A program made the position numbers and the translations under genes. Shown here piece by piece: positions 1 through 39,643 of a stretch of DNA of 39,643 nt; position 1 is the first letter of the stretch; every line of letters begins with the position of its first letter. The DNA is from Lachnospiraceae bacterium MD308 (lineage in GTDB: Bacteria; Bacillota; Clostridia; Lachnospirales; Lachnospiraceae): assembly GCA_010206225.2 (NCBI GenBank), contig VIQU02000034.1:1-39643 (forward strand), written 5' to 3'. Below the pieces are notes generated by a model, which was given only the letters and a program-made list of their open reading frames with translations, ran no database searches and had not been told where the DNA came from.

Positions 1-204
1 AGGGGAATGGCCGTTCCGTTTGTTATCTGTCAGCAAGCCACCCTTTTGATTTTTCTCGTAACCAAGGGTAGCATCCAGTTCTGCTTCCATAAGCTCCTGA
101 AGGATGTCTTTGAAACTCTCTTTGAGAAGAGAATAAACATCTGATACGCTGTTAATGTTGTTTTGTGAAATAATCTGTCGGATCTGCTCCTTTGCAACTG
201 CCAT
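1..204 (-). CDS. IS256-family transposase, N-terminal part (runs off the window)
   Basis: Reading the minus strand from an ATG at 204 gives 68 codons with no stop before the window edge. The protein begins MAVAKEQIRQIISQ and continues through LLKESFKDILQELMEAELD to LGYEK and KRNGHSP. This is the usual opening of Mutator/IS256-type DDE transposases; the DDE catalytic residues would lie beyond the edge. A ribosome site (AAAGGAGTG) sits just upstream. The +1-shifted frame also has a 60-codon open stretch here but shows no family resemblance, so it was not chosen. Only the first part of the gene is present, so intactness cannot be judged. Confidence 0.85.
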   Translation of the reverse strand, partial: MAVAKEQIRQIISQNNINSVSDVYSLLKESFKDILQELMEAELDATLGYEKNQKGGLLTDNKRNGHSP

Positions 205-297
205 AAAAACACTCCTTTACTATAAGAATTGTCATATCTTAATTCTTACCAAAAAGGAGCCATTTTCTTCCAAAAACACAAATTAATTTACACTACC
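1..297 (-). mobile_element. IS256-like insertion sequence, 5' end only
   Basis: The transposase start and about 90 nt of upstream sequence are present. The outer end is placed near 290-297 (minus strand beginning close to GTGTAAATTAATTTGTG), because the sequence then changes to what looks like the tail of the neighbouring foldase transcript. The exact terminal repeat cannot be fixed, since the other end lies outside the window. It sits immediately downstream of the foldase gene. Confidence 0.55.
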
Positions 298-328
298 GTG
301 CCGTCTGAAGGTTTTTATATGCTTATTT

Positions 329-1405
329 TTATTCGTTCGCGTCTTCTGCCTGATCATCCGTCATGACGTCATCCGCATATGGTTCTTTTTCCACCTGCTT
401 CATCGTAATTCCTAAATCATTAAAATCAATCTTCTTCCATGCCTTTTTATTCACACTGGTCTTGGCTTCATCCATCCATTTTTCCGTAACCTCTGCGAAC
501 AACGCATTCTCCCGCTCCGTGACGATCTCTTTCTTCTTGGATTCCGTTGCATCTTTATCCAGCAGGCTGGTGACTCTGGCAACATAACATCCGTCATCCG
601 TTTCAATCACATCTGTCACCTCATTCTTTTTCAGAGTATCCGCCGCTTTGATAAGATCAGCATCCGGCACCTGTGTCTCTGCATCAAATGTGGCTTCCTG
701 CGACTCTGCTCCCTGATCCTGCGCGATCTCCAAAAACTTCTGACTGTCTTTTTTTGCACTCTTTGCAAAGCTTTCTGCCTTATCCTTTACTGCTGCTTTC
801 TCCTCATCTGTCATCTCGTCAGACTCTTCATCCTCGCTCTCCTCTTTCTGATAGGAGAACAACACATAATCCATTTTCTTCTGGGCCGCTTCTTCATCAG
901 AGACATTCTGATCCGCATCCTCCTGAATCGCTGCGCGCATCTTCTGCTCTTCTGCCATCAAAGTAAGCATACGTTCTACCGTTGCTTTATCAGCCATGAT
1001 CTTCTCTTTGTTCTCCAGCGAGTTATCCTCGTCGAATTCTTTGGCCGCCTTCTGGATCACTTCTTTCTCAGCGTCTGAAAGAGACACGTTATAATCCTTC
1101 ATATGCTGTTCCAGAAGAAGCATCTGCTTTAATTCCTCCTGAATGGAAGCCTTAACGGATTCTTCATAAGTCTTGCCTTCCTCCGCCTTTGTATTCCACA
1201 TATCGCCTTGCGTATACGCCCCAAAATAAGTCTCATACTGTGCCTGTGTATATCTTGCGTAAAAATTTGCCACATCCGCCGTGATCTCCGAATCATTCAC
1301 CTTCACCACTACTTCATTCGGATTCACGGAAACCAGACTGCAGCCCGTCAAAGATGACGCAGCGGTCATCATTGCAGCAACAATCATTAATAATCTTTTT
1401 TTCAT
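329..1405 (-). CDS. PrsA/SurA-like peptidyl-prolyl isomerase lipoprotein
   Basis: Predicted extracytoplasmic foldase of 358 residues. The start at 1405 has a good TAAGGAGGA site. An upstream in-frame ATG at 1435 would add ten residues ahead of a clear lipoprotein signal (MKKRLLMIVAAMM...SSLTGC, lipobox LTGC), so it was rejected. After the lipid-modified Cys come a helical SurA_N-like region and a parvulin-like stretch (VLFSYQ... through FLEIAQDQG... to DDGCYVARVTSLLDK), then a charged helical tail. The glutamate/lysine-rich insert at about residues 185-220 is a low-complexity acidic segment. PrsA proteins help secreted proteins fold outside the membrane; the isomerase activity here is inferred. 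It lies 51 nt downstream of mfd on the same strand, so it may share its transcript. An IS256-like element lies just past the stop. Confidence 0.8.
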   Translation of the reverse strand: MKKRLLMIVAAMMTAASSLTGCSLVSVNPNEVVVKVNDSEITADVANFYARYTQAQYETYFGAYTQGDMWNTKAEEGKTYEESVKASIQEELKQMLLLEQHMKDYNVSLSDAEKEVIQKAAKEFDEDNSLENKEKIMADKATVERMLTLMAEEQKMRAAIQEDADQNVSDEEAAQKKMDYVLFSYQKEESEDEESDEMTDEEKAAVKDKAESFAKSAKKDSQKFLEIAQDQGAESQEATFDAETQVPDADLIKAADTLKKNEVTDVIETDDGCYVARVTSLLDKDATESKKKEIVTERENALFAEVTEKWMDEAKTSVNKKAWKKIDFNDLGITMKQVEKEPYADDVMTDDQAEDANE

Positions 1406-1456
1406 AATGCCACAATCCTCCTTAGTACCTGTCAACTTATATATTATACATTCTTT

Positions 1457-4400
1457 CTAACATTCTATCAATCCCTTTATGTCATTTAACATACTTTTCA
1501 CAATATCCGTCGAACTTAACTGCTCTTCCTTTTTATTCTTGTTCAGCTTCCGGTAGACAAAGCAGGGAGGCTGCGTATCGGTCTTTAACACCAGTTCACC
1601 CTTATGACGCCTGATAAGCTCCGGAATCTTTTCCGGGATCACCCTCGCCTTTTCAAACATGGTGAAGGTATAGGTATCCCCTTTCTGTTCAACTGCCGTG
1701 ATATAGGCGCTGTGCGCTTCTGCCTTCAGGCCCGCAACGAAAAGAAGCTTCTCCACCTTTTTCGGAATATCGCCGAATCGGTCGATCAGCTCTTCCGTCA
1801 TATCCTCCATCTCTTCTACTGACTCTATGGCGGCGATCCGCTTGTAGATATCAAGCTTCTGGTATTCATTGGGGATATAGCTGTCAGGAATATACGCATC
1901 CACATTCAGATCAATCGTCGTGGTATACTCTTCCTCCTGCGCTTCTCCCTTCAGAAGACGCACCGCTTCATTCAGCATCTTGCAGTAGAGATCATACCCG
2001 ACCGCCTCCATGTGACCGTGCTGCTCTGCTCCTAAAAGATTGCCGGCGCCGCGGATCTCCAGATCACGCATGGCAATCTTAATGCCCGAACCTAAATCCG
2101 TAAATTCTCGGATAGCCGCCAGCCTCTTTTCCGCTACCTCCCGAAGAAGTTTATCCCTCCGGTAAAGCAAAAATGCATAAGCCATACGGTTAGAACGCCC
2201 TACGCGCCCCCGAAGCTGATAGAGCTGAGACAGCCCCAGACGGTCTGCGTCGTGGATGATCATTGTATTTACATTGGAGATATCAAGACCAGTCTCTATA
2301 ATAGTCGTCGAAACCAGCACATCGATCTCTCCGTTGATGAAGTCGTACATGATCCGTTCCAATTCACGCTCCTTCATCTGCCCGTGTGCGAATGCTACGT
2401 TAAGCTCCGGCACCAGCTTCCTTACGTTCGCCGTCACCTCCGTGATGTCCTCTACCCGGTTGTAGACATAGTATACCTGCCCCTGTCTCGCGCATTCCCG
2501 CTCGATCGCCTCCCGCACCATCTCGTCATTGTACTCCATAACATAAGTCTGGATAGGCATACGGTCATTCGGCGCTTCCTCCAGCACACTCATATCCCGG
2601 ATACCGATGAGACTCATATGAAGGGTTCTTGGGATCGGCGTGGCAGTTAAAGTCAGTACATCCACATTCTCCTTCATCTTCTTGATCTTTTCCTTGTGCT
2701 GCACTCCGAAACGCTGTTCTTCGTCGATGATCAAAAGTCCCAGATCCTTGAACTTCATATCATTCCCCAACACCCGGTGGGTTCCGATCACAATATCCAC
2801 AAGTCCTCTTTTTAGATCCTCAATCGTCTTCTTCTGCTGCGCACTCGTGCGGAATCTGCACATCAGATCCACCCGCACCGGAAAATCCTTCATTCTCTGC
2901 AAAAATGTATTATAATGCTGTTGTGCGAGAATGGTCGTCGGCACCAGATAGACCACCTGCTTATCCTCCTGCACCGCCTTAAATGCCGCACGGATGGCGA
3001 TCTCTGTCTTACCGTATCCCACATCCCCGCAGATAAGGCGGTCCATAATCTTTTTGCTCTGCATATCCCGCTTCACAGCTTCTATAGCAAGTGTTTGATC
3101 TTCCGTCTCCTCAAAAGGGAACATCTCCTCAAATTCCCTCTGCCAGATCGTATCCGCGCCATATTGGTAACCTTCTGACTTTTCCCTCGCCGCATACAGT
3201 TCTACCAAATCCTTCGCGATCTCCTTTACTGCACCCCGCACCCGGCTCTTTGTCCGGTTCCACTCCTGCGTGCCGAGACTATTAAGCTTTGGTTTTCTGG
3301 CATCCGCACCGGCATACTTCTGGATCAAGTCAAGCTGCGTCGCAGGAATATAAAGATTCCCGCCCTTCGCATAAGAAATCTTCATATAATCCTTGGAGAT
3401 TTTGTCCACTTCTATCTTTTCTATCCCCTGATAGATTCCAAGCCCGTGACTTTCATGGACCACATAGTCTCCCGGTTTTAGCTGCGCAAAACTCTGTATC
3501 TTCCTTCCTTCATACACCCGTCGTTTCTTTTTCTTCTTTATCTTCCCAAAGATATCCGTCTCAGAGATTACAGTGAACTTAAGGAACGGATACTCGTACC
3601 CTTCCGCCACATAACCATACACCGTCATAATCTCGCCGGGCTGCACCTCCCGCTTCATATCATCGCTGTAAAAACTGCTCAAGTTATAATCTCTGAGATC
3701 TTCTGCCAGCCGCTTCGCCCTCGTTCGGGAGCCGGATAAAAGTATCACCCGATATCCGTTTCTCTTAAGCCTCTTTAAATCCTGTGTCAGCATATCGAAA
3801 CTGTTATTGTAAGGATTCACACTTTTGCATTGGAGATTATAAGTTTCCCGGACTTCAAAACCCTTACAGCGCATCTCAAGCGCCATGAGCCCTATACTTC
3901 TATACGCATTCATTCGCCGAACGATCTCCTCTGCCGTAAAAAGTCTTGCCTCCATATCGGACATCTCATATCCGCTCTCTATCCGCTTTTTCTGCGCCTC
4001 CATAAATTCCTCTTCTACACCCTGCCCCTTTTCCAGAAGACGCAGCGGCTCATCTAAGAACAGAAGCGTATCCTCCCTGTCAAAATATTCAAGAAATGAC
4101 ACTCTCTCTTCATTCTCCCTCGGAAACTCTATGGCCGGATAAATAACGGTCTCTGCAAGATTCTCAATTGACCGCTGGGATTCTACGTCAAAGGTACGAA
4201 TCGAATCTACTTCATCTCCCCACAACTCGATCCGGACAGGCAGTTCTCCCGTAAGGGGATAGATATCTAAGATTCCGCCCCTCACTGCAAACTGTCCGGG
4301 ACCTTCCACCTGTTCCTCCCTGTCATACCCGATCTCAGAAAGCCTTAAGGACATCTCATCCATATCGACCGCCGTATCCCCCGCGATCCTTATAACCCTG

Positions 4401-4807
4401 TCCTTTATCACTTTCTTCGGAAGAAGAGAGTCCATGAATGCGTCGAAGCTTGTGACCACCGTAATCGATTCCTTTAAAATAACTGCTTCGATCACTTCCA
4501 TCCGCTGGCGGGCCAGCTCCTTGCTCCGAAGGTCCGCCTGATAAAAAAGCAGATCCTTTGCAGGATAAAGATAAGTATCCCCGTCAAGAAAACGATATTC
4601 CTCATACACCTGCTTTGCTTTTGACTCACTGGGACAGGCGATGACTTTATATTTACAGCCATCGCTCAGTGCATACATCATATGTGTTTTCTGGGAATTC
4701 ACGCATCCGCAGACCCGTATCATCCCCGCCTTTTCTTTTCTGATCTTATATAATTCTCCGAACTCTGCCAGTTCGCTAAGGGGGCTTATCAAGGCTTGCA
4801 TTCTCAT
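1457..4807 (-). CDS. mfd: Transcription-repair coupling factor Mfd
   Basis: 1116 residues, close to the ~1150-1180 usual for the family. Mfd removes RNA polymerase stalled at DNA lesions and recruits UvrA. In order I see a UvrB-like N-terminal module (VRGGILDIYPL), the RNA polymerase-interaction domain near residue 450 (GDYVVHESHGLGIYQG), a RecG-type translocase with Walker A GDVGYGKT near 595, DEEQ near 694 and TATPIPR near 722, then the QLRGRVGR helicase motif and a C-terminal D7-like domain. The ATG at 4807 overlaps the pth stop (ATGA). A second ATG two codons on (4801) is better spaced from the AGGAGGAGG site and could be the true start. The overlap implies translational coupling with pth. 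Confidence 0.97.
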   Translation of the reverse strand: MRMQALISPLSELAEFGELYKIRKEKAGMIRVCGCVNSQKTHMMYALSDGCKYKVIACPSESKAKQVYEEYRFLDGDTYLYPAKDLLFYQADLRSKELARQRMEVIEAVILKESITVVTSFDAFMDSLLPKKVIKDRVIRIAGDTAVDMDEMSLRLSEIGYDREEQVEGPGQFAVRGGILDIYPLTGELPVRIELWGDEVDSIRTFDVESQRSIENLAETVIYPAIEFPRENEERVSFLEYFDREDTLLFLDEPLRLLEKGQGVEEEFMEAQKKRIESGYEMSDMEARLFTAEEIVRRMNAYRSIGLMALEMRCKGFEVRETYNLQCKSVNPYNNSFDMLTQDLKRLKRNGYRVILLSGSRTRAKRLAEDLRDYNLSSFYSDDMKREVQPGEIMTVYGYVAEGYEYPFLKFTVISETDIFGKIKKKKKRRVYEGRKIQSFAQLKPGDYVVHESHGLGIYQGIEKIEVDKISKDYMKISYAKGGNLYIPATQLDLIQKYAGADARKPKLNSLGTQEWNRTKSRVRGAVKEIAKDLVELYAAREKSEGYQYGADTIWQREFEEMFPFEETEDQTLAIEAVKRDMQSKKIMDRLICGDVGYGKTEIAIRAAFKAVQEDKQVVYLVPTTILAQQHYNTFLQRMKDFPVRVDLMCRFRTSAQQKKTIEDLKRGLVDIVIGTHRVLGNDMKFKDLGLLIIDEEQRFGVQHKEKIKKMKENVDVLTLTATPIPRTLHMSLIGIRDMSVLEEAPNDRMPIQTYVMEYNDEMVREAIERECARQGQVYYVYNRVEDITEVTANVRKLVPELNVAFAHGQMKERELERIMYDFINGEIDVLVSTTIIETGLDISNVNTMIIHDADRLGLSQLYQLRGRVGRSNRMAYAFLLYRRDKLLREVAEKRLAAIREFTDLGSGIKIAMRDLEIRGAGNLLGAEQHGHMEAVGYDLYCKMLNEAVRLLKGEAQEEEYTTTIDLNVDAYIPDSYIPNEYQKLDIYKRIAAIESVEEMEDMTEELIDRFGDIPKKVEKLLFVAGLKAEAHSAYITAVEQKGDTYTFTMFEKARVIPEKIPELIRRHKGELVLKTDTQPPCFVYRKLNKNKKEEQLSSTDIVKSMLNDIKGLIEC

Positions 4808-5388
4808 GCCTCCTCCTGCTTTGCTTTTCTGTTATATTCATTCATGGCAGCATCCGTCTCTCCATTTAAGATCATGACCGCCGCCCTGACTGCTTTTTCA
4901 TACCCCTCTTCCATCTGTTCACGCTCCACCTTAGAAAAGCGGCTCAGAACATAATCGGCAAGGTCGTATTTTTTCGGCTTCTCCCCCACTCCAATCTTAA
5001 TCCTCATAAATACATTCGTACCCAGATGGGAGATAATGTTCTTGATTCCATTATGACCTCCAGCGCTCCCCTTCTTCCGTATCCGAAGCTGTCCCACTCC
5101 AAGGCTTACATCATCGTAGACTATAAGAAGTTCGCTCTCCTCGTCAATCTTATAATAATCCACAAGGCTTCTCACGCTCTCCCCGCTCAGATTCATATAA
5201 GTCTGGGGCTTTGCTAAGATGACCTTCTTCCCTTCCATCATGCCCTTCCCAATATATGCGCGCCCTTTTCTTGTCTCTACTGTTATATTATATTTGTCCG
5301 CCAGCAAATCTATCACATCGAATCCCACATTATGTCTTGTCCCTTCATACTGCAGTGTGGGATTGCCAAGCCCTACGATCAAAAACAT
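4804..5388 (-). CDS. pth: Peptidyl-tRNA hydrolase
   Basis: Cytoplasmic enzyme that cleaves peptidyl-tRNA released from stalled ribosomes. It has 194 residues, typical for bacterial Pth. The conserved active-site positions are visible: N9 in GLGNP, H19 in TRHNVGFD, N66 in PQTYMNLSG, D92 in YDDVSL and N113 in GGHNGIKN. The gene is immediately upstream of mfd with a 4-nt overlap, the common pth-mfd pairing of Bacillota. A 184-nt gap separates it from the divergent FMN_bind-like gene, so its promoter probably lies there. Confidence 0.97.
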   Translation of the reverse strand: MFLIVGLGNPTLQYEGTRHNVGFDVIDLLADKYNITVETRKGRAYIGKGMMEGKKVILAKPQTYMNLSGESVRSLVDYYKIDEESELLIVYDDVSLGVGQLRIRKKGSAGGHNGIKNIISHLGTNVFMRIKIGVGEKPKKYDLADYVLSRFSKVEREQMEEGYEKAVRAAVMILNGETDAAMNEYNRKAKQEEA

Positions 5389-5572
5389 ATCTTCACCTCA
5401 TCTTATTACTGTTCCATCTATAATCGCCGTCTTTTCCTTTTTACATTCTACAGGAATGCTCCCGATTTGTCACGCACATTTCCCGCTGCGCTCAAACTTA
5501 TGATGCATAATTTCAGCATTTCTTTCATACATTATAAAGAACCAAATAACATACCATTACGAGGAGGACACT

Positions 5573-6007
5573 ATGAGTTCCAAAACTAAAATCGTTGTAT
5601 TGCATATGAAAGAGATTGTATATACCGCTATTTTCGCAGTTTTAGCAATCGTATTGATCATATTACTGATATTTATGTTCCGGCCAAAAAGTCAGGAAAC
5701 AAATGCAGAAGCAGATAAATATGTACCCGGTGTCTATACTTCCACCGTGACGCTTAACAATACGGCGCTGGAAGTAGAAGTCACGGTAGACGAGTCGCAT
5801 ATCAACTCCATCCGCTTTTCCAATCTAGATGAAACCGTGACTACCATGTATCCGCTCATACAGCCGACCATTGAAGATATTGCGGAGCAGGTATATGAAA
5901 AGCAGTCTCTGGACAATATCGAGTATTCCGAAGAATACCCTTACACCTCTCAGATTCTTACAAGCGCAATAGACGAAGCCTTAGAAAAAGCCATAACTGC
6001 CGAGTAG
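5573..6007 (+). CDS. Membrane-anchored protein with FMN_bind-like domain
   Basis: 144 residues with a GAGGAGGACACT ribosome site before the ATG. One hydrophobic segment (about residues 12-37) is followed by an outside-facing domain. Its opening, YVPGVYTSTVTLNNTALEVEVTVDESHINSI, has the strand pattern of FMN_bind domains (G-Y-T followed by V-x-V-T-x-D-x-x-I). The flavin-accepting SGAT-type Thr motif is not obvious, so cofactor binding is uncertain. The rest is acidic and helical. It is the only plus-strand gene between pth and the LtaS-like gene, stands alone, and ends in a terminator whose stem overlaps its stop codon. Function unknown. Confidence 0.7.
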   Translation: MSSKTKIVVLHMKEIVYTAIFAVLAIVLIILLIFMFRPKSQETNAEADKYVPGVYTSTVTLNNTALEVEVTVDESHINSIRFSNLDETVTTMYPLIQPTIEDIAEQVYEKQSLDNIEYSEEYPYTSQILTSAIDEALEKAITAE

Positions 6008-6024
6008 GCAGCTATGGCTTTTTT
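5985..6024 (+). terminator. Rho-independent terminator, probably bidirectional
   Basis: Arms GCCATAACTGC (5990-6000) and GCAGCTATGGC (6008-6018) pair with one mismatch around a 7-nt loop that contains the upstream gene's stop codon. T6 follows on the plus strand. A5 precedes the stem, so it can also serve the minus-strand gene that ends at 6026. Confidence 0.85.
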
Positions 6025-6025
6025 A

Positions 6026-6289
6026 TCAGCCTTCCACAATCAAGTATTTCCCATTCGGAATCGCGAATACTTCTGACGCTTCCTCAAGCTCCTCCGCAGA
6101 CATCCCATCCACGTCAAGTCCGTCCTCCTCTAAAAACTGCCGTACTTCTTCAATGCTGTCCACCACTGCCGCCATGCAGTCTTCTAAGAAGGCTTCCGCT
6201 TCCTCAAGCGTCTCTGCAACCGGTTCGTCAAACAATCTGGATTGATTTTTCAGAAAAGTCCTGAGACACTCTTCATCATACTCATACAT
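6026..6289 (-). CDS. Small acidic protein of unknown function
   Basis: 87 residues and strongly acidic (runs of Glu/Asp such as ETLEEAEAFLEDC and RQFLEEDGLDVDG), ending EVFAIPNGKYLIVEG. No membrane segment and no motif I recognise. The start at 6289 has a GGGAGGACAG ribosome site with normal spacing. It lies 60 nt downstream of the HAD phosphatase on the same strand with no terminator-like hairpin between, so the two are probably cotranscribed. It ends convergently on the terminator at 5985-6024. The ORF is well supported; the role is not known. Confidence 0.7.
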   Translation of the reverse strand: MYEYDEECLRTFLKNQSRLFDEPVAETLEEAEAFLEDCMAAVVDSIEEVRQFLEEDGLDVDGMSAEELEEASEVFAIPNGKYLIVEG

Positions 6290-6349
6290 ATAAAACTGTC
6301 CTCCCTTTTTTTTATACTTTATAAAAATTTGTTTTTCAGTCTTCTATAT

Positions 6350-7000
6350 TCAAAAAAATCCAAGAAGCTCCTCCGGTCTGTGAATCAAGCAGCCCGCTCC
6401 TTCGCTCTTAAGTTCTTCTTCCGTCCGAAATCCCCATGCCACACTGACTGTCTGCATCATGGCATTCTTTCCCGCAGCAATATCCACTTCGGAATCTCCC
6501 ACATAGATGCATTCGTCTCGTTCCACTCCAAGCTCCTTCAATATAGCGTAGATTCCTTCTGGAGAGGGCTTTCTGGGAATTCGTCCCTGCTGCCCCCATA
6601 CAACGTCAAAGATTCCTTTTCCAAATATCGTCTCCGCAACCTTCACCGTCTGCCTGTGAGGTTTGTTGGAAAGAACCGCCAGCTTCACTTGTCTCTTACG
6701 AAGTTCTTCTAAAAGTTCTGGGATTCCTTCATAAGGTATTACATGATATGTACAGTTTTCATCAAATATGCGTCCGTATATCTCCATCGCTTCCTCGAGC
6801 CTCAGACCGCTTACGTCTCCCGCCGCCCGTATAGCTCTGTCTATCAGTACCCTTGCGCCGTTTCCGACGAAACTCTGGCATTGTTCCTTCGTGATCGCAG
6901 GCAGCCCCATCTCCTTAAGCGTCTCTCCTACAGAGTACGTCAGCGATTCGATCGTATCCGTAAGCGTCCCGTCCAAATCAAAAATACATGCTCTGATCAT
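6350..7000 (-). CDS. HAD-superfamily hydrolase (phosphoglycolate phosphatase-like)
   Basis: 216 residues from the ATG at 7000. HAD motifs are in order: DLDGTLTDT at the N-terminus (nucleophile and acid/base Asp), SNKP (motif II), a Lys in the RKPSPEG segment (motif III) and GDSEVD (motif IV), with a helical cap of the Gph/PpaX type between. The substrate cannot be told from sequence; phosphoglycolate or pyrophosphate are the usual ones. An upstream ATG at 7033 is in frame but would only add MGVNGKMGVNG, encoded by a short tandem DNA duplication. MIRACIFDLDG is the normal start of the family and has GGGAG 8 nt upstream. Confidence 0.9.
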   Translation of the reverse strand: MIRACIFDLDGTLTDTIESLTYSVGETLKEMGLPAITKEQCQSFVGNGARVLIDRAIRAAGDVSGLRLEEAMEIYGRIFDENCTYHVIPYEGIPELLEELRKRQVKLAVLSNKPHRQTVKVAETIFGKGIFDVVWGQQGRIPRKPSPEGIYAILKELGVERDECIYVGDSEVDIAAGKNAMMQTVSVAWGFRTEEELKSEGAGCLIHRPEELLGFF

Positions 7001-7002
7001 TC

Positions 7003-7038
7003 CATTCACTCCCATCTTCCCATTCACTCCCATCTTTC
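7003..7038. repeat. 18-nt tandem duplication at the HAD gene start
   Basis: Two copies of CATTCACTCCCATCTTCC (7003-7020 and 7021-7038) that differ at one position. Each copy carries a potential GGGAGTG ribosome site and an ATG on the minus strand, so the start region of the HAD gene is duplicated in frame. Confidence 0.85.
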
Positions 7039-7191
7039 TTCATAATAGTATGAACAGTCTGAAATTTCAAGTGTAGATATGATTTTTAAAATTTTTAAAT
7101 TTGCCATAATTTCATAGTAGAAATTCTATCATCGAAGTGTTAGAATATATGCGTTAAAATCATTTAGTATAAGTTAAGTGAGGATGTACTT

Positions 7192-9687
7192 ATGATAAAA
7201 GACTTTATTAAAAACAACCGCATATTGGCGTTCAAAAAAGCATGTGCGCTTTTTCTTCTATTGTTCGGGATGCTCTTTGTGTTTTTGAACAGAGATATTT
7301 ATTACAGCTTACATGTCGAGGCCGTGTCGCAAAACGCTGATTCTCCGGAAGCCGAATCGCTGATCCGTTTCTCCGGGAGCAGAACATTTGAACAGCCATT
7401 TCAGGGATGGGACGGAACTTTGGAGTTAGTTACGATTCGTTTTTTCAATCACGGAAATTCCCTTTCATCCGGAAGCGTCGCCGTCAATATCCTTGATGCG
7501 AACGGCAATACCCTGATGAGCACGGAAAAGGCGTTGACCAGTATTTCCAGAAGATCTCCTTTTGCTTTTGCAAATCCACAAAAATTATCCCAAAACAATA
7601 CCTATCTTCTTCAAGTTATCGTCCGGGATGCTTATAATCCGCAAGGATTCGGAATCTATACACATTCTGAGAAAGGCGGTCTGTTCGGCACTCTTACGCA
7701 GGATCAGACGCCGATAGACAATCGGCTTCGAGCTTCTTTTAATTACAGTTTTTATAATATAAGGGCTGTAATTGATATGTATGTGCTGCTTTTCTTGAGC
7801 CTGCTCTTCGTGTTGATTCCATTTTGGCGCATCGATGCCATAATTAAGGAAAAATTCGCCAGAACCATTGACAGCACGATGATTATGTCTAGAATTTTCT
7901 TTTGGGCGACTCCGGTTCTCTGTGTTTTTCTGGGCGACCGGTTTAACGATTACCACCTTTCAGAAATGCTCGAAAGAATATTCACATGGCAGTTTTTGTT
8001 TAATCTGAGCATTTACATTCTGTTGCTTTTGATCGCTTATATGTTGATCAACCGGACACAGTACGCAAGTATCCTTGTTCTGTTTCTGGCGTTCCTGATG
8101 CATATTGCCAATTACTACGTCTGGATTTTCCGGGGCTGTCCCATACTCGCCACGGATGTGCAGTCCGCGGCAACCGCATTCAATGTAGCCGATAATTTCT
8201 CTTATACGCTTGACATGACAGGAATATGGGGCGTCGTATATATTCTTTCATTTACCGCCGTATTTTTAAGTCTCAGAGGCTATAAAGGGCCGCGTCTGAA
8301 ACGGCGCCTTTGTATTGCTGCCGCATGCGCGGCATATGCCTTTCTGTTCATCGTACTATTTGTACATACCGACTTTATACCCAAACGGGTGGAACATAAA
8401 ATATGGCACCCGCAACGCTCCTATGCCAAAAATGGGAACGCTCTCTCATTTATGATGTCTTGGTCTTCTATCAGAATAGAAAAGCCGAAAAATTATTCTG
8501 TGAAAGAGGTGGAGAAAATAGCAAAAGACTATCCGTCCGATAAAGCCTCCGAAGCAGATGCAAAAGCAAATGGCTCGCCGAACATTATTGCCATTATGAA
8601 TGAATCGTTAGCGGATTTGAATTACAACAATCCCGTCAATTTGTCAGAAGATTATCTTCCGTTCCTGCACAGTCTGAAGGAAAACATAGTAAAGGGGAAA
8701 TTATACGTATCCATCGAAGGCGCCAATACTGCAAACACAGAATTTGAGTTTCTGACAGGCAATACTTTGGGATTCCTCCCTTACCACTGCGTTCCATACA
8801 ACGAATACATCCGGGATGTCCTTCCTTCTATGGCACACAGCATGAAGACGCAGGGCTATGCCGGCGTGAATGCGTTTCATCCTTACAGATCGTCAGGATG
8901 GAGCCGAACGATCGTCTATCCCCTGCTGGGATTTAACGATTGCTTCTTTCAGGAATATTATCAGGAAAATAATAATTATACGCTGCTGAGAAACTATATT
9001 TCAGATAAATCGGACTTTCAGCAGATTATCGATGACTATGAAGCAGCAAAAAAAGAAAACAGCGCACCCTTTTATTTATTCAATGTCACAATGCAGAACC
9101 ATGGAGGGTACTCCGGGAAAGCCGGCGTTGTTGAACCTAAGATTACGATCAATGATCCCGCCCTCAATACTTTCGAGGCACAGCAGTATGTGAACCTTGC
9201 AAAGATCAGCGACGATGCGTTTAAAGAGCTTGTTGAATACTTCAAAGAAATAGATGATCCGACAATCATCGTAATGTTCGGCGACCATCAGCCGCCGCTT
9301 CCAAACACCTTTTACAGCAATCAATTTGGAAAAGATGTAGAAGAACTGTCAACAGAAGAAAAGGCAGACTGGTATTCCACCCCTTATGTCATATGGGCCA
9401 ACTACGATATTGAGGAAAAGGAACTTGACATGAGCGCAAACTATCTTTCTTCCTATGTTATGAAGATTGCAGGAAACAAACTGACCGGATACAATAAATT
9501 CCTGTTAGAGCTTCAAAACGAGTTTCCGGTTATCTCGGCGGTCTGTTATAAGGACAAAGACGGCAATATCTACAGCATTGATGAAAAAGCAGAAGATAAC
9601 GACCTCCTTACTTCCTACCAAATGCTGCAGTACAACCAGATGTTTGATACAGATAACCGGGTTGACAGCTTCTTTTTCCTTAAGTAG
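7192..9687 (+). CDS. LtaS-family phosphoglycerol transferase (alkaline phosphatase superfamily)
   Basis: 831-residue membrane enzyme predicted to transfer glycerol-phosphate groups outside the cell, as in lipoteichoic acid or phosphoglycerol-modified glycan synthesis. Catalytic features of the family: E471 (IIAIMNESL), nucleophile T513 in the GANTANTEFE block (aligning with the GKTSDSE block of S. aureus LtaS), W and R in SSGWSR, and D698-H699 in FGDHQPP. The membrane part is unusual. One segment (about 14-32) is followed by an outside domain of ~150 residues rich in beta-strand pattern, and then several more segments (about 200-400). Standard LtaS has five close-packed segments and ~650 residues. 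GAGG lies 8 nt before the ATG. Monocistronic, ending at a shared hairpin. The acceptor molecule cannot be predicted. Confidence 0.9.
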   Translation: MIKDFIKNNRILAFKKACALFLLLFGMLFVFLNRDIYYSLHVEAVSQNADSPEAESLIRFSGSRTFEQPFQGWDGTLELVTIRFFNHGNSLSSGSVAVNILDANGNTLMSTEKALTSISRRSPFAFANPQKLSQNNTYLLQVIVRDAYNPQGFGIYTHSEKGGLFGTLTQDQTPIDNRLRASFNYSFYNIRAVIDMYVLLFLSLLFVLIPFWRIDAIIKEKFARTIDSTMIMSRIFFWATPVLCVFLGDRFNDYHLSEMLERIFTWQFLFNLSIYILLLLIAYMLINRTQYASILVLFLAFLMHIANYYVWIFRGCPILATDVQSAATAFNVADNFSYTLDMTGIWGVVYILSFTAVFLSLRGYKGPRLKRRLCIAAACAAYAFLFIVLFVHTDFIPKRVEHKIWHPQRSYAKNGNALSFMMSWSSIRIEKPKNYSVKEVEKIAKDYPSDKASEADAKANGSPNIIAIMNESLADLNYNNPVNLSEDYLPFLHSLKENIVKGKLYVSIEGANTANTEFEFLTGNTLGFLPYHCVPYNEYIRDVLPSMAHSMKTQGYAGVNAFHPYRSSGWSRTIVYPLLGFNDCFFQEYYQENNNYTLLRNYISDKSDFQQIIDDYEAAKKENSAPFYLFNVTMQNHGGYSGKAGVVEPKITINDPALNTFEAQQYVNLAKISDDAFKELVEYFKEIDDPTIIVMFGDHQPPLPNTFYSNQFGKDVEELSTEEKADWYSTPYVIWANYDIEEKELDMSANYLSSYVMKIAGNKLTGYNKFLLELQNEFPVISAVCYKDKDGNIYSIDEKAEDNDLLTSYQMLQYNQMFDTDNRVDSFFFLK

Positions 9688-9700
9688 CAGGTAAACTTAT

Positions 9701-9735
9701 TCAAAAGGCAGTATTTATGACAAATACTGCCTCAT
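9701..9735. terminator. Convergent terminator between the LtaS-like gene and sigG
   Basis: A perfect 10-bp stem, GGCAGTATTT (9707-9716) with AAATACTGCC (9722-9731), and a 5-nt loop. T4 follows on the minus strand, with a weaker T-rich tail on the plus strand. The sigG stop codon lies within the stem region. Confidence 0.85.
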
Positions 9736-10491
9736 TGTTTTCAGCGCGTTTTTTTCAAGGCGGCTTACCTGTGCCTGCGAGATTCCCACATCCTCCGCCA
9801 CCTCCATCTGTGTGCGTCCCTCAAAAAAACGCAGTCTTATAATATACCTCTCACGTTCGTTTAAGTGCTCCATGGCCGCCTCCAGAGATAGATTCTCCAC
9901 CCATTTTTCTTCCTTGTTTTTTGTGTCGCTTAACTGATCCATCACGTAGAGCGCATCACCGCCGTCATTGTACACCGGTTCATTCAGGCTCATGGGCGCC
10001 TGAATCGCATCAAGTGCAAATACGATGTCTTCCTTGGAGATTCCAATCTCCTGAGCGATTTCCTGAACCGTCGGTTCCTTCTGATACTGCTTCACGAAAT
10101 TTTCTTTAGCATAGATTGCCTTGTAAGCTGTGTCCCTTAAGGAGCGGCTTACCCGGATACTGTTGTTGTCCCGCATATAGCGGCGGATCTCGCCGATGAT
10201 CATCGGTACGGCATAGGTACTGAATTTCACATCCAGCTCCGTATTGAAATTATTGATCGCCTTAATCAGTCCGATACACCCGATCTGGAACAGATCATCC
10301 GGATTCTCATTGCTTGCGCCAAATCTTTTGATCACACTTAGAACCAGCCTTAAATTACCTTTGATGTACTCTTCCTTCGCCTGCTGATCCCCTTGTTTTA
10401 TTCTCGCAAACAAAGCTTCCTTCTCCTCTTCTTTGAGGATTGGAAGCTTTGCCGTATTCACACCGCATATCTCTACTTTTCCCTGTGCCAT
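9715..10491 (-). CDS. sigG: Forespore sigma factor SigG
   Basis: 258 residues. It directs late forespore transcription after engulfment. The N-terminus KVEICGVNTAKLPIL is diagnostic of SigG and absent from SigF. Region 2 ([53 protein letters not shown]), region 3, and region 4 with a helix-turn-helix (MEVAEDVGISQAQVSRLEKNAL) are complete. An AGGAGG site precedes the ATG. In many clostridia sigG directly follows sigE; here a metallo-beta-lactamase gene separates them. The 107-nt AT-rich leader probably holds the forespore promoter, but I could not identify convincing boxes. Confidence 0.97.
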   Translation of the reverse strand: MAQGKVEICGVNTAKLPILKEEEKEALFARIKQGDQQAKEEYIKGNLRLVLSVIKRFGASNENPDDLFQIGCIGLIKAINNFNTELDVKFSTYAVPMIIGEIRRYMRDNNSIRVSRSLRDTAYKAIYAKENFVKQYQKEPTVQEIAQEIGISKEDIVFALDAIQAPMSLNEPVYNDGGDALYVMDQLSDTKNKEEKWVENLSLEAAMEHLNERERYIIRLRFFEGRTQMEVAEDVGISQAQVSRLEKNALKTMRQYLS

Positions 10492-10598
10492 AATGAAAAC
10501 CTCCTACCAGATTAAATCATCTAAGTAAAATTTTCTCCATATGCACATGACTTATTCTCTATATCAGGAAAATAAAAAAACTTTTAGTCCTTGACAAT

Positions 10599-12203
10599 CT
10601 ATCTGTCCCACTTATCAGCCAGATTGTGAATCTGTGTTTCAAACTTGGCAAGCTCTTTATTCGCAAGTCCTTCATTCTTGTATACAATCTCAAGCAGCCG
10701 CTTTGCCGCCGCAACCACACGCTGGAACGCTGTCTTCTTGCGGATATCCGCAGGCTTCGCCGCCGTCTTTCTCACCGGAACTCCCGCCGATAGGATCTCG
10801 TCGGTGGCAAGATCCACGCAGCCGCCGGAATACGGCGCCATGGCCGGAAATCCCAGTCTCTCTGTAACTGTCTGCGCAAATTCGTCCGTCACACTGTCTT
10901 CACCGTGTACCACAAACACATGCTGCGGAGCTGTCGCAAAACCCGACAGCCAGTCAAGCAGTCCGTTCATATCCGCATGACCGCTGATACCCTTTAAAGA
11001 CTTGATCGAAGCATTCACCTCTACATTCTCACCGAAGAGTTTCACTTCATCCGCCCCTTCAATGAGCTTCCGTCCTAAAGTTCCCACCGCCTGATATCCT
11101 ACAAAGCAAATGGTACATTCGCTTCTCCACAGATTATGCTTCAGATGATGCCTGATACGTCCGGCCTCGCACATACCAGAGGCAGACAGAATAACCTTCG
11201 GATTCTCATTAAAATTGATCATCTTGGATTCATCACTTGTTACCGAAGTCTTAAGTCCCGAAAACAGCAGCGGGTTAATCCCCTTCCTGATAAGCTCCAT
11301 CGCATTCTCGTCAAAGCAGGACTGGACATTCTTATTAAACACTCTTGTCGCCTGCACTGCAAGCGGGCTGTCTACATACACTTCAAACCCCGGGAATTCC
11401 GGCAGAAGATTTTTCTCCTTAATCTCACGGATAAAGTAAAGAAGCTCCTGTGTACGCCCTACTGCAAAGGAAGGTACTACTACATTCCCGCCTTTTGCAA
11501 ATGTCTCTCGCAAAATCTTCGTAAAATCTCCTACATAATCCGGCTTCTCTGCCGCATGTATCCGGTTCCCGTAGGTGGACTCTATCACTATGTAATCCGC
11601 TTCCTCCACCTTCATGGGATTCTTGATGATCGGCTGGTCCGAATTTCCCACATCCCCGGAAAATACGATCTTTTTCGACACACCGTCCTCATTGATCCAG
11701 ATCTCTATAGAAGAAGAACCCAGAAGATGCCCCATATCATTGAATCTCACATCAATTCCTTCACACAGCTCAATCCTCTGGTTGTAATCCAGCGGGTGCA
11801 AAAGCTTGATCGCCGCGTCTGCATGTTCCATCGTATAGAGCGGCTCATATTCCGGCGCGCCGCTCCTTCTTGCCTTACGGTTCCGCCACTCTGCTTCAAA
11901 TTCCTGAATATGCGCACTATCACGAAGCATAATATTACTTAAGTCTGACGTCGCAAATGTGGTAATGATCTCGCCTTTGAATCCTTCTTTGCATAGCACC
12001 GGAATCTTCCCCGAATGATCAATATGTGCATGTGTCAAAAGAACATAGTCGATATCGCATGCCGCCACAGGAATCTCCTGATTTTCATACAGATCCGGTC
12101 CCTGCTCCATACCGCAGTCGATCAGGATATTTTTATTGCATGCCTGAAGCAGATGACAGCTCCCCGTCACCTCATGGTCTGCTCCAATAAAAGTAAGTCT
12201 CAT
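10599..12203 (-). CDS. Beta-CASP metallo-beta-lactamase ribonuclease-like protein
   Basis: 534 residues from the ATG at 12203, which has AAAGGAGT 8 nt upstream; a GTG at 12209 is too close to that site. The zinc-binding motif THAHIDHSG (H58, H60, D62, H63), the later MGHLLGSS and SGDVGNSD histidine/aspartate positions, the ESTYGNR motif, and the SASGMCEAGR and ISGHAD beta-CASP motifs are all present. This is the CPSF/YSH1-type family of RNA exo/endonucleases, distinct from the longer RNase J. A C-terminal ~60-residue basic helical tail may bind RNA. The cytoplasmic RNA-processing role is inferred from the family. It sits between sigE and sigG, but nothing in the protein itself points to sporulation. 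Confidence 0.9.
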   Translation of the reverse strand: MRLTFIGADHEVTGSCHLLQACNKNILIDCGMEQGPDLYENQEIPVAACDIDYVLLTHAHIDHSGKIPVLCKEGFKGEIITTFATSDLSNIMLRDSAHIQEFEAEWRNRKARRSGAPEYEPLYTMEHADAAIKLLHPLDYNQRIELCEGIDVRFNDMGHLLGSSSIEIWINEDGVSKKIVFSGDVGNSDQPIIKNPMKVEEADYIVIESTYGNRIHAAEKPDYVGDFTKILRETFAKGGNVVVPSFAVGRTQELLYFIREIKEKNLLPEFPGFEVYVDSPLAVQATRVFNKNVQSCFDENAMELIRKGINPLLFSGLKTSVTSDESKMINFNENPKVILSASGMCEAGRIRHHLKHNLWRSECTICFVGYQAVGTLGRKLIEGADEVKLFGENVEVNASIKSLKGISGHADMNGLLDWLSGFATAPQHVFVVHGEDSVTDEFAQTVTERLGFPAMAPYSGGCVDLATDEILSAGVPVRKTAAKPADIRKKTAFQRVVAAAKRLLEIVYKNEGLANKELAKFETQIHNLADKWDR

Positions 12204-12239
12204 ACGCACAACTCCTTTTTCTTTTATTGTAGCACCTTT

Positions 12240-12965
12240 TTAAGAATATTTCACTATTTCCCGCTTAAGTCTTTGCATAATCTTTTTTTCCAGCCGTGAG
12301 ATATATGACTGAGATATTCCCAGTATATCCGCCACCTCTTTCTGTGTCTTCTCTTCTCCGTCGGGCATTCCAAGCCCAAAACGCATCTGGACAATCTTCC
12401 TTTCCCGTCCCGACAGCCTGCCTATGGCCTTGATAAGCAGTTTCCGTTCCACCTCATTTTCCAGGTCACGGTAAATCGTGTCTTCCTCTGTCCCCAAGAT
12501 ATCGGACAGTAAGAGCTCATTGCCGTCCCAGTCTACATTCAGCGGTTCATCAATGGAGACTTCCAGCTTTGTCTTATTATTTCTCCTTAGATACATTAGA
12601 ATCTCATTCTCAATGCATCTGGAGGCATAAGTTGCAAGCTTGATATTTTTCTCCGGGTTAAATGTATTAATTGCCTTGATCAGTCCGATCGTTCCGATGG
12701 AAATCAAATCTTCCACACCGACTCCCGTATTATCGAATTTTTTTGCTATGTACACAACGAGACGCAGGTTATGTTCAATCAGGAGATTTTTTGCCCGCTC
12801 CTCACCGGCAGTTCCAAGACTTTCTATGGCTTCTGTCTCCTCTGTCTGCTTAAGGGGCGGCGGAAGCACGTCAGACCCTCCGATATAATGAATCTCATTG
12901 CTTTCTGAAAATAAAAATGCCTTTAAATTCGCAAACATGGATAATCCTACTGCTGTATTTATCAT
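12240..12965 (-). CDS. sigE: Mother-cell sigma factor SigE precursor
   Basis: 241 residues. The start is set at the ATG at 12965, with GGAGGG 11 nt upstream; a longer frame from 13025 has no match to the family. The first ~27 residues ([19 protein letters not shown]...) are the pro-sequence that tethers the protein to the membrane until SpoIIGA cleaves it, close to [11 protein letters not shown]. Then come region 2 ([56 protein letters not shown]) and region 4 ([24 protein letters not shown]), nearly identical to Bacillus SigE. It lies 50 nt downstream of spoIIGA, the conserved spoIIG operon. Controls early mother-cell genes. Confidence 0.97.
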
Positions 12966-13015
12966 ATTTTTTGTTCCCTCCAATATATTTTGACATATAA
13001 AAACTCGCCAGTCTC

Positions 13016-13837
13016 TTAAGAACATGCATGAAAAAATGACCTCTGGGTCAAAGCATCCGGATTCAAAATGATACCGTAGCCATCCAAATCCATCTCCTCT
13101 CCGCCAACCGCAAGCAGCGGCCTATGCACTTCCACCGTACCGCTGCCTTCTGCCAGACACATCCTGTCGATTTCAAATAAGGGCAGCGCACCCTTTGCAT
13201 TCCCAATGGAATGATAAGTAATATAGCGAAGCTTTTCAGACTCGTTAATCGTTTCTGAAAAGCCTAGCGCTTTCGCAGTCTGCGGCTTTACGACACTGAC
13301 TGGTTTTCCGGTCTTACCGTCTCTTAAACGGTTCCCTGTATCAACCAGCGCCTTTACCCGGCAGCTCCTTCCTTCCCTGTACAGCACGACCACGCAATGT
13401 GTCCGGTTATATCTGATCAACCCATCGATCAGACTCCAGATTCCGGTTGCAAACAGATAACCTGACAGGGCAAGCACAAAAAACAAACTGCCGATTCTCA
13501 CATACTGGCGTAAAAAACCTATAATACCGCCAAGCAAAAAACCTCCGATATAAAGGAATAGGAACGCTTTTACAAACGAACGTCCCCATTCGATACAGAG
13601 TCCGATCCTTAACATCATGACATTTACAACGCCATGAAAAAGCAGAAGCTTCACAAACATATATGGGATCGGAACCGCGATCACGGCGCAGGTAAAGGCT
13701 GCTCCCACAGCCGCTCCCAGAATAACGCGCGCATGCGTGGCAGAACATGCAAGCATCTTCCGAAGGAGCAAAAGCAGAATGTAGTCCATCATAAAATTTA
13801 CAAGAAAAAATAAATCTATGTATAATTCATATTGCAC
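13016..13837 (-). CDS. spoIIGA: Sigma-E processing peptidase SpoIIGA
   Basis: 273 residues, somewhat shorter than the ~309 of B. subtilis. The N-terminal half has about five membrane segments (roughly residues 6-25, 38-56, 60-78, 88-108, 118-137). The C-terminal half is the aspartic-protease-like domain with catalytic D166 in ALVDTGNRL. SpoIIGA cleaves pro-sigma-E at the septum after a signal from the forespore. Start codon is GTG at 13837, with AGAAGGCGG just upstream; no in-frame ATG gives the full first membrane segment. Directly upstream of sigE. Confidence 0.93.
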
Positions 13838-13877
13838 ATTCCGCCTTCTTTCTTTTGCCGGTATTTTAACAACATCT

Positions 13878-13942
13878 ATTATATGGATTGTACGAAGAAA
13901 AATTTGTCATACTCTGAAAGTAATACAGGATTTTTCTCGACA
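13878..13942 (-). promoter_or_regulatory. Candidate spoIIG promoter with long spacer and Spo0A-like boxes
   Basis: On the minus strand, ATGACA (13910-13905) and TATAAT (13883-13878) are separated by 21 nt. B. subtilis spoIIG has a similarly over-long spacer (22 nt) and relies on Spo0A. A 0A-box-like TGTCGAGAAAA lies just upstream (13942-13932), and TTTGTCA in the opposite orientation overlaps the -35. Position and architecture fit, but no binding is shown. Confidence 0.5.
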
Positions 13943-13950
13943 GCGAATGA

Positions 13951-13984
13951 CAAAAAGACCGTATGGAATTCCTCCATACGGTCT
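13951..13984 (-). terminator. ftsZ terminator
   Basis: A perfect 11-bp stem, AGACCGTATGG (13956-13966) with CCATACGGTCT (13974-13984), followed on the minus strand by T5. It lies 18 nt past the ftsZ stop and isolates ftsZ from spoIIGA. Confidence 0.92.
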
Positions 13985-14002
13985 CTCTATATCATGTCAT
14001 TC

Positions 14003-15244
14003 TTATCTCTTAAAAAAATCCGGAATCTTAATGGACTGCTCTTTTACCTTCGGAGACGGTGTCTTTGGCGTCTCAAGCGTCGGCGCCGACTGCGGCGTTA
14101 CCGGTCTTCTCGGCACTGCAGTCGTAGCTCCTCCTCTTGACGGCGCCATCCCGAGATCAAGCTTCGGAGGCTGCTGTTGAGGCGGTATAATCTGCTTCAC
14201 CCCTCCCTGCTTTTCAAAACCTTCATACGGAGACTGAGCTCCTGCCGGTCTTGGATTCTCCAGCCTTGATTTCAGCTTGGAGGCTGTCCCATTCACATTG
14301 TGCAGGCCTGTAGCGATAACCGTGATCACTGCTTCGTCAGTTCTGGAATCATCATACATCGCTCCAAAGATGATATTCGCATCCTCACCTGCAAGGTCCT
14401 GTACAAATTCTGCTGCATCCGATGCATCCATAAGAGTAATGTCACCGGATACATTAATAATAACATGCGATGCGCCCGCGATCGTCGTCTCAAGAAGAGG
14501 ACTTGCAACAGCCTGTTTCACTGCCTCAAGAGCCTTATCGTCACCTCTGCCCTGTCCGATACCGATATGTGCGATACCTTTATCTGTCATAACAGTCTGA
14601 ACATCCGCAAAGTCAAGGTTAATAAGGGATGGAACATTGATCAGATCCGTAATTCCCTGAATACCCTGCTGTAATACTTCGTCAGCTTTCTTAAGCGCCT
14701 CCGGCATCGTCGTTCGTCTGTCAACGACCTCCAACAGCTTATCATTAGGAATTACGATCAGAGTGTCTACATTCTCCTTTAACTTTTCAATCCCTCCAAG
14801 GGCATTATTCATACGGGCTTTTGATTCAAAACGGAAAGGCTTCGTAACAACGCCTACTGTCAGCGCGCCGAGTCCCTTCGCAATACGTGCTACAACAGGA
14901 GTCGCCCCCGTTCCAGTGCCGCCCCCCATACCACAGGTAACGAACACCATATCCGCGCCCTTAAGAGCCGCTGAAATCTCTTCCTCGCTCTCTTCCGCAG
15001 CTTTCTCTCCAACCTCAGGTCTGGCTCCCGCGCCAAGTCCTTTCGTAATCTTCTCTCCAATCTGCATAAGCGTCGGGGCTTTGCTCAACTGAAGCGCCTG
15101 CTTGTCTGTATTCACTGCGATAAACTCCACACCGGCAATCTGTTCATCGATCATACGGTTCACAGCGTTATTACCGCCGCCGCCAACTCCAACAACAATT
15201 ATCTTTGCCGCCGCTTCCGATTCATTAGTTTTAATTTCTAGCAA
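14003..15244 (-). CDS. ftsZ: Cell division GTPase FtsZ
   Basis: 413 residues from a TTG start at 15244. The tubulin-like GTPase forms the cytokinetic ring. Visible are [13 protein letters not shown], the tubulin signature [13 protein letters not shown], the T7 loop [11 protein letters not shown], a ~90-residue variable linker rich in Pro/Gln, and the C-terminal binding peptide IKIPDFFKR used by partner proteins. The frame stays open to 15313, but AAGGAGGAG lies 6 nt before the TTG that begins [10 protein letters not shown], the usual family N-terminus. The upstream ATGs at 15313 and 15283 lack such a site. Own promoter upstream and strong terminator downstream. ftsA is not adjacent, unlike in Bacillus. 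Confidence 0.96.
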
Positions 15245-15330
15245 GGGTTTCTCCTCCTTCGTTTCCTTATAATATATATCCATCCCATGTATAGGGCAAT
15301 CTAATACATGCACGTCGCCATATATACTAT

Positions 15331-15359
15331 ATAATATAAGCTTTTGTATAAAATATCAA
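15331..15359 (-). promoter_or_regulatory. ftsZ promoter (sigma-A type)
   Basis: On the minus strand, TTGATA (15359-15354), a 17-nt spacer and TATTAT (15336-15331) place the transcript start about 80 nt before the TTG codon of ftsZ. Confidence 0.65.
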
Positions 15360-15385
15360 TAGAATTACGCAATTTTTCTTAATTT

Positions 15386-16243
15386 TTATTTTTCTTCATC
15401 CTTTTCCTTCTCTTTTGAATCCTTCTTTTTCTCAAAAGTAATAGTTTCCCGGCTGTCCGAATAATTTTCCATATGAAGCGTCCCCTTCTGCCTGCCAAGT
15501 TTCTCCATGATAGGAGTAATCTGTGCGATCTTTTCAGATGTAACGGTATTTCCAAGGCTCACGCATACATTCTCAATATAAAGATAGATATTTCCGTCCT
15601 TACACACAATCTTTTTCGGTACGATCTCATATTTCTTAAGTTCCTGCGAAGCTTCCAGTATTCCTTCAAATATATTGGCATCTTCGCTCTTCATCCGCTG
15701 ATACAGCTTCGTGTTTTTCATCTCCAGCCCCTCCAAAAACGGCAGTCCCTCCACAGTCTCGCTGCTTTTATAGACCACAAGCCCGTCTTTGTCAAAATAT
15801 ACGTTTTCCTCCCCCTCTGCCATACAGCCTACAATCGTTTTCTCCTTTACGGCTACTTTTACATGCCACGGCGCTTTCAGCGTCACTTTTACGCTTTCGA
15901 GACAAGGAAGCACTTCTCCCCTGTCCGCCATATATTTCCCGAATATATACAGAGCATTGACCGAATATTTATCATTCTGCACCATATCCTTGATCTGTCT
16001 GTCCGTGCAGTAATGATTTCCGTCAACCTCTATCTTCTCTACCTTAAACAGAATCACTGCCAGCAGGCCCAAGATAGCAAGCCCCAAAAATGTTACTGCA
16101 AACCGGTACCAGAAATTAGATTTCTTTTTCTTCTTCCGCCTTTTTCTCACAGGTCTTTCATAGCCGTCATAAGTCCCGTAATTTTCATAATTTTTATTAT
16201 TTTCATAATCGTCATAAGTATCCCGATAATCTCTCCTCGCCAT
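15386..16243 (-). CDS. divIB: Cell division protein FtsQ/DivIB
   Basis: 285 residues from the ATG at 16243, which has GGGGAGGAG 4 nt upstream. A frame opening at 16279, abutting the ftsW stop, has no ribosome site. The N-terminal cytoplasmic part is very charged: a Tyr/Asp/Asn-rich stretch, then VRKRRKKKKK. One membrane segment follows (about 48-66), then a POTRA-type domain beginning VEKIEVDGNHYCTDRQIKDMV and a beta domain. The highly charged Lys/Glu tail (EKKKDSKEKEKDEEK) is typical of Bacillota. Part of the FtsQ/FtsL/DivIC divisome subcomplex. Low sequence conservation is normal for this family; gene order supports the call. Confidence 0.9.
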   Translation of the reverse strand: MARRDYRDTYDDYENNKNYENYGTYDGYERPVRKRRKKKKKSNFWYRFAVTFLGLAILGLLAVILFKVEKIEVDGNHYCTDRQIKDMVQNDKYSVNALYIFGKYMADRGEVLPCLESVKVTLKAPWHVKVAVKEKTIVGCMAEGEENVYFDKDGLVVYKSSETVEGLPFLEGLEMKNTKLYQRMKSEDANIFEGILEASQELKKYEIVPKKIVCKDGNIYLYIENVCVSLGNTVTSEKIAQITPIMEKLGRQKGTLHMENYSDSRETITFEKKKDSKEKEKDEEK

Positions 16244-16279
16244 GTAACTCCTCCCCGGCGGATTTTCACCGCTTTGCAT

Positions 16280-17359
16280 CTATCGTACCATTGATGACAC
16301 GCTTAACACAAGCCCCATTTCCAATAACAAAAAGACAACGGACGTCCCCCCGTAGCTTACGAAAGGCAGCGTGATTCCTGTGTTTGGTATGGTATTCGTC
16401 ACGACCGCGATATTTAAGATAACCTGTATCATCATGTGCGCCATAGCCCCCGACGCAATCAGCGCTCCAAACAAATCCTCCGCATGCGTAGCGATCACGA
16501 AAAAACGCCAGATAAGAATCAAAAACAGGATCATCACAAATCCTGCGCCGAACAGCCCCAGCTCTTCACATATAATCGAAAAGATCATATCGTTCTGCGC
16601 CTCCGGCACGAACCCAAGCTTCTGCACACTCTCCCCAAGCCCTCTGCCGAACAGCCCTCCAGAGCCGATGGCATATAGCCCCTGCAAAGTCTGATACCCT
16701 TTCTCGAATTTCTCCGGGTTCCTCCAGATCTCCAGACGCTCCAGACGGTAGCTTTCAAGAGCAAGGAATATGGTCATAAAACCGCCTCCTAAAATGCCCA
16801 TGAAAATGAACTGCCCATACTTTGGACTTGCCACAAACACAACGATAACTCCTATTCCAAGAATAATGATCGCCGTACTTAAGTTGCTGGCACCCACAAG
16901 CCCGACGATGGGGAGAATCAAAAGCATTACCTTCGCAAGTGAAGACAGTTTCCCCATCTCCTTCACATTCTTTGATACAACGTGAGCCAGAAGCAAGATC
17001 ACGGCAACCTTCGCGAACTCTGAAGGCTGGAAAGAAAATGGGCCCAAAGACAGCCATCTTTTGGACCCGTTGTATTCATCTCCTACGAACAGCACCGCAA
17101 CTGCCAATACACCTGCGACCAGATATCCCAAAAGCGCCATATGCCTCCAGATATGGTAATCCATCTTTGCAACGATCAGCATGCCCGCGATTCCAAGCCC
17201 GGTGGCAAATGCCTGTTTTTTCAGGTAATAGAAAGGATCATGGAACTTTACTTCACCATTATATGCACTGGTACTGTATAAAATTATCAGCCCAAAGGCT
17301 ACTAAAAACAATAATGCAGTAAGAAGCGTAATGTCATACTTTCTTTTTTTTGGCTGCAA
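16280..17359 (-). CDS. ftsW: SEDS peptidoglycan polymerase FtsW/SpoVE
   Basis: 359 residues with ten membrane segments. SEDS proteins polymerise glycan strands from lipid II together with a class B PBP. Family landmarks: ILYSTSAYNG, GSKRWLSLGPFSFQPSE, NLSTAI, ICEELGLFGAG, GITLPFVSYGGTS. No ATG fits: GTG at 17371 sits right on the AAGGAG site, while TTG at 17359 is 11 nt downstream of it and gives MQPKKRKYDITLL, so TTG is chosen tentatively. In B. subtilis this position in the cluster is held by spoVE, so a sporulation role is possible. A second family member is encoded at 25715-26878. Confidence 0.92.
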   Translation of the reverse strand: MQPKKRKYDITLLTALLFLVAFGLIILYSTSAYNGEVKFHDPFYYLKKQAFATGLGIAGMLIVAKMDYHIWRHMALLGYLVAGVLAVAVLFVGDEYNGSKRWLSLGPFSFQPSEFAKVAVILLLAHVVSKNVKEMGKLSSLAKVMLLILPIVGLVGASNLSTAIIILGIGVIVVFVASPKYGQFIFMGILGGGFMTIFLALESYRLERLEIWRNPEKFEKGYQTLQGLYAIGSGGLFGRGLGESVQKLGFVPEAQNDMIFSIICEELGLFGAGFVMILFLILIWRFFVIATHAEDLFGALIASGAMAHMMIQVILNIAVVTNTIPNTGITLPFVSYGGTSVVFLLLEMGLVLSVSSMVR

Positions 17360-17385
17360 CTTAATAAGCACTCCTTATAAGGAAT

Positions 17386-17514
17386 TTACATTTCTATAAA
17401 CTTATCTCCTCGTATTTCACAATCCGGGAACATCCCCTGTTCTATCTTACGCTTGCCGCCGAGATATAGAACTCTGGAAGCAATATTTTCTTTTAAGTTT
17501 CTTTGTCCGCGCAT
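17386..17514 (-). CDS. Possible 42-residue small protein between mraY and ftsW
   Basis: Short frame MRGQRNLKENIASRVLYLGG...CEIRGDKFIEM with AAGG 7 nt before the ATG, filling the gap where murD is found in Bacillus. The VLYLGG stretch vaguely recalls the nucleotide-binding start of MurD, but the similarity is too short to call it a remnant. It may be a real small gene, an untranslated spacer or a decayed fragment. Confidence 0.25.
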   Translation of the reverse strand: MRGQRNLKENIASRVLYLGGKRKIEQGMFPDCEIRGDKFIEM

Positions 17515-17528
17515 TTCTAGCCTTCTTC

Positions 17529-18485
17529 CTACATAGCCATAAGTGCGATCAGGCAAAGCAGCGCCGTCACAATGGAAAACACTGCGACAACTCTTGTCTC
17601 TGACCATCCGCACAGTTCAAAATGATGATGTATCGGCGCCATCTTAAAAATCCTCTTACCGCCTGTCTTTTTAAAATATGTTACCTGTATCATTACCGAC
17701 AATACCTCTATCAGATAGATCAGGCCGACAATAATGATAAAAACCGGCATCTGGAGCATATATGCCGTGGATGCCACAAACCCTCCCAGCGCCAGCGAGC
17801 CTGTATCTCCCATAAACACACTTGCCGGATAGACATTAAATAGAAGAAATCCTAACAGCGCACCCACCACCGCACAGGTAATGGGCTCGATCCCGCTCTT
17901 CGTACCGATGGCAACCACCGTAAAAAATGTTGCGACCAGAACCGTAACACTGGAGGCCAGTCCGTCCAGTCCGTCCGTGAAATTTACTCCGTTCACCGTA
18001 CCGATCACTGCGAAAAACATTAAGGGAACAGCAAGCCACCCGATATCCAGATATTTCCCCCCTGAAAACGGAATGAGCATCGCCAGCGGCACATCTGTAA
18101 ATTTTATGACATAGAAAGCAAACACTGCTGTTACCACGATCTGGAGCGCCATCTTCTGTCTCGGAAACAAGCCGTCCGAACGCCTGAGTACTACCTTCAG
18201 ATAATCGTCCAGAAATCCGATCAGCCCAAATCCCAGCGTCACGAACAAGATCGGAATAATCTTCGGATGTTCCTTCATATAAAATACTGAGGTAATCACA
18301 ACGCTTAAAAGGATGATCACTCCCCCCATTGTAGGCGTACCTGCCTTCTTCAGATGAGACTTCACCCCGTCCTCTCTCTCTGTCTGCCCCATCTTAAGCC
18401 TTCTTAAAACAGGAATAATCACCGGCCCCATGATCACGCTCAGCACAAACGCTACAAGTACCGGCATAAATACCGTATAATCCAT
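17529..18485 (-). CDS. mraY: Phospho-MurNAc-pentapeptide translocase MraY
   Basis: 318-residue integral membrane enzyme that makes lipid I from UDP-MurNAc-pentapeptide and undecaprenyl phosphate. Diagnostic motifs: KKAGTPTMGG near the start, the catalytic FLDDYLK, NGVNFTDGLDGLAS, and APIHHHFELCGWSE near the end. About ten membrane segments. The ATG at 18485 has GAGGTG 4-6 nt upstream and gives MDYTVFMPVL; the ATG at 18500 is less well placed. Upstream by 103 nt is the second PBP gene. That gap holds two small palindromes (CTTGGTA/TACCAAG and CTGCC/GGCAG). Confidence 0.97.
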   Translation of the reverse strand: MDYTVFMPVLVAFVLSVIMGPVIIPVLRRLKMGQTEREDGVKSHLKKAGTPTMGGVIILLSVVITSVFYMKEHPKIIPILFVTLGFGLIGFLDDYLKVVLRRSDGLFPRQKMALQIVVTAVFAFYVIKFTDVPLAMLIPFSGGKYLDIGWLAVPLMFFAVIGTVNGVNFTDGLDGLASSVTVLVATFFTVVAIGTKSGIEPITCAVVGALLGFLLFNVYPASVFMGDTGSLALGGFVASTAYMLQMPVFIIIVGLIYLIEVLSVMIQVTYFKKTGGKRIFKMAPIHHHFELCGWSETRVVAVFSIVTALLCLIALMAM

Positions 18486-18588
18486 ACCACACCTCTTCAT
18501 CTCTTTTGTTATCCATCTGAATGCTGCAAACCTGCCGCCGGCAGCTTCTTTTGCATGCTTTGGTATCTTACCAAGTATACTTCATTTC

Positions 18589-20310
18589 TTACTCTTTTTC
18601 AATGCCAAGATAAGGCAATACATTTTCAAAAATATTTTTCACTACCGGAGCAGCAATGGTTCCGCCATAGTAAACTCCCTGAGGATTATAGATAATGCAC
18701 ATTCCAAGCACTTTGGGATCGTCTGCCGGCGCAAATCCCACAAAGGAGGAAATATACTTATTAGCGCTTCTTGGCAGTGTCTGGGAAGTTGCCGTCTTCC
18801 CTCCGATATGATATCCTTCCACATATGCATTCTTCCCGGAACCTTCGGATACGACACTTTCCAAAAGCTTCTTCATAGTCTCGGAGGATTCTTTTGACAC
18901 AATTCTCTTTCCCCGCCCGTAGTCGAATTTTTCCACCTCTTTTCCGTCACTGTCCAATACGCTGACGCCGAAATGAGGGGTGATCCGCTCTCCGCCGTTT
19001 ACGATTGACGCGACCGTCGTCGCAAGCTGGAGAGGCGTAATCTGAAAGGATTGCCCAAAGCTCATCGTCGCAAGCTCGACCTGTCCTACATTTTCCTTCT
19101 TGTGCATGATCGTTCCGGCTTCTCCCGGCAGATCTACTCCTGTCATCCCCATCAATCCAAACTGCTCGAAATACTTATAAAAATTATCTGTGCCAAGCCT
19201 GAGGCCAATCTCGATAAAGACTGGATTGCAGGAATTTTGAATCCCCTCCACAAAAGTTTCCGCCCCATGGCCGCCCACTTTATGACAGCGGATCTTTCGG
19301 TCTTCCACAATCTTATAACCGGGGCAGCTGAAATGATCTGATAAAGACACCGCGCCCGCTTCCAGACAGGAAGCGGCCGTAATAACCTTGAAAGTGGACC
19401 CAGGCTCGTACGTATCGTTAATACAGCCATTTCTCCACATCTGATTTAACGCATCCTGCTTTTTTTCATCCGACAAACCGTCCGAATCTCCCGTGTTCAA
19501 AGTAAATGGATCGTTTAAATTAAATTCCGGCACATTGACCATTGCAAGAATCTCGCCGTTTTGAGGGTTCATAAGGATAATCCCCACCTTGTCTGCCTGT
19601 TTTTCTTCCATGACCTTTTCCGCCATCTGCTGAGCATACATCTGGATATTATAATCCAAACTTACTTTAAGCGTATTGCCGGCCACCGGTTCGATACGGT
19701 CTTCCGCCACACCATCAAGCTCCACTCCTCTGGCATCTGTAGTCGTAAGGATCGTCCCATTCTTCCCCTTAAGATAGTCCTCGTATTTGACTTCCAGACC
19801 AATAATTCCCTGATTATCGCCTCCAGTAAACCCCAGGACCTTGGAAGCAAGTTCATTGTAAGGATAAAAACGTTTAAAATCCTCATCCACTTTTACCCCG
19901 TCAAGCTCCAGCTCCCGGATACGGTCTCCGGTCGCTTTCTCCACATTTGTCTTGATGCGTTCCATGGAAGAGACTTTCTCCACTTTTTTGCGTACTTCTT
20001 CCTCCTCCATTTTAAGCTCCGTCGACAGCGCTTTCACGATCTTTTCCGGCTCCCTGATCTGGCTGTGGACAACAGAGATCGTACAGACTGTTTTGTTGGT
20101 GGCAAGAACCATCCCTTTTGCATCTATGATTTCCCCTCTCGCCGCCTTAATCTCCCGTTCTCTCTCGTGAAGCGCTTCCGCCTTTTTCTGGTAATACTCC
20201 GCATCGAACACCATCAAATAGACAAGACGTCCTACAAGGCTAAAGATGACTGCAACCGCGCAGCAGAATACAACCATGATTTTTTTTCTGTTATATGTTT
20301 TATTTTTCAT
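18589..20310 (-). CDS. Class B penicillin-binding protein, SpoVD/FtsI-like (KTA variant)
   Basis: 573 residues from the ATG at 20310. An N-terminal membrane anchor (about residues 12-33), a PBP dimer domain starting at REREIKAARGEIIDAKG, and a transpeptidase domain with S305-T-F-K308 (SxxK) and S360-C-N (SxN). The third motif is K505-T506-A507 (GGKTATSQ) instead of the usual KTG. No PASTA domain; the protein ends VLPYLGIEKE. It is a diverged tandem copy of the PBP gene just upstream. Class B PBPs cross-link peptidoglycan with a SEDS partner. Together with the nearby spoVE-like gene it may be the cortex enzyme SpoVD, but sequence alone does not decide. A hairpin lies in the intergenic region. 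GAGG is rather far (12 nt) from the ATG. Confidence 0.9.
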   Translation of the reverse strand: MKNKTYNRKKIMVVFCCAVAVIFSLVGRLVYLMVFDAEYYQKKAEALHEREREIKAARGEIIDAKGMVLATNKTVCTISVVHSQIREPEKIVKALSTELKMEEEEVRKKVEKVSSMERIKTNVEKATGDRIRELELDGVKVDEDFKRFYPYNELASKVLGFTGGDNQGIIGLEVKYEDYLKGKNGTILTTTDARGVELDGVAEDRIEPVAGNTLKVSLDYNIQMYAQQMAEKVMEEKQADKVGIILMNPQNGEILAMVNVPEFNLNDPFTLNTGDSDGLSDEKKQDALNQMWRNGCINDTYEPGSTFKVITAASCLEAGAVSLSDHFSCPGYKIVEDRKIRCHKVGGHGAETFVEGIQNSCNPVFIEIGLRLGTDNFYKYFEQFGLMGMTGVDLPGEAGTIMHKKENVGQVELATMSFGQSFQITPLQLATTVASIVNGGERITPHFGVSVLDSDGKEVEKFDYGRGKRIVSKESSETMKKLLESVVSEGSGKNAYVEGYHIGGKTATSQTLPRSANKYISSFVGFAPADDPKVLGMCIIYNPQGVYYGGTIAAPVVKNIFENVLPYLGIEKE

Positions 20311-20315
20311 CGCAC

Positions 20316-20367
20316 ACAAAAACCTCGCAAAAGCTTTTGTATAACTTATTATCACTTTCGCGAGGTT
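20316..20367 (-). terminator. Terminator-like hairpin between the two tandem PBP genes
   Basis: Arms CTTTCGCGAGGTT (20355-20367) and AACCTCGCAAAAG (20321-20333) pair over 13 positions with one mismatch and a 21-nt loop. On the minus strand the stem runs into TTTTTG. It starts at the stop codon of the first PBP and ends 10 nt before the next start, so it could attenuate the downstream genes. Confidence 0.75.
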
Positions 20368-22207
20368 ATTCGCTTTTTGACACTTTTTCCACGCCAAGAT
20401 AGGGGAAGATCTCTTCCATAATATCCGCCGCCATCTCTGTCGCAAACCCGCTGTTAGCCTGCTGGCCTGCATTTGGCTCGTCAATCACCACATAAACCAC
20501 TGCCTGCGGATTTTCCTGAGGTGCATATCCGATGAAAGATACAAGATACTTTCCATTTCCTCTCGGAAGTTTTTCAGCCGTACCGGTCTTTCCGCCTACG
20601 TCATACCCTTCTACTTTCGCTTCCCCGCCGGTTCCCTCCTCAACGACGCCAAGCATATATTCCTTAATCAAATCGCTGGTCTCTTTGGAAATGGTACGTC
20701 TCGCCAGAACGGGATCTTTATTTTCTGTTACATTTCCGTTCTCGTCCTGAATCCGTTTAACGATATGGGGCTCATAATAGTCGCCGCCATTGATGAGAGA
20801 ACAAAAACCCGCTGCAAGCTGCGTTACCGTAACATTGAAGTTCTGTCCGAAAGCATTGGTCGCAAGACTGGCAGGATCCATATTTTCCGCCGTATATAAA
20901 AGTCCGTCCGTCGCCGCTTCTCCCGGAAGGTCGATCCCCGTATACTCCCCAAAACCGAATAGTCTTTGATACCGGCAAAACTCCTCCTTCCCAATACTTT
21001 TACCAATGTGCATAAGCGCCACATTACAGGAATTTTCAAGCGACCGCTTCAAACTCTGGGGGCCATGCCCGCTTCGGTTGCTGCAATGGATATCATGATC
21101 CCCGACATGCAGCATACCGCCACAGGTATAGGATTCTTCTCCCGTCAGTACTCCAAGTTCAAAACCGGCGGAAATCGTAAAAGGCTTAATCGTAGAACCC
21201 GGTTCATAAGTTCCGCTGACGCAGAAATTATTCCACAAGCTGTTAAGCGTATCAATTCTTTCTTCATTAGTCATGGCCTTGATCTCATCCTCCGAATAAT
21301 ACTTTGTCAGATCTCTCGGATTGTTAAGATCATAATTCGGATAGGAGGCTTCCGCAAGAATCTCACCGTTCTGCGGATTCATGACGATTACCGCAGTATT
21401 CTTGCTTCCTTCTCCTTTCCTTGCCTGATTCTTGTGAGCATCATTGAACTTCAATATATGCTTTTCTACGATACTCTGTACCTGAATGTCGATCGTAGAT
21501 ACCACAGTCTGCCCGTTCTCCGGCTCCTTTACTGTTCTCTCCACGGAAGAGATATCGTCCAGATATCCGTACTCCCGCCCATCCGTTCCATTGAGTACCG
21601 AATTATAAGAGGCTTCTATTCCGTTGCTTCCCACATTGCCGTCAACCGTAAATCCGACGACATCGCTCGCAAGCGTATTATAGGGATATTTTCTGATATA
21701 ATCTTCTTCCAGCCAGATACCCTTAACATTCGGATAATTCTTTCTATCCTTTTCTATTTTTTCAAACTCCTGCGCAGTTGCAAAATCTATGCCTTTCTTC
21801 ATAATATTGTATCGTCCGGAAGGGTTCTTCTCAAGCACCTCTTCAATCTCTTCCGCCTTAATATCAAAGCAGGATTCTAAAACCTCTATCGTAGGCTTTT
21901 TATATTTTTCATTGCTAAGCATGACCTTAGCGTCCAAAATGACATTATAGATCCGTTCGCTGGTAGCGATCTTTGTGCCGTTGCAGTCAACAATATCTCC
22001 CCGCTTGAAAGGAATCACCCGGCTGTCATACTGCTGCTGATCAAGCACCACCTTTGTGTACTTGTCGCCGCTGGCCGCGTTAATATATGTAATCTTACCG
22101 ATTAAGAAAACAAAAACCAGTACAATTGCCGCAAAGGACATGACCAGTTTTTTCTGCATTAATCTGTTAAATTTTCTTTTCCAGATTTTTTTTCTGCGTC
22201 TTATCAT
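20366..22207 (-). CDS. ftsI: Class B penicillin-binding protein, FtsI/PBP2B-like
   Basis: 613 residues. ATG at 22207 is preceded by GGGTGGGG; a GTG three codons upstream is less likely. Short basic N-terminus, membrane anchor (about residues 21-43), dimer domain (FKRGDIVDCNGTKIATS), and a transpeptidase domain with S338-T-I-K341, S393-C-N and K540-T-G. All three catalytic motifs are standard. Both transpeptidases of the pair lack the PASTA repeats of B. subtilis PBP2B and SpoVD. It lies 14 nt downstream of ftsL in the mraZ-rsmH-ftsL series, the usual place of the septal transpeptidase, so FtsI is the more likely role. The stop codon lies at the base of the hairpin at 20316-20367. Confidence 0.92.
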   Translation of the reverse strand: MIRRRKKIWKRKFNRLMQKKLVMSFAAIVLVFVFLIGKITYINAASGDKYTKVVLDQQQYDSRVIPFKRGDIVDCNGTKIATSERIYNVILDAKVMLSNEKYKKPTIEVLESCFDIKAEEIEEVLEKNPSGRYNIMKKGIDFATAQEFEKIEKDRKNYPNVKGIWLEEDYIRKYPYNTLASDVVGFTVDGNVGSNGIEASYNSVLNGTDGREYGYLDDISSVERTVKEPENGQTVVSTIDIQVQSIVEKHILKFNDAHKNQARKGEGSKNTAVIVMNPQNGEILAEASYPNYDLNNPRDLTKYYSEDEIKAMTNEERIDTLNSLWNNFCVSGTYEPGSTIKPFTISAGFELGVLTGEESYTCGGMLHVGDHDIHCSNRSGHGPQSLKRSLENSCNVALMHIGKSIGKEEFCRYQRLFGFGEYTGIDLPGEAATDGLLYTAENMDPASLATNAFGQNFNVTVTQLAAGFCSLINGGDYYEPHIVKRIQDENGNVTENKDPVLARRTISKETSDLIKEYMLGVVEEGTGGEAKVEGYDVGGKTGTAEKLPRGNGKYLVSFIGYAPQENPQAVVYVVIDEPNAGQQANSGFATEMAADIMEEIFPYLGVEKVSKSE

Positions 22208-22221
22208 ATACCCCACCCAAT

Positions 22222-22743
22222 TTATTGCTTATCCGATTGTGCTAATACGCCATCCTCAGGAATATTCTCATACTGCTTCACATAATCTGCAGAAGGTCTT
22301 GGATATCCGACCACCTGCTCCGGCACAGCATATACCATGCCAAGCTCTTTCTGCGCCTTCTCACGGATCTCGTCCAGATTCACAGAATCCATGACTGCAT
22401 TATACTTCGTATGGTTTTCTTCCCTCATATCCGCCAGCTCCCCTTGAAGCGCAGCGATATTTTTGGAGTGGCTGGTCATACGCGACTGCAGCTTTACATA
22501 GTTTACGCAGATAACCAGAACAATAATTGCTGCAGTACTTAAAAACACCACATAGCCCGGACTCATGCGGAGTGCTTTTTTACGGTTCTTTTGTACTTGA
22601 CGGCTGACCTTTTTTTTCGGTCTCTCAGGCTTTTGATCCGGCGCCTGCTCCGGTTTCGGAACAGCATTGCCGTATACATACGTCTGTCTTGCCGCGCCCT
22701 GATATCTCTGTCTGTCTGCCGTTCGCGCACGTCTTACCGCCAT
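22222..22743 (-). CDS. ftsL: Cell division protein FtsL-like
   Basis: 173 residues from the ATG at 22743 (AAGGGG 9 nt upstream; another ATG at 22749 is only 3 nt away from it). A basic, Pro/Gln-rich cytoplasmic N-terminus (PKPEQAPDQKPERPKKK), one membrane segment (about residues 63-82: YVVFLSTAAIIVLVICVNYV), then a coiled-coil region (LQSRMTSHSKNIAALQGELADMREEN) and a short DEIREKAQKELGM motif. This is the standard plan of FtsL/DivIC septum-formation proteins. It binds FtsQ and DivIC and activates the FtsWI synthase. Identity is low in this family, so the position between rsmH and ftsI carries weight. Confidence 0.88.
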   Translation of the reverse strand: MAVRRARTADRQRYQGAARQTYVYGNAVPKPEQAPDQKPERPKKKVSRQVQKNRKKALRMSPGYVVFLSTAAIIVLVICVNYVKLQSRMTSHSKNIAALQGELADMREENHTKYNAVMDSVNLDEIREKAQKELGMVYAVPEQVVGYPRPSADYVKQYENIPEDGVLAQSDKQ

Positions 22744-22767
22744 ATACATTCACCCCTTTCTTACGCA

Positions 22768-23703
22768 TCACTTCCGCTCAAAGATGCGAAGTTTCGCACT
22801 CTTTGCACGGCTGTTTTGCTCAACCTCCTCTGCACCGGGCAGAATCGGTTTTTTAGTTATAATACTCCCCTTTGAAACTTTGCCGCATACGCAGACCGGA
22901 AAATCGCTCGGACAGGTACATGGATTCTCATTCTTGCGGAACGCGCTCTTCACGATCCTGTCTTCCAACGAATGGAATGTAATGATACATAATCTCCCGC
23001 CCGGATTCAATATGTCGATCATATCATCCAGCGACTCTCTCAGCACGTTAAGTTCGTCGTTTAGTTCAATACGGATTGCCTGAAACGTCCTTTTTGCCGG
23101 ATGACCGCTTTTTTTCTGGTATTTCATAGGTATCGACCGCCTGACGATCTCCGTCAGCTGTCCGGTTGTCTCAATAGAACATTTACCGCGTGCATTTACG
23201 ATGTGCTTTGCGATATTCTTCGCAAATTTGTCCTCACCGTAATCCCTGATCACGCGGTAAAGTTCCGTCTCACTATAATCATTGACGATATCTCTGGCCG
23301 TCATCTTCTGACGTCTATCCATCCGCATATCCAGAGGTGCATCTTCGCGATAAGAAAATCCCCGTTCCGCCGTATCTAACTGGTAAGATGATACGCCCAG
23401 ATCCAGTACGATCCCATCGACCTTGTCAATGCCTATGTGATGGAGCAGCGACTTCATATCACAATAGTTGCTCCTGACTATCGTGACCCTTTCCCCGAAG
23501 TCTTTCAGCCGGGCTCCCGCAGCCTCGATGGCCGCTTCGTCCCTGTCTATTCCTACAATACTCCCCTTTTCGCCAAGGCGCCTTGCCACTTCGTAAGCAT
23601 GTCCCCCTCCCCCGAGAGTTCCGTCTACGTAGACTCCGTCCGCCTTAATGCTTAATCCATTAACAGTTTCGTCAAGTAATACTGATTTGTGTCTGAACTC
23701 CAT
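22768..23703 (-). CDS. rsmH: 16S rRNA (cytosine-1402-N4) methyltransferase RsmH (MraW)
   Basis: 311 residues, typical length. The SAM-binding fold includes [11 protein letters not shown] near residues 26-36, [25 protein letters not shown] and the family block [15 protein letters not shown]. The C-terminal section has a Cys-rich [13 protein letters not shown] stretch, common in Bacillota members, and [12 protein letters not shown]. It methylates the P-site cytosine of 16S rRNA. It follows mraZ by 11 nt and precedes ftsL by 24 nt, so it is part of the same operon. Confidence 0.97.
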
Positions 23704-23714
23704 ATCCTCTCCCT

Positions 23715-24155
23715 CTAGATACTGAATCCACTTGCTTCCATATCAGATGCGATATCTTCAATGTTAAGCTCCACTTCAGCATTCTTTTCATCCCATCTTG
23801 ACTTGTCCCAAATCTCAGCACGCTTCCCCATGCCGATAAAGACTACTTCCTTGTCAAGCTTCGCATAATCCCTTAGAACAGATGAAATTAGTGTTCTGCC
23901 TTGTTTGTCAAGATCCCCGTCAATCGCGCTTCCCTGAAAGAAGTATGCAAAAGCACGGGCTTTTTTGTCGGTGGTGGTTGGTAAGGCGTTAAGTTTCTCC
24001 TCAAAGGCGTTCCATTCTGCTTCTGGGTATACATACAGGCAATTTTCCATTCCTTTTGTTATGACGAAATGCTCCCCCAGATCGTCTCGCATCTTTGCAG
24101 GAATGATAATTCTGCCTTTTGCATCTATATTATGACTATACTCCCCCTTAAGCAC
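23715..24155 (-). CDS. mraZ: Transcriptional regulator MraZ
   Basis: 146 residues, containing two AbrB-like half-barrels with the paired DxxGR motifs [13 protein letters not shown] (about residues 11-23) and [15 protein letters not shown] (about 82-96). MraZ forms rings and binds direct repeats at the head of the division cluster, usually repressing it. It is the first gene of the cluster. The leader carries a strong promoter and an array of MraZ-type boxes, so autoregulation is likely. Confidence 0.97.
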
Positions 24156-24201
24156 TGGAACTCACCCTCTTTCAAAGTGGGCCGCCACCTTTATGCTATT
24201 C

Positions 24202-24261
24202 GCTCCACTTTCTTCTACTTTTCACCACTTTCTACCACTTGAACCCATTGTAAACTACTTT
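24202..24261 (-). promoter_or_regulatory. MraZ operator: 10-nt direct repeats
   Basis: Reading the minus strand, decamers in perfect register are CAAGTGGTAG (24241-24232), AAAGTGGTGA (24231-24222), AAAGTAGAAG (24221-24212) and AAAGTGGAGC (24211-24202). AAAGTAG at 24261 and ACAATGG at 24251 are weaker boxes in the same 10-nt phase. AAAGTGK followed by three variable bases is the box described for MraZ. The array covers the -10 and the transcript start. Confidence 0.88.
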
Positions 24262-24275
24262 TTTGGGGATTTCAA
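24247..24275 (-). promoter_or_regulatory. mraZ operon promoter (sigma-A type)
   Basis: Minus strand TTGAAA (24275-24270), exactly 17 nt, then TACAAT (24252-24247). The predicted start near 24240 falls on the first strong MraZ box, so bound MraZ would block the polymerase. A small palindrome (GGGG...CCCC) surrounds the -35. Confidence 0.85.
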
Positions 24276-24318
24276 CCCCTTTTTTCAAATTTGTCCCAGC
24301 GTCATTTTTCAATAAAAA

Positions 24319-24361
24319 CAAAAAAAGCTGGAAAGCCTTGATTTTTCATAGCTTTTCCAAC
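24319..24361 (-). terminator. Terminator after the small membrane protein gene
   Basis: On the minus strand GTTGGAAAAGC pairs with GCTTTCCAGC with one bulge (24361-24327) and runs into T7. It separates the upstream genes from the mraZ promoter. Confidence 0.82.
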
Positions 24362-24442
24362 TCTCAGTTTCGTACTCCGTTTAAGATTAATTCGTCTCCC
24401 TAATAAATTACGGGCAGAACTCCCTGCCCGTATAACTCTCCT

Positions 24443-24697
24443 TTATTCTGCTTCTTTTGCCGCTTCACTAAGCTTCTCAGAAAAATCTGTCAGCGCCGTG
24501 TAATCGATCTCCACTTCTTCCTTCGGCTTCTTAGATTCGTAAGTTCCATATGCCGAATAGCCGATCCACCCGATCAATAAAACCGCGACAACTCCTACCA
24601 TGCACTTTCTCAGCACATTCTGCAGTTTCTCCCTTTTCATAGTCTGTTTGCGGTTTGCCTTTTCTTTTTTATATTTATCAACCTTTTCCTGACTCAT
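24443..24697 (-). CDS. Small single-pass membrane protein, unknown
   Basis: 84 residues from the ATG at 24697 with AGGAG about 10 nt upstream; a longer frame from 24763 lacks a site. The N-terminus is Lys-rich (MSQEKVDKYKKEKANRKQTMKREK), followed by one membrane segment (about residues 33-52) and an acidic outside tail ending FSEKLSEAAKEAE. The plan resembles small divisome or secretion accessory proteins, but I recognise no family. It lies 58 nt downstream of the DegV gene and ends at a terminator, so it is probably the last gene of that unit. Confidence 0.7.
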   Translation of the reverse strand: MSQEKVDKYKKEKANRKQTMKREKLQNVLRKCMVGVVAVLLIGWIGYSAYGTYESKKPKEEVEIDYTALTDFSEKLSEAAKEAE

Positions 24698-24755
24698 GTT
24701 TCTATAACTCCTTTTTGTATAAATTACTAGAATCAGTCTACCACAAATCCAAAAA

Positions 24756-25595
24756 CTATACAACTACTATTATCCCGCCGTCCGAGGCATACATGCTGCT
24801 GATTCCTCTCGTATCAAGGACAATGATATCCTTAAACTCTGCTCTCGATTCCAGCATACGCTTCACCTGCTCTGCACGCTCCCTGCAATTACAATGTGAG
24901 ATCGCAAGAATCTTCTCTCTGGAATCCTTCACATTCTCAATAATAATGTCACACATCTTTGCAAGAGCCTTTCTGATCCCCCTTGTCTGAGAAAGCTGGC
25001 AGATATTTCCTTCTGGAGTTGCCCCCATTATCGGTTTGATATTGAGCGCTGTCGCCACAACCGCCTTCAGTCCGGTCAATCTTCCGTTTTTCCGGAGCGT
25101 ATCAAGCGTCTCCAGTACAAAATAAGTATCCTGTTTTTGAATATAATCCTCTACGGTCTCTACAGTCTCGGAAAAACTCATCCCGCTCTCCTCACACTCT
25201 GCAATCTTAAGCGCGATCAATGTCTCTCCGATGGAGGCCGAACAAGAATTAAACACATGAATATCCTTCTGTCCGTACTCGTCTATATAAAGCTTTCTGC
25301 CAAGCTCTGCACTGTTATAGGAACCGCTGAGTTCTGCCGAGAGTGTTACCGCATAGATATGCTCCGCCTCGCACTGATATAATTCCATATACTGCTTCGG
25401 CGACGGACAGGAAGACTTGGGACAATCCGGCGCTTCCTTCACTCTCCTCAAAAAATCCGCCTGATCAAATGTCTCATCATCCACAATATTGTGTCCTGCT
25501 ACCTCGATGCTCAGAGAGGCCGTCTTAAAATGTCCTGACTTTTTCATATCACTGCTTAACTCACCGCAGCTATCGACAACAACTCTATAACTCAT
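24756..25595 (-). CDS. DegV family fatty-acid-binding protein
   Basis: 279 residues from the ATG at 25595 (GGGAGG with 6-nt spacing), beginning MSYRVVVDSCGELSSDM, the normal DegV opening. Family features: the SCPSPKQYM segment (the SxPS lipid head-group loop), VTLSAELSGSYNSA, and the C-terminal domain with LETLDTLRKNGRLTGLKA and NIKPIMGATPEGNI. DegV/FakB proteins bind a fatty acid, and some present it to the kinase FakA. No fakA is visible nearby, so the role here is not fixed. It lies 119 nt downstream of the second ftsW-like gene on the same strand. Confidence 0.92.
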   Translation of the reverse strand: MSYRVVVDSCGELSSDMKKSGHFKTASLSIEVAGHNIVDDETFDQADFLRRVKEAPDCPKSSCPSPKQYMELYQCEAEHIYAVTLSAELSGSYNSAELGRKLYIDEYGQKDIHVFNSCSASIGETLIALKIAECEESGMSFSETVETVEDYIQKQDTYFVLETLDTLRKNGRLTGLKAVVATALNIKPIMGATPEGNICQLSQTRGIRKALAKMCDIIIENVKDSREKILAISHCNCRERAEQVKRMLESRAEFKDIIVLDTRGISSMYASDGGIIVVV

Positions 25596-25714
25596 ATCCA
25601 TCCTCCCGACATACGCACATTTATATACTTTTGGCATGTCATTCATTTCTATAATACATAGTATTAAATACTACTTAATCATCATAGCATATTTATGCCG
25701 GAAAGGAAAGTATT

Positions 25715-26878
25715 TTATTCACTAAATTGGATTCTTCTAGACACGCCCAAAGCGATGCCCATCTCTGCCATCAAAAACAGAATCGACGTGCCTCCATAGC
25801 TGATAAAAGGCAGAGTAATCCCTGTTGTCGGGATCAGATTGATCACAACCGCCACGTTCAGGATTACCTGAAGCGCAATATGTACAAAGATCCCTGTCAC
25901 GACTAAAGAACCGTAGAGATCCGGCGCATTCTGTGCGATAAACAGCAGCCTGTAAAGAAGCATCCCAAACAAAAGCAATATGACGATCGCACCGAACACA
26001 CCCAACTCTTCACAGATAATGGAAAGAATCATATCATTCTGCACCTCCGGGATGATCATCTTCTGCGCACTGTTTCCAAGCCCTTTCCCGAAAAAACCTC
26101 CGGAGCCGATGGCATAGAGGGCCTGCATAACCTGAAATCCTCCCTCTGACGCATGAGCCTCCGGTTCCAGCCATACTAGGATTCTGCGTAACCGGAAGCT
26201 GTCCATATGCGAAAGACTTGTACTAAGAATTTTCACCGCAATAACGATAACAATCAGGCCTCCTACAGCCACTGCAATAAACGGCGCTGTTTTTGGATGT
26301 ACGACAAATACCATGACACAGGAAATCCCCATAACAATGATCGCCGTACTAAGATTATCTGTCAGCAGATAGACACATGCCGCCGAAATTCCGCCCCACA
26401 CCAGTACTTTTACTACTCCGTCAAGGGTTTCGATCTGCTTCCCTATCTTGCATATCAAAAGCGGGATAAAGAGAATCACTGCGATCTTAGCTAACTCTGC
26501 CGGCTGAAACTGCTGCTCCGCCGGAAGTTTGATCCAGCGTCTGGCGCCGTTTACTTCCTTTCCCAACGGCGTCTGTACAAGCGCCATCAAAAGAATGGAC
26601 ACAAAATACAACCGCTTCGCTATCTTTGTATACCAGCGGTAATCTATCTTTGAAATAATATACACTCCCACGAATCCTGCCACACAGAATATAAGCTGTC
26701 TTTTAAAATAGAACATACTGTCTCCATAACTCACCAGCGCACTATAAGCGCTTGTACTATAGAGCATAACCAGTCCAAAGCATACCAGAAAAATCAATAT
26801 TGCCATCAGACTATAGTCGTAATACCTGATCTTCTCCGGCCTATTATTTTTTTTCACCTTTGTTTTTCTATTTGCCAT
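25715..26878 (-). CDS. Second SEDS polymerase, FtsW/SpoVE-family
   Basis: 387 residues from the ATG at 26878 (GGAGTG site). A GTG at 26917 is in frame but overlaps the promoter -10, so it cannot be the start of that transcript. It has a basic N-terminus (ANRKTKVKKNNRPEK), ten membrane segments and the same landmarks as the copy at 16280-17359: LYSTSAYSA, GARRWIKL, DNLSTAI, ICEELGVFGA, GITLPFISYGGTS. Two SEDS genes and two class B PBPs in one window suggest two synthase pairs, one for division and one for sporulation. Which pair is which cannot be read from sequence. Confidence 0.92.
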   Translation of the reverse strand: MANRKTKVKKNNRPEKIRYYDYSLMAILIFLVCFGLVMLYSTSAYSALVSYGDSMFYFKRQLIFCVAGFVGVYIISKIDYRWYTKIAKRLYFVSILLMALVQTPLGKEVNGARRWIKLPAEQQFQPAELAKIAVILFIPLLICKIGKQIETLDGVVKVLVWGGISAACVYLLTDNLSTAIIVMGISCVMVFVVHPKTAPFIAVAVGGLIVIVIAVKILSTSLSHMDSFRLRRILVWLEPEAHASEGGFQVMQALYAIGSGGFFGKGLGNSAQKMIIPEVQNDMILSIICEELGVFGAIVILLLFGMLLYRLLFIAQNAPDLYGSLVVTGIFVHIALQVILNVAVVINLIPTTGITLPFISYGGTSILFLMAEMGIALGVSRRIQFSE

Positions 26879-26902
26879 ATTATTTGCACTCCAATCGTTA
26901 TT

Positions 26903-26931
26903 ATTATACTTTGACACGGAATTAAAAACAA
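26903..26931 (-). promoter_or_regulatory. Promoter of the second ftsW-like gene
   Basis: Minus strand TTGTTT (26931-26926), a 17-nt spacer, then TATAAT (26908-26903). The start would fall near 26896, between the discarded GTG and the ATG at 26878. Confidence 0.72.
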
Positions 26932-26954
26932 CCTCGACTTTTATTTCCTTTCAT

Positions 26955-26984
26955 TAACACCTTTTGTCATATTTTCATACAATA
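26955..26984 (+). promoter_or_regulatory. Mother-cell promoter of the cotJ operon (sigma-K-like)
   Basis: TAAC (26955-26958), 17 nt, then CATACAATA (26976-26984). This fits the sigma-K consensus (HMAC, 16-17 nt, CATANNNTA). CATACAAT is also a perfect sigma-E -10, but I see no matching sigma-E -35 at 13-15 nt. Either way the signal is of mother-cell type. The cotJA ATG follows 36 nt later. Confidence 0.65.
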
Positions 26985-27019
26985 ATATTGCAAACGATTT
27001 TATAGAAGGAGAATTATAT

Positions 27020-27328
27020 ATGCCAAATTTTCGTTATCAGTCATCTGACTATATGAACATGCGGCGCGGAAATTACCGCGGATCAGTCACAGCAATGCAG
27101 ACTTCCTGCCAGCCTTCCTGTGAAACTTCCTGCCGAGAATCCTCCGCTCCGGTATGCTGTAATGACAAAGAAAGTTATGATGAACTGCGCGGAATGCCTC
27201 TTGCCATGGCCTATGTTCCGTGGCAGGAATGGCGCTCTCTTCACGAGGCCGACAAAGCTTTCCACCGCGGTACGATCTTTGAAGAGCTTGACAAACCATT
27301 TCGAGGGATAGGAGGATGCTGCAGATGA
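27020..27328 (+). CDS. cotJA: Spore coat-associated protein CotJA
   Basis: 102 residues with GAAGGAG before the ATG. The C-terminal half is characteristic of CotJA: MPLAMAYVPWQEWRSLHEADKAFHRGTIFEELDKPF. The N-terminal half is Cys-rich (QTSCQPSCETSCRESSAPVCC) and ends with GGCCR; cysteine clusters are common in clostridial coat proteins. CotJA, B and C are assembled together into the inner coat. The gene overlaps cotJB by 4 nt. Confidence 0.92.
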   Translation: MPNFRYQSSDYMNMRRGNYRGSVTAMQTSCQPSCETSCRESSAPVCCNDKESYDELRGMPLAMAYVPWQEWRSLHEADKAFHRGTIFEELDKPFRGIGGCCR

Positions 27329-27594
27329 GTGAACAGAAACCTTGCCGGAACGAATTACTGGAATGGATCAATGTTGTAAGCTTTGCCGTAGATGATGTAA
27401 AGCTCTTTTTAGACACACATCCCTGCAACATGGAAGCACTGGAATATTTTGAGGAATTTAAAAAACAGCGTGTGCAGGCTTTAAAGGAATACGCAAAATA
27501 TTTTGGTCCCCTGACCATTGATACCGCCAGCCCATGTGAGGATCACTGGACATGGATTCACGAGCCGTGGCCGTGGCAGAAAGGAGGATGCTAG
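27325..27594 (+). CDS. cotJB: Spore coat protein CotJB
   Basis: 89 residues from the ATG at 27325 (ATGA overlap with the cotJA stop; GGAGG 9 nt upstream). Typical features: NELLEWINVVSFAVDDVKLFLDTHP, ALEYFEEFKKQRVQALKEYAKYFGPLT, and the Trp-rich C-terminus HWTWIHEPWPWQKGGC. It is translationally coupled to cotJA and followed after 3 nt by cotJC. Confidence 0.93.
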   Translation: MSEQKPCRNELLEWINVVSFAVDDVKLFLDTHPCNMEALEYFEEFKKQRVQALKEYAKYFGPLTIDTASPCEDHWTWIHEPWPWQKGGC

Positions 27595-27597
27595 TTT

Positions 27598-27924
27598 ATG
27601 TGGAATTATGAAAAAAGATTGCAATATCCTGTAAATATCACACAGACCAATCCCAAGATTGCCCAGGTGATCATCAGCCAGTTCGGCGGTCCGGACGGAG
27701 AACTGGCCGCATCCATGCGGTATCTGTCTCAAAGATATACAATGCCTTACAATGAAGTGACAGGGATCTTAACCGATATAGGTAGAGAAGCCCCTGAAAT
27801 GTTCCATCTCAGGGGCCCCAGCTTTTTTTCACTCTTTTACTCTGTGTGCGGGGAAGCTTCCAGTGGATGCTTTCCCGTAAGCGGTCTACCCTGCGGACAG
27901 TTTACGCTTTTTGCAACCGTGTAG
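27598..27924 (+). pseudogene. cotJC: cotJC, interrupted after ~62 codons by a mobile element
   Basis: The first ~62 residues (MWNYEKRLQYPVNITQTNPKIAQ... SQFGGPDGELAASMRYLSQRY to GILTDIG) are unmistakable CotJC, a manganese-catalase-like coat protein normally of ~190-220 residues. In intact genes the motif continues TEELxHLE. Here it changes at about 27784 to an unrelated tail (REAPEMFHLRG...) that stops at 27922-27924. The ferritin-like metal-binding residues of later helices are missing. The rest of the gene was not found in the window, so it presumably lies beyond the far end of the element. If the element never leaves, cells lack CotJC. Confidence 0.88.
27790..27829 (+). terminator. Terminator just inside the element's left end
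   Basis: GCCCCTGA (27790-27797) pairs with TCAGGGGC (27809-27816), followed after CCCAGC by T7. It would stop cotJ transcription entering the element against the recombinase gene. Confidence 0.75.
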
Positions 27925-29597
27925 CTCCATTTGAGGGGGAGCAGATTCAAATACACATCAATATGGTCTTTATCATTCACAACCATTTTATCTAAAATTT
28001 CTTTGTAAAAATCATCTTCATATTCCACGCCGTTTATAAGCTCATTCATCGCTTCTGTAATTTCAGCGACAAGTTCTTGCTGTTCCTGTGGCCTCTCCCT
28101 CTGTTTGTCTATCCGATCAAATGCTCCACCGGAGCATTTGTCTGGATACTTAGGCATGCTATCTATCACGGATTGCAGTTTTGCAATCTCATTCTCGCAC
28201 TTTGCTCTTGCTGCTGAAAATTCATCTCTGGTAATATCGCCAGATGTATAAAGGTCAATGAGGTTTGTGCGTTTTTGCAGGGTGGCTTTTATCTGTGATT
28301 TTAGTTTCTCACTGTCTGTACCTGTGGTATCCATTGCCGCGCCCTTCGGGCATACTTTGATGCCATACGGCATATCAGATGAAATTACAGACTTGATAAT
28401 AGCAAGCAAATTATTAGTGATTTTCTCCTTATTATACTTTAAGCTGCTCGTGACGAGGTACATGATGTGGGTTGCATCTTCGTTGCGTATGCTAAGTCCA
28501 CTGCATCCAACTTGATTCCCTGCTTTGTCCACATGAGGGCTTCCATGTCTTGCAGCTTCAAGACACCGCCACGCCTTATAGCGGCTCCCATTTTTTCGGG
28601 CTTTATATCTCGCCACATAACCCCCGCCGCAGCATCCGCATTTGATTTTCCCAGAAAATGGATAACGGTTGCTGTGTTTCGCTTTGCCCTTCTGTGAAAG
28701 CGATTTTTCATCCAAAATGCGGTTTGCCTTATCGAAAAGCTCACGGGAGATAATCGGTTCATGATGGTCTTTGATAATCACAAATTCCTCTTGCCCGAGG
28801 TTTACTTTCTTTTCATGGGATAAAAAGTCTGGCGTATAGGTTTTCTTCTGCACCAAATCACCGCAGTATTTTTCATTGCGGATAACACGAAGAATGACTG
28901 TGTTCTGCCATTCTTTTACACGCATGGGCTGAATGCCCTCCTCCCGAAGCTCACGGGCAATCACATGAGTTCCTTTCCCCTCATTTACAAACTTATGGAA
29001 GATAAGACGGACAACCTTTGCCCCATCCTCATTAATATACATTTTGCCGTCTTTCACATCGTAGCCAAGCATACTCCGCCCAAACACAACCCCCTGCTCC
29101 ATCTGGCGTTTCTGCCCCCATTTCACACGCTCGGAAGTCTTACGGCTTTCCTCCTGTGCAATCGAGGACATAATGGCAAGACGAAGCTCCGCATCTCCGT
29201 CTAAAGTGTTGATGTTATCATTCATAAAGATAACACCCACGCCGTGCTTCTTGAGGTCACGGGTATAGAATATACTATCAAGGGTATTTCTCGCAAAACG
29301 GGAGATTTCTTTTGTTACAATCAAATCAAAATCACCGTTCTTTGCACACGCAATCATGCGGTTAAATTCTTTCCGTTTTTTCGTATTCGTACCAGAGATT
29401 CCTTCATCTGCGAACACTTCATAAAGCTCCCAATCGGGATTACGCTCTATATACTGTCTGAAATAACGCTGCTGGCTTTCAAATGAATTTGCCTGATCTT
29501 CGTTGTCCGTAGATACACGGCAGTATGCGGCAACCTTTCTCTTTGTGTGCTGTATCTTCCTTTCTTGATTTAGTGTTTCGTATTTATCTATTGACAT
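27837..29597 (-). CDS. Large serine recombinase (site-specific integrase/excisionase)
   Basis: 586 residues from the ATG at 29597 (AAAGGAG site). The catalytic domain has the Ser in AAYCRVSTDNEDQ (about residue 29), then DEGISGTNTKKRKEFNRMI, TKEISRFARNTLDSI and the ESRKTSERVKWGQ helix. The DNA-binding recombinase domain and a zinc beta-ribbon (KCGCCGGGY...WRC...GCSG, four Cys) follow, with a coiled-coil C-terminal section (KLKSQIKATLQKRTNLIDLY). Such enzymes of the TndX/TnpX type insert and excise clostridial transposons. The gene reads toward the cotJC junction. Its 5' leader closely matches that of the AraC gene 6 kb away. Confidence 0.93.
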   Translation of the reverse strand: MSIDKYETLNQERKIQHTKRKVAAYCRVSTDNEDQANSFESQQRYFRQYIERNPDWELYEVFADEGISGTNTKKRKEFNRMIACAKNGDFDLIVTKEISRFARNTLDSIFYTRDLKKHGVGVIFMNDNINTLDGDAELRLAIMSSIAQEESRKTSERVKWGQKRQMEQGVVFGRSMLGYDVKDGKMYINEDGAKVVRLIFHKFVNEGKGTHVIARELREEGIQPMRVKEWQNTVILRVIRNEKYCGDLVQKKTYTPDFLSHEKKVNLGQEEFVIIKDHHEPIISRELFDKANRILDEKSLSQKGKAKHSNRYPFSGKIKCGCCGGGYVARYKARKNGSRYKAWRCLEAARHGSPHVDKAGNQVGCSGLSIRNEDATHIMYLVTSSLKYNKEKITNNLLAIIKSVISSDMPYGIKVCPKGAAMDTTGTDSEKLKSQIKATLQKRTNLIDLYTSGDITRDEFSAARAKCENEIAKLQSVIDSMPKYPDKCSGGAFDRIDKQRERPQEQQELVAEITEAMNELINGVEYEDDFYKEILDKMVVNDKDHIDVYLNLLPLKWSYTVAKSVNCPQGRPLTGKHPLEASPHTE

Positions 29598-29605
29598 AAG
29601 AATAT

Positions 29606-29666
29606 CTCCTTTCCTTAATTTTGCCCATTTTTTCAGGGCATAAAGGTATACCCTTGCGGTGTTTCC
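29606..29666 (-). promoter_or_regulatory. Conserved 61-nt leader, copy 1 (upstream of the recombinase)
   Basis: Aligns without gaps to 35616-35676 at 48 of 61 positions, starting at the ribosome site. It contains a TGCCC/GGGCA stem. The minus strand can also be read as a peptide (NTARVYLYALKKWAKLRKG) that is similar between copies. Could be a leader peptide or a structured RNA. Confidence 0.7.
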
Positions 29667-29839
29667 CGACAATCCCTTGCCGTATTTTCAGTATAGTTAA
29701 TTGAAAATGGTATGTCGAATGTGCAAATTTGAATACAGAACATAAATTACACATTTCTGTAAATTACAACTGTATTCATGAGCAAGTAACGAGAGTGGAT
29801 TGCGAATATCCTCTGCTTTCTCACACTTGACTATGTAAA

Positions 29840-29871
29840 AACGTCAAGCGGTTATGCCTGACGTTGCTTTT
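29840..29871. terminator. Bidirectional terminator after the SHOCT-like gene
   Basis: AACGTCA (29840-29846) pairs with TGACGTT (29859-29865). Plus side GC then T6; minus side TTTTTAC. It lies directly after the stop of the small gene at 29874. Confidence 0.75.
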
Positions 29872-29873
29872 TT

Positions 29874-30059
29874 CTAATTTAGACGATATTGTTTTTCAAG
29901 CTCAAGCAGGCAGCGTTCCCGCTGTGATGCGGTCAACAGATTCCGTTTTTCTAATGATAAAAGGATTGACCTTTGAAAATTCATAAGAAATGCTGCGTGT
30001 TCCTGCTCATTCAATTCTGGAACAGGCTCGCCAACATATCTAAATTCTCTATGCTTCAA
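29874..30059 (-). CDS. Small SHOCT-like protein
   Basis: 61 residues starting with TTG at 30059, which has GGGAGG 9 nt upstream; no ATG fits. Sequence MKHREFRYVGEPVPELNEQE... ends SLEKRNLLTASQRERCLLELEKQYRLN. The last ~25 residues resemble the short helical SHOCT oligomerisation motif (a leucine pair, LLT, then a charged helix). Small genes of this kind often accompany serine recombinases in clostridial elements, but I know of no function. It lies between the MazF fragment and the terminator, same strand as the recombinase. Confidence 0.55.
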   Translation of the reverse strand: MKHREFRYVGEPVPELNEQEHAAFLMNFQRSILLSLEKRNLLTASQRERCLLELEKQYRLN

Positions 30060-30120
30060 CAGGCAACACCTCCCTCATTCTCAATATATGAGCGAATGAT
30101 TGTACCATATAACGAGGGGG

Positions 30121-30474
30121 CTAATCCTTTTTTTGAACGCTGTCATCATGCAGCGGACAACATTCATGAGCAGGTAAAGAAGCCGAGAGACTGCCCTGCT
30201 TCATCGGGCATTGCGAATATCCGTTTAAGCCAATGCTAATTGCCAACACTTTGTCCATTGCAGGAAGAAAACGCTTGTCATTAGAAATGATAAGTACGGG
30301 TCGTATGCCGCCCTGCTCCGAACCGACAACGGGCTTATGCTCGGAAACCGCCCTATGTAGCTGTTTGTATTCGATGCTCTCTGAAACTATATCCTCAATC
30401 CGTTCAGCCTTATAAAAAGCTCTGTCATTCAACGTTTCTTCGGTCAGCTCGGAATGTTCAATGTGCCTGCTCAT
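30121..30474 (-). pseudogene. MazF/PemK toxin fragment in a 117-codon frame
   Basis: Only the stretch KPVVGSEQGGIRPVLIISND matches the beginning of MazF/PemK endoribonuclease toxins (there usually GDIYYADLSPVVGSEQGGxRPV). What precedes it lacks the family's first strand. What follows (KRFLPAMDKVLAISIGLNGY...) lacks the SPTVIVAAIT core, and no antitoxin gene is adjacent. The last ~40 codons overlap a sequence that is partly repeated outside the frame at 29772-29812, which suggests it is not coding. The only ATG sits directly on the GGAGGG site. Likely debris; a chimeric small protein is not excluded. Confidence 0.5.
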
Positions 30475-30527
30475 CCCTCCAAACTAAAGCAGGTTTGGAA
30501 GGACTTTTATTTTTGGCATGGCAAAGC

Positions 30528-30563
30528 AGCCCACCAAACGCTGTTTTTTTTATTTGGCGGGCT
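30528..30563. other. Hairpin without T-run, downstream of the ABC-F gene
   Basis: AGCCCACCAAA (30528-30538) pairs with TTTGGCGGGCT (30553-30563) with one mismatch; the loop is T-rich on the plus strand. It lacks a U-tail in either direction, so it may stabilise the 3' end rather than terminate. Confidence 0.4.
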
Positions 30564-30604
30564 TCCCCTTGCCTCTGGCACTATTTACAAAAAGTGCTTT
30601 TGAC

Positions 30605-32140
30605 CTATATTTTCTTCTCTATATTTATCACTTTCTGCGTCCACTCACGGTAAAACGCTTCTTCATGTGACACCAACAGTACTGTCCCCTCAAATTCCTC
30701 CAGTGCGGTTTTCAACGATTCTTTGGCAAGCGCATCAAGGTGGTTTGTCGGCTCGTCCATGATAAGGAAATTGCACGGCTTCATCATAAGTAGGCACATT
30801 TTAACCTTTGCCTGTTCCCCTCCGCTCAAAGTCCCGATTTCCTGCATGGCGTGTTTGCCTGAGATGCCGCAGCCTGCAAGACGCTTTCTCACGTCTTTTA
30901 TCGTAAGCGATGGGTAAGCATCGGAAACAATCTGAATGGGCGTTTTTTCTATATCCGCCCATGCCAACTCCTGCTCAAAATACCCTATCTTTACCTGCTC
31001 CGAAAAACGGAAACTCCCGCTTAATGAGGGTATTTGACTGATAAGCGTTTTTAGCAGGGTGGATTTGCCGATGCCGTTAAATCCCGTCATAACAATTTTC
31101 TCTCCCCCTTTTATGGAAAAGCTGATGTCCGACAAAACAGGATAGTGGTAGCCAACATCCAGATGTTTTACTTTTAGATGCTCTGTCGTAGTCAGCGGGA
31201 GAGCTTCAAACCGAAAATGTGGCTTGATTTCTTTCTGTTCCAGAGCTTCCATCTTATCCATTCGGTCAAGCTGTTTCTGCCTGCCACGAGCCATTTTTGA
31301 CTTTCTCCCTGCAATATTCCTGCGGATAAATTCTTCCGTCTTTTTGATGGTTTTCTGCTGTGCGGCATACTGTCTGATATAATCCTCACGGAGCAGTGCC
31401 TTTTTTCTCGTGAACTCTGAATAAGTGCCAAAATATTTTGTAATCTTCTCGTTGTCAATGTCGCATATCCTTGTGGATATTTTCTCTAAAAAGTCATAGT
31501 CATGCGATACTACCAGAAAAGCGTTTGGCAGGCTGGAAAGATATTCGGCAAGCCATGTAACATGTTCCTTGTCCAAGAAGTTTGTCGGCTCGTCCAAAAG
31601 CAAAATATCTGGCTTCTCAAGCAGCAATTTTGCCAGTATGACCTTTGCCCTCTGCCCGCCGCTCATCTGTTCAATCGGTCTGTCTAACCCAATTGCCGTT
31701 AAGCCAAGACCTGTTGCCACCTGTTCTATCTTTGTGTCAATCAAATAAAACTCCTTGCGCTCTAATTCTTCCTGATACCTTGCCGCCGTGCTTAGCTTCG
31801 CCATATCCCCATCCGCAGACTGGCAGTACAGCTCATTCATCCTGTTTTCTATCTCATACAACCCAGAAAATGCGGATTGCAGGAACTCCCTCATCGCCAC
31901 GCTTTTTTCTATTTGGGCGTACTGGTCGAGATACCCTATTTTTGTGTTCGGCTGCCATACTATCCTGCCAGAGTCGGGGATAATCTGCTCCGTGCAAATC
32001 TTTATGAACGTGCTTTTTCCTGCCCCATTCTGACCGACAATCCCGATATGCTCCCCTTTGTTCAATGTAAAATCCGCATTTTTAAACAGATAATTTTCTC
32101 CAAAAGAATGTGTTAATCCCGTAACTTCTAATAAACTCAT
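30605..32140 (-). CDS. ABC-F protein, probable ribosome-protection antibiotic resistance type
   Basis: 511 residues from the ATG at 32140 (GAGAGG 9 nt upstream); an ATG at 32146 is too close, and the longer frame reaching 32281 runs through leader hairpins. Two ATP-binding halves without membrane segments: Walker A GQNGAGKST (36-44) and GFNGIGKST; signatures MSGGQRAKV and LSGGEQAKV; Walker B LLLDEPTNFLD and LIMDEPTNHLD. The linker is long and basic (RKSKMARGRQKQLDRMDK). ABC-F factors bind the ribosomal E-site and either help translation or dislodge antibiotics. The mobile setting and the attenuator leader favour a resistance factor (lincosamide/pleuromutilin/streptogramin class), but the drug cannot be named. 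Confidence 0.88.
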   Translation of the reverse strand: MSLLEVTGLTHSFGENYLFKNADFTLNKGEHIGIVGQNGAGKSTFIKICTEQIIPDSGRIVWQPNTKIGYLDQYAQIEKSVAMREFLQSAFSGLYEIENRMNELYCQSADGDMAKLSTAARYQEELERKEFYLIDTKIEQVATGLGLTAIGLDRPIEQMSGGQRAKVILAKLLLEKPDILLLDEPTNFLDKEHVTWLAEYLSSLPNAFLVVSHDYDFLEKISTRICDIDNEKITKYFGTYSEFTRKKALLREDYIRQYAAQQKTIKKTEEFIRRNIAGRKSKMARGRQKQLDRMDKMEALEQKEIKPHFRFEALPLTTTEHLKVKHLDVGYHYPVLSDISFSIKGGEKIVMTGFNGIGKSTLLKTLISQIPSLSGSFRFSEQVKIGYFEQELAWADIEKTPIQIVSDAYPSLTIKDVRKRLAGCGISGKHAMQEIGTLSGGEQAKVKMCLLMMKPCNFLIMDEPTNHLDALAKESLKTALEEFEGTVLLVSHEEAFYREWTQKVINIEKKI

Positions 32141-32184
32141 AATCATTGTCCTCTCTTTTTCCTGTCTGATTTTCCAAAATGGGC

Positions 32185-32222
32185 AACCGTGGGAAACATG
32201 CTTATGCAAGTTACCCACGGTT
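32185..32222 (-). promoter_or_regulatory. Leader hairpin 3 of the ABC-F gene
   Basis: AACCGTGGG (32185-32193) pairs perfectly with CCCACGGTT (32214-32222). No T-run follows. Just upstream, GGAATGC/GCATTCC (32241-32256) forms another short stem. Both lie within the long untranslated leader and may take part in alternative folds. Confidence 0.5.
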
Positions 32223-32279
32223 CGCGGGCAGCGCCAAATTGGAATGCAAGCATTCCACCTTGGCTTATGCCTTACGCGC

Positions 32280-32327
32280 AAAAAAATAGCAGAAGTCAGA
32301 TACTCTTGGTATCATGCCTTCTGCTAT
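32280..32327 (-). terminator. Leader terminator 2 of the ABC-F gene (attenuator)
   Basis: CTTCTGCTAT (32318-32327) pairs perfectly with ATAGCAGAAG (32286-32295), with an inner GATAC/GTATC stem, followed on the minus strand by a run of at least six T. It sits 140 nt before the ABC-F start, so read-through is needed for expression. Confidence 0.8.
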
Positions 32328-32371
32328 ATCCGTTCCATCACAAACCGCTTTTAGGAAACAGCCCATATACA

Positions 32372-32405
32372 ACAAAAGGCTACGGACAAAACACTGTCCA
32401 TAGCC
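32372..32405 (-). terminator. Leader terminator 1 of the ABC-F gene (attenuator)
   Basis: TGTCCATAGCC (32395-32405) pairs with GGCTACGGACA (32379-32389) with one mismatch over 11 bp and a 5-nt loop; TTTTGTT follows on the minus strand. Confidence 0.75.
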
Positions 32406-32503
32406 TGCTGCACACAAATTTGTACGGGAAAAGAAACAATATATGAAAAAGATATAAAATCCCTCCCATGTACTGCTGTATTTCCCGATGAAATCCTAAC
32501 GTG

Positions 32504-32602
32504 TTATATTACGCTATACTCTGTACAATGTTTCATCGGATTTGATTGTACAGAGCTGATTTTCTTTTTAGGCGGAAGTTCGTTTGTAATGTAAAAGCTC
32601 AT
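32504..32602 (-). CDS. Leader peptide of the ABC-F gene (32 residues)
   Basis: ATG at 32602 with a strong AAAGGAG 9 nt upstream, then a short frame MSFYITNELPPKKKISS... ending in TAA at 32504. Its last third is encoded by an 11-bp inverted repeat (CTCTGTACAAT at 32519-32529 with ATTGTACAGAG at 32545-32555). A ribosome stalled in the PPKKK region would open or shift this stem. This is the layout of ribosome-mediated attenuators of erm, vga/lsa-type and other resistance genes. I do not recognise the peptide itself. Confidence 0.7.
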   Translation of the reverse strand: MSFYITNELPPKKKISSVQSNPMKHCTEYSVI

Positions 32603-32634
32603 GAAACTGTTCTCCTTTAAAATTAATGCAAATT

Positions 32635-32664
32635 ATTCTAGCATGAAAACCAGCAGTTTGTCAA
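32635..32664 (-). promoter_or_regulatory. Promoter of the ABC-F leader
   Basis: Minus strand TTGACA (32664-32659), 18 nt, TAGAAT (32640-32635). Transcription would start near 32628, giving a ~490-nt leader before the ABC-F start codon. Confidence 0.72.
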
Positions 32665-32764
32665 ATCCTATTTTTATGAAATTTTCAGTTTTTATCTCTC
32701 ATAATAGGAAATTTTATATCTTATATAAGAGGTATTGCATAATTAAATTAGATGTTACGCTTGT

Positions 32765-32813
32765 ATAAAAACAGAGCCAACAAACTATGGTTTCCCACAC
32801 GTTCATTGGCTCT
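32765..32813 (-). terminator. Terminator after the GNAT gene; also copy 1 of a repeated hairpin
   Basis: AGAGCCAA (32773-32780) pairs with TTGGCTCT (32806-32813); TTTTTATAC follows on the minus strand. Its sequence is close to the hairpin at 37901-37943 (21 of the last 24 bases identical), including the loop. Confidence 0.78.
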
Positions 32814-32831
32814 GCATCTATGTGTCTGGCT

Positions 32832-33326
32832 CTATCCTATATTCTTCTTTAACCGTATTCCCATTGAAAAATACGGCTCACTTAAATATTCTTCTTTGTC
32901 GATGCTGTATCCTCTTTTTTTATAAAAGGAAACCGCATGATGGTTATTTTTAAACGCCCATATCACAATTTCTTTATACCCTTGTTCCTCCGCCTCTTGC
33001 TCAGCAAAATCCATCAGCATTTTCCCAATTCCTTTCCCTTGAAATTGGGAAGCAACATAAATACGCCAGATTTCAAATGCCCCTGCCATATCCGCATCTG
33101 CCGTATCTCCAAAAGACAACATTGCCGACACTCGGTTTTCTTCCTCCCACACATACTCTGACAGTCTGCGAGCGGCAAAATCTGTCTTTAATCGGTGTGT
33201 CCTTGCTGCACATCCATCTGAATTTAGCAGCAGCGGATTGACATATCCAGAATAAACATTTTTCCAGTTCTCATTTACAATGTCACATACCGTATCAATG
33301 TCCTTTTCTTCTAATGGTCGTATCAT
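32832..33326 (-). CDS. GNAT-family N-acetyltransferase
   Basis: 164 residues. The acetyl-CoA loop is VASQFQGKGIGKMLMDFAEQEA (Q-x-x-G-x-G near residues 95-100), preceded by WRIYV and followed by IVIWAFKNNHHAVSFYKKRGY, the standard motif A and B arrangement; N-terminal MIRPLEEKDIDTV. AGGAG lies 4-5 nt before the ATG. It is the third gene of an araC, MATE, GNAT series and ends at a terminator. The substrate is unknown; drug or metabolite acetylation is possible given the neighbours, but nothing specific to an aminoglycoside or streptogramin enzyme is seen. Confidence 0.88.
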   Translation of the reverse strand: MIRPLEEKDIDTVCDIVNENWKNVYSGYVNPLLLNSDGCAARTHRLKTDFAARRLSEYVWEEENRVSAMLSFGDTADADMAGAFEIWRIYVASQFQGKGIGKMLMDFAEQEAEEQGYKEIVIWAFKNNHHAVSFYKKRGYSIDKEEYLSEPYFSMGIRLKKNIG

Positions 33327-33419
33327 TTCTCTCTCCTAAATATCGTTTTTCCATTCATTCCCAACCACTGTCACACGCAGATTTCTCACTTCTATCAATC
33401 TTTCCTGCCTGCCTTTCTT

Positions 33420-34760
33420 TCAAAAATAGTTGTATTGTTTCCGATGCCTGCATAGCAGATATACTGTCAGCATAAGCGTGAAAAGTTCCGCAAACGGTAC
33501 TGCAAGCCATACGCCCGTTACCTCTAAAAATCTCGGCAATACCAAAAGGGACACCGTAATAAATCCAAATGTCCGCAGGAAAGATATGGTTGCCGATACC
33601 TTTCCATTCGATAACGCCGTAAATAAAGCGGATGAAAAAATATTGCATCCAGAGAACAGAAAGCTGAATGAAAAAATGCTAAATCCATTCTTTGTAATCT
33701 CAAAAACATTCCTGTTGTTCTCCGCAAATACCTTTGCAATGCTTTCTCCACCAAGCAGGGAAAATAAAAATACAAATATGGAAATCTCCGCTATAAAGCT
33801 GAAACAAATACAGACAGTCTTTTTTAGCTGTTTTACATTCCCGCTCCCATAGTTATAGCTTACGACGGGAGCTGTTCCCATAGAAAAGCCAATATAAAGC
33901 GTTGTTAAGAGGAATTGCGAATAGATGATTACCGTAATCGCAGCTACGCCATCCTCATCTAACAGCTTCATCATCGTTATATTAAACAGAAATGTCGTTA
34001 CGGCAGTCGAACACTGGCTTACCAGTTCCGACACACCGTTGGAACAGCTTTTCAGCAGAACAGATGCGTCCATATTAGGCTTGCAAAAGTGCAGCTCACT
34101 TCTTTTCAACAGAAAAAATATTGTACCGATAATTGACGGTATCATATATCCGATGCCTGTCCCAATAGCTGCTCCCTTGATTCCCATTTGCAGCAAAACG
34201 ATAAAGACATAATCAAAAACAATGTTGCTGGTCCCCGCCAGAACAGCAAGCACTAAGCCTAATGTCGGTTTCCCCGCCGTCACAAACAGATTCTGATACA
34301 GCACCTGCATCATGTTAAAGGCGGCGAAAATGAGCTGTATCGTCAGATAATCCCTGCAATAGGGGAACAAGATTTCACTTGCACCCAATCCCCAGATGAT
34401 TTCATCCAAAAAGAGAAGCCCTGCCGCTGTAATCAGCAGACCGATAACCGCCCCTGCCACGACAATCAAAGTAAAATTGCTTCTGGCTTCCCCTGTGTTT
34501 CCATTCCCCATTTTCTTCGCAACGACCGCACTGCCGCCCGTCGCAAGCATCGTCCCCAGACCGACAATCAGATTGATGACAGGGCAGACGATATTGATGG
34601 ACGACAAGGCGTTCGTGCCTACAAACCGTGCGACGAAAATCGTGTCCACAATGGTGTATAATCCCATAAACAGCATCATCACCATGCTTGGGAAAGCAAA
34701 TCTGATAAGGGATAGGGCGTTAAAGCTCTCTGCTAACGGGTTTTTCTGTGTTTCGGTCAT
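33420..34760 (-). CDS. MATE-family multidrug efflux transporter (copy 1)
   Basis: 446 residues from the ATG at 34760, which has AAGGAGGAAAC 9 nt upstream and overlaps the end of the AraC gene by 41 nt. Twelve predicted membrane segments in two similar halves; MATE marks include the FPSMVMMLFMGLYTIVDTIFVARFVG opening, NIVCPV..LIVGLGTMLATGGSAVVAKKMG, and GMGTAPVVSYNYGSGN at the start of the second half. It exports cationic drugs or metabolites using a Na+ or H+ gradient. The overlap with the AraC-GNAT regulator points to translational coupling and local control. Only ~25-30% similar by eye to the second MATE gene at 36449, so not a recent duplicate. Confidence 0.9.
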   Translation of the reverse strand: MTETQKNPLAESFNALSLIRFAFPSMVMMLFMGLYTIVDTIFVARFVGTNALSSINIVCPVINLIVGLGTMLATGGSAVVAKKMGNGNTGEARSNFTLIVVAGAVIGLLITAAGLLFLDEIIWGLGASEILFPYCRDYLTIQLIFAAFNMMQVLYQNLFVTAGKPTLGLVLAVLAGTSNIVFDYVFIVLLQMGIKGAAIGTGIGYMIPSIIGTIFFLLKRSELHFCKPNMDASVLLKSCSNGVSELVSQCSTAVTTFLFNITMMKLLDEDGVAAITVIIYSQFLLTTLYIGFSMGTAPVVSYNYGSGNVKQLKKTVCICFSFIAEISIFVFLFSLLGGESIAKVFAENNRNVFEITKNGFSIFSFSFLFSGCNIFSSALFTALSNGKVSATISFLRTFGFITVSLLVLPRFLEVTGVWLAVPFAELFTLMLTVYLLCRHRKQYNYF

Positions 34761-35607
34761 TATCTGTTTCCTCCTTGTTTTTCGGTGGAAGCACGAAACG
34801 CTGCGTCGGATAGCCATATTCCACAAGCAGTTCCCGTTCTGCAAATCCAAGACGGCGGTATTCTTCCCGCCAGCCCGTATCTGCCTTATCGCCTGCACGG
34901 TATGTCGTCAACGTAATCTCTTTCCCATAAAGCAACTCGTCTGCCAGCTTATCAAGGAACAGCTTTGTAATACCAAGATGCCGATACTGCGGATGGACAG
35001 CCAGAAAGTCTATGCTGCCTGTGCCTTGCGAAAATCCCATCACGCCAATAGCCATATCGTCATCCCGTAAAATCAAAGCCTTTTTATCCGCAATATACCG
35101 ATGCAGGTTTGTGGTGTAATCTTTTTTATCCAGACATGGATAGCCGTCAATCGTGAGGCTTACCAGTTCCATCCAGTCATCCACATCTTCGGGCGTGGCA
35201 AATTTAATATTGTCTTTTGTCAAATCCATTTTTACAAGTTCCTCCTTCAGATAGATTTCAAGCTGTAATGGGTAGAAGTTTTCCGTTTCCCGAAATTCCG
35301 CAGGAGAAGTCTTATACATCGCCTTAAAAATATCCGTAAATGCCTGCTGGCTTTCATACCCGCTCATAAGGGCAATCTCGATAATCGGTTTTGCAGAAAA
35401 CACCAGAAGTTTTGCCGCTTCCGTAAGCTGCCGCCGTTTTGCGTAATCATGGATAGTCAAGCCGACGGTCTTTGTAAAAATCCGATGCAGATGATATTTG
35501 GAATAGTGCAGTGCCGATGCCACCATATCTAAATCCATCTTTTCATGCAGATGTTCTTCGATATAGCGGATAGCCTGTGAAACAATGCGTACTGTCTGAC
35601 CTTGCAT
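34720..35607 (-). CDS. AraC-family regulator fused to a GNAT domain
   Basis: 295 residues from the ATG at 35607 (AGGAGG, 8-nt spacing). Residues ~1-105 hold the two helix-turn-helix units of AraC (MVASALHYSKYHLHRIFTKTVGLTIHDYAKRRQLTEAAKLLV and IIEIALMSGYESQQAFTDIFKAMYKTSPAEFR). From about residue 130 a GNAT fold follows (SIDFLAVHPQYRHLGITKLFLDKLADELL... YRRLGFAE), where the Q-x-x-G-x-G loop is altered to QYRHLG, so acetyl-CoA binding may be weak. The C-terminal part could serve as a ligand sensor. Likely activates the downstream MATE and GNAT genes. Its leader matches that of the recombinase. Confidence 0.88.
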   Translation of the reverse strand: MQGQTVRIVSQAIRYIEEHLHEKMDLDMVASALHYSKYHLHRIFTKTVGLTIHDYAKRRQLTEAAKLLVFSAKPIIEIALMSGYESQQAFTDIFKAMYKTSPAEFRETENFYPLQLEIYLKEELVKMDLTKDNIKFATPEDVDDWMELVSLTIDGYPCLDKKDYTTNLHRYIADKKALILRDDDMAIGVMGFSQGTGSIDFLAVHPQYRHLGITKLFLDKLADELLYGKEITLTTYRAGDKADTGWREEYRRLGFAERELLVEYGYPTQRFVLPPKNKEETDNDRNTEKPVSREL

Positions 35608-35615
35608 TTTGCGAC

Positions 35616-35676
35616 CTCCTCTCTTCATTCTCGCCCATGCTTTATGGGCATAGAGGTACACCCTTGTGGTGTTTCC
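35616..35676 (-). promoter_or_regulatory. Conserved 61-nt leader, copy 2 (upstream of the AraC gene)
   Basis: 48 of 61 positions identical to 29606-29666. It contains ACACC/GGTGT and GCCCAT/ATGGGC stems. The peptide reading is NTTRVYLYAHKAWARMKRGG. The G-T versus A-T pair at the stem end in the two copies is compatible with a conserved hairpin. Confidence 0.7.
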
Positions 35677-35797
35677 TCGTTTTCACCCTCATTTTTTTAA
35701 CATTACGAAATGTCAAAGCAGGGGTTCAATGAGATATTGTAGCACAAGGAGTTTTCTATCTTTTCATCATTCTTGCTATGTTTTAAACCATCTTCAT

Positions 35798-36325
35798 TTA
35801 CAGCAGTTCTTCTTTCAATGCCCTTATCCATTCTTCGATTGCCTGCACTAATCGAAATTGCTGATGCAGAACCGCCATGCCCGTGGCAGGAATATCGGGA
35901 GCATTTTCTTTTAAATCTATGTTCTCCTCAAGATAGGATTTCAGCACATTGATATTGCTTTCAATGTTATCCAAACATTCCCTCTGCTGTTCCTTTTCCA
36001 TGCTTTCTAAATTAACAATAACCGCATTAAAGTCCAAGAATATGTTAATCGGCTTGCAGGATATTTCAAGCATCAGTTTCTCAAATTCCTCATTTCCTGC
36101 ATCCGTCAAGGAATATACTGCCTTTTCGGGCATTTTTCCCTCTTTCTCCGTGCGGCTTGTGATAAGCCCCTTTTCTTCCAACTGGATAACCTTTTTATAG
36201 ATGGATGGTGTGCTGATTTTTACCCACTTTGAAATGTTGCGGTATTCCACCAGTTTCTGAATATCGTATGCACTCAAGGATTCCCGTTTCAACATTCCCA
36301 ATACAATCAAATCAATGGTCGCCAT
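35798..36325 (-). CDS. PadR-family transcriptional regulator
   Basis: 175 residues with AAAGGAGGG before the ATG. The winged helix is MATIDLIVLGMLKRESLSAYDIQKLVE... SKWVKISTPSIYKKVIQLEEKGLITSR, and the C-terminal half is the helical dimerisation domain of the longer PadR_1/Vir type. Such regulators usually repress an adjacent transporter until a drug binds. It is divergent from the MATE gene at 36449, with palindromes in the shared promoter, so it most likely represses both itself and that pump. Confidence 0.88.
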   Translation of the reverse strand: MATIDLIVLGMLKRESLSAYDIQKLVEYRNISKWVKISTPSIYKKVIQLEEKGLITSRTEKEGKMPEKAVYSLTDAGNEEFEKLMLEISCKPINIFLDFNAVIVNLESMEKEQQRECLDNIESNINVLKSYLEENIDLKENAPDIPATGMAVLHQQFRLVQAIEEWIRALKEELL

Positions 36326-36346
36326 TTAAAATCCCTCCTTTTTCTA

Positions 36347-36409
36347 TTGACAACTACTATAAATTATAGTATTATAGCCCCTGCAACGCAATTACTATAT
36401 TTTATAGTA
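36347..36409. promoter_or_regulatory. Divergent promoters with two PadR-type palindromes
   Basis: Plus strand: TTGACA (36347-36352), 17 nt, TATTAT (36370-36375) drives MATE copy 2. Minus strand: TTGCGT (36391-36386), 17 nt, TATAAT (36368-36363) drives padR. The palindrome ACTATAAATTATAGT (36356-36370) covers both -10 regions. A second, TACTATATTTTATAGTA (36393-36409), lies on the padR -35 and downstream of the MATE -10. Confidence 0.75.
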
Positions 36410-36448
36410 GTATAAAAAATACTATTTACCAAGAGAAAGGAGTTCAAA

Positions 36449-37879
36449 ATGAACAGTCCAAGCAAAAAGATGGAGCTGCTCGGCAGCACATCCATACCAA
36501 AAGCACTTTTAGCAATGGGCATCCCAACAATGATTGGCATGTTGGTAAATGCTTTCTACAACCTTGTTGACGCTTATTTTGTCAGCGGGCTAGGGGAGCG
36601 CCAGATGGGGGCAATCTCCGTGGTCTATCCGCTCGGACAGGTCGTTGTCGGTCTTGGTCTGCTGTTCGGAAACGGTGCGGCTTCTTACATTTCCCGATTG
36701 TTAGGTCGTGGGGACAAGGAAAATGCGGATAAAGTGGCAAGTACCGCTTTATACAGCAGCGTATCCGTTGGGGCAGTTATCATTATCATTTCTATGGTGT
36801 TCCTGCATCCCATACTGAAGCTCTTGGGGGCAACCGACAGCATCCTCCCCTTTGCCGCCACATACGCAGGCATTTACATTGTTTCCTGCATCTTCAATGT
36901 GTTCAATGTCACGATGAATAACATTGTGACTAGCGAAGGAGCAGCTAAAACAACCATGTGTGCCCTGTTGACGGGTGCGGTACTCAATATCGCCTTAGAC
37001 CCGCTGTTTATCTATGTGTTTGATTTAGGCGTGGCAGGAGCAGCGATAGCGACCGCAATCTCACAAGTTGTTTCAACCTGCGTATATCTGACCTATATTT
37101 TTCAGAAAAAGAGCGTATTCCATTTTCGGGTTAAGGACTGCACATATACAAAAGAAATCCTCTCCGAGGATACCTCTATGACATTCGTCAGCACTAAGGA
37201 AACCATGTCTGAGATTTTCAAAATCGGCATCCCGACATTGGTATTCCAGATTTTAACGAGTGTGTCCATTTCCTTAATCAACAATGCCGCTGGCGGTTAC
37301 GGGGACTCTGCCATTGCAGGCATGGGCGTTGTTACCCGCCTTATTTCAATGGGCAGCTTGTCCGTATTCGGCTTCATCAAAGGTTTTCAGCCCATTGCAG
37401 GGTACAGTTACGGGGCGAAGAAATTTGACCGTCTGCGTGAAGCAATCAAGACTTCCATACTATGGTCTACGGCTTTCTGTGTGATTTTTGGCGTGATACT
37501 GGCTTTGTTCCCTACGGCTATCGTTTCCCAATTCACAAAGGGCGATGCCGAGATGATTCGCATCGGTGTAACGTCTTTAAGGGCAAACGGCATTTCCATT
37601 ATGCTCTTTGGATTTTATACGGTGTATTCTTCCCTGTTCCTTGCTTTAGGAAAAGGCAGAGAGGGATTTATCCTCGGAGCTTGCAGGCAGGGGATTTGCT
37701 TTATCCCCGTTATCCTGCTTCTTCCGATTGTCTGGGGACTAAATGGAATAATGTATGCCCAGCCGATTGCCGATGTGTTTTCCGCAGTCATAACAGTATT
37801 CATGGCGATACCGCTCCACAAAAAGCTGAATGAGATGCAGAAACAAACTTCCGTAATAAGCACGAAAGACAACGACTAA
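36449..37879 (+). CDS. MATE-family multidrug efflux transporter (copy 2)
   Basis: 476 residues with AGAAAGGAG before the ATG. Twelve membrane segments; MATE marks include MGIPTMIGMLVNAFYNLVDAYFVSGLG, YPLGQVVVGLGLLFGNGAASYISRLLGRGD and, in the second half, GFQPIAGYSYGAKKFDRL. The DAYFVSGLG/GAASYISR pattern is typical of the clostridial MepA-like group. It is the only plus-strand gene of the cargo and is under the divergent PadR gene. The predicted substrate is cationic or amphipathic drugs; none can be specified. Confidence 0.92.
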   Translation: MNSPSKKMELLGSTSIPKALLAMGIPTMIGMLVNAFYNLVDAYFVSGLGERQMGAISVVYPLGQVVVGLGLLFGNGAASYISRLLGRGDKENADKVASTALYSSVSVGAVIIIISMVFLHPILKLLGATDSILPFAATYAGIYIVSCIFNVFNVTMNNIVTSEGAAKTTMCALLTGAVLNIALDPLFIYVFDLGVAGAAIATAISQVVSTCVYLTYIFQKKSVFHFRVKDCTYTKEILSEDTSMTFVSTKETMSEIFKIGIPTLVFQILTSVSISLINNAAGGYGDSAIAGMGVVTRLISMGSLSVFGFIKGFQPIAGYSYGAKKFDRLREAIKTSILWSTAFCVIFGVILALFPTAIVSQFTKGDAEMIRIGVTSLRANGISIMLFGFYTVYSSLFLALGKGREGFILGACRQGICFIPVILLLPIVWGLNGIMYAQPIADVFSAVITVFMAIPLHKKLNEMQKQTSVISTKDND

Positions 37880-37900
37880 ATTTTTATCTTTCTGACAAAC

Positions 37901-37943
37901 AGAGCCGATGAGCTGTGAGGTTTCTCACAAGTTCATCGGCTCT
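37901..37943. repeat. Copy 2 of the repeated hairpin, downstream of MATE copy 2
   Basis: AGAGCCGATGA (37901-37911) pairs perfectly with TCATCGGCTCT (37933-37943), with an inner TGTGAG/CTCACA stem. No T-run follows on the plus strand; GTTTGTC follows on the minus strand. Closely related to 32773-32813. Confidence 0.7.
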
Positions 37944-38016
37944 GCCCGTGTCAAGTAAAGGACAAAAAATTTTTCAACTTTTTTATTCCTTTACATATGT
38001 ATTTAACCTTCTTCCC

Positions 38017-38709
38017 TTAATCAATATCTATGTCATCCCAAAAACCTTTAAAATCCTCTTCCTCCAATCGTTTGGCATTCACTTTATCCCGTATTTCCAA
38101 AACCATCTTCATTATCTCTTCCCTTGTATGCGGGCTGTCCTCCATCACTTTGTCTATATCAATGTCTTTATGTCTCATTTTTATCAGACCGTCTATGATA
38201 TGAGAAACATGATCCACAAATACCTCTTCCATAATCGCATTCTTCGTTTTAGCATCTGTTCCCTCATATTCGTCATAATACGCACTGATATATTCTGAAA
38301 ATTTCTTTATCTTCTCCGGGGATTCCAAAAAAGCTACTAATGTTTCATCCTCACAACTTTTCTTACTCCGTTTCAGATATGAAACGATTTTACCAAATAC
38401 CTTTTTAACAATGTCATATGACATATTTCCAATCAAACCACTTGCAACAGCCACTGCCACAAAATTTAATATCTCACTACAGGGTTCTGTATAATAGCGC
38501 CTCCCATCGTCCTCTACACCATCATACCTTTCCCTGCATGTCCATCCTCCAAAAACAGCCTGCCTAATACCTTGCATTACCTTTTCATATTCTGATAACA
38601 GTATACTTTTTCCACAAACCGGACACGTCAATATTTCCTCGCCTTCCATCTCATAAATGGAAGCACAGTGAAAACATATTTTTCTAAAGTCGCCTTCTTT
38701 ATGATCCAT
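38017..38709 (-). CDS. Unrecognised protein with N-terminal zinc ribbon
   Basis: 230 residues. Two CxxC knuckles (C12-FH-C15 and C29-PV-C32) form a zinc-ribbon like those on regulatory or RNA-binding proteins. Next comes a Tyr/Arg-rich stretch (FGGWTCRERYDGVEDDGRRYY) and a hydrophobic glycine-containing segment (ILNFVAVAVASGLIGNMSYDIVKKVFGKIVSYLK, about residues 80-113) that could insert in or lie on a membrane. The rest is charged and helical, with a very acidic C-terminus (DFKGFWDDIDID). It begins 8 nt after the stop of the two-membrane-segment protein, with AGGAGGG between, so the two are coupled. Base composition is more AT-rich than the housekeeping part. No family recognised. Confidence 0.65.
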   Translation of the reverse strand: MDHKEGDFRKICFHCASIYEMEGEEILTCPVCGKSILLSEYEKVMQGIRQAVFGGWTCRERYDGVEDDGRRYYTEPCSEILNFVAVAVASGLIGNMSYDIVKKVFGKIVSYLKRSKKSCEDETLVAFLESPEKIKKFSEYISAYYDEYEGTDAKTKNAIMEEVFVDHVSHIIDGLIKMRHKDIDIDKVMEDSPHTREEIMKMVLEIRDKVNAKRLEEEDFKGFWDDIDID

Positions 38710-38717
38710 TTTCCCTC

Positions 38718-39308
38718 CTATGCCGTTTCTGCATTTCCTGATTTTTGCTCTTCAATTATTTCTTGAACAATCGTTATGAAATCCGAATAAAACTCATTCT
38801 TCAAATTATTACTTCTAATTCTAACAGACGCAAAGAATAAAAACATCAAAACAATCAATCCCATTAAAAAAGCTCCCCAAATATAAAACCACATTCCGGA
38901 ATGTAAATTTTGTTCCAATGCCTCATATATTAGCTTTGGATTATACCCTGTATACTCCAAAAATTCTTCATCTATCAACATATTTATAGAATTATTATAA
39001 GTATTTATCACATTGACCACTGAAAATACAAATGTATATACAATCGTAATGAACACCGTTAATAACGGCATTGTACACCCATTCCACATTTCTTTTCTGC
39101 TCATAATTAGATTTTTCTCACGCTTCAAATAATGCACAAAATTTTTCAATGTAGACTCTGCATACTTACCGCCTCCATATTTCTCACAAATATAACCATG
39201 CCATTCACAGTAATTTTGATATGGTGATTTTTCCTCCCCTATCCTACTATATATTGTCAGTTCTTCGTTTATATCAAATCCATACGCATATTCCTTAACC
39301 CTTTTCAT
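38718..39308 (-). CDS. Unrecognised protein with two membrane segments
   Basis: 196 residues. An N-terminal cytoplasmic region of ~75 residues rich in Tyr/Lys/Glu (MKRVKEYAYGFDINEELTIY, NYCEWHGYICEKYGGGKYAE) is followed by two hydrophobic segments (about 79-103 and 138-160) separated by a ~35-residue outside loop, then a helical tail (SDFITIVQEIIEEQKSG). An in-frame stop lies just upstream of the ATG, so the start is firm, though the ribosome site (GAGG, 11 nt away) is weak. First gene of a two-gene unit. The IS1182-like insertion begins about 40 nt upstream and may have displaced the natural promoter or earlier genes. Function unknown. Confidence 0.62.
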   Translation of the reverse strand: MKRVKEYAYGFDINEELTIYSRIGEEKSPYQNYCEWHGYICEKYGGGKYAESTLKNFVHYLKREKNLIMSRKEMWNGCTMPLLTVFITIVYTFVFSVVNVINTYNNSINMLIDEEFLEYTGYNPKLIYEALEQNLHSGMWFYIWGAFLMGLIVLMFLFFASVRIRSNNLKNEFYSDFITIVQEIIEEQKSGNAETA

Positions 39309-39403
39309 TCCAAATCAAACCTCATCTATACTTTTACCTATATCAAGATGTTGGGGTCAAAAGCCCCCTAATATAGCACCTTGAAAACTTCACACAGATT
39401 CCC

Positions 39404-39453
39404 ATCAACCGCCAAATGTGGTATACTATATCTATCAGAGAAAGGCGGTTGAT
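39404..39453 (+). promoter_or_regulatory. Inverted repeat that can mask the transposase ribosome site
   Basis: ATCAACCGCC (39404-39413) and GGCGGTTGAT (39444-39453) are perfect 10-nt complements; the second arm contains the AGGCGG ribosome site. A -10-like TATACT (39422-39427) lies in the loop, so transcripts from the element's own start (about 39433) would lack the first arm, while read-through transcripts would carry both. Confidence 0.65.
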
Positions 39454-39457
39454 AAAT

Positions 39458-39643
39458 ATGTCATTTAGAGCAAATTCCAGCCAACAGATATCTTTCACCG
39501 ACAGCTTTAACGGACTTACTTCCCGGGAGCAGAAAGCCCTGGAGAACTCCTGGGCAAAGACATTTGCTGAAGACATCTTTCCTTCCATAAATGAGGAGCC
39601 TTTCCGTGCGCTGTATTCAGACAGCGCTTCTAGGCCGAATACC
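39458..39643 (+). CDS. IS1182-family transposase, N-terminal part (runs off the window)
   Basis: 62 codons from the ATG at 39458 to the window edge: MSFRANSSQQISFTDSFNGL, then TSREQKALENSWAKTFAEDIFPSINEEPF and ALYSDSASRPNT. The SWAKxFAExIFPxIxEExFxxLYS...SRPNTP block is the usual start of IS1182-type DDE transposases. AAGGCGG lies 10 nt upstream. The catalytic domain is outside the window, so intactness is unknown. Confidence 0.85.
   Translation, partial: MSFRANSSQQISFTDSFNGLTSREQKALENSWAKTFAEDIFPSINEEPFRALYSDSASRPNT

Follow-up and report, generated by a model that had tools for sequence, protein, structure and literature searches.

Developmental DNA rearrangement in spore-forming bacteria is so far known from a handful of genes. 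Published accounts describe intervening elements (skin, SP-beta, vfbin, vrin, gin and yin) that split sigK, spoVFB, spoVR, spsM, gerE and yabG (PMC5595907, PMC5025042, PMC4191935, PMC10747680). SP-beta, in spsM of B. subtilis, is a mobile element that has a serine recombinase and divides a mother-cell spore-envelope gene, and its excision during sporulation, which restores spsM, is reported as shown (PMC4191935). The skin element, found in sigK of B. subtilis and C. difficile, likewise places a serine recombinase inside the gene it splits; it is described as being kept in the germline and, in C. difficile, as being associated with a small directionality factor (PMC5025042). In gerE of B. cereus, the non-phage element gin combines several serine recombinases with a split mother-cell gene and a likely history of recent horizontal transfer (PMC5595907).

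Here we describe an element in the spore coat gene cotJC that resembles this class in that a sporulation gene is split, its frame is restored on paper, and the recombinase lies inside the element. It also differs from each of the systems above. SP-beta is a phage, whereas the element described here is a composite with phage remnants whose excision is predicted from sequence (PMC4191935 for SP-beta). The skin target, sigK, encodes a regulator, whereas cotJC encodes a coat protein in which divergent recombinases use three separate zones (PMC5025042 for skin). Finally, gin as described is one element in one gene, with sporulation control that has been demonstrated (PMC5595907).

We found no report of a split cotJC in the open-access literature searched, most subscription papers lying outside that search. 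The attR of C. difficile phage phi027 is located just upstream of a CotJC-like gene, which the two papers on this phage do not describe as split. MAFF2-type frames are given as the main target of a mobilizable element that carries tet(W) in gut bacteria (PMC12904643).

The divided cotJC gene of MD308 and its inserted element

The window, by which we mean the whole stretch of 39,643 nucleotides analysed here, is one contig (C85) of the draft genome of Lachnospiraceae bacterium MD308 (G000; 4.35 Mb in 156 contigs). The original prediction held that a sigma-K-like promoter is followed by intact cotJA and cotJB genes, that cotJC loses family similarity after about 62 codons, and that a serine recombinase near the break reads towards it. 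All three statements are borne out (Table 1): both upstream genes have Pfam matches and follow a promoter site of the expected type, and the cotJC frame, 108 aa long, matches its family until about codon 62 and is unlike it thereafter. The recombinase, whose open frame spans 27837-29672 on the minus strand and has Resolvase, Recombinase and zinc-ribbon domains, has its 3' end 52 nt inside the break and reads towards the break.

The missing part of cotJC had been expected, in frame, at the right end of the element. Such a remainder is present, but on a second contig of the same genome (C66, 33738-34112, E 3.6e-28), and the element is not closed in the assembly. Searching all contigs of the genome for the CotJC family returns exactly two matches, the N-terminal piece on C85 and the C-terminal piece on C66, and no repaired copy. 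Joined at the core GGTA, rather than at the GA that had been suggested, the two halves form a single CotJC frame of 203 aa, which reaches 385 bits when scored with a profile derived from 22 intact genes.

Is the divided gene one that would be used in the mother cell? Across 157 loci, some of which share a genome, a strict sigma-K-type pattern occurs 92 times upstream of cotJA and is rare closer to cotJC; before cotJA, a profile of the cotJ promoter reaches a score of at least 10 at 63% of loci versus about 4% of shuffled stretches. The cotJ promoter looks mother-cell-specific, and the gene order cotJABC behind a sigma-K-like site fits, as far as sequence can tell, a mother-cell sporulation gene. 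The operon is adjoined by a cell-division cluster (window 9715-26917) that includes ftsZ, SpoIIGA and two sporulation-type sigma factors. No tRNA genes that might have served as landing sites were found within the window.

Summed over the two contigs, the element measures at least 45.6 kb, with further contigs possibly lying between them. Its ends combine to GCTTCTCT-GGGT-AGAGAAGC, a perfect 8-bp inverted repeat, and form a palindromic attP. Upstream of the recombinase and co-directional with it lies a gene of about 61 codons, which recurs in 72 of the 81 loci compared; products of this gene family have a median pI near 8.5 and, in 23 chosen members, four invariant residues. By its position and size, the 61-aa protein is a candidate directionality factor. 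Published directionality factors are also small, with 53 and 72 residues (PMC10747680).

Cargo genes of the left part of the element are listed in Table 1. At 39440-39643 the contig stops within the start of what we read, from its translation, as a transposase-like frame, and the assembly may break there on its account. The part on C66 contains three serine recombinases, an amidase, tail and capsid genes and ParA/ParB-type genes, together with three tyrosine integrases, acetolactate-synthase subunits, a TetR gene and an AbiEi-like gene (just under cut-off). By its predicted gene content, the window element is a composite, a mosaic of resistance-type cargo and phage remnants. The three tyrosine integrase genes are consecutive (L004:4435-7640 on C66), a trio that we take to be Tn554-like, and so are the three large serine recombinase genes of this right part (L003:405-5323 on C66). 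The latter recall the three recombinases described for gin (PMC5595907).

Table 1. Features of the cotJ operon and of the inserted element. Positions refer to the window unless contig C66 of the same genome is named.
Feature	Position	Strand	Evidence and remarks
Sigma-K-like promoter site of the cotJ operon	26957..26984	+	AC, then 15 or 17 nt, then CATACAATA; ends at 26984
cotJA, intact	27020..27328	+	PF11007, E 1.3e-18
cotJB, intact	27316..27594	+	PF12652, E 7.1e-30
cotJC 5' part, codons 1-62	27598..27783	+	PF05067 match 1-69, E 3.5e-16; junction computed
Crossover core GGTA at attL	27781..27784		Same core in distal half, C66:33747-33750
Intervening element, left 11.9 kb	27785..39643		Runs off contig; attP symmetry of both ends
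Large serine recombinase, 586 aa from ATG at 29597	27837..29597	-	PF00239, PF07508, PF13408
61-aa basic protein, candidate directionality factor	29874..30059	-	Position and size only; no Pfam match
PemK/MazF-like frame, probably a remnant	30121..30474	-	PF02452, E 1.4e-4, just under curated cut-off
Cargo: duplicated ABC ATPase, presumably ABC-F type (our naming)	30605..32281	-	PF00005 twice, PF12848
Cargo: GNAT acetyltransferase	32832..33326	-	PF00583
Cargo: MatE-family efflux pump	33420..34898	-	PF01554
Cargo: AraC-type regulator with GNAT-like part	34720..35661	-	PF12833, PF13508
Cargo: PadR-type regulator	35798..36325	-	PF03551
Cargo: second MatE-family pump	36449..37879	+	PF01554
Intervening element, right 33.7 kb	C66:1-33746		attP symmetry of both ends

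cotJC is a recurrent docking gene

Among the genome of the window and 60 relatives, cotJC was found in 48 of 61, in many of them only as complementary pieces. A survey of the family, comprising 346 genomes for which at least 95% completeness was requested, contains cotJC in 219. We re-searched 75 genomes, made up of 69 of these 219, picked by eye for a best E-value weaker than about 7e-41, and six others; four genomes that fell within the E-value range with one match each (G134, G204, G297 and G377) were left out. Both sides of a break were recovered in at least 61 of the 75 (59 from the survey) and one side in 13 (nine from the survey), the remaining case being a frameshift (G064). At least 59 of the 219 cotJC-bearing survey genomes therefore have both sides of a break and no full-length match, a lower bound, since genomes carrying both an intact and a split copy are not included in it. 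The breaks of these 59 fall into three zones: 30 genomes are broken in zone B (codons about 62-68), 21 in zone A (about codon 31) and 12 in zone C (about codon 136), some genomes having two. What had been seen in one gene of one genome is thus confirmed as a recurrent pattern, and this large gut family provides many natural replicates of it.

Some genomes have more than one break. G002 has three cotJC pieces on one contig, G398, G419 and G432 have three pieces each, and G405 (Butyrivibrio) has four; the distance between halves can reach about 40 kb. In Acetatifactor, the genus of G426, cotJC is matched in 109 of 121 genomes, 21 of which have no full-length match (a count that leaves out one match at E 0.007 and in which at least two cases are probably contig ends). 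Partial cotJC matches occur in every one of the 50 genomes that we reached via relatives of the window recombinase, and in 11 of these a full-length copy is present too. Empty sites, which the original prediction proposed to look for, do exist in related genomes, where intact cotJC is common.

Control genes were searched in 150 family genomes. ITPase, a growth gene present in 146, shows no insertion split among the matches listed; its two irregular cases are a gap of about 140 nt inside one open frame and the overlapping pieces of a local frameshift. The sporulation gene SpoIVA, over the cut-off in 106 of the 150, was not found in two pieces, one match beginning at position 53, and it is present in all 31 genomes of this draw that have a split or one-sided cotJC. 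Two further families, CofD and YabG, were each found in 2 of 150 genomes, too few to inform.

We computed 46 junctions from 60 stretches; one of them (G064) is the local frameshift, and the choice of core is doubtful for G376 and for the first junction of G332. A serine recombinase lies within the examined stretch at 44 of the 46, the exceptions being G064 and G355, whose recombinase lies in a separate stretch (L119). The symmetry of element ends was assessed at 44 junctions, G376 and G064 being left out: true pairs reach 12.2/18 versus 8.6 +/- 1.5 for randomly paired ends (p 2e-19), and host-site symmetry at the same junctions is 7.8/18. Within this family and in other Clostridia, several divergent serine-recombinase elements repeatedly use cotJC as a docking gene.

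Nor are insertion sites scattered across genomes, a pattern that would have spoken against developmental excision. In 68 of 80 cases, a relative of the window recombinase (62-95% identity) is located within 150 nt of cotJC sequence interrupted at zone B; another seven loci include a cotJC piece at some other place, and five have none in the stretch examined. This concentration bears on the plainer alternative, raised at the outset, of a transposon of the TndX/TnpX type. Such transposons have a large serine recombinase at one edge, carry resistance-type cargo, excise precisely and insert at varied sites. The window element has the edge recombinase and the resistance-type cargo in common with them, and its composite make-up and the recent movement of its recombinase clade between genera (see below) also suit the alternative, but the targeting of one zone of one gene by its recombinase relatives does not.

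The left half, the right half and a window-type recombinase were all available in 49 of 72 genomes. Within the window clade, recombinase dS is about 0.13-0.2 for hosts that are separated by a dS of about 1 or more in their cotJC halves, and over all 1176 pairs recombinase and right-half distances are only moderately correlated (Spearman 0.43). These distances indicate that the window recombinase clade has moved between genera recently, and its insertions may be young. Because of this recent mobility the unspoiled cotJC halves of the clade prove little, and we rejected them as proof of function.

The 60 whole elements span 1.6 to 17.8 kb; at least five are repeats of another in the set, and larger elements are under-sampled. 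Elements as small as 1.6-4 kb lack recognised phage genes. Small elements often carry ordinary genes, most of which are named from a reading of their translations and few of which were domain-tested. For example, translations suggest metabolic or transport operons, and no recognised phage genes, in the elements of G325 (L061), G332 (L040) and G156 (L036). The attP pattern had no match in viral contigs.

Selection on the separated halves

Three species pairs share an insertion, as judged by alignment above 95% from the host flank into the element in left-side stretches. Identity on this side is 97.5% for the host flank and 98.1% for the element in G017/G286, 97.5% and 97.3% in G452/G462, and 91.3% and 98.1% in L150/L151, which is the weakest of the three. 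Note that the genus of G017 comprises only two genomes. Many window-clade pairs at or below 95% also aligned across the left break but were excluded from the selection analysis, their elements being far more similar than their host genes.

The cotJC parts of the three pairs have accumulated 53 silent versus 2 replacement changes (at about 275 silent and 943 replacement sites), which argues against a loss of function of the target gene in these relatives. Left halves contribute 45 silent and 2 replacement changes, and the right half, tested by one shared-insertion pair only, contributes 8 and 0; when L150/L151 is omitted, 45 silent versus 2 replacement changes are left. The recombinases of the same pairs show 84.5 silent versus 32.5 replacement changes. 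In each of the three pairs dS is lower for the recombinase than for cotJC, so that part of the cotJC divergence may predate the insertion; scaled by the dS ratio, a dead cotJC would, by our arithmetic, still predict about 70 replacements.

Comparing all pairs of split and intact cotJC (with G064, G332, G325 twice, G002 twice, G376 and G163 left out) proved too saturated to separate the two states. A relative-rate test, to which some of these were re-added as pieces, was applied to 13 same-genus pairs of a split and an intact gene, two of which (G123 and G166) use the right part only. Replacements number 142 for the split genes and 128 for the intact ones (p 0.43). Two pairs are outliers in opposite directions: G355/G168, with 14 changes on the split side and none on the intact side, which runs counter to a developmental reading, and G336/G132, with 4 and 25, respectively. 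In the genus of the window, G000, G001 and G002 are all split with both sides present and show a dN of 0.018-0.024 at a dS of 1.1-1.4; the other three sampled members have partial cotJC matches only.

Where selection can be tested in related genomes, it appears to be purifying and the split halves look functional, as would fit a gene that is made whole when needed. A probably functional gene thus reads as broken in many genomes.

Proposed removal of the elements and competing readings

The explanation that we consider best, and probably correct, is that the element is excised from cotJC in the mother cell, as are skin and SP-beta. The in-frame remainder, the shared core, the palindromic attP and the recombinase at the edge show that a large serine recombinase inserted the element by site-specific recombination, splitting cotJC at codon 62. 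Going by its enzyme class, the recombinase, together with a directionality factor, would cut the element out again at attL and attR and restore the exact cotJC. The growing cell and the forespore would retain the element and the mother cell, which dies anyway, would lose it, with the outcome that the coat protein would be made and the element still be inherited. The argument for this timing is indirect: removal in the mother cell would at once satisfy the inheritance of the element, the preservation of the gene and a promoter that looks mother-cell-specific.

Sporulation-controlled excision, as originally predicted, is favoured by the in-frame remainder, the att sites, the non-scattered insertions, the empty sites and the purifying selection seen in relatives. 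Against it stand the lack of any excision product, with no attP match in viral contigs and no repaired copy in the genome of the window, and a report that B. subtilis without CotJC has no apparent defect (PMC12122855). Promoter scans, too, show no enrichment of sporulation-type promoters, either upstream of the recombinases or within the elements. With the cotJ-promoter profile, a sigma-K-type site precedes 6 of 162 recombinases versus about 7 expected (score 10), and 60 complete elements contain 20 such sites versus 20.4 expected (score 13). Before the 61-aa gene, patterns occur at chance levels (sigma-E 4/68, sigma-K 2/68, sigma-A 7/68). These null scans leave room for sporulation control, since in SP-beta and the C. 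difficile skin element the recombinase is described as made constantly and the directionality factor alone as regulated (PMC5595907, PMC5025042).

The main rival, above all for the window element, is that plain mobile elements land in a conserved, dispensable coat gene and end its function, the halves looking unspoiled since insertions are recent and quickly replaced. This would sit well with a window recombinase clade that is nearly identical in hosts with distant cotJC, with occupancy that varies among species of one genus, with the composite build, efflux-type cargo and phage remnants of the element, and with the spare full-length copies in 11 of 50 genomes. We nevertheless judge it unlikely, though well worth keeping in view: it does not predict the excess of silent changes in the shared-insertion pairs, with or without the weakest of them, nor the lack of acceleration across the 13 split/intact pairs, nor elements as small as 1.6-4 kb and devoid of recognised phage genes. 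Moreover, an element can be mobile and excised during sporulation, as SP-beta is reported to be both (PMC4191935).

A second rival dispenses with developmental timing: elements would leave infrequently and without regulation in every cell, so that a few sporulating cells have an intact cotJC. There is a precedent in yin in yabG of C. botulinum, for which the repaired gene and the circle are reported at all time points, with greater repair later (PMC10747680), and the elements do lack a mother-cell promoter signal. However, unregulated excision should lead to a steady loss of elements, yet the three pairs have kept theirs in place since, or near, their divergence; selection this strong would in addition require repair in most sporulating cells. 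We regard this scenario as improbable. That no excision is needed, with the two halves translated separately and their products assembling into a functional protein, seems barely credible: the right half of the window gene does lie within a longer open frame with an ATG inside the element, but a common split-protein solution would have to cover three zones, up to three breaks per gene and widely separated halves.

Mother-cell excision, our preferred reading for the window element, may apply more widely. We tentatively propose, as a plausible extension, that cotJC serves as the docking gene of spore-forming Clostridia, in which divergent elements occupy three zones, up to three per gene, each having to leave in the mother cell for the coat protein to be made, and in which some elements, shrunken to hardly more than a recombinase and a DNA-binding protein of the Spo0A type, may read the host's sporulation signal through their own relative of the master regulator. 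The 1.6-kb cotJC element of G295 encodes a Spo0A_C protein of 111 aa (L042:1287-1622), and the 3.9-kb element of G035 a protein of 268 aa that combines Spo0A_C with a receiver domain (L049:1262-2068); no relatives of Spo0A_C were found in the other whole elements at E 1e-5. The pattern opens the questions of why mother-cell genes are places where mobile DNA settles, how one gene can be cleared of several elements in time and, further, whether cotJC elements influence the spores through which gut commensals are dispersed.

In L185 (G423), another Spo0A_C-like frame, which may be a host gene, is located close to an intact cotJC and outside any element. In the smallest element, the recombinase frame (305 aa, L042:1842-2759) lacks a zinc-ribbon match and continues across the right crossover into cotJC; the C-terminus of the recombinase may therefore change upon excision.
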